Positions 1 to 64,000 of a DNA stretch of 64,000 nt are shown piece by piece. Every line of letters starts with the position of its first letter. Within the stretch, counting starts at the first letter, position 1. Under the pieces are notes generated by a model that saw only the letters and a program-made list of their open reading frames with translations, made no database searches and was not told the DNA's origin. The DNA comes from Sphaerisporangium album (GTDB lineage Bacteria > Actinomycetota > Actinomycetes > Streptosporangiales > Streptosporangiaceae): positions 1 through 64,000 of the forward strand of contig NZ_QOIL01000017.1 in assembly GCF_003323745.1 (NCBI RefSeq). The letters run 5' to 3'. A program made the position numbers and the translations under genes.

Positions 1-139
1 TGATCAGGGTCTCGACCGCGACGCGGCTCTTCGGGTCGCCCTTGAGCATGGCGTCGAGAACGGCGTCGCTGATCTGGTCGGCGATCTTGTCCGGGTGGCC
101 TTCCGTGACCGACTCGGAGGTGAACAGACGGCGGGGCAT
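1..139 (-). CDS. metK: S-adenosylmethionine synthetase, N-terminal part (cut by window edge)
   Basis: Makes S-adenosylmethionine from methionine and ATP in the cytoplasm. Only the first 46 residues lie in the window. They begin [18 protein letters not shown] and contain the family's N-terminal ATP/methionine-binding signature ([20 protein letters not shown]), so the family call is firm. The ATG at 139 is preceded by a GAGGAG-type ribosome binding site about 6 bases upstream. The gene reads leftwards out of the window; the stop is not visible. Its upstream neighbour is the long non-coding stretch before the SARP regulator, so its promoter must lie somewhere in 140-1,000. Confidence 0.95.
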
Positions 140-1241
140 CTTCACTCCTCGGGTTTGACGGGTGCGAGCTGTGGTCCTCGCACCGGGAGAGGTGCTGCGG
201 GCGAGGCGGTGTTCCCGGAGTCTCGCGCTCCGGGGCCTCGCTCGGGAACGGATCGTCACCGCCACGAGCCGCGCGCGGTGAAATGGTGCTCGGGGACCGG
301 GGGCGTCCGGCCACATCTATTTCACGATGTCCATTGCCAGCGATATTCACCGCGCGGGGCCGCCGATCGGCGTAACGGATTTCCGGCCGGTCGGCCGGCC
401 ATTGTGTCTCCGTTTCCGCATTCCGGCGGCCTCACCTTTGGTGACGGTGTTCACACGGTCAGGGTTCGCACGTGAAAAGCAAGGCCACCGCGCGAGTGGC
501 GTTCGCACGATGGCCCTTGCCCGCGTGGGGACCTGCCTCGAAGGAAACCGCCCAGAGACACCACCTCATCGCCCGGATAAAATCCATGCAAGCTCGATCG
601 ATTCGATGCTAAGCCGGTGCGGAAGCGCGCTGAAACCCCAGCGGAACCCCTACCGTTTCCATCGGTCGAATCGGCGGTCAGGGCGTGGGACGGGAGGGCG
701 GGCGACGTTTCCCGCCAGCGCAAAGGCTACAACGGACGACCGCCCCGCGGGCGGCTTCCCGCGTGCCCGCGGCGCCGTCCGCCCCCGATTTCCGCGCCGC
801 ACTTGACAGATGACCCGCCATCGTCTCGGCCCCGGAAGGGCGGGCGGCGCCGGAACACGGAGCGTTTCCGGGCCGACGCGAAACGCGACAGCGCGACCGT
901 CCGCGGCTCACCACCTGCGGACCTGACGCTTCGCACCCGCGTTCCCTCACAACGCTACGGGAAACAGCGTTTTCCCCGGTTTAACAGACCTTCTCAGATG
1001 GGATATCTGGTGCGTAAATACCTGTCCGGTTGCCGTAACGACAAACTTGTAGTATACGGGATTAAGCGGTAGTGGCTGGAAGGAGAGGGACAGGGCTTGA
1101 TCCCGCGCGCCTCACCAGGCGGTCCTCTCCTTGGTCCGTCCCGGCCCTGCCTGAGGCGGCGTACCTGATACTTGCCCCAGTAGGCCTGAGAGCGTGAAGA
1201 CTTCGGGTGGGTCCGTAGGTTTTCTGGCAAGGAGTAAGCAG
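140..1241. other. Long intergenic region between metK and the SARP regulator
   Basis: About 1.1 kb without a convincing gene. Open frames exist on both strands, but they have R/P/G-rich compositions typical of non-coding high-GC DNA and no good ribosome binding sites. The stretch must carry the leftward metK promoter and the rightward SARP promoter (candidate at 1030-1058). I looked for a SAM riboswitch on the metK strand and found no convincing core. The base composition becomes AT-richer from about 960 to 1,080, as expected of a promoter zone. Confidence 0.6.
1030..1058 (+). promoter_or_regulatory. Candidate sigma-70-type promoter for the SARP gene
   Basis: TTGCCG (1030-1035), a 17-bp spacer, then TATACG (1053-1058) in a locally AT-rich segment about 185 bases before the chosen SARP start. 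Spacing and hexamers fit a housekeeping-type promoter. No transcript data. Confidence 0.4.
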
Positions 1242-4200
1242 GTGGAGTTCCGCATTCTGGGACCACTTGAGGTGTTCGCGGCCACGGAACGGCTCGATAT
1301 CGGAGGGACGCGGCAGAGGATCACCCTCGCCAACCTCCTGCTGGACGCCAACCGGGTGGTCACCGTCGACCGCATCGCTGAGGCGATCTACGGTGACGAC
1401 CTGCCGCCGACCTCACGGGCCCAGGTCCAGATCTGCATCTCGTCCCTGAGGCGGCTGTTCGCGGCCCACGGGGATCCCGACATCATCTCGACCCAGTCGC
1501 GCGGCTACATCATCCGCGTGGAAGACGGCCGCCTGGACACCCAGCGGTTCGAGGACCTGACCTCCCGCGCCCGCCGCGCCCGGGAGGCCGGCGCACCGGA
1601 CCAGGCCGTCAGCCACTACCGCGAGGCCCTGGCGCTGTGGCGCGGGGAGGCGCTGGAGGGCATCGACAGCAGGCCGGTGCAGGCGGCGGCGAGCAGGCTG
1701 AACGAGGAGCGCATCCTCACCAACGAGGACTGCGTCCAGCTGGAGCTCGACCTCGGCCGTCACCAGCAGGTCGTGGGCGAGCTCGGCCGGCTCGTGGAGG
1801 AGTATCCGCTGCGCGAGCGCCTGCGCGGCCAGCTCATGCTGGCCCTCTATCGCTCGGGCCGCAGGGCCGAGGCGCTCCAGGTGTACCGGCTGGCCCGCGA
1901 GACGATGATCGAGGAACTCGGCATCGAGCCGAACGAGCAGCTCCAGCGCCTGGAACAGGCGATCCTCACCGCCGACGACAGCCTGGACGCGCCCGCCGAG
2001 GTCACGACGATCCGGGCCGAACCCCCGGCCGCCCCCTCCTTCCCGGTGCCCGGCCTGCTGCCGAACGCCATCGCCGACTTCACCGGCCGCGCCAAGCAGG
2101 TCGACTCCATCCAGCGCGAGCTGACCCTCGCCCTCGAGGACCCCTCCCGGTTCGCGGTCCCGATCATCGTCATCGCCGGCAAGGCCGGGGTCGGCAAGAC
2201 CACCGTCGCCGTGCACGCCGCGCACGCCCTCGCCGAGCGCTTCCCGTGCGGCCAGCTCTTCGCCGACCTGCACGGAGGCGCCTCGCGGCAGGTCAGCCCG
2301 ATGCACGTGCTCGAGCGGTTCCTGCGCGCGCTCGGCGTCCCGGGCAACTCCATACCGGACGGGCTGGAGGAGCGCGCCGAGATGTACCGCGCGCTGCTCG
2401 CCGACCGAAGGACCCTGATCGTCCTGGACGACGCCGCCGGCGAGAGCCACGTCCTGCCGCTGCTCCCGGGCACCCGCAGTTCCGCCGTCCTCATCACCAG
2501 CCGCAGCCGCCTGGCCGGGCTGGCGGGCGCCATCCACATCGACATGGACATCTTCGACACCGACCAGTCGATCGAGCTGCTCGGGCGCATCGCCGGCACC
2601 ACGCGGGTGCGGTCGGAGCCCGAGGCCGCCCGGGCGCTGGCCGAGCTGTGCGGGCACCTGCCGCTGGCGCTGCGCATCGCCGGGGCCCGGCTGTCCGCCC
2701 GCCCGCACTGGCGCGTCGAGCAGCTGGTGAGCCGCCTGGAGGACGAGACCCGCCGGCTGGACGAGCTCAACCATGGCGAGATGGGCATCCGGGCGAGCAT
2801 CTCGGTGACCTACGAGAGCGTCGGCGAGGAGGCCAGGCGCCTGTTCCGGCGGCTGGCGATCCTCGACACCGGCATGTTCTCGGTGTGGATCGGCGCCGCC
2901 CTGCTGGACCGGACGTTCGACCAGGCGGCGGACCTGTTCGACGAGCTGGCCGACGCGCAGCTCATCGAGGCGGCGGGCGGCAACGGCGTGCACAGCCTGT
3001 ACCGCTTCCACGACCTGATCCGGGTGTTCGCCCGTGAGCGCCTGGCGGCCGAGGAGACGCCCGCCGAGCGCAAGGCGGCCCTGGAGCGTGTGCTGCGGGC
3101 ACTGCTGTTCCTCGCGGAGGCCGCCCACCGCCGCGAGTACGGTGGCGACTACGTGCAGATCCACAGCGACGCCCCGCGCTGGCCGCTGCCCCCGCGCCTG
3201 GTCGCCGCACTCGTCGCCGAGCCGCTCCCCTGGTACGAGCGGGAGCGCCCGCTGCTGGTGTCCGGCATCCGGCAGGCCGCGCAGGCGGGGTTCGCCGACC
3301 TGTGCTGGGACCTCGCGATCAGCGCCGTCACGCTGTTCGAGTCGCGCGTCTACCTGGACGACTGGCGCGAGACCCACGAGACCGCGCTCGCCGCCGCCCG
3401 CCACGCGGGCTGCGTCCGGGGGCAGGCCGCGATGCTGTACTCGCGGGGGTCGCTGCACATCACCGAGAAGCGGTTCCCCGAGGCGCGTCGCGACTTCGAG
3501 GAGGCGATCAGGCTCTTCACCGACAACGGCGACGACCAGGGCACCGCGCTGGTGCTGCGCAACATCGCCTTCCTGGAGAGGATGAGCGGCCGCTTCGACG
3601 AGGCGGCGGCCCACTACGAACGCGCGCTCGCCATGTTCGCCGGCACGGGCGACCAGGTCGCCTCGGCGTACGTGCTGCACAACCTGGCGCAGCTCCGCCT
3701 GGAGACCGGCGACCCGGAGGGGGCGAGCACCCTGCTGTCCGAGGCGCTGGCGCTCAGCCGCGAGGGCGGCAGCAGGCGGGTGGAGGCCCAGGTGCTGCAC
3801 CGGATGGGCGACACCTACCTCGCCTGGGAGGAGCCGGCCCTGGCCGCCGAGATCTTCGAGACGGCCCTGGCGATGGTGCGGACGATCGGCGACCCCGTCG
3901 GCGAGGCGTACAGCCTGAACGGGCTCGGCCTCGCACGGCTGCGGCGGGGTGAGACGGCGCGCGCGGAAGAGGCGCTGCGCCAGGCGGTGCGGCTGGCCCG
4001 CTCGACCGGCGACCGGCTCGCCGAGGCGCGTTCCCTGCTGGGGCTGGGCGAGCTCGCCGTGGCCTGCGACGACGCAGAGCACGCCATCGTCCACTTCGAG
4101 CAGGCGCTGGCCCTGTTCCAGTCGATGCGCACGCCGGCGTGGGAGGCCCGCGCGCTGACCATGCTGGACGGGGCCAAAGCCGCGCGGCGCGGAGGCGCCC

Positions 4201-4301
4201 CCGGGGCCGGGGACGCGCCGGCGCGCGAGGGACGGGCCGCCGGACCCGCCGTGCTGGGCCGCGGGGAGCGCATGGGCGAGTCCGGGGAACTCGTCGGCTG
4301 A
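1242..4301 (+). CDS. SARP family regulator with NB-ARC ATPase and TPR domains (AfsR-like)
   Basis: Large pathway or global regulator of secondary metabolism of the AfsR type, about 1,019 residues. From the GTG start it opens VEFRILGPLEV, the classic start of the OmpR-like winged-helix DNA-binding domain (about 1-95). The BTAD helical domain follows (about 100-245), then an NB-ARC/STAND ATPase with P-loop GKAGVGKTT near residue 312, and a C-terminal run of TPR-like helices (about 640-980). I prefer GTG 1242 to the upstream ATG 1194 because AAGGAG sits 7 bases before it and it matches the family N-terminus. No biosynthetic cluster adjoins it; the next gene is a phosphopantetheinyl transferase about 700 bp away. 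Its targets cannot be read from the sequence. Confidence 0.9.
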   Translation: MEFRILGPLEVFAATERLDIGGTRQRITLANLLLDANRVVTVDRIAEAIYGDDLPPTSRAQVQICISSLRRLFAAHGDPDIISTQSRGYIIRVEDGRLDTQRFEDLTSRARRAREAGAPDQAVSHYREALALWRGEALEGIDSRPVQAAASRLNEERILTNEDCVQLELDLGRHQQVVGELGRLVEEYPLRERLRGQLMLALYRSGRRAEALQVYRLARETMIEELGIEPNEQLQRLEQAILTADDSLDAPAEVTTIRAEPPAAPSFPVPGLLPNAIADFTGRAKQVDSIQRELTLALEDPSRFAVPIIVIAGKAGVGKTTVAVHAAHALAERFPCGQLFADLHGGASRQVSPMHVLERFLRALGVPGNSIPDGLEERAEMYRALLADRRTLIVLDDAAGESHVLPLLPGTRSSAVLITSRSRLAGLAGAIHIDMDIFDTDQSIELLGRIAGTTRVRSEPEAARALAELCGHLPLALRIAGARLSARPHWRVEQLVSRLEDETRRLDELNHGEMGIRASISVTYESVGEEARRLFRRLAILDTGMFSVWIGAALLDRTFDQAADLFDELADAQLIEAAGGNGVHSLYRFHDLIRVFARERLAAEETPAERKAALERVLRALLFLAEAAHRREYGGDYVQIHSDAPRWPLPPRLVAALVAEPLPWYERERPLLVSGIRQAAQAGFADLCWDLAISAVTLFESRVYLDDWRETHETALAAARHAGCVRGQAAMLYSRGSLHITEKRFPEARRDFEEAIRLFTDNGDDQGTALVLRNIAFLERMSGRFDEAAAHYERALAMFAGTGDQVASAYVLHNLAQLRLETGDPEGASTLLSEALALSREGGSRRVEAQVLHRMGDTYLAWEEPALAAEIFETALAMVRTIGDPVGEAYSLNGLGLARLRRGETARAEEALRQAVRLARSTGDRLAEARSLLGLGELAVACDDAEHAIVHFEQALALFQSMRTPAWEARALTMLDGAKAARRGGAPGAGDAPAREGRAAGPAVLGRGERMGESGELVG

Positions 4302-5017
4302 AGGGCGCGGCCGCGCGGGCGGGGGGTGGCCCCGGCGTCCGCGCGTGCCGACACGCCGAGTGTCGCTTTTCCGGACATTGCGGACGAGTAGCAGGGCCGC
4401 GCGGTAGGATGCGGGCACGCCGCGGCGAACGTCCGGGGGACGCCCGCCGTGATTTCCCGCGTCACCCGCCTTTATCGCACGGGCGGCGCGGTTCCCGGGC
4501 CGGCCGGTTCGCCCGGCGGCCATTCGGTCTCGATTTCCCTGCGGGCCTTATCTCTCACGAATACCTGATATACGATGCGCACGCATCTCGCAGGGAGCCC
4601 TTTCCACGGGGAGCCGAATGCCGGACGGCGCGCAAAGGCCCGCCCTCTGGACGAAGACGCAGGTCACCGCCTCGCTACAGGGGAAACCGAAACGCCAGCG
4701 CCCCGCGCGGGAGCCGCGGAATTCCCGCCGCCGATCCCCTGTGAGAACCCTTACCGTCCGCCCGCGCCGCCCTAGCACGACGTGATCTCGTACCCCAAGG
4801 AACACGGGTATTGATTTCCAATGGAAGTTCCGCGTCGATACGCTGGGAACGTGACCGCTACCCACGTGAGCATTCAAAGGCCCCCGGGGGCCGCCATTCT
4901 CCCTTTACGCGTTTCCCGCGGCCGGGAGACCGCTGAGAGGCCGTCGCTCCGGCCGGGGTTCGGCGGCGCGCGCGCGGGCGACTCGCTCGGGCGGTTCCTC
5001 ACGGGGTGCGAGATACC
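4302..5017. other. Intergenic region before the PPTase gene
   Basis: About 0.7 kb without a credible gene. It holds an AT-rich element around 4555-4590: a TATACG-like hexamer at 4569-4574 abutting the 14-bp inverted repeat GATGCGCACGCATC (4574-4587). That could be a regulated promoter far upstream of the PPTase. The 66-residue frame beginning at 4575 has no ribosome binding site and looks like composition noise. Confidence 0.45.
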
Positions 5018-5761
5018 ATGATCAAGTCGATTCTGCCGGACAGCGTCGTCGCCGTCGACGTGTTCACCGACCCGCCCGATCCGATGCTCTTCCCCGAGGA
5101 GGAGATGTCGATCGCCCACGCGGACGAGGTGCGGCGCAAGGAGTTCACGACCGTGCGGGTGTGCGCGCACGAGGCGCTGCGCAAGCTCGGCATGCGGCCG
5201 AGCCCGGTGCTGCCCGGCCTGCGGGGCGAGCCCCAGTGGCCGCCGGGCGTCGTGGGCAGCATGACGCACTGCACCGGCTACCGGGCCGCCGTGGTCGGCG
5301 TCTTGGCGAAGGTGACCACCATCGGCATCGACGCCGAGCCCAACGAGCCCCTCGTCGGCGGCGTCCTCTCGGCCATCTCGCTGCCCGAAGAGCGCGAAAG
5401 CCTCGCCAAGCTCGCCGCCCGCCATCCCCGCACCCACTGGGACCGGCTGCTGTTCTGCGCCAAGGAGGCCGTGTACAAGGCCTGGTTCCCGCTGACGAAG
5501 CGGTGGCTGGACTTCGAGGACATCATGATCAACATCGACCCGCTGCACGGCAACTTCTCGGCGTGGCTGCGCGTGCCCGGTCCCCGGGTGCGCGGCCAGC
5601 GGCTGACGGCCTTCTCGGGGCGCTGGTCGGCCGAGGGCGGCCTGATCATGACGGCCATCGTGGTGCCCAGCCCGGGACGGAGCGGACCGGCGCGGCACGT
5701 CGCCGAGCGGCCCGCGGCCCACGCGCGCCGTCCGCAGGCGACGGGCGTGGGCGGGCGCTGA
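5018..5761 (+). CDS. 4'-phosphopantetheinyl transferase (Sfp/EntD type)
   Basis: Transfers the phosphopantetheine arm of coenzyme A to carrier-protein domains of NRPS/PKS enzymes; about 247 residues. The two diagnostic magnesium/CoA motifs are present: GIDAEP (the family GxDxE) near residue 106 and FCAKEAVYKAW (W/FxxKEAxxK) near residue 146. An earlier MTHC fits the S-H-T/S region of the EntD type. ATG 5018 is used; GTG 5006 in the same frame is an alternative, and neither has a strong ribosome binding site. It lies 43 kb from the NRPS but is the only PPTase in the window and a plausible activator of its carrier domains. The neighbouring SARP may or may not control it. Confidence 0.92.
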   Translation: MIKSILPDSVVAVDVFTDPPDPMLFPEEEMSIAHADEVRRKEFTTVRVCAHEALRKLGMRPSPVLPGLRGEPQWPPGVVGSMTHCTGYRAAVVGVLAKVTTIGIDAEPNEPLVGGVLSAISLPEERESLAKLAARHPRTHWDRLLFCAKEAVYKAWFPLTKRWLDFEDIMINIDPLHGNFSAWLRVPGPRVRGQRLTAFSGRWSAEGGLIMTAIVVPSPGRSGPARHVAERPAAHARRPQATGVGGR

Positions 5762-5782
5762 GACCGGCCCGGCAGATCGTCG

Positions 5783-5807
5783 CCCGGCCGCCCGCCACGC
5801 GGCCGGG
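5783..5807 (+). terminator. Hairpin terminator candidate after the PPTase gene
   Basis: Perfect 8-bp stem CCCGGCCG/CGGCCGGG with a 9-base loop, 21 bases after the PPTase stop and just before the regulatory site of the next gene. There is no U-tract, which is usual in actinomycetes. Confidence 0.4.
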
Positions 5808-5814
5808 ACGATGA

Positions 5815-5846
5815 TCGAATGTGTGTTTGAATACATGCCCTATGCT
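5815..5846 (+). promoter_or_regulatory. Probable LexA (SOS) box and leaderless promoter of the alkB-like gene
   Basis: TCGAATGTGTGTTTGA (5815-5830) matches the actinobacterial LexA box TCGAAC-N4-GTTCGA at 10 of 12 defined positions. It ends 10 bases before a -10-like TATGCT (5841-5846). The ATG at 5853 is 7 bases after that hexamer, where transcription would start, so the mRNA is probably leaderless. The box covers the -35 region, the right place for repression. Confidence 0.6.
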
Positions 5847-5852
5847 GGGCCT

Positions 5853-6482
5853 ATGACCGCACCATTCCAGGGCTCGCTGCTGGACATGTGCGAGGAGCCC
5901 GGCCCCGGCCCGCTCGGGGCGACGGTGAGGCGCACCCTTCTCGACCACGGCGCGTGGGTCGACGTCCGCCCGGGCTGGATCGCCGGCGCCGACGCGCTGT
6001 TCGACCGGCTGGAGCGGGTCGTGCCGTGGCACGCCGAGCGGCGCCACATGTACGACCGCGTGGTCGACGTCCCGCGCCTGCTGAAGTTCTACGACGAGGG
6101 CGAGCCCCTGCCCGACCCCGTGCTCGACCAGGCCCGCGACGCGCTCAACGCGCACTACGCGCGGGAGCTCGGCGAGCCGTTCCGCACCGCCGGGCTGTGC
6201 CTGTACCGCGACGGGCGCGACAGCGTCGCCTGGCACGGCGACCGCATCGGGCGGGGAAGCGACGAGGACACGATGGTGGCGATCGTCTCGGTCGGCGCGC
6301 CGCGCGCCCTGCTGCTGCGCCCGAACGGCGGCGGGCGGGCCCTGCGTCACGAGCTCGGCCACGGCGACCTGATCGTCATGGGCGGCAGCTGCCAGCGCAC
6401 CTGGGAGCACGCCGTGCCCAAGACCGCCCGTGCCATCGGCCCCCGCATCAGCGTCCAGTTCCGCCCACGCGGCGTCCGCTGA
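5853..6482 (+). CDS. AlkB-like alpha-ketoglutarate-dependent dioxygenase
   Basis: Predicted iron(II)/2-oxoglutarate dioxygenase of the AlkB family, which repairs alkylated bases by oxidative demethylation; about 209 residues. The double-stranded beta-helix shows the iron-binding WHGD (HxD) and the distal His in TWEHAVPK. The final 2-oxoglutarate-binding arginines are in GPRISVQFRPR. ATG 5853 (MTAPFQGS) is chosen over 5811 because a -10 hexamer sits directly before it and there is no ribosome binding site, as in leaderless actinomycete genes. The probable SOS box upstream supports a DNA-damage role. Single-gene unit. Confidence 0.88.
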   Translation: MTAPFQGSLLDMCEEPGPGPLGATVRRTLLDHGAWVDVRPGWIAGADALFDRLERVVPWHAERRHMYDRVVDVPRLLKFYDEGEPLPDPVLDQARDALNAHYARELGEPFRTAGLCLYRDGRDSVAWHGDRIGRGSDEDTMVAIVSVGAPRALLLRPNGGGRALRHELGHGDLIVMGGSCQRTWEHAVPKTARAIGPRISVQFRPRGVR

Positions 6483-6660
6483 GGGCCGGCCGCCGAGGGC
6501 GGCTGACATGTCCGGTCGTGGCGGGCCGGGCGAGGCGTCCGGCTCACCGAACGGACACGCGACCGGACGGGCGTCTTCGTCGGACGTTTCCCCGAGGGTC
6601 ATCCTTGATCGGCAGGTTGGCGGGTGCATCGAGCTCCCGATCAGAACGGACGCCCTCACG

Positions 6661-7794
6661 ATGATCAGATCCCGCGCCCTGTCCACCGCCGCGGTCCTGG
6701 CCGGCCTCCTCGTCGCCGCCGCCCAGGCGCCGGCGCTGGCCGACCCCGCGACGCCCCCCACCGGCGTCCCGCAGGACGCCGCACCCCTCGCCGGCGACCA
6801 GGGCGACGTCGGCCGCCACGGCGGGCACAGGCGGTTCGACCTCCAGGCGCACCGCGGCGGGCTCGGGCTGGTGGTGGAGAGCACGCTGGACTCCTTCGCC
6901 AACGGGCTGCGCGTCGGCGTCAGCACCCTGGAACTGGACATCCAGATCACCGAGGACGGCCGGGCCGTCGTCACCCACGACCGCAGGGTGGACGGCCGCA
7001 AGTGCCAGGACACCGGCCCCGCCTCCCCCGGCGACCCGGAGTACCCCTATGTCGGCAAGTACGTCAACACGCTCACGCTCGCGCAGGTCAGGACCCTGGA
7101 CTGCGGGTCCAGGACGCTGCCGGACTTCCCCGGGCAGAGGTCCGCGCCCGGCGCGCGGATGCCGCTGCTGAGCGAGGTGTTCGACCTGGTCAAGAGGTTC
7201 CACGCGCATGACGTGAAGCTCAACGTCGAGACCAAGGTGGAGGCCGGGGCGCCCGCCGAGACCGCGCTGCGCGAGCAGTTCGTCCAGGTGGCCGTCAAGG
7301 AGATCCGGCGGGCCCACATCGAGCGTCAGGTCACCATCCAGAGCTTCGACTGGGGCGCGCTCATGCGGATGCGCCAGGTCGAGCCGCGCCTGCCGCTCGT
7401 CGCGCTGACCAACTACGACTTCCTGCAGACGGGCAAGCCGGGCGCCTCGCCGTGGCTCGGCGGCATCGACATCGACGACTTCGGCGGAGACCCCCTGAAG
7501 GCGATCAAGTCCTTCGGCGCCGCCGCGTTCTCGCCGGTGCACGGCTTCCCGCAGAACGGCAAGGTCACCGACCCCTCCTACGTCCCCTACGTCACCAAGG
7601 CCATGGTCGACCAGGCCCACGGGATGGGCATCAAGGTCATCCCCTGGACGATCGACGACGAGCCGACGATGAACAAGCTCATCGACGACGGCGTGGACGG
7701 CATCATCACCGACTACCCCGACCGGCTGCGCGCGGTGCTCGCCGCCCGCGGTTTCGACCTGCCCCGGCCGTACCCTGGCCCGCGCCACGGGTGA
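6661..7794 (+). CDS. Secreted glycerophosphodiester phosphodiesterase
   Basis: Hydrolyses glycerophosphodiesters to an alcohol and glycerol-3-phosphate, probably outside the membrane; about 377 residues. It has an N-terminal signal peptide (hydrophobic stretch to about residue 27, ending AQAPALA). The GDPD TIM-barrel motifs follow: HRGG near residue 62, ELDIQITEDG with metal-binding acidic residues, and the general-acid THD. Near the end, DGVDGIITDYPD is typical of the family. ATG 6661 puts the signal peptide at the right place. The usual PENT after HRG is replaced by VEST, a mild variation. It stands alone between the AlkB and the mycothiol-type genes. Confidence 0.9.
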   Translation: MIRSRALSTAAVLAGLLVAAAQAPALADPATPPTGVPQDAAPLAGDQGDVGRHGGHRRFDLQAHRGGLGLVVESTLDSFANGLRVGVSTLELDIQITEDGRAVVTHDRRVDGRKCQDTGPASPGDPEYPYVGKYVNTLTLAQVRTLDCGSRTLPDFPGQRSAPGARMPLLSEVFDLVKRFHAHDVKLNVETKVEAGAPAETALREQFVQVAVKEIRRAHIERQVTIQSFDWGALMRMRQVEPRLPLVALTNYDFLQTGKPGASPWLGGIDIDDFGGDPLKAIKSFGAAAFSPVHGFPQNGKVTDPSYVPYVTKAMVDQAHGMGIKVIPWTIDDEPTMNKLIDDGVDGIITDYPDRLRAVLAARGFDLPRPYPGPRHG

Positions 7795-7891
7795 CCCCGG
7801 AACGGCCGCGCGGCCCTGTCCCGCCGCCGCTGCCGGAAATACCCTCGAACCGACGCGCCCAGGGCGGGCGCGGCGAACGAGGAGCACGGAC

Positions 7892-8671
7892 ATGGCACCC
7901 CTGGGGCACGATCGTTACTGTGACGAGATCATCAACCAGAGCGGCATGCTCCGGGAGCTGGTGAAGGGCTTCGAGCCGTCCGTCCCGGTGCCGACGTGCC
8001 CTGGCTGGACGCTCGCCGCGCTCGTCCGGCACATCGGGGGCAACCTGCGCACGGTCGGGACGGCCGTGCGCACCGGCACGCCGGTCAGCGACCCGGCCGC
8101 GCAGGTGGACGGGCTCGCGGGGCCCGGGACCGACGACTGGGCCGAGCTGGACCCCTGGTTCTCCGAGGGCGCCGAGACCTACACCGCCGCCCTGCGCGCG
8201 GCGGGCCCGGACGCCGAGGCGACCGTGTGGGGGTTCCAGGGGAACACGACCTTCTGGGTCCGCCGTGCCGTCCACGACATCGTCGTCCACCGCGCCGACG
8301 TCGCGCTCGCGGTGGGCGGCGACTACGCCGTGGCGCCGGAGCTGGCCGCCGACGCGATCGACGAGCTGCTGGAGCTGTTCAAGGGGCAGCAGGCGGGCGG
8401 GATGCCCCCGCTGGCCGAGCTGCGCGGCACCGGGGAGACCATCGGGCTCCAGGCCACGGACGCCGACGCGGCCTGGCTCATCACGCTGGGCGCGGACGGC
8501 TTCACCTCCGGCCGCGCGGGCGGCGAGGCGGCCACCGTCACCGTGCGCGGCCCGCTCATCGACGTCCTGCTCACCCTCTACCGCCGCCTCCCCGCCGACG
8601 GCGGCCGGGTGAAGGTCCTCGGCGACTCCGCGCTCCTGGACTTCTGGCTCGCCCGCGCCTCCCTGAGCTGA
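7892..8671 (+). CDS. Maleylpyruvate isomerase family mycothiol-dependent enzyme
   Basis: About 259 residues of the actinobacterial DinB/MDMPI superfamily (TIGR03083 type). Members use or bind mycothiol and a metal; few have a known substrate. The N-terminal part shows the family's CPGWTLAALVRHIGG with the metal-ligand histidine. A second histidine lies in VHDIVVHRADV, and the C-terminal half carries the small SCP2-like domain ending in LLTLYRR. ATG 7892 has AACGAGGAG upstream at good spacing. Its 3' end overlaps the convergent lipoprotein gene by 101 bases. The real substrate is unknown. Confidence 0.85.
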   Translation: MAPLGHDRYCDEIINQSGMLRELVKGFEPSVPVPTCPGWTLAALVRHIGGNLRTVGTAVRTGTPVSDPAAQVDGLAGPGTDDWAELDPWFSEGAETYTAALRAAGPDAEATVWGFQGNTTFWVRRAVHDIVVHRADVALAVGGDYAVAPELAADAIDELLELFKGQQAGGMPPLAELRGTGETIGLQATDADAAWLITLGADGFTSGRAGGEAATVTVRGPLIDVLLTLYRRLPADGGRVKVLGDSALLDFWLARASLS

Positions 8672-9299
8672 CGCCCGGACCACCCAGGCCCCCCGTACCG
8701 CTCGCACCGCCCATGCCGCTGGTGCCGGCCGCGCCTCCGGGAGCGCCTGGGTGTGCCGGGCCGATGCGGCGGATCTCGGTCATGGCCTCGGCCAGGGCGG
8801 CGCGGTCCACGTCCGCGACGCGCCCGCTGAGGCGGACGACGTGGCCCTCGCCCGCGACGGCGTACTCGTGGCGGTCGCCGCTGACGCGGTACCAGCCGGC
8901 CTCGTCGGCGTCGCACCCGACGGGCGTGCCGATCCACTCGGCGTCGTGGACGGGACGCTCCGGGCACAGGGCGTCGCTGAAGTCGCCGCGCTCGACACCG
9001 AACCACACCTGCCGGCCGGGCGCGGCGTAGTACGCCTGGAGGCCCTCTTCGCCGTACACGCTCATCGTCCGCTCGACGAGCCGGTACCCGGGCAGGTCCA
9101 CGACGAAGAGCAGGTCGGGCGCGACCCCCTGTGCCCGCAGGTCGGCGATCCGTTCCGGGCCGACGACCTCCCCGCCGCCGCACCCCGGCAGCACGAGCAG
9201 GCCGAGCGAACCGAGCAGCACGACCAGCACGACCGAAACCCCGCGTCGGATCACGGCGAGAATGTCCCGCACGCCGCGTCCCCGCCAAACCTCCCCCAC
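8571..9299 (-). CDS. Putative lipoprotein of unknown function
   Basis: Predicted 242-residue membrane-anchored lipoprotein. The N-terminus has basic residues, a hydrophobic helix (VSVVLVVLLGSLGLLVLPG) and a lipobox-like LPGC. The middle (about 50-175) looks like a real folded domain, with a WFGVERGDFSDALCPERP segment. I do not recognise a family. The last 60 or so residues are Gly/Ser/Arg-rich and run antisense into the end of the preceding gene, so the original stop may have been lost. GTG 9299 is chosen for its GGAG; a GTG about 15 codons later is also possible. Confidence 0.6.
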   Translation of the reverse strand: MGEVWRGRGVRDILAVIRRGVSVVLVVLLGSLGLLVLPGCGGGEVVGPERIADLRAQGVAPDLLFVVDLPGYRLVERTMSVYGEEGLQAYYAAPGRQVWFGVERGDFSDALCPERPVHDAEWIGTPVGCDADEAGWYRVSGDRHEYAVAGEGHVVRLSGRVADVDRAALAEAMTEIRRIGPAHPGAPGGAAGTSGMGGASGTGGLGGPGVSSGRRGRARSPGARSRRGPSPGRRRRGGGGRG

Positions 9300-9381
9300 G
9301 ACCGGTCACTCCAGCCTTCTCGTGGTCCGGGTCGAGGCTGGAATGCCCACGCGTGTCTCGCAAGCCGCCCGTCCGACCTTT

Positions 9382-9467
9382 CGCGGCGGCGGGCACGCGG
9401 CGGGCGGGGCGTGCAGGACCGCGTGCTCGGATTCGAGATCGGCCGCGGCGGCGGGCACGCGGCGGGC
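9382..9467. repeat. Perfect 24-bp direct repeat
   Basis: The same 24 bases (starting CGCGGCGGCGGGCACG) occur at 9382-9405 and 9444-9467, a period of 62. They lie in the short divergent intergenic space between the lipoprotein and the PfkB kinase. Role unknown. Confidence 0.7.
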
Positions 9468-9500
9468 CGGGTCACGGGGCCGGTGTGGTTACGGTTGAGC

Positions 9501-10487
9501 ATGACGTGTCGGGGGCTGTTCGCGGGGTTGTGCACGCTCGACCTGGTCCAGTCGGTGGAGCGGATGCCGGGGGCGAACGAGAAGGTCACGGCGCTCGGGC
9601 AGACGGTCGCCGCGGGCGGGCCCGCGGCCAACGCGGCGGTCGCGTTCGCGCACCTGGGCGGGATCGCGACGCTGGTCAGCGCCGTGGGCGCACACCCGCT
9701 GGCGCAGGGCGTTCTGGCCGACCTGGCGCAGCACGGCGTACGCCTCGCCGACCTCACGCCGGACGCCGCCGGACCTCCCGCCATCTCGACGATCATGGTG
9801 ACGCGCGGCACCGGCGACCGGGCGGTGGTGTCGGTCAACGGCTCGGGCGTGCGCGTCCAGCCGCCGCCCGGGCTGGCGGACCTGGTGGCGGCGAACCACG
9901 TGGTGCACCTGGACGGCCACCACCCCGACCTCGCCCTCGCGGCGGCGCGGCTGGCCCGCGAGCGGGGGCGGCTCACGGTCCTGGACGGCGGCAGCTGGAA
10001 GCCCGGTACGGCCGAGTTGCTGCCTTACGTCGACGTCGCGGTGGTCTCGGGCGACTTCCACCCGCCGGGCGCCCGCACGCCGCAAGACGTCCTCGCGTAT
10101 CTCGCCGGCGCGGGCGTGCGCTGGACGGCCGTCACGAGCGGTGGCGGCGCGGTCCTGTGGCGGGGCGGGGGCGAGGCGCCGGGCGAGGTGCGGTCCCATC
10201 CCGTTCCCCGCGTGGACGTCGTGGACACCCTGGGCGCGGGGGACGTCCTGCACGGCGCGCTGACCTTCGCCCTGTGCCGCGCCCTGACGCAAGCCCTCGG
10301 CCCCGTCACTGGTTCCGTCCCTGGTTCCGGCGACCCCGGCTCCGTCACCGAGGCCGTCATCGAGGACACCTTCGCGGCGGCCCTGAGCTACGCGATCCCC
10401 ATCGCCTCCGCGGCCTGCGCGTCCTTCGGCACCCGCGCCTGGATCGGGTCCGGGGGCGACGGCAGCCCACCCAGAACCCACCGCTAA
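9501..10487 (+). CDS. PfkB family carbohydrate kinase
   Basis: ATP-dependent kinase of the ribokinase/PfkB fold, about 328 residues; the substrate is probably a sugar or nucleoside but cannot be named. The N-terminal GGPAANAAVAFAHLGG matches PfkB signature 1. The C-terminal VDTLGAGDVLHGALTFA is signature 2, with the anion-hole GAGD and catalytic Asp. ATG 9501 is chosen because it directly begins the conserved strand (LFAGLCTLD). A TACGGT hexamer just upstream suggests a leaderless mRNA. A Gly/Ser/Pro stretch near residue 270 is an insertion relative to typical members. It stands alone; the next gene is convergent. Confidence 0.88.
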   Translation: MTCRGLFAGLCTLDLVQSVERMPGANEKVTALGQTVAAGGPAANAAVAFAHLGGIATLVSAVGAHPLAQGVLADLAQHGVRLADLTPDAAGPPAISTIMVTRGTGDRAVVSVNGSGVRVQPPPGLADLVAANHVVHLDGHHPDLALAAARLARERGRLTVLDGGSWKPGTAELLPYVDVAVVSGDFHPPGARTPQDVLAYLAGAGVRWTAVTSGGGAVLWRGGGEAPGEVRSHPVPRVDVVDTLGAGDVLHGALTFALCRALTQALGPVTGSVPGSGDPGSVTEAVIEDTFAAALSYAIPIASAACASFGTRAWIGSGGDGSPPRTHR

Positions 10488-10587
10488 CTCAACGGGTGAA
10501 CTTCCGGCGCGGGCCACCAGGCGTTGAGCCGCCGCTCGTCCGGGGAGGAGGATCGGGTGGGTCCGGTCCGGGTGGCGCGGCGGCGGA

Positions 10588-11115
10588 TCAGCGTGTCGAA
10601 GGTCCGGCCGACGGCGCCGGGGACTTCCTGGCGTCGTCGTGGGCGGTGCGGGCCTTCAGGACCTCGGGCATCTCGCCCTCCAGCCAGTCGATGAGGTCGA
10701 GCAGGCGACCGGCCGCCTCGCGGCCGAGCGGGGTCAGGCTGTACTCCACCTTGGGCGGGATCGTCGGCTGGGCGGCGCGGTGCACCATGCCGTCGCGCTC
10801 CAGGGCCTGGAGGGTCTGCGCGAGCATCTTCTCGCTGACGCCGTCCACCCGGCGGCGCAGCGCGTTGAAGCGATAGGTGCCGTCGGCGAGCGCGGCCAAG
10901 GCGAGGATGCCCCAGCGGCCGGTGATGTGCTCCATCGTCTCGCGGGAGGGACATCCTCGGGCGAACACGTCGAAGATGATTTCTCCGTGCTCGTCCCGGA
11001 CGCACGCGCCGTCCGGCCCGTCCCCGGCGATCGCGTCCGGCTCGCCCTCCGTGACCGGCTCGCCCTCCGTGACCGGCTCGCGGACGTCCGAAGCCACCGT
11101 GCCCTGCTCGCTCAT
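10588..11115 (-). CDS. HxlR family winged-helix transcriptional regulator
   Basis: About 175 residues. Residues 53-150 form an HxlR winged helix, with the characteristic RGCPSRETMEHITGRWGILAL and KMLAQTLQALERDGMV. The CPS cysteine is the redox-sensing position in QorR/YodB-type members, and another Cys occurs near residue 38. The N-terminal 35 residues are an acidic extension with the repeat EPVTEGEPVTEGEP. The gene is divergent from the quinone-reductase-like gene at 11234, with a palindromic operator between them, so it very likely represses that gene and itself. ATG 11115 is the first start downstream of the promoter region. Confidence 0.9.
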   Translation of the reverse strand: MSEQGTVASDVREPVTEGEPVTEGEPDAIAGDGPDGACVRDEHGEIIFDVFARGCPSRETMEHITGRWGILALAALADGTYRFNALRRRVDGVSEKMLAQTLQALERDGMVHRAAQPTIPPKVEYSLTPLGREAAGRLLDLIDWLEGEMPEVLKARTAHDDARKSPAPSAGPSTR

Positions 11116-11174
11116 ACGCCAAGCGTACGGTCTCACCGCACTCTCCCGAGGAATGTACCGGTCTTCTGGGTAGC

Positions 11175-11197
11175 ACTTTCTAAAAGTTAGTACTAAC
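11175..11197. promoter_or_regulatory. Palindromic operator between HxlR and the quinone oxidoreductase-like gene
   Basis: Two overlapping palindromes lie in an AT-rich patch: ACTTT-CTA-AAAGT (11175-11187) and the perfect 12-bp GTTAGTACTAAC (11186-11197). They are 37-59 bases before the ATG at 11234, in the divergent intergenic space. GTAC-centred sites are known for HxlR-type repressors. Confidence 0.6.
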
Positions 11198-11233
11198 CTA
11201 CCAGCGAACCCCGATCCGAAGGAGAGCCGAAGC

Positions 11234-12091
<858 letters not shown>

Positions 12092-12121
12092 CCGCCCCGG
12101 CGCCCCGGTGTGAGGCCGGCC

Positions 12122-12148
12122 CCTGGGCGGCGCACCACGCCGCCCAGG
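12122..12148. terminator. Bidirectional hairpin terminator
   Basis: Perfect 11-bp stem CCTGGGCGGCG/CGCCGCCCAGG with a 5-base loop, placed between two convergent genes that end at 12091 and 12167. Confidence 0.6.
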
Positions 12149-12166
12149 CCGACGGCCGCTGTTGTG

Positions 12167-12991
12167 TCAGTCGAGCGCGCCCAGGGTGATGCCTTCGATG
12201 ATGTGGCGCTGGGCGGCCACGGCGACCAGCAAGACCGGGACGATGGTGATGAGGGACGCCGCCATGATCAGGTTGTACTGGGTGGCGAACTGGCTGTGGA
12301 AGACCGACAGGCCCTGGGACAGGACGGACATGTCCGTCGTGTTCACCACGATCAGGGGGAAGAGGAAGTTGTTCCAGTTCTGGAGGAACAGGATGATGGC
12401 CAGGGCGGCGATCATCGGACGGGCCAGCGGGGCGTAGACGCTCAGGAACACCCGGAGCTCCGAGGCCCCGTCGAGGCGCGCGGCCTCGCCCAGCTCGCGC
12501 GGGGTGCCGAGGAAGAACTGCCGGAACAGGAACGCCCCGAGCCCGGAGGCGATGTTCGGGACGATCAGCCCCTGGTAGGTGTTCAGCCAGCCGAGGTCGC
12601 CGAGGAGCTGCGACATCGGGACGATGATCGCGCTGAACGGCACCATCAGCCCGCTCAGCGCGACGACGAACAGCAGGCGCCTGCCCGGGAAGTCGAGCAG
12701 GGCGAAGGCGTACCCGGCGAGCAGGCCGCTGGTGAGCTGCCCGGCGGTGGCGGCGACACCGAAGATCGCGGTGTTGAGGTACCAGCGGCCGAACGGCGCC
12801 TGGGACAGCGCCCGCCCGATGTTGGACCACTGGAGCTCGGCGGGCCACAGCGGCGCGGCCGGGTTGACGATCTCGGCGTCGGTCTTGAGCGCGCTCACGG
12901 CCATCCAGAACAGCGGGAACGCCACGACCAGGACGGCGAGGCCGAGGAGCAGGTACACGAGCGCGCGGCGGGCGGCGAGGCTAGCGGGCAC
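12167..12991 (-). CDS. Carbohydrate ABC transporter permease (MalG/UgpE type)
   Basis: Inner-membrane permease of a CUT1 sugar importer, about 274 residues and six predicted transmembrane helices. The EAA loop that contacts the ATPase is visible as ELGEAARLDGASELRVF near residue 168. The segment ending IEGITLGALD is typical of the MalG C-terminus. Its start overlaps the end of the upstream permease by 11 bases, so the two are translationally coupled. It is the last gene of a three-gene operon read leftwards (binding protein, MalF type, MalG type). No ATPase is encoded nearby; a shared MsiK-like ATPase elsewhere is the usual solution. The sugar is unknown. Confidence 0.92.
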   Translation of the reverse strand: MPASLAARRALVYLLLGLAVLVVAFPLFWMAVSALKTDAEIVNPAAPLWPAELQWSNIGRALSQAPFGRWYLNTAIFGVAATAGQLTSGLLAGYAFALLDFPGRRLLFVVALSGLMVPFSAIIVPMSQLLGDLGWLNTYQGLIVPNIASGLGAFLFRQFFLGTPRELGEAARLDGASELRVFLSVYAPLARPMIAALAIILFLQNWNNFLFPLIVVNTTDMSVLSQGLSVFHSQFATQYNLIMAASLITIVPVLLVAVAAQRHIIEGITLGALD

Positions 12992-13946
12992 GATCGGCCC
13001 GCCCCACCAGCCAGAGCTGCGCGATCGTGATGAGCAGGGAGAGCAGGAACAGAGCGACCCCCATGGCGTTGGCCCGGCCGGTGTCGAACTGGACGAATCC
13101 CTCGTTGTACACGTAGTAGAGGGCGGTGGAGGTCGCGCCGTCCGGGCCGCCCTGGGTGAGGACGTAGATCTGGGTGAAGGTCTGCAGGCCGGTGAGGGTG
13201 GTCACCACCCAGATCAGCAGGGTGTGGCGGCGCATCATGGGCCACTGGACGTGCCGGAACCGCCGCCAGGGCCCGGCGCCGTCCACGCCGGCCGCGTCGA
13301 GCACGTCCCGGGGCACGGACTTCAGCGCGGCGACGTACAGGATGACGTTCTGCCCGAAGAACTGCCAGGCGCCGAAGGTGAGGACGGCGAGCAGCGCGAG
13401 GCCCGGCGAGGACAGGAAGTCGGCCTGCGGCAGACGCAGGGCGCCCAGCAGCCTGTTGACGAGCCCGAACTGCGGCGCGAACATGTTCGCCCAGATCAGC
13501 GCGGTGGCGACCACCGGCACGACCAGGGGGATGATGAACGGGGCCCGTACCCGGGCCACCCCGGGGGCCCCCGAGTTGAGCAGCAGGCCGAGGCCGAGGC
13601 CCGCGCCCATCGTCAGCAGGACGAACCCGGCCGTGTAGACGCCGGTGACGCCGAGGGCCTGGCCGCCGCCCTCGGCCAGCATCCCCGTGTAGTTCTCCAG
13701 GCCGACGAAGCGCGGAGCGAAGTCGAACACCCCGCCGCTGTAGAGGCTGCGCCACAGCAGCATCGCGAGCGGGACCAGCGAGAACAGCACGGTGAGGACC
13801 ACGGTCGGCGCCACGAACGCGTAGGCCAGCGCCCAGGTGCCGCGCCGCCCGCGCCGCCTGGCGGGCCTCGTCCCCTCGGCACGAGGCGCCGCGCCGGTCC
13901 GCCCGGCGACCTGCCTCCCCACGGCGCCGCCTCCGGTGCGCGTCAT
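12981..13946 (-). CDS. Carbohydrate ABC transporter permease (MalF/UgpA type)
   Basis: Second membrane subunit of the importer, about 321 residues. A 38-residue Arg/Gly-rich cytoplasmic N-terminus is followed by about six transmembrane helices. The ATPase-coupling loop reads VPRDVLDAAGVDGAGPWRRF near residue 215. LQTFTQIYVLTQGGPDGAT and the following helix are characteristic of the UgpA/MalF group. The ATG at 13946 lies 3 bases after the stop of the binding-protein gene. It overlaps the next permease by 11 bases. Confidence 0.92.
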   Translation of the reverse strand: MTRTGGGAVGRQVAGRTGAAPRAEGTRPARRRGRRGTWALAYAFVAPTVVLTVLFSLVPLAMLLWRSLYSGGVFDFAPRFVGLENYTGMLAEGGGQALGVTGVYTAGFVLLTMGAGLGLGLLLNSGAPGVARVRAPFIIPLVVPVVATALIWANMFAPQFGLVNRLLGALRLPQADFLSSPGLALLAVLTFGAWQFFGQNVILYVAALKSVPRDVLDAAGVDGAGPWRRFRHVQWPMMRRHTLLIWVVTTLTGLQTFTQIYVLTQGGPDGATSTALYYVYNEGFVQFDTGRANAMGVALFLLSLLITIAQLWLVGRADRAR

Positions 13947-13949
13947 GGG

Positions 13950-15239
13950 TCAGCCGAGCTTCTTCAGGGCCGCGTCGCCTTCCTTCGCGGCCTGCGCCAG
14001 AGCCTCCGCCGGGGTCTTCCGCCCCTGGAGGGCCGCGTTGATCTGAGTCCACAGGCTCTGGGAGATCGCGGTGTACGCGGGCGTGATCGGACGCACCTTG
14101 CCGGTCTTCTCGGCCTCGGCGAACACGCGGTAGGTCGGGTTCTTGGCGATGTGCTCCTTGAGCAGGCTCTGCTCGAGTTGCGCCGGGTCGGAGGGCAGGC
14201 CGCCGCTCTTGACGGCGAGGTACGCCCCCTGGGCGGGCGTGGCGAGGAACCTGAGGAACGCGAGGCCCGCCTTCTCGGCGGCGGGGTCGGTCTTCAGCAG
14301 GGCGGCCACGCCGATGCCCATGCTCGTCGAGGTGCCGGCCGCCCCCGCCGGCATGGGCGCCACGCCGAAGTCGACGCCGGCCTTCTCGAAGGTGGTGATG
14401 GCCCACTGCCCGTTGACGATCATCGCGACCGTCCCGCCGGCGAAGGCCGGGGCGCCGTCGAAGCTGCCCGCCTGGGCGTAGGCGGTGCTGGGCGCCGACC
14501 TGGACCTGAGCAGGTCGACCCAGGTGGTGAGCGCCTTGACGCCCTGCGGGCTGTTGAAGGCGGTGGCGGTGCCGGCGGGGTTGAGGAAGGACCCGCCCTC
14601 GGCGTACAGCATCGGAGCCCACGCGAAGGAGATCCACTCGGCCTCGCCGAGCGGCACGTAGAAGCCGTACTTGTTCTTGGCCGGGTCCGACAGCTTCTTG
14701 GCGTCGGAGGCGAGCTCGGTCCAGGTCTTGGGCGGGCCGTCGATGCCGGCGTCGGCGAAGGCCTTCTTGTTGTAGAAGAGCACGATGTCGCCCACGCCGC
14801 CGAGCGCGATGCCGAGCTGGTGCCCCTTGTAGAACAGGGACTCCCTGATGCCGGGGTAGAGCGCGCCGGTCTCGGCGGTCAGCTTGCCGTCGAGCGGGAT
14901 GAGCTTGCCGCTCTGCTGGACGACCGGCAGGTCGGAGGGGTTCTGGGTGAGCAGCACCGTGGGCTGGGTGCCGTTCTTCAGGGCCGCGATGACCTTGGGC
15001 AGGTACTGGTCGGAGCTGGCGATGTACTCCCCCTTGGAGCGCATGCCGGGGTTGGCCTTCGCGAACGCCGCGTCGACCTCGGCGATCTGGTCCGGCGGCC
15101 ACCCGCTCGTCCAGTACGTGAACGTGCCCCCGGCCGCGCCGGACCCGCCCGCAGCCCCGGAGGAGCCGCTCGGCCCGCCGCACGCGGCGACGGCGAGCAC
15201 GAGCCCGAACGCGACGGCGCCTGCCTTCTTCCTGATCAT
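13950..15239 (-). CDS. Sugar ABC transporter substrate-binding lipoprotein
   Basis: Extracellular solute-binding protein family 1, about 429 residues, tethered to the membrane. The signal peptide ends in the lipobox AVAAC near residue 21, followed by a Gly/Ser linker. The fold is shown by GGTFTYWTSGWPPDQIAEVDAAF near the start and by GVGDIVLFYNKKAF and AGGTVAMIVNGQWAI further in. ATG 15239 is taken because GGGG lies 6 bases before it; an ATG two codons upstream is equally possible. First gene of the operon. The ligand cannot be deduced from sequence. Confidence 0.9.
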   Translation of the reverse strand: MIRKKAGAVAFGLVLAVAACGGPSGSSGAAGGSGAAGGTFTYWTSGWPPDQIAEVDAAFAKANPGMRSKGEYIASSDQYLPKVIAALKNGTQPTVLLTQNPSDLPVVQQSGKLIPLDGKLTAETGALYPGIRESLFYKGHQLGIALGGVGDIVLFYNKKAFADAGIDGPPKTWTELASDAKKLSDPAKNKYGFYVPLGEAEWISFAWAPMLYAEGGSFLNPAGTATAFNSPQGVKALTTWVDLLRSRSAPSTAYAQAGSFDGAPAFAGGTVAMIVNGQWAITTFEKAGVDFGVAPMPAGAAGTSTSMGIGVAALLKTDPAAEKAGLAFLRFLATPAQGAYLAVKSGGLPSDPAQLEQSLLKEHIAKNPTYRVFAEAEKTGKVRPITPAYTAISQSLWTQINAALQGRKTPAEALAQAAKEGDAALKKLG

Positions 15240-15330
15240 CAGCATCCCCGTTCCGCCGCCCCTGACGGCGCGGCGTGCTCGTCGCGGCGGCGGCCGGAGA
15301 GAGACCCCGGCCCCCGCCTCCGCTCTCGAT

Positions 15331-15367
15331 CTTGGTGTCATGATAACCAAGCGCCGCGGTAGGTAAA
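15331..15367 (-). promoter_or_regulatory. Promoter with palindromic operator for the sugar ABC operon
   Basis: Reading leftwards: a -35-like TTTACC (15362-15367), a 16-bp spacer and a -10-like TATCAT (15340-15345). The inverted repeat CTTGGT-N9-ACCAAG (15331-15351) covers the -10 element. This is a plausible site for a sugar-responsive repressor whose gene is not adjacent. Confidence 0.45.
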
Positions 15368-15437
15368 TGGTGTCCCAACGCCTGACACGCCCCGCCGCCC
15401 CGGGGTTTGCCGCCGCCAGGGGTGGTAGAGGACGGGG

Positions 15438-16376
15438 ATGCCAGACGTCGATCATCGGAAGGGCGTTCTGGTGGGGACCGCGTCGTGGACCGACAGGAGT
15501 CTGCTCGCCTCGGGCTGGTACCCCCCGGACGCCGTCACCCCCGCCGCCCGGCTCGCCCACTACGCCTCGCGGTTCCCGCTGGTGGAGGTGGACGCGACCT
15601 ACTACTCCCCGCCGTCCGCGCGTACCGTCCAGGCGTGGGCCGAGCGGACCCCGCCGGGGTTCACGTTCAACATCAAGGCGTTCTCGCTGCTCACCGGGCA
15701 TCCGACTCCCGTGCGGTCGCTCTACAAGGACCTGCGGGAAAGGCTCGGCACGCCGAAGGCGAGCGTCTACCCCAAGGACGTGCCCCCGCAGGTCGTGGAG
15801 GAGGTGTGGGACCGGTTCCTCGGCACGATCCGTCCCCTGGAGGAGGCGGGCAGGCTCGGGGCGGTGCTGTTCCAGTTCCCGCCATGGTTCGCGCCGGGCG
15901 AGCGGAACAGGCGGTACGTCGTGGAGTGCGCGCGGCGCACCGCCCCGATGCGCGCCTGCGTGGAGTTCCGCAACGCGGCCTGGATGACGGCGGGCGCCCG
16001 GGACGCCACGCTCGGGTGGCTCAGCGAGCACGGCATTCCGTACGTGAGCGTCGACATGCCCCAGGGGCACGCGTCGTCGATCCCGCCGGTGCTGGCCGCG
16101 ACCGCCGACCTCGCGGTCGTCCGCTTCCACGGGCACTCGCAGAAGTGGGCCAGCAAGGTGATCGAGGAGCGGTTCGGCTACCTGTACTCGGAGGAGGAGC
16201 TGGAAAGGTGGGCGGGCGAGATCGGGGAGCTGGCCGCGCGCACGCCGTCCGTCCACGTGCTGATGAACAACTGCTGCGCCGACAACGCCCAGCGCAACGC
16301 GGCCCGGCTCGCCGAGCTGCTCGGGGCGGCGCCGGCGGCGGCTCAGACGCCGACCGCGCCGCCGCTGCGCCAGTAG
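15438..16376 (+). CDS. DUF72 (YecE-like) protein
   Basis: About 312 residues of the conserved DUF72/YecE family, a TIM-barrel-like protein of unknown function found in all domains of life. Family hallmarks are visible: GTASWTDRSLLASGWYPP near the start, FPLVEVDATYY, FTFNIKAFSLLTGH, ACVEFRNAAWM and VRFHGHSQKW. The C-terminal MNNCCADNAQRNAARL corresponds to the family's NN..D/G..N motif. ATG 15438 follows GAGGACGGGG. The last 34 bases overlap the convergent DUF2087 gene. No operon partners. Confidence 0.88.
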   Translation: MPDVDHRKGVLVGTASWTDRSLLASGWYPPDAVTPAARLAHYASRFPLVEVDATYYSPPSARTVQAWAERTPPGFTFNIKAFSLLTGHPTPVRSLYKDLRERLGTPKASVYPKDVPPQVVEEVWDRFLGTIRPLEEAGRLGAVLFQFPPWFAPGERNRRYVVECARRTAPMRACVEFRNAAWMTAGARDATLGWLSEHGIPYVSVDMPQGHASSIPPVLAATADLAVVRFHGHSQKWASKVIEERFGYLYSEEELERWAGEIGELAARTPSVHVLMNNCCADNAQRNAARLAELLGAAPAAAQTPTAPPLRQ

Positions 16377-16861
16377 ACGCTGTTCTCCCTGCTCAGCAGG
16401 CCCTCCTCGACGAGGTAGCGGCGCAGGGCGGCGTGGTCGTCGTGGAAGGCGCGCAGGGCGACGTTGACGTCCTTCTCGGGGTAGCGCACGCCGGGTTCGA
16501 AGACCTGGGCGATGTACCGGAGCACCGCCAGCCGCTTCTCGCGCCGTGTGGGGATCGCCCGCAGGCGGCCCTCGACGAGGAAGGTCTGGACGACGCGGGC
16601 GTCGGCGTCCTCGGGCGCAGGCTCCGGGGGCGGCGCGGTGGCGTGCAGCAGCTCGCGGAAGCGCTCGGGCCTCGGACGCGGGCCTTCCTCGTCGCGGACG
16701 ATCAGGCCGCCGCGTTCCAGCCGCTCCAGCGCGCGGCGCAGCGCGTCCGGGCCGAGCCCGGCCTCCTCGGGCTTGCCGCTCAGGACCAGGGCGGAGAAGA
16801 CCCGCAGCGTGTCGTCCTGGTAGAGCAGGCCGAGCACGCGCCTGATCTGTTCCTCGCTCAT
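16343..16861 (-). CDS. DUF2087 domain protein
   Basis: About 172 residues. The N-terminal half looks like a small helical or winged-helix segment (EEQIRRVLGLLYQDDTLRVFSALVLSG, then LERLERGGLIV). The C-terminal half is DUF2087, recognised by RLRAIPTRREKRLAVLRYIA, the FEPGVRYPEKDVN signature and the DHAALRRYLVEEGLL end. Such proteins are often annotated as ArsR-like or putative regulators; function is not established. It overlaps the DUF72 gene tail to tail. Confidence 0.85.
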   Translation of the reverse strand: MSEEQIRRVLGLLYQDDTLRVFSALVLSGKPEEAGLGPDALRRALERLERGGLIVRDEEGPRPRPERFRELLHATAPPPEPAPEDADARVVQTFLVEGRLRAIPTRREKRLAVLRYIAQVFEPGVRYPEKDVNVALRAFHDDHAALRRYLVEEGLLSRENSVYWRSGGAVGV

Positions 16862-17035
16862 GTTCCTCAAAGCCCTCGCCGGTGTCCTCGGTGACCGCCC
16901 GGGCGGACGGCACCGATCATTCTGGCCCATGCGCCCGGATCGGGCGCGACCCGTTTTCCGGAGGCGGCGGCGTGGGGAGGTGTCCTCTGGCCGGCGTCCC
17001 GGCACACGGATGTCCGTGTTGTCAGGGACTTCCTC

Positions 17036-17064
17036 TTGCTAAGCGGCCGGGTGTGGGCAATTAT
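17036..17064 (+). promoter_or_regulatory. Candidate promoter of the SIS-ngcEFG operon
   Basis: TTGCTA (17036-17041), a 17-bp spacer and AATTAT (17059-17064) in an AT-rich patch. Transcription would begin near 17071. That is too close to ATG 17082 for a leader with a ribosome binding site, but suits TTG 17100, which has AAGGGA upstream. Confidence 0.5.
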
Positions 17065-17099
17065 TTTCACCTGATCACCCAATGATGAAGGGAATAATT

Positions 17100-17852
17100 T
17101 TGGACATCAGCGCCGCCGCCTATGCCCAGGAGGCCGAGAGGCTGGTGCACGAGGTCGCCGCGAGCCAGGCGGGGGCCGTACGGGAGGCCGCCGCCCTGCT
17201 CGGCGCCTGCCTGCGCGGCGGCGGGGTGATCCACGCGTTCGGCTCCGGGCACTCGGAGGCCATCGCGATGGAGATCGCGGGCCGCGCGGGCGGCCTCGTC
17301 CCCACCAACCGGCTCGCCCTGCGCGACCTCGTGCTGTACGGCGGGGAGCCGGCGAGCGTGCTCGGCTCGGCCGAGCTGGAGCGCGACCCGTCCGTCGCCC
17401 GCCGCGTCTACGACCTCGCCCCCGTCCGGCCGGAGGACGCCTTCGTCCTCATCTCCAGCTCGGGGGTCAACGGCTCGGTGGTGGAGCTGGCGTCCATCGT
17501 CAAGGAGCGCGGCCACGGCCTGGTGGCGCTGACCTCGGTGCGGCACAGCGGCGAGATGAAGTCGCGGCACCCCTCGGGCCTCAAGCTCATGGACCTCGCC
17601 GACGTCGTGCTCGACAACGGCGCCCCGTACGGCGACGCGGTGGTCCCGATCCCCGGGGGCGGCACGTTCGGCGCGGTCTCCACGATCACCTCGGCCCTGC
17701 TCGCGCAGATGGTCGTCGCCGAGATCGTCCGGGGGCTGCTGGAGGCCGGCGAGACGCCGCCGATCTACCGGTCCGCCAACGTCGTCGGCGGCGACGAGCA
17801 CAACCGCGCCCTGGAAAGCCGGTACGCGGGCCGCATCCGGCGCGGAGGCTGA
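17100..17852 (+). CDS. SIS-domain sugar isomerase/phosphosugar-binding protein
   Basis: About 250 residues of the UPF0309-like SIS (sugar isomerase) family, which bind phosphosugars. The motif VIHAFGSGHSEAIAMEIAGR near residue 45 is the family's sugar-phosphate loop, and VLISSSGVNGSVVELA is the second SIS loop. IYRSANVVGGDEHN near the end matches the conserved NVDGG/NVPGG tail. I prefer TTG 17100 (AAGGGA 6 bases before it, suitable distance from the promoter) to ATG 17082, which has no ribosome binding site. Standing directly before ngcEFG it probably handles an aminosugar phosphate, but the substrate is inferred. Confidence 0.85.
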   Translation: MDISAAAYAQEAERLVHEVAASQAGAVREAAALLGACLRGGGVIHAFGSGHSEAIAMEIAGRAGGLVPTNRLALRDLVLYGGEPASVLGSAELERDPSVARRVYDLAPVRPEDAFVLISSSGVNGSVVELASIVKERGHGLVALTSVRHSGEMKSRHPSGLKLMDLADVVLDNGAPYGDAVVPIPGGGTFGAVSTITSALLAQMVVAEIVRGLLEAGETPPIYRSANVVGGDEHNRALESRYAGRIRRGG

Positions 17853-17977
17853 CCGCCCCGCCGCCCGGCCGAAACGCACTGCCACGCGTCACCGACCAGG
17901 TTCGACCAGAGACCTCCGCGCCCGGGCGGGCCCTCTCGCCGGAGGCGCGGCGACGCTCCAGCCCCCCAGGAGGACCA

Positions 17978-19399
17978 ATGGCGGACAAATCCATATCCCG
18001 GCGCGAGCTGCTGCGAAGCGCCGCCGTCACGGGACTGCTGCTCCCCGGCGCGCTGGCGGCGTGCGCGTCCCCGGGCGGCGGCGGGTCCAGAACGCCTGCC
18101 GCCGCGGCCACCGGCGCCACGTCGGCGGCCAACCCGCTCGGCATCGCCGAGACGTCCCCGTTCGAGGTGGTGATCTTCGACGGCGGGTTCGGCGACGCCT
18201 ACGCCAGGAACATCCACCAGCCCCTGTTCGCGGCCAGGCACCCGAGCGCGCAGATCAAGCACTCGGCCACCAAGGAGATCGCCAAGACGCTCCAGCCGCG
18301 GTTCGCCGGCGGGAACCCTCCCGAGTTCGTCAACAACAGCGGCGACAACGCGATGGACTTCGGCGCGCTGGCGCAGGACGGCCAGCTGCAGGACCTCGGC
18401 GCGTTGCTGGACGCTCCGAGCTGGGACGACCCCGCCATGAAGGTGCGCGACACGATCCTGCCCTCGGCGGTCGAGCTCGGCACCTACGACGGCACGTACT
18501 GCGTGCTCAACTACGCCAACACGGTGTGGGGCATCTGGTACTCCACCAAGCTGTTCGGCGACAACGGCTGGCAGGTGCCGAAGACCTGGGACGAGTTCAC
18601 GGCCCTGTGCGAGACGATCCAGAAGTCGGGCACGTGCGCGCCGTTCACCTACGCGGGCAAGCACCCGTTCTACATCTACGAGACGATCCTCACCCTGGCC
18701 GCCAAGATCGGGGGCGTCGAGGTGCTGAAGAACATCGACAACCTGGCGCCGGACGCCTGGAAGGCCGAGCCGGTCGCCAAGGCGGCGGAGGCGTTCGCCG
18801 AGCTCGGCGCGAAGTACCTGCTGCGCGGCACCGAGGGGCTGGACCACATCCAGACCCAGACCGCCCACAACAAGTACCAGGTCGCCATGCTGCCGTGCGG
18901 GTCGTGGCTGGAGAACGAGCAGAAGGACACCACCCCGGCGGACTTCGGGTACGCCATGTTCCCGCTGCCGTCGTTCTCGGAGTCCGACGCGCTGCCGTAC
19001 GGCACGCTGCACTCCCGGCCGGGCGAGGAGTTCTTCGTAGCGGCCAGGTCGGCCAATCCGCGGGCCGGCATGGAGTACATGCGGGCGATGCTGTCCAAGG
19101 AGGGGGCCGGGAAGTTCAGCGAGCTGGTCAGCACGCTCACCATCGTCAAGGGGGCGGCGGACGGCCGCACGCTGAAGCCGGGGCTGCGGAGCGCGGCGGG
19201 ACGGCTGAAGGAGGCCGGCGAGAACGTGACCTACTTCCGGTTCCGACAGTGGTACAAGGAATTGCACGACGAGGTGGCCGCGGCCACCGGCCAGCTGATG
19301 GCGGGACGCCTCAAGGTCGCGCAGTGGGCCGAGCGGGTCCAGCGGAAGTCGGACGAGATCAAGAACGACACCTCGGTGAAGAAGTTCACCCGCGCCTGA
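17978..19399 (+). CDS. ngcE: N-acetylglucosamine/chitobiose ABC transporter substrate-binding lipoprotein NgcE
   Basis: Extracellular binding protein for GlcNAc/chitobiose uptake, about 473 residues. It has a Tat-type signal (SISRRELLRSAAV) ending in the lipobox ALAAC, so it is probably exported folded and lipid-anchored. The mature part has the NgcE-type sequence YWGIWYSTKLFGDNGW-like core (VWGIWYSTKLFGDNG), PFTYAGKHPFYIYETI and a C-terminal QRKSDEIKNDTSVKKF. AGGAGG precedes ATG 17978. It is followed by two permeases in the order of known ngcEFG operons; the ATPase is supplied in trans in such systems. Together with the LPMO at 30.4 kb it points to chitin use. Confidence 0.88.
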   Translation: MADKSISRRELLRSAAVTGLLLPGALAACASPGGGGSRTPAAAATGATSAANPLGIAETSPFEVVIFDGGFGDAYARNIHQPLFAARHPSAQIKHSATKEIAKTLQPRFAGGNPPEFVNNSGDNAMDFGALAQDGQLQDLGALLDAPSWDDPAMKVRDTILPSAVELGTYDGTYCVLNYANTVWGIWYSTKLFGDNGWQVPKTWDEFTALCETIQKSGTCAPFTYAGKHPFYIYETILTLAAKIGGVEVLKNIDNLAPDAWKAEPVAKAAEAFAELGAKYLLRGTEGLDHIQTQTAHNKYQVAMLPCGSWLENEQKDTTPADFGYAMFPLPSFSESDALPYGTLHSRPGEEFFVAARSANPRAGMEYMRAMLSKEGAGKFSELVSTLTIVKGAADGRTLKPGLRSAAGRLKEAGENVTYFRFRQWYKELHDEVAAATGQLMAGRLKVAQWAERVQRKSDEIKNDTSVKKFTRA

Positions 19400-19473
19400 C
19401 TCCCGCCGTGAAGCCGGGGCACGTGGGCCGACATATCAGCTAAGGATGGAACGACCGGAAAGCGGGGAATAGG

Positions 19474-20415
19474 GTGTCGAATGGCACAAAACCGCCCTTC
19501 TTCATGAACCGCACCGCCTTCACCCGGGCGCGGTTCATCATCGGATTCCTCGCGGTCCCGGTGCTGCTCTACCTCGTCTACGTGATCTCGCCCTACGCCC
19601 AGGCGTTCTCCATCGCCATGACCGACTGGCGCGGCGTGAACGCCGAGCCCGGCTTCGTCGGGGCGGCGAACTTCCGGCGGCTCCTGGACGACAACGTGTT
19701 CTGGACCGCGGTGCGCCACAACGGCCTGCTGCTCGTCCTCATGCCGCTGGGCACGCTCGTGATCGCCCTGTTCTTCGCGTTCCTGCTGAACGCGGGTGGT
19801 CCTCGCGGCGTGTCCGGCGTGCGGGGGGCGCGGTTCTACCGCGTGGTGTTCTTCTTCCCCCAGGTGCTCGCCGTCGCGATCGTCGCCGTCCTGTTCCAGC
19901 AGGTCTTCCGGCCGGACGAGAGCGGCATGCTGAACGCGCCGCTCATGGCGCTCGGACTGGAGCCGGTCGGGTTCCTGTCCGACCCGGGCGTCGCGTTCTG
20001 GTCGATCCTCGGCGTGCTCATCTGGCAGGCGGTCGGCTTCTACGTCGTGCTGTTCTCGGCGGGCATGGCGTCCATCCCGCGCGACCTGTACGAGGCGGCG
20101 CAGATCGACGGCGCGACGCGCGGGCGGCTGTTCTTCCGCGTCACGCTGCCCCTGCTGTGGGACACGGTGCAGGTCGGGTGGATCTACCTCGGCATCGCGG
20201 CCCTGGACGTCTTCGCGATCGTGTGGGTGATGACCGCCGAGCACGGCGGCCCCGACCACTCGACGACGGTCATGGCCGCCGAGATCTACCGCAACGCCTT
20301 CCAGTACTTCAAGTTCGGCTACGCCTCGGCCATGGGCGTGGTGCTGTTCTTCTTCACGGTCGCCTTCGCGGTGGTGGCGCTTCGCCTGTCCCGCCGCGAG
20401 CGGGTCGAGTTCTGA
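19474..20415 (+). CDS. ngcF: GlcNAc/chitobiose ABC transporter permease NgcF
   Basis: Membrane subunit of the ngc importer, about 313 residues with six predicted helices. The coupling loop is IPRDLYEAAQIDGATRGRLFF near residue 194, and FAIVWVMTAEHGGPDHSTTVM corresponds to the MalF/NgcF group. GTG 19474 has GGGGAATAGG just upstream; ATG 19504 is an alternative. It lies 74 bases after ngcE and 11 bases before ngcG, in the same operon. Confidence 0.87.
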   Translation: MSNGTKPPFFMNRTAFTRARFIIGFLAVPVLLYLVYVISPYAQAFSIAMTDWRGVNAEPGFVGAANFRRLLDDNVFWTAVRHNGLLLVLMPLGTLVIALFFAFLLNAGGPRGVSGVRGARFYRVVFFFPQVLAVAIVAVLFQQVFRPDESGMLNAPLMALGLEPVGFLSDPGVAFWSILGVLIWQAVGFYVVLFSAGMASIPRDLYEAAQIDGATRGRLFFRVTLPLLWDTVQVGWIYLGIAALDVFAIVWVMTAEHGGPDHSTTVMAAEIYRNAFQYFKFGYASAMGVVLFFFTVAFAVVALRLSRRERVEF

Positions 20416-20426
20416 GGGGGCCGGCG

Positions 20427-21359
20427 ATGGTCTCACGCACGAGCGCAAGGACGGCCGAGGTCGGGCTCACCCGCGGCCAGGTCCGCGAACGGCGGCGGCT
20501 CCGGCTCGGTCCGCTCTCGGGGCTGTCCCACGTGGCGCTGGTGGTGTGGACGGTCCTGGTCGTGGTGCCGATCGTATGGACGTTCCTGGCGTCGGTGAAG
20601 AGCGAGGACGAGATCTTCGGCAGTGCCTGGTCGCTGCCGGCCACCCCGCGCTGGGACAACTGGGCCCGCGCCTGGGACCAGGCGCACGTCGGCCGGTACA
20701 TGCTGAACAGTGTCGTGGTGGTGTCCCTGGGCACGGCCGGCACCATGCTGTTCGGCGCGATGGCGGCGTACGTGCTGGCGCGCTACCGGTTCCGGGGCAA
20801 CCGGGCGGTCTACCTGCTGTTCGTCTCCGGGCTGGCCTTCCCGGTCTACCTGGCGCTCACGCCGCTGTTCTTCGTGGTGCGCAACATGGGGAACCTGCCG
20901 CTGATCGGCCCCCTCATCGGCCTGGACTCCTACGGCGGGCTCGTCCTCGTCTACATCGCCTACTCGCTGCCGTTCACGGTGTTCTTCCTGTCGGCCTTCT
21001 TCCGCACGCTCCCGCAGGCGGTGGCCGAGGCGGCGTTCGTGGACGGCGCCTCGCACAGCAGGGTGTTCTTCCAGATCATGCTGCCGCTGGCCCGGCCGGG
21101 CATCGTGAGCATCACGATCTTCAACGTCCTCGGCCAGTGGAACCAGTACCAGATCCCGCTGGTCCTGCTCAGCGGGCAGGCGAAGGACAAGTGGGTGCTC
21201 ACCCAGGGCATCGCGGACATCTCCACGGCCGCGGGCTACGACGCGGACTGGGCGGCGTTGTTCGCGGCGCTGAGCATGGCGATCCTGCCCATGCTGATCG
21301 TCTACACGATCTTCCAGCGGCAGATCCAGGCCGGGCTGACCGCGGGCGCGCTGAAGTAG
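20427..21359 (+). CDS. ngcG: GlcNAc/chitobiose ABC transporter permease NgcG
   Basis: Second permease of the ngc system, about 310 residues. A 40-residue basic cytoplasmic N-terminus precedes six helices. The coupling loop AVAEAAFVDGASHSRVFFQI is near residue 198, and GQWNQYQIPLVLLSG is typical of the NgcG/MalG group. ATG 20427 follows GAGGGGG, 11 bases after the ngcF stop. Last gene of the operon, followed by a hairpin. Confidence 0.88.
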   Translation: MVSRTSARTAEVGLTRGQVRERRRLRLGPLSGLSHVALVVWTVLVVVPIVWTFLASVKSEDEIFGSAWSLPATPRWDNWARAWDQAHVGRYMLNSVVVVSLGTAGTMLFGAMAAYVLARYRFRGNRAVYLLFVSGLAFPVYLALTPLFFVVRNMGNLPLIGPLIGLDSYGGLVLVYIAYSLPFTVFFLSAFFRTLPQAVAEAAFVDGASHSRVFFQIMLPLARPGIVSITIFNVLGQWNQYQIPLVLLSGQAKDKWVLTQGIADISTAAGYDADWAALFAALSMAILPMLIVYTIFQRQIQAGLTAGALK

Positions 21360-21361
21360 CC

Positions 21362-21384
21362 GCGCGGCGGAGGGGGCGCCGCGC
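21362..21384. terminator. Bidirectional hairpin terminator after ngcG
   Basis: Perfect 8-bp stem GCGCGGCG/CGCCGCGC with a 7-base loop filling the 25-base gap between ngcG and the convergent gene that ends at 21385. Confidence 0.55.
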
Positions 21385-21786
21385 TCAGCCGTGCAGGCGC
21401 CGCTTCATCTCGGCCTCGTAGATGTGGCGCCTGCCCTGGGCCAGGTCGTTCCTCACGCGCGTCTCGATACCGGTGAAGCAGCGGTAGTAGCCGTCGTCGT
21501 ACTCCTCCACCACCTGGAACGTCCACCGGCCCTCCAGCACGTCGCGGCCGAGCAGCTCGGCGGCGACCGCGTCCGCGTGGGCGGTGTGGCCGGCCTCGCG
21601 CAGCAGGTCCACGGCGTCCTGGAGTTGCAGGTGGGCGTGCCCGGTGAGCTGGTGGAAGCTGTATAGGTGGCCGCGGGCGCGCTCCACCGTCTCCCGGGCC
21701 TCCGACAGCTTGCCCAGCGCCTCGACGGTGGTGTCGTCCATGCCCTCGGGCCGCCGGTGGCCTGGATCGTCAAGGTCCTCGCTCAT
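21385..21786 (-). CDS. Conserved actinobacterial protein of unknown function
   Basis: About 133 residues, soluble, mostly helical. I do not recognise a named family. It has a Leu/Ala heptad-like helix (VEALGKLSEARETVERARG), a His-rich FHQLTGHAHLQLQD, and a compact C-terminal part with YDDGYYRCFTGIETRVRNDLAQGR. No signal peptide or membrane helix. It lies 9 bases downstream of the whiB-like gene on the same strand and is probably co-transcribed with it. ATG 21786 is the first start of the frame; a second Met at codon 16 is possible. Confidence 0.72.
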   Translation of the reverse strand: MSEDLDDPGHRRPEGMDDTTVEALGKLSEARETVERARGHLYSFHQLTGHAHLQLQDAVDLLREAGHTAHADAVAAELLGRDVLEGRWTFQVVEEYDDGYYRCFTGIETRVRNDLAQGRRHIYEAEMKRRLHG

Positions 21787-21795
21787 GCCCGCTTC

Positions 21796-22077
21796 CTACC
21801 CCGCGCTCACGCGGCGGTCCTGCTCACGCCGGGCGCTCGCCCTGCGCTCGTCCGGGTCGGTGCCACCCCAGATCCCGTGCTCCTGGCCGGTGCTCAGCGC
21901 GTAGTCGAGGCACGGCCTGCGGACCGGGCAGCGCCGGCACACCGCCTTGGCCCGCTCGTGCTGCAGGTGGCCCGGGCCCTTCGCCGATATCGGGAAGAAC
22001 AGCTCCGGGTCCTCGCCACGGCAGGCGGCGCGGCGCAGCCAGGAGACGGCGGGCAGGATCGCGTTCTGGGTGATCAT
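21796..22077 (-). CDS. WhiB family iron-sulfur transcriptional regulator
   Basis: A short Wbl protein, about 93 residues. It holds a [4Fe-4S] cluster through four cysteines: AACRGEDPELFF supplies the first, and VCRRCPVRRPC the other three in C-x2-C-x5-C spacing. The WhiB turn GIWGGTDPDERR follows, then a basic C-terminus for DNA or sigma contact. Wbl proteins control development, redox response and antibiotic resistance in actinomycetes. ATG 22077 is chosen since it starts just ahead of the conserved W and first Cys. It lies downstream of the lanthipeptide synthetase on the same strand, 228 bases away, so co-transcription is possible but not certain. Confidence 0.9.
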   Translation of the reverse strand: MITQNAILPAVSWLRRAACRGEDPELFFPISAKGPGHLQHERAKAVCRRCPVRRPCLDYALSTGQEHGIWGGTDPDERRASARREQDRRVSAG

Positions 22078-22305
22078 AACAATCCAATGAGAGAGACCGA
22101 TGTCCAATGGCTGCCGGGTCAGCCGTGGAGTCGCGTGCCCGCTGGCGATGCCTTGACACCTGTTTGCGGATAAATCAGCCGTCCGATGTCGATATCGGGT
22201 ACCACCCATTACTTCCCTTTTGAACCGAACAGCGGTGCGCTTCCCGCGGCCTTCCCGGGGAATCGCCCACCGACCTCCCGCTCCCCGCCGGCCGTTTCTC
22301 CGGGA

Positions 22306-25176
22306 TCAACGCGGATCGGGCAGCAGGACGGAAGGAAGCGTGCTGTCCGGGTGCATCCGGAGCAACTGGTAGATCATGCCGCCCACGCCCGGGAGCAGGC
22401 CGGGCGTGAAGGCGTCGCGGGCCAGGCCGCTGACCGGCCCGTGCTCCTCCAAGCCGCCGATCACGTGCGCCGAGACCGACTCCCGGGTCAGCCCCTCCGG
22501 TCCGAGGCCTGCGGCGATCGCCCGGTCCAGGGTCTCCCAGATGCCGAGGTCTCCGTGGCAGAGGGTGTGGTTCCAGCCGAGGCTCCCGGGCCAGCTGGAC
22601 GCCGCGGCGCGGCGGAGCACGTCCTCCCAGTGCCGGCCGCCCTGGCGGGCCAGCAGGTCGGCCGCGATGATGCCGATGCCGGCCCCGCCGTGGCACCACG
22701 CGCTGGAGGTCACGCGAGGCTCGGCTTCGCGCAGGTCGCGCCATCCGCCCCCGGCCGGGTCGTACAGCGACTCCTCGAACAGGAATGCCTTCTCGGCGAG
22801 GACGCCGAGCCCGGCGGTGTCGCGCGTCGCGGCGGCGGAGAGCCGGGCCAGCGCCCAGCCGATCCCGGTCGCGCCGTGCGAGACCCCGCCCATTCCCCGC
22901 GGGTACAGGTCGCCGGGCCAGCACGCTCCCCGCTCCTCGTCCCGGGCGAGCGAGACCAGCCGCTCCCCGATCAGGTAGGCGTCCTTGGACCACCGCTCGT
23001 CGCCGGTGCGTTCCGCCAGGCGCAGCAGCGGCACCACGCCGCCGGCCATTCCGGTGAGCAGGTCGTAGGTCTCGTCGGCCGCGACCGCCTCGGGCATGGC
23101 CTCGGCCGACGCGCGCGCCCGGGCGAGCGCCTCCCCGGAGGGGACGGCCCCGAGCCCGCTCAGCAGCAGCCAGGCCCAGATCCGCGAGCCGAGGCCGACG
23201 TAGCCGCCGGGAGGCTGGGGGCGGCGCCGCGTCCCGGCACGCCGGAGGTCGGCCTCCCGCTCCTCGGCCGTCCTGATCGAGCGGAGCAGATCCGCCAGCA
23301 GCGGCTCCAGTCCCGGCACCGCCTCGGCCCTGCCCCGTCCCGCCTCGCTCTGGTAGGCGGCCAGCACGATCGCGACCCCGTACGACCCGCCGTACAGGTC
23401 CAGGGACAGCGGCTGCACCGACCAGCCGGTGGCGTTGAGCACCGGCGCGATCCAGGTGACCGTGCCGTCGTCCCCGCGCACCGCCGCGTCCAGCAGGTCA
23501 CGGGCGATGGCGGCCGCCACCCGGCGCCGGCGCGCGTCGAGGTCGTGGTACCGCAGAAGCGACGGTGCCGCCGATTTGGCCTGCGGCGTCCACCCCTCGT
23601 TGAGGTAGGCGCTGATCAGCGCGGCGCGGATCACGTCCCGGTCCAGGGCCGGCTCACGGTCGCGCCAGCGCCGCAACGCGTCCTCGATGAGATCCTTCTC
23701 CTCTCCCCACGTGGTGCCGCGGGGGCCGTCCATACGGCCATGGCGAGGGGTTGTGCTGAAGAAGGGGATGTCGCCGTCCAGCAGCTCGGCGACCTCGGCG
23801 CCGATCACATCCGGGTCCGACGGCGCTCCGGGGAGGTTCCCGGCCTGCTCGGCCAGCAGGTGTGCCGCCTTGCGGATGGCGGGCGCCTCGTCGTGGAGCG
23901 AGGCGGGGTGCCACAGCATCCGGCTGAGCTCGGCGTACGCCTCGGTGGCGCGCAGCACGACCCGGATCGGGTGATCGGCGAAGTCCGCGAGCAGCCCGGC
24001 CAGCTCGCCGCGCCGGTCCAGCGCGTCGAGATGCCCGGCGAGGTCGGTGAATCCCGCCAGCACCAGGTCCCAGTAGCGGGCCAGGACCGGATCGGGGCTC
24101 GGGTGGTTGGCCGCGGTCCCCATCTCGACCCGTTCCATGCCCAGCCGCGCCTCGTCCGTGCCGGCCCCGACGACGACGGGCACCCTGATGTACGGCTGCT
24201 GGCCGGGCAGGCCGCCGAGGGCGGACATGTCGACGCCCCGCCAGCCGAGTGCGACGCCCCGGCCGGGCAGGAGGCCGGTGCGCAGCACCGATCCCTCGAG
24301 CAGGTCGATCGCCCGGTCGAAGGCGGCGCCGTAGCCGGAGGGTTCGGCGGTGGCGTGCGGGGTGAACAGGGTCTCGCAGTCGACGACGACGGGAACGGGC
24401 CCGGCGGCGATGAGGTTCTCCGCGTGCAGGTCGCTGCCGCCGATCAGGCGCATCAGCGCCAGCCAGTGCCCGACGCCCCGGTAGAAGGACCGCAGCTCCG
24501 CGTCACCGGCGCAGTGGCGGTGCCCGATGTGCTCCGCCCACCCGTACTCCCCGCGCACCAGCACGCCGGGCACGCGGATACCGAGCCCACCGGGCACGCC
24601 CGGCGACAAGCGGGCGATCAACCCCGCCAGCTCCCGGTCCACGGCCAGCGAACGCGGCTTGTAGACCGCAGCGCCCTCCGCGCCGCGCACCAGGGCGACG
24701 GCGCGTCCGCCGCGATGGCTGTCACCCGCCCCGAACTCCACCCCGGCCAGATCGCCCCGCACACCACCCGGCAGCGCCGCCAGCTCCGCCCGGTCGGCCG
24801 CGAACCGGCGCGCCAGCTCCACGGCCGCCGCACACCTGCCGGCGATGATCGTGCCGAGCCGCGACAACATCGTGGGATAGTGCGCGGTCAGTGAACTCCA
24901 GAACTCCGGCGTCTCGGCGGATGCCTTCCATTCCCTCCAGCGAAGCTGCGGCGTCTCCTCGGTCAGCCGCCCGCTGATGCGGGCCGCGTTGAGCTCCAGC
25001 AGCAGAACCCGGGTGACCTTGCGGCGGACGGTCTCCTCCAGCGCCTCGGCGGCTCCTTTTCGGATGACTCCCGCCTCCGCCTCCGCGAGGCCGGGGACCG
25101 AGGCCAGTGCGGCCGACAGCGCGTCCAGCGACGGTGCGGTCAGGACGTCCAGCGACGGGTCGAAGTCCCCGGCCAC
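22306..25176 (-). CDS. lanM: Class II lanthipeptide synthetase LanM
   Basis: Bifunctional enzyme, about 956 residues, that dehydrates Ser/Thr in the precursor peptide and closes (methyl)lanthionine rings with Cys. Residues 1 to about 560 are the kinase-like dehydratase, with GGSDLHAENLIA and VVVDCETLF as phosphotransfer and metal motifs. About 600-956 is the LanC-like cyclase. The cyclase zinc ligands are all present: C828 in AWCHGGAG, C873 and H874 in LCHGDLG; GVSHGATG is another cyclase hallmark. It starts at GTG 25176, 19 bases after the precursor gene stop, with GGGAAAGG upstream. The partner is the 63-residue peptide just before it. No LanT, protease or immunity gene is adjacent. Confidence 0.94.
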   Translation of the reverse strand: MAGDFDPSLDVLTAPSLDALSAALASVPGLAEAEAGVIRKGAAEALEETVRRKVTRVLLLELNAARISGRLTEETPQLRWREWKASAETPEFWSSLTAHYPTMLSRLGTIIAGRCAAAVELARRFAADRAELAALPGGVRGDLAGVEFGAGDSHRGGRAVALVRGAEGAAVYKPRSLAVDRELAGLIARLSPGVPGGLGIRVPGVLVRGEYGWAEHIGHRHCAGDAELRSFYRGVGHWLALMRLIGGSDLHAENLIAAGPVPVVVDCETLFTPHATAEPSGYGAAFDRAIDLLEGSVLRTGLLPGRGVALGWRGVDMSALGGLPGQQPYIRVPVVVGAGTDEARLGMERVEMGTAANHPSPDPVLARYWDLVLAGFTDLAGHLDALDRRGELAGLLADFADHPIRVVLRATEAYAELSRMLWHPASLHDEAPAIRKAAHLLAEQAGNLPGAPSDPDVIGAEVAELLDGDIPFFSTTPRHGRMDGPRGTTWGEEKDLIEDALRRWRDREPALDRDVIRAALISAYLNEGWTPQAKSAAPSLLRYHDLDARRRRVAAAIARDLLDAAVRGDDGTVTWIAPVLNATGWSVQPLSLDLYGGSYGVAIVLAAYQSEAGRGRAEAVPGLEPLLADLLRSIRTAEEREADLRRAGTRRRPQPPGGYVGLGSRIWAWLLLSGLGAVPSGEALARARASAEAMPEAVAADETYDLLTGMAGGVVPLLRLAERTGDERWSKDAYLIGERLVSLARDEERGACWPGDLYPRGMGGVSHGATGIGWALARLSAAATRDTAGLGVLAEKAFLFEESLYDPAGGGWRDLREAEPRVTSSAWCHGGAGIGIIAADLLARQGGRHWEDVLRRAAASSWPGSLGWNHTLCHGDLGIWETLDRAIAAGLGPEGLTRESVSAHVIGGLEEHGPVSGLARDAFTPGLLPGVGGMIYQLLRMHPDSTLPSVLLPDPR

Positions 25177-25195
25177 GCGTCTCGGCCTTTCCCGG

Positions 25196-25387
25196 TCAGC
25201 AGCAGAAGCCGCCGCCCGCGGTGCACGAGCTCGGCCTCTTCGTCTCGATGAGGCTCATCGTGATCTCCTCCTCGGTGTACTCGCCGATGAGCGGCGGGCC
25301 GGCCGGGTTCTCCCAGCCTTCGGCGGAGGCCACTCCCCTACGCCACGCAGCGATGATCTCTTCGGCGTGCTCCACTACAACCGGCAT
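25196..25387 (-). CDS. lanA: Class II lanthipeptide precursor peptide LanA
   Basis: A 63-residue peptide directly before lanM, started by ATG 25387 with AGGAG 6 bases upstream. The leader is acidic and helical. It carries IIAAWRRG...ENPAG, resembling mersacidin, lichenicidin and actagardine leaders (SWK...NPAG or HPAG). The C-terminal core ends SSCTAGGGFCC, with three Cys and three nearby Ser/Thr, so up to three rings. CTAGGGFC recalls the Gly-rich TLPGGGGVC ring of mersacidin but is shorter. Basic TKR precedes the core and may mark cleavage. The exact cleavage site and ring pattern are inference. Annotation tools can miss this small gene. Confidence 0.9.
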   Translation of the reverse strand: MPVVVEHAEEIIAAWRRGVASAEGWENPAGPPLIGEYTEEEITMSLIETKRPSSCTAGGGFCC

Positions 25388-25413
25388 TGTTACTCCTATT
25401 AGGGATTGGATGG

Positions 25414-25448
25414 CATATCCCACGCTAACTACATGATTTTCAAAATCA
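25414..25448 (-). promoter_or_regulatory. lanA promoter region with 15-bp palindrome
   Basis: TGATTTTCAAAATCA (25434-25448) is a perfect palindrome with 7-bp arms around one base, 47-61 bases before the lanA ATG, in a patch far richer in A/T than the window. On the minus strand, TTGAAA within it (25438-25443), an 18-bp spacer and GATATG (25414-25419) could form a weak promoter. The palindrome would then act as the operator. The XRE regulator next door is a candidate binder. Confidence 0.5.
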
Positions 25449-25508
25449 ATAGACATCACGCACGATGGCCGATCACGTGGATTAATGGCGGCGCCGAAAC
25501 GCCACCGA

Positions 25509-25527
25509 CCGGCGGACGACCCGCCGG
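25509..25527 (-). terminator. Hairpin between the XRE gene and the lan promoter
   Basis: Perfect 7-bp stem CCGGCGG/CCGCCGG with a 5-base loop, about 40 bases after the XRE stop. It would insulate lanA from read-through. Confidence 0.4.
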
Positions 25528-25566
25528 GTGCCGCGCGTGACAGCCCGACACGTGCCGCCCGGCCCG

Positions 25567-26475
25567 TCAGGTCGCGGACGCGTCCCAGTCCCAGGTGATG
25601 CCGAGCACGCCCGCGGCGACGTCCGAGGCGACCAGGTGGACGGCGTGGTGGGGGTTCATGGTGAGCACGCCCGTGCGGTGCGGGGGGCCGACCAGCCCGC
25701 GGCGGGCGTAGGAGTAGCACGCGGCGGGCAGGCGCTCGGCGTGGAAGCGCACCTCCAGGACGTACTGCGACACCATGTACCGGAAGCCGTGCCCGTACTC
25801 GGTGTCCGGCTCCTCGGCGTGGTCCTCGTACTGGTGCTCGAAGACCCACGTCTCCCCCGCCCGCAGCTCGGCGCCGAACAGGTACTCGGCGACCAGCACC
25901 GGCTGGGTGGGATGGCGCTCGACCCGGCCGAGGCGGCAGTTGTCCATCGGGGTCAGCACGACGTCCTCGATCGAGGTGCCCGGGCCGCCGAAGAAGCGCA
26001 GGAAGTAGCGGTCGACGCCGTCGCGACGGGCCCGGATGAGCGTGCGGTTCCACACCCGGCAGGCCGCCCCGAACCGGTTGACGGTCACCTTCTGCTGCTG
26101 GTTGAGGATCGTCGCCTCGCGGTCGCGCGAGCCGGGGAGCAGGTCGAGCAGCTCGCCGATCGCGCCGCCGCGCTCGTCGTGGGTGACCGACTCGTGGTCC
26201 AGCAGGTCGGTCAGCGACGAGGGCGGCAGGCCCAGTATCTGCTCCAGCGCCGTGACGACGCGCATGGAGCGTTCGGTGCCCGGGCGGCGGTTGCCCTGCT
26301 GCCAGTCGCTCAGCGTCGACAGCGCGACGGGCACGCCGGCCTGGACGATCCTGCGGCGCAGCCGTTCCAGCGTCAGCGAGCGCTCCTGGATCGCGACGCG
26401 CAGCGCCTGGTGGAACGGGCCTACGAGCAGCAGGTCGGCGAGCTCGCCGCGCTCTTCTCGTGACTCCCGGCTCAT
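25567..26475 (-). CDS. XRE-like helix-turn-helix regulator next to the lan locus
   Basis: About 302 residues. The N-terminal 90 or so contain a helix-turn-helix in AGVPVALSTLSDWQQGNRRP, of the Cro/C1 type, followed by LEQILGLPPSSLTDLL. The remaining 200 residues form a beta-rich domain (VTVNRFGAACRVWNRTLIRARRDGVDRYF, then MVSQYVLEVRFHAERL). I cannot name this part; it is reminiscent of ligand-sensing C-terminal domains of actinomycete XRE proteins. ATG 26475 has AGGAG 8 bases upstream. It is upstream of lanA on the same strand, with a hairpin between, and divergent from an ECF sigma factor. It may control lanAM, but that is inference from position. Confidence 0.82.
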   Translation of the reverse strand: MSRESREERGELADLLLVGPFHQALRVAIQERSLTLERLRRRIVQAGVPVALSTLSDWQQGNRRPGTERSMRVVTALEQILGLPPSSLTDLLDHESVTHDERGGAIGELLDLLPGSRDREATILNQQQKVTVNRFGAACRVWNRTLIRARRDGVDRYFLRFFGGPGTSIEDVVLTPMDNCRLGRVERHPTQPVLVAEYLFGAELRAGETWVFEHQYEDHAEEPDTEYGHGFRYMVSQYVLEVRFHAERLPAACYSYARRGLVGPPHRTGVLTMNPHHAVHLVASDVAAGVLGITWDWDASAT

Positions 26476-26825
26476 GGCGGTACTCCTGGATCGCCGAATT
26501 CCTGTACCACTCGTGCCCGCCGGAGGGCGTCCCGCGTCCCCGGCGGGTTCCTCACGGCTCGCGCCTCCCTGCCAGGGCCGTCGTCCGCCGTCCGCGTGCC
26601 ACGGCGGACGGATGCGCCGCGTCCGCCGCCACGCGGACGCGCGGGCTTTCCCTCGGAGCCCGGCCCTGGGCTCCCAACCGTAGCGAAACGGGGGCCTGTA
26701 GCGCGAAATTTCACCACTTGCGGCTACTGGAACCGGGAATTTCGCCCTCGCGCGGCCGCACGGCGCGGGGAGATGATGCGGGAAGGCACCCGTCCTCGCC
26801 GACGGCCGACCCCGGGAGCACATCC
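26476..26825. other. Divergent regulatory region between the XRE and ECF sigma genes
   Basis: About 350 bases without a gene. It holds two similar AT-rich motifs, GAAATTTC (26705-26712) and GGAATTTC (26736-26743), 31 bp apart, about three helical turns. An ECF-like -35 GGAACC (26729-26734) lies between them, but no convincing ECF -10 follows. It probably carries both promoters. Confidence 0.4.
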
Positions 26826-27398
26826 ATGGTGGACGTCTTCCACAGCCCGCGCGGGCGGCGGGGCCTGTTCCGCCGCGCACGTCCACGGAAGCCGGAGGAC
26901 GAGGCGATCGTCTCCGAGCTGTACCGCACCTACCACCGGCCGCTGCTCGCGTTCGCGGCGCGGCTGACCGGAGGGGACCTCCAGTGGGCCGAGGACGTCG
27001 TCCAGGAGACCATGATCAGGGCCTGGCGCAGCGCGGCCGAGCTGGAGCCCGGGGCGTCGTCACTGATGCCGTGGCTGGCCACCGTCGCCAGGCGCATCGT
27101 GATCGACGAGACGCGCCGCAGGGACGCGCGGCCGCGTGAGGCGGGCGCCCTGCCGCTGGACCACACCCCGGAGCCCGACCGCACCGACGACCTGCTGCGG
27201 CAGGTGGTCGTCTCGGAGGCGCTGAAGTCCCTGTCGCGCGCCCACCGGGAGATCCTCGACGAGACGATCCTGCGGGACCGGTCGGCGAACGAGGCCGCCG
27301 CGGTGCTCGGCATTCCGCTCGGCACGGTGAAGTCGCGGGTGTACTACGCCCTTCGCGCGCTGCGCGCCGCGCTGGAGGAAAGAGGCGTGACCACCTGA
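26826..27398 (+). CDS. ECF-subfamily RNA polymerase sigma factor
   Basis: About 190 residues. Region 2 begins near residue 28 with VSELYRTYHRPLLAFAARLTGG and contains DVVQETMIRAWR, the -10-recognition helix. Region 4 (about 125-185) has the helix-turn-helix ANEAAAVLGIPLGTVKSRVYYALRAL for -35 recognition. ATG 26826 has GGGAG 8 bases upstream. The N-terminal 25 residues are very basic. No anti-sigma factor gene follows, unlike many ECF operons; the next gene is a serine hydrolase 470 bases away. It may be linked functionally to the divergent XRE gene. Confidence 0.9.
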   Translation: MVDVFHSPRGRRGLFRRARPRKPEDEAIVSELYRTYHRPLLAFAARLTGGDLQWAEDVVQETMIRAWRSAAELEPGASSLMPWLATVARRIVIDETRRRDARPREAGALPLDHTPEPDRTDDLLRQVVVSEALKSLSRAHREILDETILRDRSANEAAAVLGIPLGTVKSRVYYALRALRAALEERGVTT

Positions 27399-27866
27399 CG
27401 CGGCGGCCGGTCCTGCCGTGCCGCCGGCCATGCGCCGGGACCGCCACGGACGGGACGGCATCGCTCACGCTCGGGATGTGACCTGGCATTTTAACGGCCG
27501 GCCCCGGCGAGGGCCACATTTCCATCTGTGTACTTTTACCGGTTCACGGATTGAACCTTTCTCCCCCCGCGCTCCGTACTAAGGCCGGAAAGCACGAACG
27601 GGCGCCCCGGCGCCCGGGAGTGCCGCCCCCGCCCGCCCGACGCGGCCGGCCCGCCCTACGGCCGCCCGGCGCGAGGCCCGCTGACGGCGCCCGCCGCACC
27701 GGCCGTGACCCGGTGCGGCGGGCGCCTTGCCGTCCAGGACGATCGCGCCCGCGCCGCATATTCGCTGGAGACGGCCGGCGAGGGACATATACCGTGTCCC
27801 GGTCGACGACCGCCGAGCGTCCCGCGCGCCCGCGCGAACGACGCGTGATGAGAAGGAAGACGGGCG
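27399..27866. other. Intergenic region after the sigma factor
   Basis: About 470 bases without a credible gene. It contains an AT-richer patch (27485-27560) and two strong hairpins: GGGCGCC/GGCGCCC at 27600-27615, and a 17-bp perfect stem at 27686-27726 (listed separately). The promoter of the following hydrolase probably lies after 27726. Confidence 0.5.
27686..27726. terminator. Strong 17-bp hairpin terminator
   Basis: Perfect 17-bp inverted repeat beginning GGCGCCCGCCGCACCGG, with a 7-base loop (27703-27709). Very stable I-shaped terminator, as actinomycetes often use, most likely for the sigma factor transcript. Confidence 0.6.
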
Positions 27867-29009
27867 ATGGAACACAGCGGATGGGCCGACGAACGGTTCG
27901 GAGCGGTCGCGGACGCCTTCGCGCGGAACTTCGCCGACTTCGGCGAGCTGGGCGCGGCCGTCACCGTGTTCGCCGGGGGACGCGAGGTCGCGAACCTGTG
28001 GGGCGGGGTCGCGGACGGGCGGACCGGCCGGCCGTGGGACCGGGACACGATCGTGCCCGTGTTCTCCTGCGCCAAGGCCGTCGTCGGCGTTTGCGCGCAC
28101 CTCCTCGCCGAGCGGGGAGCGCTCGATCTCGACGCTCCGGTGGCCCGGTACTGGCCGGAGTTCGCGCGGGCGGGCAAGGAGGCGATCACGACCCGCATGG
28201 TGCTCGGCAACCGCGCTGGGCTGCCCGTCCTGGACCGCGTGCTGAGCTTCGAGGAGATCGCCGCGTGGACGCCGGTGGTCCACGCGATCGAGGAGCAGAA
28301 GCCGCTATGGGAGCCGGGCGCCGCCTACGAGTACCACGCGCACGTCTTCGGCTTCCTGGTCGGCGAGGTGATCCGGCGGGTCACCGGGCTCACCCCGGGC
28401 GCGTACTTCCGCCAGGCCGTCGCCAGCGAGCTGGGCTTGCGGACCTGGATCGGCCTGCCTCCGGAGGAGGTCCCGAATCTGGCACGGCTCGCCGAAGCAG
28501 AGGGCCGGCCCCCGATGCCCGGCCCCGAGACGCTGATCATGCGCATGGTGACGATGAACGGCGCGTTCGCCTTCCCCGGCCTGGAGGAGCCGCACGGCTG
28601 GAACGACCCCGCGCTGCTCGGCGCCGAGATCCCCGGCGCGGGCGCGGTCTCGTCGGCGCATGGCCTGGCCGCGTTGTACGCCGCCGCCGTGACCGGGGTG
28701 GACGGCTCGCCGCGGCTGCTCTCGCCGGACACCGTCACGAGCGCGGTGCGGGAGCTGTCGTCCGGCGTGACGTGGTCGGGCATGGACGCGGGCCAGCGCT
28801 GGGGATCGGGGTTCCTGCTCGACTCGTCCTTCCGTCCCATGCTGGGCCCGCGCAGCTTCGGCAACGACGGCGCGGGCGGGCAGTTCACCTTCGGGGACGA
28901 CGAGTACGGGGTGGGCTTCGCCTACGTCTCCAACCGGATGGTCGGCTACGGCGACGCGCGGGCCAACCGGCTCGTCTCGGCGGTCCGGGAGTGCCTGGCC
29001 GCCGCGTGA
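27867..29009 (+). CDS. Beta-lactamase-fold serine hydrolase (EstB-like esterase)
   Basis: About 380 residues of the class C beta-lactamase/EstB esterase family, cytoplasmic since no signal peptide is visible. The catalytic Ser-Lys pair is in VFSCAKAVV (SxxK) near residue 68. The Tyr of the YxN/YxH motif is in EYHAHVFGFL near residue 153, and a Gly-rich NDGAGGQFTF stands where the HxG/KTG-like strand is expected. LGNRAGLPVL also fits. Likely hydrolyses an ester or amide; the substrate is unknown. ATG 27867 follows GAAGGAAGACGGGCG. Single-gene unit. Confidence 0.87.
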   Translation: MEHSGWADERFGAVADAFARNFADFGELGAAVTVFAGGREVANLWGGVADGRTGRPWDRDTIVPVFSCAKAVVGVCAHLLAERGALDLDAPVARYWPEFARAGKEAITTRMVLGNRAGLPVLDRVLSFEEIAAWTPVVHAIEEQKPLWEPGAAYEYHAHVFGFLVGEVIRRVTGLTPGAYFRQAVASELGLRTWIGLPPEEVPNLARLAEAEGRPPMPGPETLIMRMVTMNGAFAFPGLEEPHGWNDPALLGAEIPGAGAVSSAHGLAALYAAAVTGVDGSPRLLSPDTVTSAVRELSSGVTWSGMDAGQRWGSGFLLDSSFRPMLGPRSFGNDGAGGQFTFGDDEYGVGFAYVSNRMVGYGDARANRLVSAVRECLAAA

Positions 29010-29138
29010 GCCGCGCGCGATCGGCGGGCTGATTCCCCGAGAAGCGGCCCAGCCCGCCGGCCGCGTCGGCGGCGCGACGGAAAGCGGGACAGCGCCTCAC
29101 GAATGCGCAAGGTGAGTGGTTAGTAGCGTTCCGGAGTG

Positions 29139-29154
29139 TTGACCGGTCGGTCAA
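29139..29154. promoter_or_regulatory. TetR-type operator before the SPW-TetR pair
   Basis: TTGACCGGTCGGTCAA is a perfect palindrome with 7-bp arms and a 2-base centre, 52-67 bases before the SPW gene. The form is typical of TetR-family operators, and a TetR gene is in the operon, so autoregulation is likely. Confidence 0.65.
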
Positions 29155-29205
29155 TCAGCGCGACGGTCGAGGGACCACGACACCTCTCTCATCCCGGAGG
29201 CAAGG

Positions 29206-29553
29206 ATGGACCTCTCCAAATCGTGGGCCGACGTCGTCGCGTTCCTCGCGGGCGTGGTGGCGGTACTCGCACCGTTCTTCTGGGCGGACGGCTCCCGGGC
29301 CGCCGGTCAGCCGCTGCTGCTGCTCGGCGGCCTCCTGCTCGTCTCCGCGCTCTGGACGCTCCTCGGGGCGGGCGGCGCGAGCTCCTGGGTGACGGCGGCC
29401 TTCGGGGCGCTGCTCGTCCTCTCTCCGTGGGCCTTCGGCTTCGACGGCGACGGCTCCGCCGCATGGACGGCGTGGATCGCCGGCGGCGCGACGGTTATCG
29501 TCGGGCTGTGGACGGCCCTTCAGACGCGCGGCCGCGTTCTGACGAACGCGTGA
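29206..29553 (+). CDS. SPW-repeat membrane protein
   Basis: About 115 residues with four short hydrophobic helices, matching the SPW repeat family (PF03779-like). The signature LSPWAFGF occurs near residue 71, and a partial first repeat with VLAPFFWADG lies near residue 20. Function of the family is unknown; it is a small integral membrane protein. GGAGGCAAGG precedes ATG 29206. It overlaps the TetR gene by a GTGA junction and probably shares regulation with it through the operator at 29139. Confidence 0.85.
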   Translation: MDLSKSWADVVAFLAGVVAVLAPFFWADGSRAAGQPLLLLGGLLLVSALWTLLGAGGASSWVTAAFGALLVLSPWAFGFDGDGSAAWTAWIAGGATVIVGLWTALQTRGRVLTNA

Positions 29554-30155
29554 TCAACCCGGCCATGTGGTCCCGGGCCGCCCCGCGGCGGTCCGGGGTC
29601 GGCGAGGCATGGCCGGACGCCCGCACCCGCATCCTGGACGCCGCCGAGGAGCTGTTCGCCGGCGGGGGTTACGACGCCACCGCGACGGCGGAGATCGCCA
29701 AACGCGCCGACGTGCCCAAGGGGCTCGTCTTCCACTATTTCCCCCGCAAGATCGACGTGCTGGTCACGCTCGTCGGGGAGCGCACGGGCATCGACGACAT
29801 GGGCGACGAGCCCGTCGAGGAGGTCCCGGCCGACCCGGCGGGCGCGCTGGCCAGGCTCGCGAGGCGCGTGCCCCTGCGCGCCTCGCCGGCCATGCGGCGC
29901 ATCCTGTTCCGTGAGGCCGACACCCACGGCTCGGTGCGCGAGCGGCTGCGCCACCTCAACGCCGAGATAATCCGCCGCGCCAGCTTCGTCCTGGAGCTCA
30001 CGCTTCCCGGCGGCCGGGGCGACGCCGCCCGCCTGGAGGCCGCGGCCGCCACCTTCGCCGCCGTCCTGCTCTACCAGGAAAGCCTGTGCCTGCTGACCGG
30101 GCACCACATCGATCCCGAGATGGTGGCCGACCTCATCGTCAGGGCCCTGACCTGA
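29550..30155 (+). CDS. TetR family transcriptional regulator
   Basis: About 201 residues. The N-terminal helix-turn-helix is visible in ARTRILDAAEELFAGGGYDATATAEIAKRADVPKGLVFHYF. The C-terminal helical domain binds an unknown ligand or dimerises. GTG 29550 overlaps the SPW stop (GTGA), suggesting translational coupling; ATG 29565 is the alternative and neither has a ribosome binding site. The palindrome at 29139 is its likely operator. Confidence 0.88.
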   Translation: MINPAMWSRAAPRRSGVGEAWPDARTRILDAAEELFAGGGYDATATAEIAKRADVPKGLVFHYFPRKIDVLVTLVGERTGIDDMGDEPVEEVPADPAGALARLARRVPLRASPAMRRILFREADTHGSVRERLRHLNAEIIRRASFVLELTLPGGRGDAARLEAAAATFAAVLLYQESLCLLTGHHIDPEMVADLIVRALT

Positions 30156-30311
30156 GGCTCGGTCGTCCTGGCGCGCGGGCGCGGCGACACCTCCGTTGAG
30201 CGGACTTTCCGGGCGGCGCCGCGGGCGCGCGGTGCCGGGGCGACACGCCCGGGGACGGGATCGTTCCAAACCTCCTTGCGGATCAAGTCGGCCCTGAATG
30301 ACCTGACAGGA

Positions 30312-30359
30312 GGGTAAATATCTTGTCATCGATGCATTTACCCTTAGGAAAGTTTCCTA
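30312..30359 (+). promoter_or_regulatory. Two nested palindromes upstream of the LPMO gene
   Basis: TAGGAAAGTTTCCTA (30345-30359) is a perfect 15-bp palindrome 36-50 bases before the LPMO ATG. Just upstream, GGGTAAAT (30312-30319) and ATTTACCC (30336-30343) form a second inverted repeat with a 16-base spacer. The segment is AT-rich. It is probably the control region for chitin-linked expression; the binding proteins are unknown. Confidence 0.55.
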
Positions 30360-30394
30360 CAGAATTGGAGGCACCCCCCAGCAAAGGAGCAGAC

Positions 30395-30904
30395 ATGCGA
30401 AGAGCGATGACCCTCCTCTCCGCCCTGGTGATGGCCATCGGCGCCACGGTGTTCGTCACCAGTCCCGCCTACGCGCACGGCTACATCTCCTCACCGCCGA
30501 GCCGGCAGGCCAACTGCGCCCAGGGCAAGGTGCCCAACTGCGGCGACATCATCTGGGAGCCGCAGAGCGTCGAGGGCCCGAAGGGCCTGCGCAACTGCCA
30601 CGGCAACGTCGCGCGGTTCGCGCAGCTCAGCGACGAGAGCAAGCCGTGGCCCGTCGCCCGCGTGGGTAAGACGGTCACGTTCAACTGGGTGCTCACCGCC
30701 CGCCACGCCACCAGCACGTGGGAGTACTACATCGGCGGCACCCGCGTCGCGCTGTTCAACGACGGCGGCCGCCAGCCCGGCGCGACCGTGTCCCACACCG
30801 TGAACCTCGGCAGCGCGACCGGCAGGCAGAAGCTCCTGGCGATCTGGAACATCGCCGACACCGCGAACGCCTTCTACTCCTGCGTCGACCTGCAGATCAG
30901 CTAG
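30395..30904 (+). CDS. AA10 lytic polysaccharide monooxygenase (chitin-type, secreted)
   Basis: Secreted copper enzyme that oxidatively cleaves chitin or cellulose chains; 169 residues. The 27-residue signal peptide ends AYA, leaving the mature His1 in HGYISSPPSRQANC. The second histidine of the copper brace is in TARHATSTWEYY. Four cysteines (ANC, PNC, RNC, YSC) can form two disulfides. It is a single catalytic domain without a carbohydrate-binding module. ATG 30395 with AAAGGAG is used rather than the upstream 30323. HGYISSPPSRQ and the size fit chitin-active members, and ngcEFG in the same window supports chitin use. Substrate specificity is not proven by sequence. Confidence 0.93.
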   Translation: MRRAMTLLSALVMAIGATVFVTSPAYAHGYISSPPSRQANCAQGKVPNCGDIIWEPQSVEGPKGLRNCHGNVARFAQLSDESKPWPVARVGKTVTFNWVLTARHATSTWEYYIGGTRVALFNDGGRQPGATVSHTVNLGSATGRQKLLAIWNIADTANAFYSCVDLQIS

Positions 30905-31064
30905 TCAATCGCCGTCGCGCGGCCCTGCCCGCGCCGGCGGCCCGAGAAGTTCGGTCCCGCCCCCGCCACGGCGGGACCGGACGGCCGGGCCCATGGAGGA
31001 CCGGGACGACCGGGACCGCGGGATGGCATGGACGGAAATGATCCAGTTCGCTACGTTGCCACCC

Positions 31065-32186
31065 ATGATGCTGCGAACCGCACTCGGCGTCGCGTCGGCC
31101 ATCGGCGTCCTGCTCGCGACGATGCCGGCCCTGTCAACGGCCCCCGCGCTCGCCGGGACGGAACCCTCCGCCCCTCCTGCCGCGGAACGGACACCGCCTG
31201 CCCCCCGCCTCACGTGGGAACTCGCCCCGACGGGCAGCACCGCGCGCCTGCGCGGGCTGTCCCCCGTGAGCGGCCGGGTCGCGTGGGCGTCCGGCTCCCT
31301 CGGCACCGTGCTGCGCACCGAGGACGGCGGGCGGCACTGGACGGCCGCCGGCCCGCCCGGCACCTCCGCGCTGGAGTTCCGGGACGTCGAGGCGTTCGAC
31401 TCCCGCACCGCCGTGGTCCTTTCCATCGGCGAGGGCGCCGACTCCCGGGTGTACCGCACCGAGGACGGCGGGCGCACCTGGGCGGAAACGTTCCGCAACG
31501 ACGAGCCGCGCGCCTTCTACGACTGCATGGCCTTCTTCGACCGCAGGCACGGCCTGGCGATGAGCGACCCGGTCGACGGGCGGTTCCGCGTCCTGTCCAC
31601 CGACGACGGCGGGCGGAGCTGGCGCGTGCTGCCCTCCTCCGGCATGCCGGAGGCCCTTCCCGGCGAGGCGGGCTTCGCCGCGAGCGGCCAGTGCCTGGTC
31701 ACGGCGGGCGGACGGGACGTGTGGCTGGCCTCCGGCGGAGGCGCGCGCTCGCGGGTCTTCCACTCGCGTGACCGGGGCCTGACCTGGCAGGTGTCCGACA
31801 CGCCCGTCCCCGCGGGTGACCCCGCGCGCGGCGTCTTCGCGCTGGCGTTCCGCGACCCCTGGCACGGCGTGGCCGTCGGCGGCGACTACCGTACCGGCCA
31901 GGCCTCGCCGGACGCCGCCGCGCTGACCGGGAACGGCGGCGCCACCTGGACGCGCGCCGCCGCGCCGCCCCCCGCCTACCGCTCGGGCGTCACCTGGCTG
32001 CCCCTGCTGCCGTTCGCCGCGATCGCGGTCGGCCCCACCGGCAGCGACCTCACGGTGGACGCCGGCAAGGCGTGGCGGACGTTCGACACCGGCTCGTTCG
32101 ACACCGTGGCCTGCGCCCCCGACCTGAGCTGCTGGGCGGCCGGCGAGAAGGGCCGCGTCGCCAGGCTGTCCCTCCGCCCGTCCTGA
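31065..32186 (+). CDS. Secreted BNR/YCF48-like beta-propeller protein
   Basis: About 373 residues with a signal peptide (hydrophobic core ASAIGVLLATMPALSTAPALA). The body is a series of Asp-box-like repeats typical of sialidase/YCF48 propellers: RTEDGGRHWTAAG, RTEDGGRTWAETF, STDDGGRSWRVLP and HSRDRGLTWQVSD. Homologues are annotated as oxidoreductases or photosystem-stability-like proteins without proof of activity, so the role is open. Two Cys pairs may be disulfides. ATG 31065 is preceded by TACGTT at leaderless distance and no ribosome binding site. Stands alone. Confidence 0.8.
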   Translation: MMLRTALGVASAIGVLLATMPALSTAPALAGTEPSAPPAAERTPPAPRLTWELAPTGSTARLRGLSPVSGRVAWASGSLGTVLRTEDGGRHWTAAGPPGTSALEFRDVEAFDSRTAVVLSIGEGADSRVYRTEDGGRTWAETFRNDEPRAFYDCMAFFDRRHGLAMSDPVDGRFRVLSTDDGGRSWRVLPSSGMPEALPGEAGFAASGQCLVTAGGRDVWLASGGGARSRVFHSRDRGLTWQVSDTPVPAGDPARGVFALAFRDPWHGVAVGGDYRTGQASPDAAALTGNGGATWTRAAAPPPAYRSGVTWLPLLPFAAIAVGPTGSDLTVDAGKAWRTFDTGSFDTVACAPDLSCWAAGEKGRVARLSLRPS

Positions 32187-32194
32187 GCGCGCCC

Positions 32195-32225
32195 GGTCGG
32201 GCGGGCCTAAAGGACCCGCCCGACC
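32195..32225. terminator. Bidirectional hairpin terminator
   Basis: Perfect 11-bp stem GGTCGGGCGGG/CCCGCCCGACC with a 9-base loop at the junction of two convergent genes. It overlaps the last codons of the methyltransferase. Confidence 0.6.
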
Positions 32226-33013
32226 CCGCACAGAAAGTAGGCGGAGACCTTCTCCAGGGCGGGCGTGGTCACCGGGTCGTCCGAGCGCCACTGGTGCAGG
32301 TTCACCAGGCCCGGCTCGACCAGGTCGAGCCCTTCGAAGAACGGCCGGATCTCGCGGGACATCCGCGCGACGAACTGCGCGGAGGCGCTGTTGTAGACGC
32401 GCTCCACGCCGGGGGCCGACTGCGGGCGCTCGTCGATGGCGACGTGGGAGATGGCCATGTAGCTGCCGGGGGGCAGCTCGCCGCGGATCTTCGCGATGAT
32501 GCCGGCCGGGTCGTCGGAGTCCTCGATGAAGTGGACGATGGCCAGCAGGAGCACGGCGATGGGCTGGTCGAAGTCGAGGTGCTCGCGCAGCTGGTGGTTG
32601 CCCATGATCTCCGCCGGGCGCCGCAGGTCGCCCTCGACCACCAGCACCTGGGGGCTGTCCTGCAGCAGGGCGCGCGCGTGGACGAGCACCTGCGGGTCGT
32701 TGTCGACGTAGACCGTGCGGGCGCCGGGGGCGTACTCGGCGGCCACCTGGTGCACGTTGCGCTGCGTCGGCAGCCCGGCGCCGATGTCGAGGAACTGGCG
32801 GATGCCCTGCTCGGCCAGGAAACGCACGGCCCGGAGGAGAAACGCCCGATTCTCGCGGATGCCAATGGGAATTTCCGGGACGAACCTCAGCACCTTCTCG
32901 GCGGCTTCCCGGTCGGCGGGCAAATTGTCCTTGCCGCCCAGCCAGTAGTCGTACATGCGCGCCGCGTTCGGGACATTCGGGTCGAAACCTCTACCGAACT
33001 GCGCCGGGTTCAT
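32207..33013 (-). CDS. SAM-dependent methyltransferase, PF04672 family (copy 1)
   Basis: About 268 residues of the actinobacterial S-adenosyl methyltransferase family (formerly DUF574). Hallmarks are AARMYDYWLGGKDNLPADRE near the start, the SAM-binding FLDIGAGLPTQRNVH, and VYVDNDPQVLVHARALL. ATG 33013 is preferred to GTG 33016 because GGAGG is 6 bases before it. Biological substrates of the family are mostly unknown. Two paralogues lie at 39.1 and 40.0 kb. It is convergent with the BNR gene and divergent from the MFS gene. Confidence 0.92.
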   Translation of the reverse strand: MNPAQFGRGFDPNVPNAARMYDYWLGGKDNLPADREAAEKVLRFVPEIPIGIRENRAFLLRAVRFLAEQGIRQFLDIGAGLPTQRNVHQVAAEYAPGARTVYVDNDPQVLVHARALLQDSPQVLVVEGDLRRPAEIMGNHQLREHLDFDQPIAVLLLAIVHFIEDSDDPAGIIAKIRGELPPGSYMAISHVAIDERPQSAPGVERVYNSASAQFVARMSREIRPFFEGLDLVEPGLVNLHQWRSDDPVTTPALEKVSAYFLCGVGRVL

Positions 33014-33115
33014 CACTGGCCTCCACAGGTCCGCTTCACACGGGGGATCTTAACAAGTCACCGTGAATATCCGTGTATGTAGAAAAGAGCTACGACACGG
33101 TGTCATGATCTTCCC

Positions 33116-34456
33116 ATGGCCGCACCCCCCACGCGCCGTGTGCTGGGCGCGCAGCTCGCCGACGGCATCACCAAGGGCAACATGTGGGCGCTGCTGTCCA
33201 TGGCCACGGTGAGCACCGCGGTGATCTCGTTCCTCCCCTCGGCCCAGCCGCACATCCTCACCACGATCCTCGGCGTGCCCGAGTCCTCCCAGGGCACCAC
33301 CGTGGGCGTGCTCGGCTTCGCCGCCGAGCTCGCGATGATCCTCAGCCTGGCCTGGTACGGCGCGCTCGCCGACCGCTTCGGGCGGCGGCTCATCGTGACC
33401 GCCGGCATGCTGCTGTGCGCCGCGGGCACGGCCCTGTTCCCCTTCGCGGGGAACACCGCCGTGCTGGTCGCGCTGCGCGTGGTGTTCGGCCTCGGCGTGG
33501 CGGCGCTCAACGCCATGCTCTCGACCATCGCGATCGACTACGTGCGCACCCGCTCGCGCGGCAAGTCCTACGGGCTCACCGGCGTCTTCGGCGGGATCGG
33601 CGCCGTCGTCGCCGTGCTGGTGCTCGTCAAGCTGCCGGTGACGCTGGAGGGGGGCGGCATGTCCCCGGTGGCGGCGACCCGGCTGGCGTTCCTGCTCATC
33701 GCCGCCGGCATCCTCGTGGCCGCCTGGCTGCTCTGGCTCACGCTCTCCCGCGCACAGGTGAGCGAGACGGCCGTGCGCGTCCCGCTCCCCCGCCTCGTAC
33801 GCGAGGGCGTCGCGCTCGTGCGCGACCCCGGCGTCGCGCTGTCGTACGCGGCCTCGTTCGTCGCGCGCGCGGACCTCGCCATCGTGGTCAGCTTCATGAC
33901 GCTGTGGATCTCCGACTACGCGACCTCCGAGCGCGGGATGTCCAGCGCGGAGGCGCTGGCCAGGGCGGGGGCCGTCGTCGGCGTGTCCCAGACCGTCGCG
34001 CTGCTCTGCGCCCCGGTGTTCGGCTGGCTGGGCGACCGGATGCCCCGCCACAACCTCGTCATCCTCGCCCAGGCCCTGGCCGCCGTGGCCTACCTGTCGA
34101 CGCTGCTCGTCGAGGACCCGCTCGGCGGCGGCATGATGCTGGTGGCGGTGCTCATCGGCGTCGGCGAGATCGCGGGCATCACCACCGCGGGGCCGCTGCT
34201 GGCCCAGCAGGTGCCGGCGGAGGTGCGCGGGTCGGCGTTCGGCGTGCACACGCTGTGCGGTGCCGCGGGCATCATGGTCATCTCGGCGCTCGGGGGCGTG
34301 CTGTACGACACCTGGCGGCCGGCCGGGCCGTTCGTCGTCGCCGGCGTCGCCGGGCTGCTGGTCGTGACGCTCGGGCTGGTGGTACGGCGGCGGGTCGCGC
34401 CCCGCGCGGAGGCGGACCTGGCGCGCGAGGCCGTGCCGGCGGGCCCGACCGGCTGA
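33116..34456 (+). CDS. MFS transporter
   Basis: About 446 residues with 12 predicted transmembrane helices, of the major facilitator superfamily. The loop between helices 2 and 3 has the MFS motif GALADRFGRRL near residue 83, and the repeated loop in the second half is GWLGDRMPRHN. The substrate is unknown; sugar or drug efflux types are both possible. No ribosome binding site precedes ATG 33116; CATGAT 7 bases upstream could be the -10 of a leaderless transcript. It is divergent from the PF04672 methyltransferase. Confidence 0.88.
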   Translation: MAAPPTRRVLGAQLADGITKGNMWALLSMATVSTAVISFLPSAQPHILTTILGVPESSQGTTVGVLGFAAELAMILSLAWYGALADRFGRRLIVTAGMLLCAAGTALFPFAGNTAVLVALRVVFGLGVAALNAMLSTIAIDYVRTRSRGKSYGLTGVFGGIGAVVAVLVLVKLPVTLEGGGMSPVAATRLAFLLIAAGILVAAWLLWLTLSRAQVSETAVRVPLPRLVREGVALVRDPGVALSYAASFVARADLAIVVSFMTLWISDYATSERGMSSAEALARAGAVVGVSQTVALLCAPVFGWLGDRMPRHNLVILAQALAAVAYLSTLLVEDPLGGGMMLVAVLIGVGEIAGITTAGPLLAQQVPAEVRGSAFGVHTLCGAAGIMVISALGGVLYDTWRPAGPFVVAGVAGLLVVTLGLVVRRRVAPRAEADLAREAVPAGPTG

Positions 34457-34533
34457 ACCGCTCCCCCGCGGACGGTGAACCCGGGGGACGGAGTGCCCGC
34501 CCGTCGCGCGGCCGGCCTTGGACGGCGCCCTGG

Positions 34534-34606
34534 CCGGCGTGCCGACACCCGCCGCACCAACGGGCACCGGCACGCCGGGGTCACCCGGCGCCCGCACGCG
34601 GGCGCC
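34534..34606. terminator. Double hairpin between convergent transcripts
   Basis: Two hairpins: CCGGCGTGCCG (34534-34544) pairing with CGGCACGCCGG (34568-34578), and GGCGCCCG/CGGGCGCC with a 4-base loop (34587-34606). They separate the MFS gene from the leftward unknown operon. Confidence 0.5.
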
Positions 34607-34697
34607 GAGTCTTGAGCGCGGCCGATGCTCAGGCCGTCGCGTTCACGTCACGACCCCATGGCCGCCACCAACGCCACGGCGGCCCGGGACCGCGGCA

Positions 34698-34961
34698 TCA
34701 TGGCCACCAGGCGAGACCCAGAAGGAACGACCGGCCCGACTCCTGACGGTCCGGCCCGGCGTCCTGCGTCCCGGCGTCGCCGGTGGTGTGCCCGGTGTGC
34801 TCCGAGTCGGCCGCGGCGGGCGCGGCTCCCCCGGCGGACGTCCCCATATCGATCACGTCGTCCATCCCGTCCTCGGTCGCGCCGTCCCCGTGGACCGGGC
34901 CGCCCTCGCGGGCGGCCGTGTCCTTGGGTTCGGCACTCGTATCGGCGTCAGCGCTCATCAT
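34698..34961 (-). CDS. Small acidic protein of unknown function (third gene of unknown operon)
   Basis: 87 residues, not recognised. The first 75 are strongly acidic and low in hydrophobics (EDGMDDVIDMG, ADSEHTGHTTGD), probably disordered. The last 12 end in the hydrophobic FLLGLAWWP, which could dock to a membrane or partner. ATG 34961 lies inside the end of the upstream gene (14-base overlap), suggesting translational coupling. Could be a spurious frame, but the overlap pattern argues for a real gene. Confidence 0.5.
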   Translation of the reverse strand: MMSADADTSAEPKDTAAREGGPVHGDGATEDGMDDVIDMGTSAGGAAPAAADSEHTGHTTGDAGTQDAGPDRQESGRSFLLGLAWWP

Positions 34962-35346
34962 GTGGATCCCCGTGGCCGAACACGCCGGCGAGCCAGTCCA
35001 GCCAGGCCCGCTCGTTGTCCGCGGGGTCGATGTCGTCGGAGAAGATGTGGTGGCCGATCACGATCGTCGCCTTCGAGCCCTCGATGAACCGGTAGAGCCC
35101 GTCACCGGCGCGAACGCCCAGGAATTTCGGCGCCACGTAGTCGGCGACCCCCTCGATCGGGGCGAACCCCTCGGGGGTGAGCCGCAGCCTGTCCCCCCGG
35201 ACCACCGGGCCGTTCAGCCCGAGACCGCGCTCCAGCGCCGCCCACAGGGGTTCCTCCGCGGGGGAACGCGGAGGCGGGGTGTAGACCACGAGCGCGAACC
35301 GCCCGGGGAACCGCGTGAGGTACTGGTCTAGGGTGTGCAGGTACAT
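34948..35346 (-). CDS. Protein of unknown function, 132 residues (second gene of unknown operon)
   Basis: 132 residues, soluble, with a mixed alpha/beta pattern: MYLHTLDQYLTRFPGRFALVVYTP at the start, GDRLRLTPEGFAPIEGVADY in the middle, and ATIVIGHHIFSDDIDP near the end. It looks well folded and coding but I do not recognise the family. ATG 35346 has AGAGG 8 bases upstream. The reading frame extends far upstream without a stop, but that part has non-coding composition. It begins 23 bases after the 55-residue peptide gene. Confidence 0.68.
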   Translation of the reverse strand: MYLHTLDQYLTRFPGRFALVVYTPPPRSPAEEPLWAALERGLGLNGPVVRGDRLRLTPEGFAPIEGVADYVAPKFLGVRAGDGLYRFIEGSKATIVIGHHIFSDDIDPADNERAWLDWLAGVFGHGDPHDER

Positions 35347-35369
35347 GTCCCAGCCTCTGCTCAACGCCG

Positions 35370-35537
35370 CTACTCCGCCCGCTCGACACCGTGGGTGTCG
35401 CGCGGGGGCCGTGGCCCTGGCTGAGTCCGGTTGTGTCCGATGAACCACGAATCGACGGCGGTTGTGGTGGCGATCCCCGCCCGCACCGGAGCGGCCCGCA
35501 GCTCGATCTCCTCGCGTGACGCGAATGGGTCGGTCAC
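35370..35537 (-). CDS. 55-residue peptide heading an unknown operon
   Basis: Starts at GTG 35537 behind an excellent ribosome binding site (AAGGAGGTGCGAT), one of the best in the window. The product begins VTDPFASREEIELRAAPVR, continues with AGIATTTAVDSWFIGHN, and has a Pro/Arg-rich end. It has no Cys, signal peptide or membrane helix. About 80 percent of codons end in G or C, consistent with real coding. It could be a small regulator, toxin/antidote or modified-peptide precursor; nothing proves any of these. An ATG two bases upstream is followed at once by a stop. Confidence 0.55.
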   Translation of the reverse strand: MTDPFASREEIELRAAPVRAGIATTTAVDSWFIGHNRTQPGPRPPRDTHGVERAE

Positions 35538-36092
35538 ATCGCACCTCCTTGATCGCGATCCCGGATGTCGCGGTACTCATGCGACGACCGGAGAGCCGAG
35601 ATCCGCCGAGGTCTGGCGCCGCGGGCGAGCGCGGCCCGACCGGCGGTGTCACCAGCGGCGCCGGGCCGATCTCGTCATGTGCTCGTCCCCCAGACGCCGG
35701 GGCGATTGATACTCCTACGAACAACTGTGCGGGAACCCCCGTCAAGGGGCAATGCGCACCGATGGCAGCATGTTGCAGTAACCCGTCCACTTCCTGCCGA
35801 CCAGGACGCCCGCGCTTCATCGCCGGCCGTGGAGTCGAGACACGTCGCGCCCTCCGGATCCGCTCCGAGATACGCCTTACCCTTCCCTCGGTTACCTCCC
35901 GTTCCTCCCGTCCGACCGGCCGATCAGAGGCGCCCATGCGGCTCGCTTCCGCCACCATCGCGCACGGCGATATCGAGGCTCAAGGCCGGGCGGCGCGACG
36001 CCCCATTTAACGTAAAGTCGGCGCGCGTCCGCCCGGGACACACCTGGCGGGGGTCCTGTGCCCGATGCGGCGGACGGGGAATAGTGGAGCGC
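35538..36092. other. Intergenic region, mixed composition
   Basis: About 555 bases with no credible gene. Long frames here on both strands have Arg/Pro-rich, non-coding composition. The segment 35700-35790 is less GC-rich and probably contains the leftward promoter of the unknown operon; I see no clear hexamer pair at correct spacing. Confidence 0.45.
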
Positions 36093-36554
36093 ATGACCAC
36101 CGGGACCGGCGGGCCGGACGCCATGCTGCGCGTGGCGCTGGAAGAGGCCAGGAAGGGGTACGCCGAGGGCGGCGTCCCGATCGGCGCCGCGCTGTTCGCC
36201 GCCGACGGCCGTCTGCTCGGCCGGGGGCGCAACCGCCGCGTGCAGGACGGCGACCCGTCCGTCCACGGCGAGACCGCCGCCTTCCGCGACGCGGGACGCC
36301 AGCGCACCTACCGGGGCACCACCATGGTGACCACCCTGTCGCCGTGCTGGTACTGCGGCGGGCTGATCCGCCAGTTCGGCATCACCGGGCTGATCGTCGG
36401 CGAGAGCCGCACGTTCACCGGGCAGCACGAGTGGCTCGCCGCCCACGGCGTGGAGGTGCGGGTCCTGGACTCCGAGGAGTGCGTCGCGCTGATGACCGCC
36501 TTCATCGCCGCCAACCCGGCCCTGTGGAACGAGGACATCGGCGAGGAGGCCTGA
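36093..36554 (+). CDS. Cytosine deaminase, yeast Fcy1 type
   Basis: Zinc deaminase of the CDA superfamily, about 153 residues. It probably converts cytosine to uracil in pyrimidine salvage. Zinc and catalytic residues are visible: VHGETAAFRDAG (His and Glu) near residue 61 and SPCWYCGGLI (two Cys) near residue 87. The C-terminal half (GVEVRVLDSEECVALMTAFIAANPALWNEDIGEE) follows the yeast cytosine deaminase end, unlike bacterial TIM-barrel CodA. GGAGC precedes ATG 36093. Guanine or another nucleobase as substrate cannot be excluded. Single gene. Confidence 0.85.
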   Translation: MTTGTGGPDAMLRVALEEARKGYAEGGVPIGAALFAADGRLLGRGRNRRVQDGDPSVHGETAAFRDAGRQRTYRGTTMVTTLSPCWYCGGLIRQFGITGLIVGESRTFTGQHEWLAAHGVEVRVLDSEECVALMTAFIAANPALWNEDIGEEA

Positions 36555-36614
36555 ATCCCGCCCTCCGCCCCCCGGACCACGGTCCGGAACGGAATATCTA
36601 CGGGCGCGCCGCGT

Positions 36615-36634
36615 TTAGATGCTTGAAACTTCAA
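36615..36634 (+). promoter_or_regulatory. Promoter/operator of the flavin monooxygenase pair
   Basis: A -10-like TTAGAT (36615-36620) is followed immediately by the inverted repeat TTGAA-AC-TTCAA (36623-36634), 15 bases before the ATG. Such TTGAA/TTCAA sites are typical of MarR-type repressors in actinomycetes. The regulator gene is not adjacent. Confidence 0.5.
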
Positions 36635-36648
36635 TGAAGTGGAGAGCG

Positions 36649-37776
36649 ATGAGCACGATGCAGTTCGGCGTCTTCACCGTGGGCGACGTCACCACCGACC
36701 CCACGACGGGGACGACGCCCACCGAGCACGAGCGGATCAAGGCGATGGTCGCCATCGCCCGCAAGGCCGAGGAGGTCGGCCTCGACGTCTTCGCCACCGG
36801 CGAGCACCACAACCCGCCCTTCGTGCCGTCCTCGCCGACCACCCTGCTCGGCCACATCGCCGCCAGGACCGAGCGGATCATCCTCTCCACCGCGACCACC
36901 CTGATCACCACGAACGACCCGGTGAAGATCGCCGAGGACTTCGCGATGCTCCAGCACCTGGCCGACGGCCGCGTCGACCTGATGCTCGGCCGGGGCAACA
37001 CCGGCCCGGTGTACCCGTGGTTCGGGCAGGACATCCGCCAGGGCCTCCCGCTCGCGATCGAGAACTACGCGCTGCTGCACCGGCTGTGGCGCGAGGACGT
37101 CGTGGACTGGCAGGGCCGGTTCCGCACTCCGCTTCAGGGCTTCACCTCGACGCCCCGCCCGCTCGACGGCGTCCCGCCGTTCGTCTGGCACGGGTCGATC
37201 CGCAGCCCGGAGATCGCCGAGCAGGCCGCCTACTACGGCGACGGGTTCTTCGCCAACAACATCTTCTGGCCGAAGGAGCACTTCATGCGGCTCATCGGCC
37301 TGTACCGCGAGCGCTACGCGCACTACGGCCACGGCACGCCCGAGCAGGCGATCGTCGGGCTCGGCGGCCAGGTGTTCATGCGCAGGAACTCCCAGGACGC
37401 CGTCCGCGAGTTCCGCCCCTACTTCGACAACGCGCCGGTCTACGGGCACGGCCCGTCCCTGGAGGAGTTCACCGCGGAGACGCCCCTCACCGTGGGCAGC
37501 CCGCAGGAGGTCATCGACAAGACCCTGACCTTCCGGGAGTCCTTCGGCGACTACCAGCGCCAGCTGTTCCTGATGGACCACGCCGGGCTGCCGCTGAAGA
37601 CCGTGCTGGAGCAGCTCGACATCCTCGGCGAGGAGGTCGTGCCCGTCCTGCGCCGGGAGTTCGCCTCCGGCCGTCCCGCCGAGGTGCCGGCCGCGCCCAC
37701 GCACGCGTCCCTGCTCGCCCGCCGGGACGCCGAGGCCGGGGACCCGGCGTCCGTCCCCGCGACCGCCCTGACCTGA
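36649..37776 (+). CDS. LLM class flavin-dependent oxidoreductase (CE1758 family)
   Basis: Luciferase-like monooxygenase, about 375 residues, TIM-barrel, that uses reduced FMN supplied by the partner reductase. Family features: FGVFTVGDVTTDPTTGTTP near the start, GLDVFATGEHHNPPF, GRVDLMLGRGNTGPVYPW and YYGDGFFANNIFWPKEH. The pairing with a CE1759-type FMN reductase immediately downstream is the defined CE1758/CE1759 duo. The substrate is unknown. ATG 36649 with GGAG 4 bases upstream; ATG 36658 is possible. Confidence 0.9.
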   Translation: MSTMQFGVFTVGDVTTDPTTGTTPTEHERIKAMVAIARKAEEVGLDVFATGEHHNPPFVPSSPTTLLGHIAARTERIILSTATTLITTNDPVKIAEDFAMLQHLADGRVDLMLGRGNTGPVYPWFGQDIRQGLPLAIENYALLHRLWREDVVDWQGRFRTPLQGFTSTPRPLDGVPPFVWHGSIRSPEIAEQAAYYGDGFFANNIFWPKEHFMRLIGLYRERYAHYGHGTPEQAIVGLGGQVFMRRNSQDAVREFRPYFDNAPVYGHGPSLEEFTAETPLTVGSPQEVIDKTLTFRESFGDYQRQLFLMDHAGLPLKTVLEQLDILGEEVVPVLRREFASGRPAEVPAAPTHASLLARRDAEAGDPASVPATALT

Positions 37777-37843
37777 CCCCGCCCCGCCCTCACCGACCCG
37801 CCACCCCTGTCCCCCGCCGCCCCGGATCCTGGAGAGAGAAGAG

Positions 37844-38467
37844 ATGAACCCGCTGAAGCTCGTGGCCGTGTCGGCCGGCCTGGGCCTGCCCTCGTCGACG
37901 CGCCTGCTCGCCGACCGGCTCGCCGAGGCGGCCCGGTCCCACCTGGCCGGAGACCACGAGGTCGAGGTCGCCGTCGTGGACCTGCGCGACCTCGCCACGG
38001 ACATCGCGAACGCCATGGTGGCCGGGTTCCCCGGCGCCCGGCTGCGCGAGGCGATCCAGGTGGTGACGGACGCGGACGGCCTGATCGCCGTGACGCCCAT
38101 CTTCAACGCGTCCTACAGCGGGCTGTTCAAGTCGTTCTTCGACGTGATCGACAACACCGCGCTCGCCGGCAAGCCCGTGCTGATCGCCGCGACCGGCGGC
38201 TCCGCGCGCCACTCGCTGGCGCTGGAGCACGCGATGCGCCCGTTGTTCGCCTATCTGCGGGCGATCGTGGTGCCCACGGCGGTGTACGCGGCGTCGGAGG
38301 ACTGGGGCACGGGCGGGGACGCGTCCACCGACGCGCTGGCCGGCCGCGTGGACCGCGCCGCCCGGGAGCTGGCCGGGCTGGTCGCCGGCCGCCCGGCCTC
38401 GGCGGCCCTGGCCGTCGAGGAGGTCCTCGTCCCGTTCGAGCAGCAGCTGGCGGCCCTGCGTCCGTGA
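37844..38467 (+). CDS. NAD(P)H-dependent FMN reductase (CE1759 family)
   Basis: Flavodoxin-fold reductase, about 207 residues, expected to hand FMNH2 to the preceding monooxygenase. The N-terminal VSAGLGLPSSTRLLADRL binds the FMN phosphate. VTPIFNASYSGLFKSFFDVID is the NADPH-dependent FMN reductase signature, with the aromatic dimer contact. ATG 37844 follows GGAGAGAAG. It lies 67 bases after the monooxygenase and is presumably co-transcribed. Confidence 0.9.
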   Translation: MNPLKLVAVSAGLGLPSSTRLLADRLAEAARSHLAGDHEVEVAVVDLRDLATDIANAMVAGFPGARLREAIQVVTDADGLIAVTPIFNASYSGLFKSFFDVIDNTALAGKPVLIAATGGSARHSLALEHAMRPLFAYLRAIVVPTAVYAASEDWGTGGDASTDALAGRVDRAARELAGLVAGRPASAALAVEEVLVPFEQQLAALRP

Positions 38468-38687
38468 CGGCCCCGCGCGGCCACGGCCCGTGGACGGCGG
38501 TGACTGGCGATGCCAATGTGAAGGAAATGATTTCGGGGTAAATAAGGTCCTCAGGAGGAAGGACGGCCATAGAACGCGAGAAGCGCGCGGATAGGGACTG
38601 GATAGCGACCGCGAATACCTTGGCGATGCGAGCAGGGAAACAGCACCGGACGCGAAGCCGCCCGCCGCAGACAAGGGGACCGCAGTC

Positions 38688-38882
38688 ATGAAGCCCTACC
38701 TCTCGAAGTTCGCCGCCCGCCTCCTCCTCGTCACCGTCGTGACCGCCGGAGGCGTGGTGGCGACCGGCACCATGGCATCGGCCCACACCACGTCGAAGCA
38801 CGCGGTACGCGTCTCGACGACGATCCACACCCACCACAGCACGACGCACACGGTGTGGCGCGGCAACACGCCCTGGGGGTGA
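38688..38882 (+). CDS. Small secreted His/Thr-rich peptide
   Basis: 64 residues with a Sec signal peptide (FAARLLLVTVVTAGGVVATG, cleavage probably after MASA). The predicted mature peptide is about 32 residues and very rich in His and Thr (TTIHTHHSTTHTVWRG). Five or more His suggest metal binding, but nothing proves it. AGGGGACC precedes ATG 38688. A strong hairpin follows 27 bases after the stop, so this is a discrete single-gene transcript. No recognised family. Confidence 0.65.
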   Translation: MKPYLSKFAARLLLVTVVTAGGVVATGTMASAHTTSKHAVRVSTTIHTHHSTTHTVWRGNTPWG

Positions 38883-38909
38883 TCCCCGGCGGACAAGGCG
38901 GCGCGGACA

Positions 38910-38947
38910 CGAACGCGGCGGGAGTCAGCGGACTCCCGCCGCGTTCG
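38910..38947 (+). terminator. Strong 17-bp hairpin terminator
   Basis: Perfect 17-bp stem beginning CGAACGCGGCGGGAGTC, 4-base loop AGCG, right after the small secreted peptide gene. Confidence 0.75.
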
Positions 38948-39101
38948 CCGTTCAACGGGAATTGCTTTTCGGTGCGTTTTCACGGCCGTCGCGACATAGC
39001 CCCGAAATAAGCCGGGCACCTGCGCGTCCGGCTCGCGTCATTTTCCGGGATAATCATCCGCCGTTGAATATCGGCGGACGCCGGGCCGTCCGCGCGGCCG
39101 G

Positions 39102-39917
39102 TCAGCGCAGGACGCCGACGGCTCCGACGATGCCGATGCCGCCCCTGCGCGGCAGGACCACGGCCTCGGGTTCCGGGCGCCAGTCCTCGACGGGGACCAC
39201 GCCGGGCGGGAGCAGGTCGAACCCCTCGAAGTTCGAGCGGACCTGGGCGTGGGTGCGCGGGACGATGCCGCCCGCCGGGGTGGCCGTGTAGACGTCGCGG
39301 CCCTGCCGGACCTCCTCCTCGGTCAGGTCGCCCGAGGTGACGTGCGAGATCGCCAGGGTGCTCCCGGGAGCCACGGCCCGGCGCAGGGTGGCGACGATCC
39401 GGGCGCACTCGGCGTCGTCGACCACGAAGTGGAGGATGGCCAGCAGCAGCACCCCCACCGGCCGGTCGAAGTCGAGGTGGGCGCGCACCGCCTCGTGGCG
39501 GAGGATGCCCTCCGGGTCGCGCATGTCGGCGGAGATGACCACGGTGCGGCGGTTGTCGGCGAGCAGGGCGCGCGCGTGGGCGAGCACGATCGGGTCGTTG
39601 TCGACGTACACGACCCGGGCGTCCGGGTTGACGCGCTGCGCGACCTGGTGCACGTTCTCCTGCGTGGGCAGGCCGGTGCCGATGTCGAGGAACTGGTCGA
39701 TGCCCGACTCGACCATGGCGCGCACCGCGCGGCGCAGGAAGGCGCGGTTGGCCAGGGCGATCTCCCGGGCGTTCGGCACCAGCTTCATGATCTTCTCGGC
39801 CGCCTCGCGGTCGGCCGCGAAGTTGTCCTTGCCGCCCAGGTAGTAGTCGTACATGCGGGCGACGCTCGGAGTAGTGGGGTCGATGACCCACGGTCGAGCC
39901 CGCTCCCGATCCGTCAC
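39102..39917 (-). CDS. SAM-dependent methyltransferase, PF04672 family (copy 2)
   Basis: About 271 residues. Hallmarks: VARMYDYYLGGKDNFAADRE, FLDIGTGLPTQENVHQVAQ and VYVDNDPIVLAHARALLAD. GTG 39917 is chosen since GGGGGA lies 8 bases before it and the protein then starts about 20 residues before the conserved MYDYYLGG; an in-frame ATG at 39971 is the alternative. Substrate unknown. It precedes no obvious partner; copy 3 lies 93 bases upstream on the same strand. Confidence 0.9.
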   Translation of the reverse strand: MTDRERARPWVIDPTTPSVARMYDYYLGGKDNFAADREAAEKIMKLVPNAREIALANRAFLRRAVRAMVESGIDQFLDIGTGLPTQENVHQVAQRVNPDARVVYVDNDPIVLAHARALLADNRRTVVISADMRDPEGILRHEAVRAHLDFDRPVGVLLLAILHFVVDDAECARIVATLRRAVAPGSTLAISHVTSGDLTEEEVRQGRDVYTATPAGGIVPRTHAQVRSNFEGFDLLPPGVVPVEDWRPEPEAVVLPRRGGIGIVGAVGVLR

Positions 39918-40010
39918 GTCGCAGTCCCCCAAGTCACGCGATCTCCGGCTATGACCCAATCTATCGATCATCTGTCCCGGATTTGCGGATTCCTGGGGGC
40001 GCGCCGCAAA

Positions 40011-40823
40011 TCAGGGCTTTCGGCCGACACCACCCCATGCGTCCACGTCGACCAGCGCGACGGCGGAATCGATCTCAGGCCGCCACCGGGCGATCGGCAC
40101 CACGCCGGGCTCCAGCAGCTCCAGCCCGTCGAAGAAGCCGGTGAGCTCGGCCGGGGTCCGCAGGTGGTAGGGCTCGGCGCCCGTGTCGTTGTACTGCTGG
40201 GTCGCCTCCAGGTTCGCCGCGCTGGTGTCGGAGCTGTCGTTGAAGGCCAGGTGGCTGCCGGGCGGCAGCCCGTCCATCAGCCGCCGCACCAGGGCGTGCG
40301 CCTCGGCGGTGTCGGCGATGTGCCCGGTGATCTGCATCAGGATGAGGGCGACCGGCCGGGTGAGGTCCAGGGTGCGCGAGGCGGCCTTCAGGATCGCCTC
40401 CGGGTCGTGCATGTCGGCGTCGATGAAGCTGGTGACGCCCTGCGGGGCGCTGGCGAGCAGGGCGTTGGCGTGCACCAGCACCAGCGGGTCGTTGTCGACG
40501 TACACGACCCGGGCGTCCGGGGCCACCCGCTGGGCGACCTCGTGCGTGTTGTCCACGGTGGGCAGGCCCGTCCCGACGTCCAGGAACTGGCGGATCCCGG
40601 CCTCGCCGGCCAGATACCGCACAGTCCGGCTGAGGAAGTGCCGGGAGGCCTTGGCCAGCTCGGCGATGCCGGGGAAGACCTGCGCGAACTGGTCGCCCGC
40701 CTCGCGGTCGACCGGGTAGTTGTCCCGGCCGCCCAGCCAGTAGTTCCAGATGCGGGCGGAGTGCGGCACCGAGGTGTCGATCTTCGGATGCTCCTGGGCG
40801 GGCATCGCGGCGTCGTCCGGCAC
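40011..40823 (-). CDS. SAM-dependent methyltransferase, PF04672 family (copy 3)
   Basis: About 270 residues. ARIWNYWLGGRDNYPVDRE replaces the usual MYDYWLGG, so this copy is more divergent. FLDVGTGLPTVDNTHEVAQ and VYVDNDPLVLVHANALL are conserved. GTG 40823 has AGGAG 9 bases upstream; ATG 40805 is possible. It may be co-transcribed with copy 2, which starts 93 bases after its stop. Substrate unknown. Confidence 0.9.
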   Translation of the reverse strand: MPDDAAMPAQEHPKIDTSVPHSARIWNYWLGGRDNYPVDREAGDQFAQVFPGIAELAKASRHFLSRTVRYLAGEAGIRQFLDVGTGLPTVDNTHEVAQRVAPDARVVYVDNDPLVLVHANALLASAPQGVTSFIDADMHDPEAILKAASRTLDLTRPVALILMQITGHIADTAEAHALVRRLMDGLPPGSHLAFNDSSDTSAANLEATQQYNDTGAEPYHLRTPAELTGFFDGLELLEPGVVPIARWRPEIDSAVALVDVDAWGGVGRKP

Positions 40824-40952
40824 GGATGATCACTCCTGATCGGCCTATTCTGGTTTACAGTGCACCAACGTAGATCATGAAGGGCCGCCTGGCGAGCGCC
40901 GATGCGCAGGCGGGGATTTACGGACGCCTGTCCGGCGTTCCGGCCCGCCCTC

Positions 40953-41438
40953 TCACGCCGTCAGGTCGCGCCCGTATGCCAGCAATGTCAATCCGGGCAC
41001 CGGTTCCCAGTCCAGATCGGGCCTGCGCGCGAACCCCTCGGCGGCGTAGACCCGCCGGGCCGAGGCCATCGCGGGCTGGGTGGACAGCAACAGCGAACGG
41101 ACGCCCCGGCGCGCGGCGCGGTCGACGACGGCGCGGATCAACGCGGTGGCGACGCCGCGCCCGCGCGCCTCGGGAGCCACGGCCAGACCCCTGATCTCGG
41201 CCTCCTCGCGGCCCCGCGCGACCTCGCTGCCGGCGTGCCAGGAGTCCAGCATGATCGTTCCCATCAGCTTGTCCCCGTCGACGGCGACCAGCACCTCGCC
41301 GCGGCCGCCGGTCCCGAGGGCGCGCAGCGTGGTGGCGTAGGCCGGGTTGGCGTCCAGGAGCCCGTCGGCGAGGAACGCCGTGACGCGCAGATCGCCGGCC
41401 GCCTCCAGCTCGCCGGGCAGAGCGTCTCGCACAATCAT
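40953..41438 (-). CDS. GNAT family N-acetyltransferase
   Basis: About 161 residues of the GCN5-related acetyltransferase fold. The acetyl-CoA pyrophosphate loop is in VAPEARGRGVATALIRAVVD (R/Q-x-x-G-x-G/A), and the C-terminal part ends with the family's YAAEGFARRPD. ATG 41438 is directly before the first beta strand (IVRDALPGELEAA). The acceptor substrate is unknown. Single gene upstream of the long gap before the ebo genes. Confidence 0.88.
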   Translation of the reverse strand: MIVRDALPGELEAAGDLRVTAFLADGLLDANPAYATTLRALGTGGRGEVLVAVDGDKLMGTIMLDSWHAGSEVARGREEAEIRGLAVAPEARGRGVATALIRAVVDRAARRGVRSLLLSTQPAMASARRVYAAEGFARRPDLDWEPVPGLTLLAYGRDLTA

Positions 41439-41961
41439 GGCGGCATTCAACCAGCCCCCGTCCCGGGCACCGGCCGCAGGGTCCCGCGTCCCTCCCCCGT
41501 CGAGGAGGCGGCCCTGGGGCGCTGGGCGCGGCGCGACCTCATCAAGCGGTGACCGGGTGGCCGCCGAGCTCGCGGGACGTTTCCTACCAGGAAGGACGGA
41601 GACGGTCAGGGGGTGCGAGGCGGGACACAGGCATTGACCATGGAGCAATACCGTCGTAACAATATGGACGTCTCGCGCTCAGCGGTGGTGGCACGTCGAT
41701 GAGCCGAAGGTTCCGCCCTGACGCGTTCGGCGCGCGCGTCCCCACGAAGGGACCATCTGTGCCCGTCGCAGCGACCATGCCTTTATCCCGCCTTCGCGGG
41801 TTCCGCACGTCCCGCTGAACGACGCCGGGCGGGCGGCCGTCCCCGCGCTTCCCGCCGCACCGCTCCCCCGCCGGCGGCGGGGCCGTCCGGCACGTCCCGG
41901 AACGGTCCTCGGCGGCCGCACCCGCGAGGCGCGCGGCGCTTTCCACGTAGAAGGAGTGACA
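41439..41961. other. Intergenic region before the ebo genes
   Basis: About 520 bases without a gene. It contains a good sigma-70-type promoter (41634-41662). If that drives eboC, the leader is about 290 bases. Very short frames within the leader do not resemble known leader peptides. Confidence 0.5.
41634..41662 (+). promoter_or_regulatory. Candidate promoter of the ebo operon
   Basis: TTGACC (41634-41639), a 17-bp spacer and TAACAA (41657-41662) in an AT-rich patch. Reads towards eboC, 300 bases downstream. Confidence 0.5.
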
Positions 41962-42852
41962 GTGACCGACCGTGAACCCCGGGGCGCGTTGCCCGACGCG
42001 CGGACCCTGGCCGAGCTGGTGCGCGCCCCGGCCGCGCTGACCGTCCCCGGCGACGTGCTGGCGGGCGCGGCGGCGTCCGGCTGGCCGTTCGGCGGCCGGT
42101 CGGCCGCGCTCGTGGGGAGCTCCGTCTGCCTGTACTGGGCGGGGATGGCCCTCAACGACTACGCCGACCGCGAGATCGACAAGGAGGAGCGGCCGGGCCG
42201 GCCGATCCCCTCCGGGCGGGTGACCCCCGGGTTCGCGCTGGGCGCGGCGGCGGGGCTGACCGCCGCGGGCGTCGCCGTCGCGGGCCTGGCGGGCGGCCGC
42301 TCCGCGCTGAAGGTCGCGGTCCCGCTGGCCGGCGCCGTCTGGGCGTACGACATGCTGCTGAAGAACACGCCCGCGGGGCCGGTGGCCATGGCCGCCGCCC
42401 GCACGCTGAACGTCCTGCTCGGCGCGGGAGGCAGACGGGCCGCGCTGCCACAGGCGCTCACCGTCGGCGCGCACACCCTGAGCGTGACCGTGCTGTCGCG
42501 CGGCGAGGTGCACGGGACCCGCAAGGAGGTGCCGCTGGCCGGGCTCGCCGGCACAGCCGCGATCGCCGGGGTCGCCGCGCTCGCCGGCCGCCGGGGCGTC
42601 CCGGCGCCCGCGCGGGCCGCCGCCGCCGCGCTCGCCGCCGTCTACGGCGCGACGGTCGGCGGGGCGCAGTCGTCCGCCGTGCAGCAGCCGACGCCCGGAC
42701 GGGTGCGGAAGGCGGTCGGCGCGGGGATCCTCGGCCTGATGCCCCTGCAGGCGGCGCTCGTGGCCCGCAACGGCTCGGTGGCCGCCGCCGCCGGCGTGCT
42801 CGCGGCGTTCCCGCTGGCCCGCCGGTTGTCCAGGAAGGTGTCACCGACGTGA
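41962..42852 (+). CDS. eboC: EboC-like UbiA-family prenyltransferase
   Basis: About 296 residues, integral membrane, UbiA superfamily. The Asp-rich prenyl-diphosphate motif is NDYADREIDKEERPGRPIPSG near residue 64. The EboC-type second region reads YDMLLKNTPAGPVAMAAART, with VGAHTLSVTVLSRGE following. EboC belongs to the ebo cluster, linked in cyanobacteria and other bacteria to moving a metabolite precursor to the periplasm. GTG 41962 is taken for AAGGAG 5 bases upstream. It is followed by eboE and eboF; eboA, eboB and eboD are missing. Confidence 0.82.
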   Translation: MTDREPRGALPDARTLAELVRAPAALTVPGDVLAGAAASGWPFGGRSAALVGSSVCLYWAGMALNDYADREIDKEERPGRPIPSGRVTPGFALGAAAGLTAAGVAVAGLAGGRSALKVAVPLAGAVWAYDMLLKNTPAGPVAMAAARTLNVLLGAGGRRAALPQALTVGAHTLSVTVLSRGEVHGTRKEVPLAGLAGTAAIAGVAALAGRRGVPAPARAAAAALAAVYGATVGGAQSSAVQQPTPGRVRKAVGAGILGLMPLQAALVARNGSVAAAAGVLAAFPLARRLSRKVSPT

Positions 42853-42946
42853 GCCGCGCCGGCCGCGGCTCCTCGCGGCCGGCGCGCGCCCGGGCAGGCA
42901 AGTGAGTCCTCGCGGACGGCCCCGGCCCCCGCGGGAAAGGTGATAG

Positions 42947-44116
42947 ATGCGGTTCCTGCACCGCGACGGCACGGTCGTGCACGTCGCCTACTGCACCAAC
43001 GTCCATCCCGCCGAGGACTTGGACGGGGTGCTCGCCCAGCTCGCCCGCTTCGGCGAGCCCGTACGGGATCGGCTCGGCGCCGACCGCCTCGGGCTGGGGT
43101 TATGGCTGGCCCGCGACGTCGCCTCCGCGCTCGCCTCCGATCCCGCCGCGGTGGAGCGGCTGCGCGCCGAGCTGGACGCGCGCGGGCTGGAGGTGGTCAC
43201 GCTCAACGCGTTCCCGTACAAGGGGTTCCACGACCCCGTGGTGAAACGCGCGGTCTACTCCCCCGACTGGAGCGAGCGGTCCCGCCTGCGCTACACGCTC
43301 GACGTGGCCGCCGTGCTGGCCCGGCTGATGCCCGGCGACGCCCGGCGCGGCAGCGTCTCCACCCTGCCGCTGGCCTGGCGCACCCCCTGGGACCACGACC
43401 GGACGGAGGCCGCCCGCCGTCACCTCGCCGAGCTGGCCGACGGGCTGGCGAAGCTGTCCGCCGAGACCGGACGCGTCGTGCGGGTCGCGATGGAACCCGA
43501 GCCCGGCTGCGTCGTCGAGACCACCGGCCAGGCCGCCGAGCGGCTCGCCGCCGTCGACACCGAGTGGATCGGCGTCTGCCTGGACGTGTGCCACCTCGCG
43601 GTGGCGTTCGAGGACCCGCGCGAGGCCCTGGCCCGGCTCGGCGCGGCGGGGCTGCCGGTGGTGAAGACGCAGGCGTCGTGCGCGCTGCACGTCGACGACC
43701 CGGCGGACCCGGCGACCCGCGCGGAGCTGGCCCGCTTCGACGAGCGGCGCTTCCTGCACCAGACCCGCGAGGACGGGCCGGACGGGGTGCTGGCCGCCGA
43801 CGACCTGGACGAGGCGCTGGCGGGCGGCCTGCCGGATCGGGGCCCGTGGCGGGTGCACTTCCACCTGCCGCTGCACGCCGCGCCGCAGCCCCCACTGGCG
43901 AGCACGTCCGCCGTCCTGTCGGACACGCTGGACGCGCTGCTGGGCGGGCCTGCCGCGCTCACCGACCATGTCGAGGTCGAGACCTACACCTGGCAGGTAC
44001 TGCCGGAGGGCAGCCGCCCCTCGGGCGACGACGGCCTCGTCCAGGGCCTCGCCGCGGAACTGGACTGGACACGGGCACGCCTGCTGGCGCTCGGACTGGA
44101 GGAGATCACCTCATGA
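42947..44116 (+). CDS. eboE: EboE-like metabolite traffic TIM-barrel protein
   Basis: About 389 residues of the EboE family, a xylose-isomerase-like TIM barrel. Recognisable parts: VAYCTNVHPAEDLDGVLAQL at the start, LNAFPYKGFHDPVVKRAVY, VAMEPEPGCVVETT and GVCLDVCHLAVAFEDP, then VHFHLPLH near the end. ATG 42947 follows GGGAAAGGTGATAG. Its stop overlaps the eboF start by ATGA. The catalytic role of EboE is not established. Confidence 0.87.
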   Translation: MRFLHRDGTVVHVAYCTNVHPAEDLDGVLAQLARFGEPVRDRLGADRLGLGLWLARDVASALASDPAAVERLRAELDARGLEVVTLNAFPYKGFHDPVVKRAVYSPDWSERSRLRYTLDVAAVLARLMPGDARRGSVSTLPLAWRTPWDHDRTEAARRHLAELADGLAKLSAETGRVVRVAMEPEPGCVVETTGQAAERLAAVDTEWIGVCLDVCHLAVAFEDPREALARLGAAGLPVVKTQASCALHVDDPADPATRAELARFDERRFLHQTREDGPDGVLAADDLDEALAGGLPDRGPWRVHFHLPLHAAPQPPLASTSAVLSDTLDALLGGPAALTDHVEVETYTWQVLPEGSRPSGDDGLVQGLAAELDWTRARLLALGLEEITS

Positions 44117-45495
44117 CCAGGCAACTCGTCGTCCTCGACGTCGTCGGCGTGACGCCGCGGCTGCTGGCGGACATGCCGAACCTGCGGCGGCTGGCCGCCG
44201 AGGGGTTCCAGGCGAACCTGCGGACGATCCTGCCCGCGGTCACCTGCTCGGTGCAGTCGACGCTGCTGACCGGCCTGATGCCGCGCGACCACGGCGTGGT
44301 CGGCAATGGCTGGTACTTCCGCGACCTCGGCGAGGTGTTCCTGTGGCGCCAGCACAACGCGCTGGTCCAGGGCGACAAGCTGTGGGACGCCGCCCGGGCC
44401 GCCGCCCCCGGCTGGAACGTCGCCAATGTGTGCTGGTGGTACGCGATGGGCGCGGCGACCGACGTGGTCGTCACGCCCCGGCCGGTGTACCACGCCGACG
44501 GCCGCAAGTCCCCCGACTGCTACACCCGTCCTCCCAAACTGCACGACGAGCTCACCCGCGAGCTCGGGCCGTTCCCGCTGTTCACCTACTGGGGCCCGAC
44601 GGCCGACATCACCTCCTCGCGGTGGATCGTCAAGGCCGCGCGGCGCATCCTCGACCGCGAGAACCCCGACTGCCTGCTGGTCTACGTCCCGCACCTCGAC
44701 TACGACCTCCAGCGGTTCGGGCCCGACTCCCCGCAGGCGGTCCAGGCGGCGCGGGACGTCGACGCCGAGCTCGGGCCGCTGCTGGAGGACGCCCGTGCGC
44801 GGGGCGCGGCGGTCGTGGCCCTGTCGGAGTACGGCATCACGACGGCGCGCAGGCCCGTCGACGTCAACCGGGCCCTGCGCCGGGCCGGTCTGCTGGAGGT
44901 CTACGTCCAGGACGGCGGCGAGCTGCTGGACCCGTGGACCTCGCGCGCGTTCGCGGTGGCCGACCACCAGATCGCGCACGTCTACGTGCGCGACCCGGCC
45001 GACCTGAAGCGCGTCCGCGACATCTGCGCCGAGCTGCCCGGCGTGGACCAGGTGCTCGCGATGGACGGCAAGATCCAGCACGGCCTGGACCACGAGCGGT
45101 CGGGGGAACTGGTGCTGGTCGCCGAGCCGGACGCCTGGTTCACCTACTACTACTGGCTGGACGACGACCACGCGCCGGACTTCGCCCGCAACGTCGAGAT
45201 CCACCGCAAGCCCGGCTACGACCCGGCCGAGCTCTTCATGGATCCGCAGGACCCGCTGGTCAAGGCGAGGGCCGCCACGGCGCTCGTCCGCAAGAAGCTC
45301 GGCATGCGCTACTCGATGCAGGTCGTCCCGCTGGACCCGACCTGTGTGGGCGGCTCGCACGGGCGGCTGCCGGACGACCCGGCGGACGGGCCGGTGCTGC
45401 TGTGCTCGGACCCCTCGCTCGGGCGCGACGAGATCGCGGCGACGGAGGTGAAGGACCTGCTGCTGCGCCTGGCCGGGCTTCCCGGAGCCCCCTGA
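44113..45495 (+). CDS. eboF: EboF-like alkaline phosphatase superfamily protein (nucleotide pyrophosphatase type)
   Basis: About 460 residues of the nucleotide pyrophosphatase/phosphodiesterase group in the alkaline phosphatase superfamily. Metal-ligand and nucleophile regions are visible: VVLDVVGVTPRLL, then AVTCSVQSTLLTGLMPRDHG with the nucleophilic Thr, HLDYDLQRFGPDS, and later GGSHGRLPDD. No signal peptide, so cytoplasmic. Coupled to eboE by a 4-base overlap and followed by a hairpin, it is the last gene of the operon. Confidence 0.87.
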   Translation: MTRQLVVLDVVGVTPRLLADMPNLRRLAAEGFQANLRTILPAVTCSVQSTLLTGLMPRDHGVVGNGWYFRDLGEVFLWRQHNALVQGDKLWDAARAAAPGWNVANVCWWYAMGAATDVVVTPRPVYHADGRKSPDCYTRPPKLHDELTRELGPFPLFTYWGPTADITSSRWIVKAARRILDRENPDCLLVYVPHLDYDLQRFGPDSPQAVQAARDVDAELGPLLEDARARGAAVVALSEYGITTARRPVDVNRALRRAGLLEVYVQDGGELLDPWTSRAFAVADHQIAHVYVRDPADLKRVRDICAELPGVDQVLAMDGKIQHGLDHERSGELVLVAEPDAWFTYYYWLDDDHAPDFARNVEIHRKPGYDPAELFMDPQDPLVKARAATALVRKKLGMRYSMQVVPLDPTCVGGSHGRLPDDPADGPVLLCSDPSLGRDEIAATEVKDLLLRLAGLPGAP

Positions 45496-45515
45496 GGCCG
45501 GGCGTGAGACGGCAC

Positions 45516-45544
45516 GGGCGGCGCGCGGAAATACGCCGCCGCCC
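45516..45544 (+). terminator. Hairpin terminator after eboF
   Basis: 8-bp perfect stem GGGCGGCG/CGCCGCCC with a 13-base AT-containing loop, 20 bases after the eboF stop. Confidence 0.45.
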
Positions 45545-45685
45545 GTAAGGCCCGGCTCGGGTGGCACTCACCGGCTCTCCGTCTCGGCGCGACGGCGGGC
45601 CGGCGACCAGGCCGGGACACTTGCGGGCGGCGGGCTCTCGGCCCCCCTGGGCGCGTCCTGGGATCAGCGGGTGATCACAGGACGG

Positions 45686-46852
45686 TCATACGGTGGTCCA
45701 GCGGCTGTCCTCGGCGGCGCTGCGCTCGACTGCGGCCAGCACGCGCTGCACGTGCAGGCCGTCCTCGAAGGACGGCGTGGGGTCGGTGCCCTCGCCGATC
45801 GCCTCCAGGAAGTCGCGCACCTCGTGGACGAAGGTGTGCTCGTAGCCGAGGCCGTGCCCCGGCGGCCACCACGCCCCGGCGTAGGGGTGGCCGGCCTCGG
45901 TGACGAGGATGCGGCGGAAGCCGGAGTCCTCGGCCGGGAGCGTGTGGTCGTGGTACCACAGCTCGTTCAGCGACTCGAAGTCGAAGGTGAGGCTGCCGAG
46001 CGAGCCGCTGACCTCGATGCGCAGCGCGTTCTTGCGGCCGGCGGCGAAGCGGGTGGCCTCGAAGGACGCGATGGCGCCGCCGGAGAACCGTCCGAGGAAC
46101 AGGGCGGCGTCGTCGACCGTGACCGGGCCCTTGCCGTCCGAACGGCCCTGGCCGGTGAGGCCGGCGGAGTCGCCGGCGTACGGGCGTTCCTTGACGAAGG
46201 TCTCGGTCAGGCCGGACACGCCGGTGAGCCTGTCGCCGAGGATGAACTCGGCGGTGTCGATGACGTGCGCGCCGATGTCGCCGAGCGCGCCGGACCCGGC
46301 CTTGTCCTTCTGCAGGCGCCACACCAGCGGGAACTCGGGGTCGACGATCCAGTCCTGGAGGTAGACGCCGCGCACGTGCCGGATCTCGCCGAGCCTGCCC
46401 TCGGCGACGTACCGGCGGGCCAGGGCGACGGCGGGCACGCGGCGGTAGTTGAACGCCACCATGCTGCGCACGCCCCTGGCCGCCGCCGCGCGGGCCGCCT
46501 CGGCCATCGCCTCGGCCTCGGCGACGGAGTTGGCCAGCGGCTTCTCGCACAGGACGTGCTTGCCCGCCTCCAGGGCGGCGAGGGCGATCTCGGCGTGGGA
46601 GTCGCCCGGGGTGCAGATGTCGACCAGGTGGACGTCCTCGCGGGTGAGGAGGTTCTTCCAGTCCGTCTCGACGGAGGCCCATCCCAGGGTCCGCGCGGCC
46701 TCGGCCGTGCGCTCGGGGGAACGTCCGGCGAGGGCCGTCATCGCGGGCGACACGGGCAGGTCGAAGAACGCGCCGACGCTGCGCCACGCCTGGGAGTGCA
46801 CGCGTCCCATGAACGCGTACCCGACCATGCCGACACCGATCCGCCGCTTCAC
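45686..46852 (-). CDS. Gfo/Idh/MocA family oxidoreductase
   Basis: NAD(P)-dependent sugar or inositol-type dehydrogenase, about 388 residues. The Rossmann motif GVGMVGYAFMGRVHSQAW starts near residue 6. The catalytic Lys is in CEKPLANSVAEAEAM near residue 98, and the C-terminal alpha/beta domain has GALGDIGAHVIDTAEFILG. It begins at GTG 46852; no ribosome binding site is obvious. The gene is divergent from a ROK regulator with a good promoter between them, so it may be part of a sugar-catabolism regulon. The substrate is unknown. Confidence 0.9.
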   Translation of the reverse strand: MKRRIGVGMVGYAFMGRVHSQAWRSVGAFFDLPVSPAMTALAGRSPERTAEAARTLGWASVETDWKNLLTREDVHLVDICTPGDSHAEIALAALEAGKHVLCEKPLANSVAEAEAMAEAARAAAARGVRSMVAFNYRRVPAVALARRYVAEGRLGEIRHVRGVYLQDWIVDPEFPLVWRLQKDKAGSGALGDIGAHVIDTAEFILGDRLTGVSGLTETFVKERPYAGDSAGLTGQGRSDGKGPVTVDDAALFLGRFSGGAIASFEATRFAAGRKNALRIEVSGSLGSLTFDFESLNELWYHDHTLPAEDSGFRRILVTEAGHPYAGAWWPPGHGLGYEHTFVHEVRDFLEAIGEGTDPTPSFEDGLHVQRVLAAVERSAAEDSRWTTV

Positions 46853-46896
46853 GATCGATCCGATCGGGCTCGGCTCATGTTCTTCATAATCCGGGA

Positions 46897-46925
46897 TGCT
46901 AAGGACGACTTATGCCGAGCGTCAA
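46897..46925 (-). promoter_or_regulatory. Promoter of the Gfo/Idh/MocA gene
   Basis: On the minus strand: TTGACG (46920-46925), a 17-bp spacer and TTAGCA (46897-46902), about 45 bases before the start codon. The segment is AT-rich. Near-palindromic TGAGCGCTTCA at 46975-46985, next to the ROK start, may be an operator. Confidence 0.55.
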
Positions 46926-47006
46926 GCAAAACTCCGGGGCTATCTAGCATAATGACTGTCGAAAACATCAGAAGTGAGCGCTTCAGTAGTCAGCAAAGGA
47001 GCCGCC

Positions 47007-48200
47007 GTGGCCCGCGGCATGCCGACCGAACCGGACGGAACGATGACGGGCACGGGAGCCGGCGCCCTGCTCTCAATCCTGCGCGACGGGCGGGCGCGCA
47101 CCCGGGCCGAGCTCACGCAGGTCACGGGGCTGGCCCGGTCCACGGTGTCCCAGCGGCTGGACGCGCTGCTCGCCCAGCGGTGGATCGTGCCCGCGGACGA
47201 CGCCGTGTCCTCCGGCGGGCGCCCGGCCGTCGCGTTCGCGTTCAACCACGGCGGGCGCGTGGTGGCCTCTGCCGACCTCGGCGTCACGCACGCGCGGGTC
47301 GCCCTCACCGACCTGGCCGGAACCCTGCTGGCCGAGCGCACCGCCGACCTGTCCATCGCCCGCGGCCCCGTGGCGACGCTGGGGTGGGTCGTCGACACCG
47401 TGGGAGCGCTTCTGGCCGAGATCGGGACGGAGCGGTCGCGGTTGTGCGGCGTGGGGGTCGGCCTGCCCGGCCCCGTCGAGCACGCGACGGGGCGTCCGGT
47501 GAACCCGCCCATCATGCCCGGATGGCACGACTTCCCGGTGCCCGAGTGGCTGGAGGCACGGCTCGGCACGCCCGTCCTGGTGGACAACGACGTGAACATC
47601 ATGGCGCTCGGCGAGCACCGGGCGGCGCGGCCCGAGGCCGAGCACCTCATCTTCGTGAAGATCGGCACCGGCATCGGCTGCGGCATCATCTCCGAGCGCC
47701 GCCTGCACCGCGGGGCCCAGGGCGCGGCGGGCGACATCGGCCACATCCGCGTCACCTCGGCGGGCGACGTCATCTGCCGGTGCGGCAACAACGGCTGCCT
47801 GGAGGCGGGCGCGGGCGGCGGCACGCTCGCGGCGCGGCTGCGCGCGGCGGGGCTGGAGGCGGCCGGCAGCAGGGACGTCGTGCGGCTGGTCCGGGGCGGC
47901 AACCTGCTGGCCCTGCAGCTCATCCGGCAGGCGGGGCGGGACGTCGGCGACGTGCTGGCCGCGCTGGTGAACTTCTTCAACCCGGCGGCGATCGTCCTCG
48001 GGGGCGACCTGGCCGAGGCGGGCGAGCACGTGCTGGCCGGGGTCCGCGAGGTGGTCTACAGCCGGTCGCTGCCGCTGGCGACCCAGCACCTGACGATCAG
48101 CACCAGCGACCTCGGCGACCGCGCGGGCGTGCTCGGCGGGGCCCTCATGGTCATCGACCACGTCCTGGCCCCGGCCGCCGTCGACCGCACGGTCACCTGA
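47007..48200 (+). CDS. ROK family transcriptional regulator
   Basis: About 397 residues, a sugar-sensing repressor. The N-terminal winged helix is visible in RTRAELTQVTGLARSTVSQRLDALL (about 24-48). The ROK sugar-kinase-like body follows, with DNDVNIMALGEHRA, the FVKIGTGIGCGII phosphate loop and the zinc-binding GHIRV...CRCGNNGCLEA signature. GTG 47007 has AAAGGAG 5 bases upstream, better than the upstream 46974 start. It probably regulates the divergent dehydrogenase and perhaps itself. Ligand unknown. Confidence 0.92.
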   Translation: MARGMPTEPDGTMTGTGAGALLSILRDGRARTRAELTQVTGLARSTVSQRLDALLAQRWIVPADDAVSSGGRPAVAFAFNHGGRVVASADLGVTHARVALTDLAGTLLAERTADLSIARGPVATLGWVVDTVGALLAEIGTERSRLCGVGVGLPGPVEHATGRPVNPPIMPGWHDFPVPEWLEARLGTPVLVDNDVNIMALGEHRAARPEAEHLIFVKIGTGIGCGIISERRLHRGAQGAAGDIGHIRVTSAGDVICRCGNNGCLEAGAGGGTLAARLRAAGLEAAGSRDVVRLVRGGNLLALQLIRQAGRDVGDVLAALVNFFNPAAIVLGGDLAEAGEHVLAGVREVVYSRSLPLATQHLTISTSDLGDRAGVLGGALMVIDHVLAPAAVDRTVT

Positions 48201-48227
48201 CCCGCCCCGCGCGACCTCGTCCCCCCG

Positions 48228-48310
48228 TCACCAGGCGAAGTGGGCCGGGTCGAGGTCCACCCGGCCGCGCAGCCCGCCCACCGCGTCCAGCGGGATGAGC
48301 GTGCCGTCCC
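48228..48310 (-). pseudogene. Possible C-terminal remnant of a lost gene
   Basis: The minus-strand frame ending at 48228 gives PLDAVGGLRGRVDLDPAHFA before its stop, which reads like a real protein tail. The frame upstream of it has non-coding composition and no credible start. A decayed gene is one explanation; chance is another. Confidence 0.25.
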
Positions 48311-48481
48311 CGCGCCGGGCACCGCACGATCGCGGCGACTCGAAGGACGGCCGGCGCGTGTCCGTCCTCGACCTGACGTCCAGCGTGAGGCCGCTCCCGG
48401 CCCGGCGCACCCTCGTCCGCGGTCGTCGGGCGAGTTCCCCCTCGATCGGTGCCCCATCGGGTCTCGTTCGGCAACGTCAAC

Positions 48482-48500
48482 TTAGTGTAGCCTAACCTAA
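48482..48500. promoter_or_regulatory. IdeR/DmdR-type iron box
   Basis: TTAGTGTAGCCTAACCTAA matches the actinobacterial iron-box consensus (TTAGGTTAGGCTAACCTAA) at 16 of 19 positions. It is 35 bases before the start of the first transporter gene, so iron should repress the transport operon through an IdeR/DmdR1-like protein. Confidence 0.8.
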
Positions 48501-48534
48501 GTTTTGGCCGGGCGGTGAACCGAAGGGGAGACGT

Positions 48535-50343
48535 GTGGGCAGGTCAGGGCGGGCGGTTCTCGGCCGCGCGGTCAAGGGACAGTGGCGGGGCGTCGCCTTC
48601 GGCTCGGCGCTCGGCATGGCCCACCAGGCAGGCGAGGCGCTGGTCCCGGTCCTGATCGGCGTCGTGGTCGACCAGGCCATCGCCCGCGGCGACCTCGGCG
48701 CGCTGCTGCGCTGGCTCGCCGCCCTCGCCGTCGTCTACCTCGCCCTGTCGTTCGGCTTCCGCTTCGGCGCCCGCGCCGGGGAACGCGCCGCCGAGCAGGC
48801 CGCCCACGCGCTGCGCGTCGCCCTCGTCCGGCGCGTGCTCGACCCCGGCGGCGGCGCCGGGAACGGCCGCCCGCCCGGTGCGCTGACCTCCATCGCGACC
48901 GAGGACGCCCGCCGCGCCGGCGCGGTCAACATGGCGCTGATGTCCGCCGTCTCGGCCCTCGCCGGACTGCTGGTGGGTGCGGTGGCCCTGCTGCGCGTCT
49001 CGGTGCCGCTCGGGCTGACCGTGCTGGCGGGCACGCCGGTGCTGCTCTGGCTCGGGCACCTGCTGAGCAAGCCGCTGGAACACCGCAGCGAGGCCGAGCA
49101 GGAGCGCGCCGCGCACGCCTCCGGCGTCGCCGCCGACCTGGTGGCCGGGCTGCGGGTGCTCAAGGGCATCGGCGCCGAGGCGGCGGCGGTCGCCCGCTAC
49201 CGGCGCACAAGCCGTGACTCGCTGGCGGCGACCCTGCGGGCGACGCGCGCCGAGGCGCTCCAGAACGGCGTGGTGCTCGCCCTCACCGGGGGCTTCATCG
49301 CCGTCGTCGCACTGGTCGGAGGACGGCTCGCCGCGCAGGGTGACATCAGCCTGGGCCAGCTGGTCTCGGCGGTCGGGCTCGCGCTGTTCCTGCTCGGGCC
49401 GCTGGAGACGTTCTCCTGGGTGAACGCGGAGTTCGCGCAGGGACGCGCGTCGGCGGCGCGCATCGCCGAGGTCCTCGCCGCTCCGCCGGCTGTCGTCCCC
49501 GGCGGCCGTCCGCTGCCCGTCCCGGTACGCGGCGCGGTGCGGCTGCGCGGCGTCACCTACGGCGGGCTGCGCGACCTCGACCTCGACGTCGCGGCCGGTG
49601 ACACGCTCGGCGTCGCCGCCACCGACCCGGCGGACGCGGCGGCCCTGCTGCGCTGCCTCGGGCGACGGTCCGACCCCGACAGCGGAACGGTGGAGCTGGA
49701 CGGCGTCCCCCTGCGCGACCTCTCCCCCGCCGACCTGCGCACGGCGATCCTGGTCGCCGCGCATGACGCGGACCTGTTCGCCGGCACCCTGCGGGCCAAC
49801 GTCACGGCCGGACTCCGCGACGACGCCGGGACACCACACGGCGGTGACGTCACCGTGGTGGAGGGAGCCGCCGGCGTACCGATCCCGGACGCTCCCCGGC
49901 CGGCGGCGGAGGCGGCGGCCGATCCGGGCCGGGCGATGGAGGCTGCGGCCGATCTCGGGCGGGCGATGGAGGCGGCCGCGGCCGACGAGGTCGCCCGTGC
50001 GCTGCCGGACGGCCTGGACTCACTGGTCGGCGAGCACGGGCGGTCCCTGTCGGGCGGGCAGCGCCAGCGGGTCGCCCTGGCCCGCGCCCTGGCCGCCGAC
50101 CGGCCCGTGCTGGTCCTCCACGACCCGACCACGGCCGTCGACGCCGTCACCGAGGCACGGATCGCGGCCGGAATCCGCGACCTGCGCCGGGGCCGCACGA
50201 CGATCCTGGTGACCACCAGCCCCGCGCTCCTCGCCATCGCCGACCACGTCGTCCTCCTCGACCGCGGGCGGATCACCGGCTCGGCCCCGCACGCCGACCT
50301 GCTCCGGGACGACATCACCTACCGGACGGCGGTCCTGGCATGA
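48535..50343 (+). CDS. Siderophore ABC transporter, exporter-fold subunit with degenerate ATP site
   Basis: About 602 residues: six transmembrane helices (to about 310) fused to a nucleotide-binding domain, as in the IrtA/YbtP-type heterodimers that move siderophores. The NBD is unusual. Its P-loop position reads VAATDPADAAALL with no GxxGxGK. Walker B is LVLHDP instead of LDEP, the Q-loop Gln is His and the H-loop His is Thr (LVTTSPALL). The signature LSGGQRQR near residue 505 is intact. A duplicated stretch (PGRAMEAAADLGRAMEAAA) is inserted near residue 465. GTG 48535 has GGGGAG; it overlaps the next gene by ATGA. Confidence 0.85.
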   Translation: MGRSGRAVLGRAVKGQWRGVAFGSALGMAHQAGEALVPVLIGVVVDQAIARGDLGALLRWLAALAVVYLALSFGFRFGARAGERAAEQAAHALRVALVRRVLDPGGGAGNGRPPGALTSIATEDARRAGAVNMALMSAVSALAGLLVGAVALLRVSVPLGLTVLAGTPVLLWLGHLLSKPLEHRSEAEQERAAHASGVAADLVAGLRVLKGIGAEAAAVARYRRTSRDSLAATLRATRAEALQNGVVLALTGGFIAVVALVGGRLAAQGDISLGQLVSAVGLALFLLGPLETFSWVNAEFAQGRASAARIAEVLAAPPAVVPGGRPLPVPVRGAVRLRGVTYGGLRDLDLDVAAGDTLGVAATDPADAAALLRCLGRRSDPDSGTVELDGVPLRDLSPADLRTAILVAAHDADLFAGTLRANVTAGLRDDAGTPHGGDVTVVEGAAGVPIPDAPRPAAEAAADPGRAMEAAADLGRAMEAAAADEVARALPDGLDSLVGEHGRSLSGGQRQRVALARALAADRPVLVLHDPTTAVDAVTEARIAAGIRDLRRGRTTILVTTSPALLAIADHVVLLDRGRITGSAPHADLLRDDITYRTAVLA

Positions 50344-52532
50344 ACGACCGCACCCTCGGCACACCGAAGACCACCGCCGCCCCGGAAGAGACCACCACAC
50401 CCGAGACGACCACCGCGCCTGAGACGAGCGCCGTACCGGAGGGGGCCACCGCGCCCGAGACAGCCGCACCCGAGAAAACCGCCACACCCGAGGGGGCCAC
50501 CGCGCCCGGAATGGCCGCGAGGGCCGGATCCCGGCCCGGTGGAGGAAGTGCCGGCCGTGAGCTGCTGCCCACCGCCACACCCCGGCGGACCTGGGCCGCC
50601 GTACGAGAGTCGCTGCGTCCTCACCGCGGGGCGGCGGCCGGCGGGTTCGCCGTCATGGTCGCGGCGACCGCGATCGGCCTGCTGACGCAGCCGCTGCTCG
50701 GGCGGGTCGTGGACCTGGTGGCCGAGCGGCGCCCGCCCGGCGCGCTGACCGAGCCCGTGGTGCTGCTGGTGGTGGTCGCGGTCACGCAGGGGCTCGCCAC
50801 GGCGCTCGGTCTCTCACTGGTGTCCCGGCTCGGGGAGACCATGCTGGCCCGGCTGCGTGAGCGGTTCGTCGACCGGGCGCTGCGGCTTCCCCTGGAGCAG
50901 TTGGAACGGGCGGGCTCGGGCGACCTGACCGCCCGCGTCACCGCCGACGTCTCCCGGGTGGCCGAGGCGGTGCGCACCGCTCTGCCCGAACTGGCCCGCT
51001 CGCTGCTGACCATCGTGCTGACCCTCGCCGCGCTGGCCGTGCTCGACTGGCGCTTCCTGGCCGCCGCGCTGGTGGCCGTCCCCGTCCAGCTCCACACCGC
51101 GCGCTGGTACGTCCGCCGCGCCGTCCCGCTGTACGCCGGGCAGCGCGTCGCCGCCGGGGAGATGCAGCAGCAACTGCTCGACACCATCGGCGGCGCCGCC
51201 ACCGTGCGGGCGTTCCGCCTGGAGCGCGAGCACGCGGGGAAGGCCGCCGGGCGGTCGCGGGCCGCGCTCGATCTCACCATGCGCGGCGTCGGGCTGGTGC
51301 TGCGCTTCTACAGCCGCCTGCACATCGCCGAGTACGCGGGCCTGGCGGCGGTGCTGCTGGCCGGGCTCCTGCTCGTGCGCGGCGGGTCGGCCAGCCTCGG
51401 CACGGCGACCGCCGCCGCCCTCTACTTCCACAGCCTGTTCGGCCCGGTCAACTCGGCCCTGGTCCTGATGGACGACGCCCAGGTCGCCGCCGCCGGCCTC
51501 GCCCGCCTCGTCGGCGTCACCGACCTGCCCGTTCCTGAACCGCCCCCGACCCCGCCCACCTCCGAGACGCGGGCGGCCTCCGAGGGAGCGACCTCCCAGG
51601 TGGGGACGGCCCCCGAGGAGCGCGCGGCGTCCCGGGGAGCCATGTCCGAGGCGCCGGCGGCCTCACGGGCGGTCACCTCACAGCCGCCGGCCGCCGAGGG
51701 CGTGGTGGCGGCCGAGGCGGACGTCGCCGTGGAGATCGTCGGCCTCGGTCACGCGTACGAGCCGGGCAGGCCCGTACTTCGCGACGTGGACCTGCGCCTC
51801 GCGCGCGGCGAGCGCGTGGCCCTGATCGGCGCCAGCGGCGCGGGCAAGACGACCCTCGCCAAGCTCGTCGCGGGCGTCCACACCCCGGCCACCGGATCGG
51901 TGCGGCTGCCCGTACCCGAAAGGGACGCCCTGGTTCCCGGACCGGGCACGACCCGACCCGTCGTCGCCCTGGTCACCCAGGAGACGCACGTCTTCGCCGG
52001 GCCGCTGGCCGAGGACCTGCGACTGGCCGGGCCGGACGCCACCGACGAGGAACTGCGCGCGGCGCTCGCCCGGGTCGGCGCGCTCGGCTGGGCCGAGGCG
52101 CTGCCCGAGGGCCTGCTCACGGTCGTCGGCGAGGGCGGCCACCGTCTCACCGCCGCGCAGGTGCAGCAGCTCGCCCTGGCCCGGCTGGTGCTGGCCGACC
52201 CTCCGATCGCGGTGCTCGACGAGGCGACGGCCGAGGCCGGCAGTGCCGGCGCCCGCGTGCTTGAGCGGTCCGCCGAGCGGGCGATCGAGGGCCGAACCGC
52301 CCTGATCGTCGCCCATCGACTCACCCAGGCCGCCACGGCGGACCGCGTCGTCGTCATGGACGGCGGCCGGATCGTCGAGAGCGGCCACCACGACGAGCTG
52401 CGCGCGGCCGGCGGACCCTACGCGGCGCTGTGGAAGGCCTGGTCACAGGCCCGCTCCGAGCTTCCCCCGGCCCCGGCCCACGACTCGGAGGCCCTGTCCG
52501 GCCCGGCGTCCGGCCCTCTCCTCACCCCATGA
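50340..52532 (+). CDS. Siderophore ABC transporter, exporter-fold subunit with catalytic ATP site
   Basis: About 730 residues: a Thr/Pro/Glu-rich N-terminal tail (about 1-65, made of TTAPE-like repeats), six transmembrane helices and an NBD. Walker A GASGAGKTT (near residue 497), Q-loop VTQETHVF, Walker B IAVLDEATAE and H-loop VAHRLTQ are canonical. The signature is degenerate (LTAAQVQQL instead of LSGGQ). It is the complement of the preceding subunit, so together they form one complete and one dead ATP site. The linker before the NBD is also low-complexity (about 400-460). Confidence 0.87.
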   Translation: MNDRTLGTPKTTAAPEETTTPETTTAPETSAVPEGATAPETAAPEKTATPEGATAPGMAARAGSRPGGGSAGRELLPTATPRRTWAAVRESLRPHRGAAAGGFAVMVAATAIGLLTQPLLGRVVDLVAERRPPGALTEPVVLLVVVAVTQGLATALGLSLVSRLGETMLARLRERFVDRALRLPLEQLERAGSGDLTARVTADVSRVAEAVRTALPELARSLLTIVLTLAALAVLDWRFLAAALVAVPVQLHTARWYVRRAVPLYAGQRVAAGEMQQQLLDTIGGAATVRAFRLEREHAGKAAGRSRAALDLTMRGVGLVLRFYSRLHIAEYAGLAAVLLAGLLLVRGGSASLGTATAAALYFHSLFGPVNSALVLMDDAQVAAAGLARLVGVTDLPVPEPPPTPPTSETRAASEGATSQVGTAPEERAASRGAMSEAPAASRAVTSQPPAAEGVVAAEADVAVEIVGLGHAYEPGRPVLRDVDLRLARGERVALIGASGAGKTTLAKLVAGVHTPATGSVRLPVPERDALVPGPGTTRPVVALVTQETHVFAGPLAEDLRLAGPDATDEELRAALARVGALGWAEALPEGLLTVVGEGGHRLTAAQVQQLALARLVLADPPIAVLDEATAEAGSAGARVLERSAERAIEGRTALIVAHRLTQAATADRVVVMDGGRIVESGHHDELRAAGGPYAALWKAWSQARSELPPAPAHDSEALSGPASGPLLTP

Positions 52533-52567
52533 TCCCGCACCACCTGTCCGACACGAAGGAACAACCG

Positions 52568-53680
<1,113 letters not shown>

Positions 53681-53796
53681 CCGGGGCCCGCACCCGACGC
53701 CGCCACCACGGCGCCCGACCTCCCCAGTGATGCCCCCGATCCGGGCTCACGGCTCGACGGCGACGGCGGGCTTCCCAGGCGGAAGGGCGGATACGA

Positions 53797-53838
53797 AAGG
53801 CGTGGCCGCCGGACCTGTCCTGGTCCGGCGGCCACGCC
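53797..53838. terminator. Bidirectional 18-bp hairpin terminator
   Basis: Perfect 18-bp stem beginning AGGCGTGGCCGCCGGACC with a 6-base loop, between the convergent siderophore-transport operon and mbtH. Confidence 0.75.
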
Positions 53839-53883
53839 TCTGTCGTGTGCCCGTCGTGGGTCGGTGATGAGCGGTTCCGCCGG

Positions 53884-54093
53884 TCATCCGCCCTGGCGGT
53901 CGATGAGGCTCTTGGGGCGCATGTCGGTCCAGTTGCTCTCGATGTAGTCCAGGCACTCCTGGCGGGGGCCGGGGCCGTGGACGAGCGTCCAGCCCGCCGG
54001 GATCTCCGCGAACTCCGGCCAGAGGCTGTGCTGGTTCTCACCGTTGACGAGCACCGAGTAGACGCCGTCGGGGTTCTCGAAGGGGTTGGTCAC
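53884..54093 (-). CDS. mbtH: MbtH-like protein
   Basis: 69-residue activator of NRPS adenylation domains. It shows the family pattern: [29 protein letters not shown], and the closing [11 protein letters not shown]. The three conserved tryptophans are present. GTG 54093 has GAGGAG 6 bases upstream. It lies downstream of the NRPS on the same strand, separated by 342 bases that contain the 15-bp tandem repeat. It is expected to bind one or more A domains of that NRPS. Confidence 0.95.
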
Positions 54094-54153
54094 TTTCTTC
54101 TCCTCTTGTCGGGATCGGCCGGGCTCATGGCCGCGTGTTCCAAAGGCGTTCTT

Positions 54154-54348
54154 CGCGGTCACGCTGTTCGCGGTTCGGTCGTTGGCGGTTCGGTCGTTCG
54201 CGGTTCGGTCGTTGGCGGTTCGGTCGTTCGCGGTTCGGTCGTTGGCGGTTCGGTCGTTCGTGGTTCGGTCGTTCGTGGTTCGGTCGTTCGTGGTTCGGTC
54301 GTTCGTGGTCAGGGCGTTCGTGGTCAGGGCGTTCGCGGCCTGATCCTT
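54154..54348. repeat. 15-bp tandem repeat (about 13 units) between NRPS and mbtH
   Basis: Thirteen consecutive 15-base units, type CGCGGTTCGGTCGTT. Units 2-10 (54169-54303) differ mainly at two positions (C/G at base 1, C/T at base 3). Units 11-12 carry a shared variant (CAGGG), and the first and last are degenerate. In places C-start and G-start units alternate, suggesting duplication of a 30-base pair. It fills most of the 342-base gap between the NRPS stop and mbtH. Function unknown. Confidence 0.9.
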
Positions 54349-54435
54349 CGTGCCGCGGTTGTTCTCGGGCGGCGGGCCCGATGTCGGTGGTGCGGTGATG
54401 CCGGCGAGATGGATCTCATTGTCGTGTGCGCCGGG

Positions 54436-57400
54436 TCAGCGCCGGGTGTCGATCGTCTCGGCGCGGCCGACCACCGCGCGTAGCACCTGGAACCAGGTAC
54501 CGGCGAGGTCCGCGACCGCCTCCTCGGTCAGCAGTTCGGCGGCGAAGGACCACTGGGCGGTGAGCACCGGGCCGCCGGAGCGATCTTCGGTCAGGGCGTT
54601 GACCGTCAGGGGATGGGACAGCGGCATGCCCGGGTCGGCGTCGAGGTCGCCGGGCTCCTCCTCGGGCGCGTACGACCAGTCGGCTGCCTCGAAGCCACCG
54701 AAGCGTCCGAGGTAGTTGAACTCGATCTGCGCCTCACCGAGGCGGGCGAGCTCGGGCCCGGTCACAGGGTTGAGGTGCCGGAGCAGGCCGTGCCCGAGGC
54801 CCGCCATCGGCAGGGACGCGAGCCGCGCCTTGATCCGCTCCACGGCCTCGTCGAGGGCCGGTCCGCCCGCGAGCGCGTCGTCCAGGTCGACGGCGCCCGG
54901 GTCCAGCAGCACCGGGACGACGCTGGTGAACCAGCCGACCGTACGCGACAGGTCCGCCTCCCCCACCAGCCCTTCCTCACGACCGTGCCCCTCCAGGTCG
55001 ACCAGCACGGCGTACCCGCTCCCGCCGCCGCCCTGCTCCCCCCTGCCCGCGCCGGGACCCCTGTGGCGGGTCTCCTCGGCGCCCAGGCCGGGAACGTCAT
55101 CTCCGGCCTTCCCGGTGCACGGGTCCGAATCGTCCTTTTCATCCCAGGGCCTCGCGAGGCCGCCGGGCGTGCGGCGGCGCCAGTCGGCGACGGCCAGGGC
55201 GAGCGCGGTGAGGAGTACGTCGTTGACCGTCGCGCCGAAGGCGGCGGGGACGCGACCGAGCAGGCGCTCGGTGACGTCCTCCGGCAACGCGCGTGACAGG
55301 TACTTCGCGGTGGCCACGAGGTCGCGCCGCGGGTCCAAGGGACGGGCCAGCGGCAGCGGTTCGCCGCCCTCCAGCATGCGCGTCCACATCGGCAGCTCGG
55401 CCTCCAGCGCCGGATCCACGGCGCGCTCCCGGAGTCGCTCCGACCAGCGGCGGAACGACGTCTCGACCGGCGGCGGCGAAGGCGTCCCGCCCGCCGCTAC
55501 GTCCCTCCAGGCGGCGGCGAGGTCGGGCAGCAGGACGCGCCAGGACACCCCGTCGACGACCAGGTGGTTGACCATCAGCAGCAGGCGCCCCGGACGGTCG
55601 CGCCCGGCGTCGAACCAGACCGCGCGCACCATGACGCCCGCCTCCGGATCCAGGAGCGAGCGAGCCTGGAGCGCCTGCTCGACGTAGAGCGCCCGCAGCG
55701 CCTCCTCGTCGCCGGACGTCTCGACCCGCACGATCAGGGACGCCGCGTCCACCGTCCCGGGCGCGGCCACCCGCAAGGTCCACAGCCCGCCGTCGTCCTT
55801 GCCGGGGGCCCGTTCGAGGCGGGCTCGCAGCATGTCGTGGCGGTCGACGACGGACTGCAGCACCCGGCGCAGCCCGTCGAGGTCGAGGGAGGCGGGGGTC
55901 AGCACGAACGCGGCCTGGTGGAACCCCGCGATCGGCCCGCCGCGCTCCAGCGTGGCGCGCATGATCGGGGTCAGGGGAACCGTGCCGGTGCCGTCGTCGT
56001 GCGTCGCGGCCGCCGTCTCGGGGCCGGCCATGACGGCGACGGCGGCCAGGGCCGCGACCGTGCGGTGCCGGAACACCTGGCGCGGGCTGAACCGGACGCC
56101 CGCCGCGCGGGCCCGGGCGGCGAACCGGATCGCGACGATACTGTCCCCGCCGGAGGCGAAGAAGTCGTCGTCGGCACCGACCCGCGGCACGCCGAGCACC
56201 TCGGCGAAGACGGCCGCGAGGGCGCGCTCGGCCTCGCCGGAGGGTTCACGCCCGCCCCCGGTGCCATAGTCGGGCGCCGGGAGCGCCCTGCGGTCCAGCT
56301 TGCCGTTGGGCAGCAGCGGAAGCGCGTCGAGGACGACCACCGCCGCGGGGACCATGTAGTCCGGCAGCGCGGCGGCCACGAAGGCACGCAGCTCCGCCGG
56401 ATCGGCGTCGAGACCGGTGACGGGGCCGGTGACGGGGCCGGTGACCGGGGCAGTGACCGGGCCGTCGACCGAGGCAGTGACGGCGACAGGGCCGGTCACA
56501 GGGCCGGGGGCGGGACCGGGGGCGGGAGTCGTGGTGGGGCCGGTGGTAGGGACGACGTAGGCGACCAGGCGGGTGACGTGGTCGTCCTCGCGCGGGGTGA
56601 CGACGACGTGGGCCACCGACGGGTGCCGGTCCAGCACGGCCTCGATCTCGGCGGGCTCGACGCGGAACCCCCGGATCTTCACCTGGTCGTCGGCGCGCCC
56701 GCCGTACTCCAGCCGCCCGTCGCGGGTCCAGCGCGCCAGGTCGCCGGTCCGGTACATGCGCGTGCCGGGCGGGCCGTACGGGTCGGCGGTGAACCGTTCG
56801 GCGGTCTGACCCGGGCGGCGGAGGTACCCCCGGGCCAGGCCCGCACCCGCGAGATACAGCTCTCCCGTGACGCCCGGGGGCACGGGCCGCAGCCGGGCGT
56901 CGAGCACGTAGGCGCGGGCCCCGGCGACCGGACGTCCGACCAGCGGGCGCTCACTGTCGCCGACGCGGGCGACGAGGGCGTCCACGGTGGCCTCGGTGGG
57001 GCCGTAGAGGTTGAACGCCTCGGTGGAGCGGAGGGCGGCCAGTCGCCTCCACAGCGAGTCCGGCACCGCCTCGCCGCCGACCCCGACCACGGCGAGCGGG
57101 CCGTCGCCGTCCGCGAACAGGCCCGCCTCGGCCATCTGCGTGAGGAACGACGGCGTGACCTCGATGAAGTCGATCCCCTCGCGCCGCACGGCCTCGGCGG
57201 CGAGCTCGGCGTCGCGGCGCGTCTCGTCGTCCAGGATGTGCAGGGCGTGCCCGTCCAGCGACCAGAGCTGCGGCTGCCAGGAGGCGTCGAAGGAGAACGA
57301 CCATGCGTGGCCGACGCGCAGGGCCCGGCGGCCGGTGGCGCGCTTGGCCGGGTCGTACAGGGTCGCGCGGTGGCTACGGAAGAGGTTGACGACGCCGCCG

Positions 57401-60400
57401 TGGCAGACCACGACGCCCTTGGGGCGGCCGGTGGAGCCGGAGGTGTAGATGACGTACGCCGGGTGCAGCGGGTCCGGTCCCGTGGCGAGGTCGTCCCCGG
57501 GCAGGGCGGCGAGCAGTGCGGCCGTCTCGGCGGTGTCCAGCCTGACCGTCGGCACCTCCGCGTCCGGCAGCCCGGCGGCGGCCTCTCCGGCGGTGACGGC
57601 GAGCAGGGGCCGGGCGTCGCCGAGCATGGCCCGCACCCGCTCGTCCGGCAGATCCGTGTCGACGGGCAGGTAAGCGGCGCCGGCCTTCATCACGGCGAGG
57701 ATCGCGAGCACGAAGTCGGCCGAGCGGGGCAGCGCGAGGGCGACGACCCGCTCGGGCCCCGCGCCTCGGGCGGCGAGCAGACGGGCGAGCCGGTTGGCGC
57801 GCTCGTTCAGCTCGGCGAACGTCCAGCGGACCGCCCCCGAGACGACGGCGACGGCGTCCGGGGTCGCCGCCGCCTGAGCCTCGAACAGCGCGGGCACCGT
57901 GCCGGGCTCACCGCCGCGCTCGCCACCACGGACGGCGGCCGCGTCACGGGCGGCGGGGAGGGTGGTGTCGTTCCAGGTCGTGAGGATGGTGTCGCGTTCG
58001 GCGGCGCCGAGGACCTCGATGGCGCCGACGGGCAGCCCGGGGTCGGCGGCCACCTGTTCCAGCACGCGCACCAGCCTCTCGGCGAGCCGTTCGACGGTCT
58101 CGTGGTCGAACAGGTCGGCGCTGTACTCGATATAGCCCTCGATGCCCCGGCCCTCGCCCCGCTCGATGAAGTCGAAGCTGAGGTCGAACTTCGCCGACTC
58201 CTGGCCGAGCGGCTCGGGGCGGGCGGCGAGCCCCGGGAACGCCGGGCCCCCGTCGCCGCCGGTCAGGTAGGCGACCATCACCTGGAACAGGGGGTGCCTG
58301 GCCAGCGAGCGGGCGGGGTTCAGCACCTCCACCAGCCGCTCGAACGGCACCTCCTGGTGCTCATAGGCGGCCAGGTCCGCCTCCCTGACGCGGGCCAGCA
58401 GTTCGGCGAAGGTCGGGTCGCCGGACAGGTCGGTGCGCAGCACCAATGTGTTGATGAAGAACCCGACCAGGTCCTCCAGGCGCTCGTCGGCGCGGCCGGA
58501 GATGGGCGCGCCGAGCGGGATGTCGTCCCCCGCGCCGAGCCGGTGCAGCAGCGTCGCCACGGCGGCCTGGGCGACCATGAACATGCTGACGCCGTGCTCG
58601 CGGGCCAGGCGGCGCAGCCCGCGCTCCAGGCCGGGGCCGAGCGACAGGCCGACGGCGCCGCCACGGTGGCTGCTCTCGGCCGGGCGGGGACGGTCCGCGG
58701 GGAGCGCCAGTTCCTCGGGCAGCCCGGCCAGGGCCCGCTTCCAGTAGGCGATCTCGCGAGCCTGGCGGCTCCGCGGGTCGCCGGGGTCTCCGAGCCGGTC
58801 TCGCTGCCAGAGGGTGTAGTCCGCGTACTGCAGCGGGAGCGGCGCCCACGCGGGCGCGCGGCCGTCCAGCCGGGCCCGGTACGCGGCGGCCAGGTCACGC
58901 CACAGCGGCGCGTCGGACCACTCGTCCCCCGCGATGTGATGGACGACCAGCAGCAGCACATGCTCGTCCGGGCCGAGCCGGAACACCCGGGCGCGAAGCG
59001 GCGGCTCCCGGTCGAGCTCGAACCGGTACCCGGCCGCCTCGGCCAGCCGTCCGGGCAGCTCCCCCTCGGTGACAGGCTCGGGCGCGGCGGTGACCCGGAC
59101 GGCTCCGTCCCCGGCGGCGCTGCTCCCGTCCCACTCGCGGCCTGCGGCGACGTGAACACGATCCGACCCGGGGACGCTTCGACCGTCATCAGAGCCCCTG
59201 CCCGCGGACGGCTGGACACGGTCCGACGCGGGGTGTCTCCGGCCGTTGCCGCGCTCGTGGCCGGGGATGGCGCCGATCCGCTCGGGGGTGAGGACGAGCT
59301 GGTACGGGTCGCCGTCCCGCTCGGGGAAGATCGTGCGCAGGCTCTCGTGCCGGACGGCCAGGTCGAGGACGGCCGCCTCCAGCGCCGCCGCGTCCAGGGG
59401 GCCGGTCAGGCGCCAGGCCATGGGGATGTTGTAGGTGTCGCTCGGCCCCTCCAGCCGGTACAGCACCCACAGCCGCCGCTGGGCGAACGACAGCGGAACC
59501 GGGTCCGGCCGTTCCGCGACGGCGGGAACGGACCCCCAACCGCCAGCCTCCCCCAGCCTGCGGGCGAGCCGGGCCACGGTAGGAGACTCGAAGACCTCGC
59601 GCAGGGTGAGCTCGGCGCCGAGTGCCGCGCGCACGCGGCTGACCAGCCGCATCGCCAGCAGCGAGTGCCCGCCGAGCGCGAAGAAGTCGTCCTCGACGCC
59701 GACGTGCCCGGTCCCCAGGACGGCCGCGAACAGCTCGGCCAGGATCTCCTCGCGCGCGTCGCGGGGCCGTCGTCCGGAGAGCGGAGCCGGAGAGCCGGGC
59801 GGAGCGGGCAGCGCGCGGCGATCCAGCTTGCCACCGGCCGACTTCGGCAGCGTGGAAAGCTCGACGTACACCACCGGGACCATGTGCTCGGGCAGCACCT
59901 CCGCGACGTACGCCCGCAACGCACGGTGGTCCAGCACCTCTACTGTGCCGGCCCCGCGGACGACGGCCCCCTCGACGATGCCTCCCTCGGCGCCGACCCC
60001 GGCAGCAGCGGAGGGCGAGTCCGCGCCGAAGGACGAAGCACCGCCGAAAGACGAACCGCTCCCGGAGGACGGACCACCGCTGGAGGGCGATTCGGACACG
60101 ACGCCCCCCGGCGCACCCGAGCCGGACGCCGGGACCACGTAGGCCACGAGGCGGGGGGCGCCAGGGGTGTCCTCGCGGAGGGCGACGGCGGCGTGGGCGA
60201 CGCCGGGGTGGGTCGCGAGGACCGTCTCGATCTCGCCCGGCTCGATGCGAAAGCCGCGCAGCTTGACCTGGTCGTCCGCGCGGCCGAGGAAGACGAGCGT
60301 GCCGTCGGGGCGGCGCCGTGCCAGGTCGCCGGTGCGGTACATGCGCGTGCCGGGCGGCCCGTACGGGTCGGCGACGAACCGCTCGGCGGTCAGCCCGGGA

Positions 60401-62556
60401 CGGCCCAGGTAGCCCCGGGCCAGCCCCTCCCCCGCCAGGTACAGCTCGCCGGCCACACCCGCGGGCACCGGCTGGAGCACCGCGTCAAGCACATGCGCGC
60501 GAATATTGGCGACCGGCGCCGCCCACGAACCCCGTGCCCGACCGGACCTGGGGACGGCCCCGGCGGCGTGGTCGCCCGGCCTGTCCGGCACGGGTACCGG
60601 CCCTGGAAGGTGGTCGCCCGCGTGGCGGCCGTAGGCGTCCACCGTGCACTCGGTCGGGCCGTACAGGTCGTGGACGAGGGTGCCGGGGAGCGCGGTGAGC
60701 CGGTCCCACAGGGCGGCGGGGGCGGCCTCGCCGCCCACCGTGATGACGCCGGGCACGTACCCGCCGGGCGCGAGGAATCCGTGGTGGGTCAATTCCTGCA
60801 CGTAGGTGGGGGTCAGGTCGACGTAGTCCAGACGCTCGTCCTCCACGTAGCGCAGCAGGGCGGCCGGGTCGGTCATCGTGGTCTCGTCGAGGACGTGCAG
60901 CTCGTGCCCGGCCAGCAGCCACAGCAGCGGCTCCCAGGAACCGTCGAAGCCGAACGACGCGGCGTGCAGCGCGCGCAACGTCTCGCGTCCTGAGGCCGAC
61001 CGCGCGGGCTCGATGACGTCCTCGCGCTGCCCGCCGAACAGGTTGCTCAGACCGCCGTGGATCCCGACCACGCCCTTCGGCCTGCCGGTCGACCCGGAGG
61101 TGTAGATGACGTACGCGGCCGCCGACGCCGGCACGCGCTCGCCGGGCAGCGGAGGAACGCCGGGGGCCTCAGGTCGGATCGCGCCGGAGAGCGGCACGCC
61201 CCGGCGCCGGTCCCGACGTGCGTCCCGGCGCCGGTCGGAGAGCGCGTCTGCGATCGTGTCCGGGAGTGGGGCGGGGAGCGCGTCCGGGAGTGGGGCCGGG
61301 AGGGCGTCGGGCGTGCCGAGGGGCAGGGTCGGTGTGGCGGAGGGCAGGGCCGGGGTGAGGGTGGGGCTGGTGAGGACGACGGCGGGGGCGGCGTCGTCCA
61401 GCATGTACGCCAGCCGCTCGGCCGGGTACCCCGGGTCCAGCGGCAGGTAGGCGGCGCCGGTCGCGAGCACGCCGAGGATCGCGGGCACCATCTCGGCCCG
61501 GGGAAGGGCCAGCCCGACGACGTCCCCCTCGCCCACCCCGCGCCACAGCAGCAGCCCGGCGATGCCGTTCACCTTGGCGGACAGCTCGGCGAAGGTCAGC
61601 CTGCGGCCCCCGGCGACCAGGGCCACCCGCTCGCCGTACGCGCGGACGGTGTCGGCGAAGATCGCGGGCACGGTACGCGGCTCGACGGGCCGGGCGGTGT
61701 CGTTCCAGGCGCCGAGGGCGTCGCGGCGTTCCTCCTCGGTGAGGATCGGCAGCGCGCCGACGCGCCGATCAGGGTCGGCGGCGAGCAGGCCGCACACCGC
61801 GACGGTCCGCTCCAGCAGCGTGCGCGCGGTCGCCTCGTCGGCGAGGTCGGCGGCGTACTCCAGCAGGACGACGACGCGGTCCTCGCCGGTGTGGTCGACG
61901 AACGTGAAGTCGAGGTCGAACTTGGCCGTCTCGACGCGGGCCGGCAGCCATTCGGTGGGCATGCCGAGCACGTCGGGGTCGCCGTCGGGGCGGTGGTGGT
62001 AGCCGAGCATGACCTGGAAGAGCGGGTTGCGTCCGGGCACGCGCGGCGGGTTGACGGCCTCGACGATCCGCTCGAACGGCAGGTCCTGGTGTTCGAAGGC
62101 GGCGAGGTCCGCCTCCTTCACGCGCGCCAGCAGCTCGGCGAAGGTCGGGTCGCCGGACAGGTCGGCGCGCAGCACCAGCGTGTTCACGAAGAAGCCCACC
62201 AGGTCGTCCAGCGCGGTGTCCGTGCGTCCGGCGATCGGGGAGCCGAGCACGATGTCGGTGCCCGCGCCCATCCGATGCAGCAGGACGGCGACGACGGCCT
62301 GGAACAGCATGAACATGCTGGTCCCGGTCTCGGCGGACAGGGCGCGCAGCGCGCGGGCGGTGCCGGCCGGCAGCTCGGCGCGCACGGTGCCGCCCCGGCC
62401 GGTGGGCTCGGCGGGGCGGGGACGGTCGAGCGGCAGCGCCATCTCCTCGGGCAGACCGCTCAGCGCCGCCGTCCAGAAGGCGAGCTGACGCGCGCCCTCG
62501 GCGGCGGAGTCGGCGGGGTCCGCGGGGTCGCCGAGGAGGCTGCGCTGCCAGAGGGT
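54436..62556 (-). CDS. Siderophore-type NRPS, downstream part: (C)-A-PCP-C-A-PCP-E (after a frameshift)
   Basis: About 2,700 residues of a modular non-ribosomal peptide synthetase. From 5' to 3': rest of C2, A2 ([13 protein letters not shown] near 61,105; FDGSWEP near 60,950), PCP2 (LGGHSLL near 59,670), C3 ([11 protein letters not shown] near 58,930), A3 ([13 protein letters not shown] near 57,440; FDASWQP), PCP3 (SGGDSIV near 56,150) and a terminal epimerisation domain ([11 protein letters not shown] near 55,560). There is no thioesterase, so release needs a partner or another module. A-domain specificity is not assigned. Low-complexity insertions occur in several loops. A missing base near 62,556 separates this frame from the upstream part. 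Confidence 0.88.
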
Positions 62557-64000
62557 AAATCGGCGTACTGGACGGGCAGCGGCGTCCACGCCGGCGCCCG
62601 GCCCTCGCGGCGGGCGTGGTAAGCGGTGGCGAGGTCGGCGAGGAAGGGGCGGTCGGACCACTCGTCGGTGGTGATGTGGTGCAGCACGATGGCCACGACA
62701 TGGTCGTCCGGCGCGACCCGGAACACCTCGGCGCGCACCGGCAGCCCGGTGGCGAGGTCGAACGGCCGCGCCACGGCGGCGGCGACCCGGTCGTCCAGTT
62801 CCCCCGCCGGGCAGTCCACGACGGCGAACTCCGGCTCGGCCTCCTCCACGGGGACGACGAGCTGGTACGGCTCGCCCTCGTGCACGACGACCTCGAAGCG
62901 CGCCTCGCCCTCCTGAGGAGAGAAGGGGCCGGAGGACGCGGCGGACGTCGGGGAGACGGACGGCGTCGCGGATATGGCGAGCCGGGGGAAGCGGGTCCGG
63001 AGGGACTCGTGGCGGGCCACCACGTCGCGCAGCGCCTGGCGCAGGGAGTCGGTGTCCAGGGCTCCGCGCAGCCGGAAGACCAGCGGGAAGTGGTAGGCGT
63101 CGCCGCCGCTCAGCCGGTCGGCGAGCCACAGGCGGCGCTGCGCCGGGGACAGGGGAACGCGCTCGGGACGGTCGGCCACGGGCGCGACGGGGGGACGGGC
63201 GGGCCGTCCCGCACCGGCCCGCGCGGCCAGCAGAGCCGGGGTCGGGGCCTCGAACAGGTCGCGGATGGCCAGTTCCGCGCCCAACTCGGTACGGGCGCGG
63301 CTGACGAGCCGGGTGGCGAGCAGCGAGTGGCCGCCGAGGTCGAAGAAGTCGTCGTCCGCGCCGGCCTCGGGCAGTCCGAGCAGCTCCGCGAACAGGCGGC
63401 AGAGCACCACCTCCTCGGGGGTGCCCGGCTCGCGCCCGCCCGTGGCGGCGCGCGGCTCGGCGTCGGGCAGGGCGCGGACGTCGAGCTTGCCGTTGTCGTT
63501 CATCGGCAGCCGGTCCATGACGACCAGCGCGGCCGGGACCATGTAGTCGGGCAGCAGCCCGCGCAGGTCCTCGCGCACGCGCCGGGCGAAGTGGCCCGCG
63601 TCGCGCGCCGCCGCCGGGGCGTTGGCGTACGGCTGCGCGCCGCCGCCGGGGCCGTCCGCGCGTGGTGGACGAGGTTCGTCGCCGGGACGCCCGTGATCGC
63701 CTGCGAGCGGAGCCGGTCGATAGAGGCCGCCGGTCACCCGGAAGTCGCCGCGCAGGAAGACCGCGTCGAAGTGGCCCGGCTCGGCGGAGGGGGTGGTGAG
63801 CAGCCGGTATCCGTGCTCGGCCGCGAGCGCGTGCAGCGCCTCGGGCTCCACTCCCCCGAGAAGGGCCGAGCCCCGCTCGGACGCGGCCCGCGCGTCGGGC
63901 ACACCGGTCACCCGCACCCGCTCGGGCCGGTGCTCCCGCAGATAACGGTCAAGCTCGGTCGGGTTCGAGGTGCTTTCTTCCTCGGCCGTCGGCTTGGCCA
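62460..64000 (-). CDS. NRPS, upstream part: A (with N-methyltransferase end)-PCP-C, cut by window edge and frameshifted
   Basis: The same NRPS before the frameshift, entering from beyond 64,000. The first visible residues ([24 protein letters not shown], then [10 protein letters not shown]) resemble the end of an N-methyltransferase inserted in an A domain. Then come the A10 motif NGKLDVRAL near 63,490, PCP1 ([15 protein letters not shown] near 63,330), and the first half of C2 ([15 protein letters not shown] near 63,150; [11 protein letters not shown] near 62,670). After PLPVQYAD the frame should continue [12 protein letters not shown], but those residues are in the next frame; here a non-homologous tail runs to a stop at 62,460. 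So the true gene is one unit broken by one base. Confidence 0.85.

Follow-up and report, generated by a model that had tools for sequence, protein, structure and literature searches.

A probable self-contained two-gene DUF6229-type class II lanthipeptide unit with an unusual core in Sphaerisporangium album

How would a lanthipeptide core be cyclised that offers one Ser or Thr between its central Cys and a terminal Cys pair, and to which lanthipeptide family does it belong? Both questions are raised by a locus of Sphaerisporangium album, a soil actinomycete with a precursor family that was recognised recently and is chemically little studied. We analysed a 64,000-nucleotide stretch of its genome, hereafter the window. 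An earlier note had found here a minimal locus for a class II lanthipeptide of short core: a 63-residue precursor ending in SSCTAGGGFCC and, after a 19-base gap, a complete LanM with all three zinc ligands; the gene pair, the complete enzyme and a segment missing from a related genome bear this description out (Table 1). The span given at the time, 21796-26475, contains the unit but is too wide, as it takes in a WhiB-type gene and a gene without Pfam match; the unit itself occupies about 22306-25387. The sequence data make it highly probable that the window holds a self-contained two-gene unit of the DUF6229 type, in which the precursor would be modified by its own LanM.

Table 1. Features of the lanthipeptide locus and its flanks (positions in the window)
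Feature	Position	Strand	Description
lanA	25196..25387	-	63-aa DUF6229-type precursor; ATG at 25387, stop at 25196
Putative core PSSCTAGGGFCC plus stop codon	25196..25234	-	Assigned from the core pattern; boundary to the leader putative
Candidate ribosome-binding site AGGAG	25393..25397	-	Just upstream of the lanA ATG; read from the sequence
lanM	22306..25176	-	956-aa class II lanthipeptide synthetase (dehydratase and zinc cyclase); GTG start at 25176
Segment that G398 (L128) lacks at the syntenic site	22224..25582		3.36 kb; lanA and lanM only
Flanking WhiB-type gene	21796..22209	-	Pfam assignment; in the flank common to G398 and G403, outside the absent segment
Flanking gene without Pfam match	25567..about 26460	-	89% identical in G398 and G403

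The precursor, with the leader MPVVVEHAEEIIAAWRRG...ENPAGPP... and a putative core of about (RP)SSCTAGGGFCC, matches Pfam PF19740 (DUF6229) with an E-value of 3.1e-20 and 72.3 bits (gathering score 25), its residues 6-63 aligning to positions 2-62 and so to nearly the whole model. DUF6229 proteins were identified in 2022 as lanthipeptide precursors, or a leader family, in work on the rhodanocins (PMC9576775). A chance match is excluded by the 72 bits against a cut-off of 25, by the precursor being the sole PF19740 match in its own genome at E 0.001, and by the recurrence of the gene pair in 37 of 39 stretches. At this leader, [DE]T[RKQ]x[PA] precedes the core, as in all 17 unique precursors of the window's group.

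PF19740 matches were found in six of the 11 Sphaerisporangium genomes, including the window's, with no match in the other five, and family-wide in at least 36 of 341 Streptosporangiaceae genomes and at least 10 of 68 genera, own genome included. A search at order level returned the same 36 genomes, again as a minimum, and in a phylum-wide sample at least three of 396 genomes match at E 0.001, of which the window's own alone scores above the cut-off. Searching the genome contigs with a single protein found no relative, whereas 22 named loci emerged with a profile built from an alignment of six rows. The final set comprised 39 stretches (the window, 36 stretches from 35 other genomes, and two plasmid-collection records), in which a profile search identified 51 precursors, with loci in Sphaerisporangium melleum, S. 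rufum, S. fuscum, Microbispora, Streptosporangium, Nonomuraea and Planomonospora. In 37 of these 39 precursor-bearing stretches, a lanM gene follows immediately in the same orientation; L020 and L076, probably the same species, encode identical LanMs and are counted separately. The pairing is not universal, since an Embleya record (L021) and a short contig of genome G440 (L080) have a precursor without LanM in the fetched DNA. The L080 precursor adjoins sulfite reductase and tetrapyrrole methylase genes. The named DUF6229 members in the two papers found to use that name (PMC9576775 and PMC11451712) are gammaproteobacterial, and the present loci add an actinomycete branch to these lanthipeptides.

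Comparison with relatives also delimits the unit. At the syntenic site of G398, a genome of the same genus, window position 22223 continues at 8265 of the fetched stretch and 25583 at 8114, the two flanks lying about 150 bp apart. Given that the missing segment holds only lanA and lanM, the two-gene minimal locus looks real. The difference represents either a gain in the window lineage or a loss in G398. A second genome, G403, has about 6.2 kb of other DNA at the same site, the short empty site being confined to G398, and both genomes carry their own precursor-LanM units elsewhere. Homologues of the flanking gene without Pfam match sit away from the lanthipeptide loci of G398 and G403, and the stretches fetched from S. 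melleum, S. rufum and S. fuscum resemble the window in lanA-lanM only. Inspection of the segment ends for repeats gave nothing convincing, the neighbouring genes scanned around the pair included neither a protease nor a peptide exporter, and Rfam yielded no match at gathering scores between 20000 and 28000. Sugar ABC importer-type genes at 17978-21356 were considered as a peptide exporter and rejected, as they comprise solute-binding and permease genes in the flank common to G398.

Other biosynthetic genes occur in the same genome. A large NRPS-type gene with condensation, AMP-binding and carrier domains lies on the minus strand at 54436-63129 of the window, separate from the lanthipeptide unit, and ABC transporter genes are found in the same region (48535-52532, plus strand). 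Contig C21 has, at about 52590-58764, another two long ORFs that lie close together and encode LanC-like domains, possibly a second lanthipeptide-like locus.

The window LanM scores 515.2 bits against NCBIfam TIGR03897 (cut-off 304), contains DUF4135 (PF13575) and LANC_like (PF05147) domains, and has LicM2 (6st5, E 2.6e-54) as its closest solved structure. The zinc ligands are C828, C873 and H874; among the LanMs, 35 of 37 sequences have the first Cys, and of the 36 that extend to the second, 35 have it. For CylM, the kinase and eliminase residues are D252, H254, K274, D347, H349, N352, D364, R506 and T512 (PMC4550811). Their counterparts, assigned by motif and spacing without direct alignment to CylM, are D152, H154, K173, D249, H251, N254, D266, R405 and T411, each identical in 37/37 aligned LanMs. 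In total, ten columns of the dehydratase half plus R405 are invariant in all 37 LanMs, and nine of these 11 correspond to residues named for CylM. Identity of the window enzyme to four relatives ranges from 72.2% to 74.8%, and the codon changes relative to S. melleum (174/139/277 at first, second and third positions) show a third-position excess.

In a quick tree of the LanMs, which left out L082 (its gene ends at a contig edge), the window falls within a clade of 12 rows with a support of 100, and these 12 loci are exactly those without an upstream Cys in the precursor core. Five long ORFs of the window's own genome served as outgroups; three of them have no CHG motif and are apparently unrelated, so that the root is meaningless and only the LanM clades were used.

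All 49 Cys-containing precursors (47 unique) have [ST]-x-C-[ST] followed by a terminal CC; two Cys-free precursors among the 51, described below, were left out of these counts. Relative to the central Cys, positions -2 and +1 are Ser or Thr in all 47 unique cores. A further Cys at -3 or -4 is present in 30, every one with Ser at +3, and absent in 17, nine of which have Ser at +3. This association fits a bond known from rhodanocin, the LanII product of Dyella sp. 333MFSha and the one DUF6229 product for which a described structure was found, where NMR established the rings T6-C11, C8-S14 and T12-C23 (PMC9576775) and where the C8-S14 pair stands in the same register. All 17 cores without the upstream Cys come from one LanM clade, so the association may reflect one event.

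The window core lacks both rhodanocin C8-S14 ring positions: no Cys is found at -3 or -4, and the residue at +3 is Gly. It is also alone among the 47 unique cores in having just one Ser/Thr in the interval from the central Cys to CC; two such residues are present in 21 and three in 25 of the remaining 46. The S. melleum precursor SSCTGARTIACC obeys the family core rule, unlike the window. Judging by the aligned cores, the single acceptor before CC is a real peculiarity of this locus. Rings of the family type cannot form in the peptide of the window: of its two terminal Cys, one has to bond with a Ser further upstream or else remain free.

Other traits that the earlier note had singled out belong to the family at large. 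The terminal Cys pair, taken there as unusual, ends every Cys-containing family sequence and also L106, a peptide matching TIGR03898. Nor is the very short core special: SSCTCSRFCC, one residue shorter, ends seven relatives, as the sole precursor in four and as one of two in three. Being common to relatives, shortness and CC are family traits, and the length of the window's core is no record either, an engineered lanthipeptide of five residues having been reported (PMC9486960). Predicted cores in PMC11251773 range from 7 to 53 residues; it also lists a class II subfamily E with 3-5 Cys, found in both Actinobacteria and Proteobacteria, that may be the DUF6229 family. At the position of the Gly run, sister cores read, for example, TAGRTGL and TGARTIA, so that the run looks like a local change; the proposal that CTAGGGFC is a shortened mersacidin ring finds no support. 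The suggestion that the core had not been described before held up, as no published copy of it or of five other family core strings was found in the article texts searched. Earlier genome-mining lists, such as that of PMC7268733, may hold these precursors.

Gene content downstream of LanM varies among the loci. At 18 of the 37 LanM loci, a downstream gene belongs to one ABC-transporter cluster, the ABC ATPases of which were confirmed by Pfam in four representatives; no member is present at 11 of the 12 loci of the window's clade. Three genes following the ABC gene were tested, and two encode BBE-type FAD enzymes and the third, in Nonomuraea aurantiaca (L073), is a GH95 gene, so the longer version of the cluster is not uniform. 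In genome G583 (L056, 2317-10532), a response regulator and a kinase precede the LanM unit, and an ABC transporter and a berberine-bridge-like (BBE-type) FAD oxidase follow LanM; similar ORF clusters, Pfam-checked in part, recur at other loci, and extra tailoring is possible in this branch. Rhizohabitans arisaemae (G614; L079, 7869-12747) has seven tandem DUF6229 precursors with differing cores ahead of a single LanM; genes for an ABC transporter and a BBE-type FAD enzyme come next.

A separate variant is found in the genus group holding Nonomuraea aurantiaca, at L081 (4214-7961, G548) and L082 (8001-11224, G547). Here, precursors of 173 and 180 aa fuse a DUF6229 leader (L081 against PF19740: E 1.2e-8) to a long core that is built of NTR repeats and contains no Cys. 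The adjacent LanMs keep the ten tested dehydratase columns and have lost zinc ligands, both Cys being replaced by Ala in L081 and the first in L082, which ends at the contig edge. That core Cys and cyclase site were lost together suggests a product that would be dehydrated only and contain much dehydrobutyrine. At E 0.001, 33 of 54 genus genomes have a match to the repeat precursor; the match is strong (E below 1e-70) only in the two genomes themselves, most others being weak and due to the repeats. The two loci are close relatives, and one event may account for both. Zinc-less LanM-like dehydratases are known with azoles, but these have a class III-type cyclase domain (PMC10676384).

For modification, ring formation, processing and export in the window, we infer the following course. 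The DUF6229-type leader would dock the precursor on LanM, which would phosphorylate and eliminate Ser53, Ser54 and Thr56 of the core, and its zinc cyclase would then join Cys residues to the dehydrated positions. Most likely, either Cys62 or Cys63 would be linked to Thr56 in a methyllanthionine ring, and Cys55 to Ser53 in a small one, an assignment suggested by analogy with the Thr-Cys / Thr-Cys order of rhodanocin. The leftover terminal Cys could bond to dehydrated Ser54 or persist as a free thiol. Leader removal and export would fall to enzymes encoded elsewhere. The calculated monoisotopic mass of the untagged, unmodified precursor is 6731.190, which would fall to 6695.169 on loss of two waters and to 6677.158 on loss of three; the mature thioether peptide would be expected at 0.9-1.2 kDa. 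The putative product would probably be a secreted antagonistic or signalling peptide.

A bolder version of this model can be put forward tentatively, with somewhat less than even expectation that it is correct. At about 11-13 residues, the peptide would rank among the smallest class II lanthipeptides in nature and have a ring layout unlike that of described DUF6229 products, the lost second acceptor forcing the CC ring back over Cys55 to Ser53 or Ser54, or else leaving a permanent free thiol; the unit would travel as lanA plus lanM, and the host would cleave and export.

The strongest alternative, in our view somewhat unlikely, is that the terminal Cys pair does not serve two thioethers and that one Cys remains free, as a thiol, in a disulfide or in a metal contact, in the window and possibly in the whole group. 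The core pattern lends it weight, the invariant Ser/Thr (-2 and +1 in 47/47, and also +3 where an upstream Cys is present, in 30) being one fewer than the invariant Cys, and the class II product LanII-2B kept a free Cys, for which its authors consider inefficient modification possible (PMC9576775). However, variable core Ser/Thr could serve all Cys, and the window itself has three such residues (S53, S54 and T56) for three Cys.

It is considerably less probable that the unit is decaying, the pair being intact as DNA while the core has lost a needed acceptor and the family product is no longer made. Although the unique single-acceptor core, the lack of export genes among the neighbours scanned and the presence of the family in six of 11 genus genomes would agree with decay, both genes are intact with start signals, all tested catalytic residues are there, LanM changes lean to third positions, and 11 of the 12 loci in the same group likewise lack the downstream ABC-cluster member. 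The two-gene unit is probably functional.

The family cores yield a testable rule, namely that the ring partners should be the invariant residues of [ST]xC[ST] and CC, with the window as its natural exception. How a core with one acceptor before CC is cyclised is the most useful question to come from this locus, and a two-gene unit with a short core is a convenient co-expression system.

A shortened mersacidin-type lantibiotic, with a leader of the mersacidin/actagardine type as the earlier note had assigned it and a Gly-rich lipid II-binding ring, would account for the Gly-rich core and for a common II-x-A-W-[KR]...PAG leader stretch (E 0.001, single comparison), yet it is highly improbable, as the leader belongs to DUF6229, no NCBIfam model matches the window precursor or three relatives up to E 10, TIGR03898 finds nothing in the genome, the lipid II motif TxTxEC (PMC7268733) and the boundary GG/GA cleavage site (PMC11251773) are absent from the precursor, and the sister cores have no Gly run. 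The leader likeness is real but weak and falls short of membership: hhalign against four mersacidin-type precursors gave a probability of 21.7% (E 0.00099 for this single comparison) over 26 columns covering that leader stretch only, which makes a distant leader kinship possible. The mersacidin/lichenicidin family (TIGR03898) shares the class II type and the W[KR]...PAG stretch with the window, but a TIGR03898 match, the GG/GA site, TxTxEC and, among the neighbours scanned, a C39-type peptidase transporter are all missing here. In the lacticin 481 group, a terminal adjacent Cys pair closes two rings, and leader and core differ from those of the window. The 23-residue rhodanocin core comes closer, with a DUF6229 leader, a class II LanM, a mid-core C-[ST] pair and a C-terminal Cys in common (PMC9576775); the window differs in having no upstream Cys and no Ser at +3, in ending with CC and in being about half as long. 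In Lysobacter, DUF6229 accounts for 21 of 27 unique precursors, with six similarity families over the precursors, and by description these are, like the window's, class II precursors with uncharacterised products (PMC11451712). The Streptosporangiaceae DUF6229 loci share leader, LanM and the [ST]xC[ST]...CC core; they differ from the window in that all 46 other unique cores offer two or more Ser/Thr on the way from the central Cys to CC, and in that an ABC-cluster gene is present at 18 of 37 LanM loci. The window locus is thus a genuine member of an already known kind of DUF6229 lanthipeptide, with a core that is unusual for that family.
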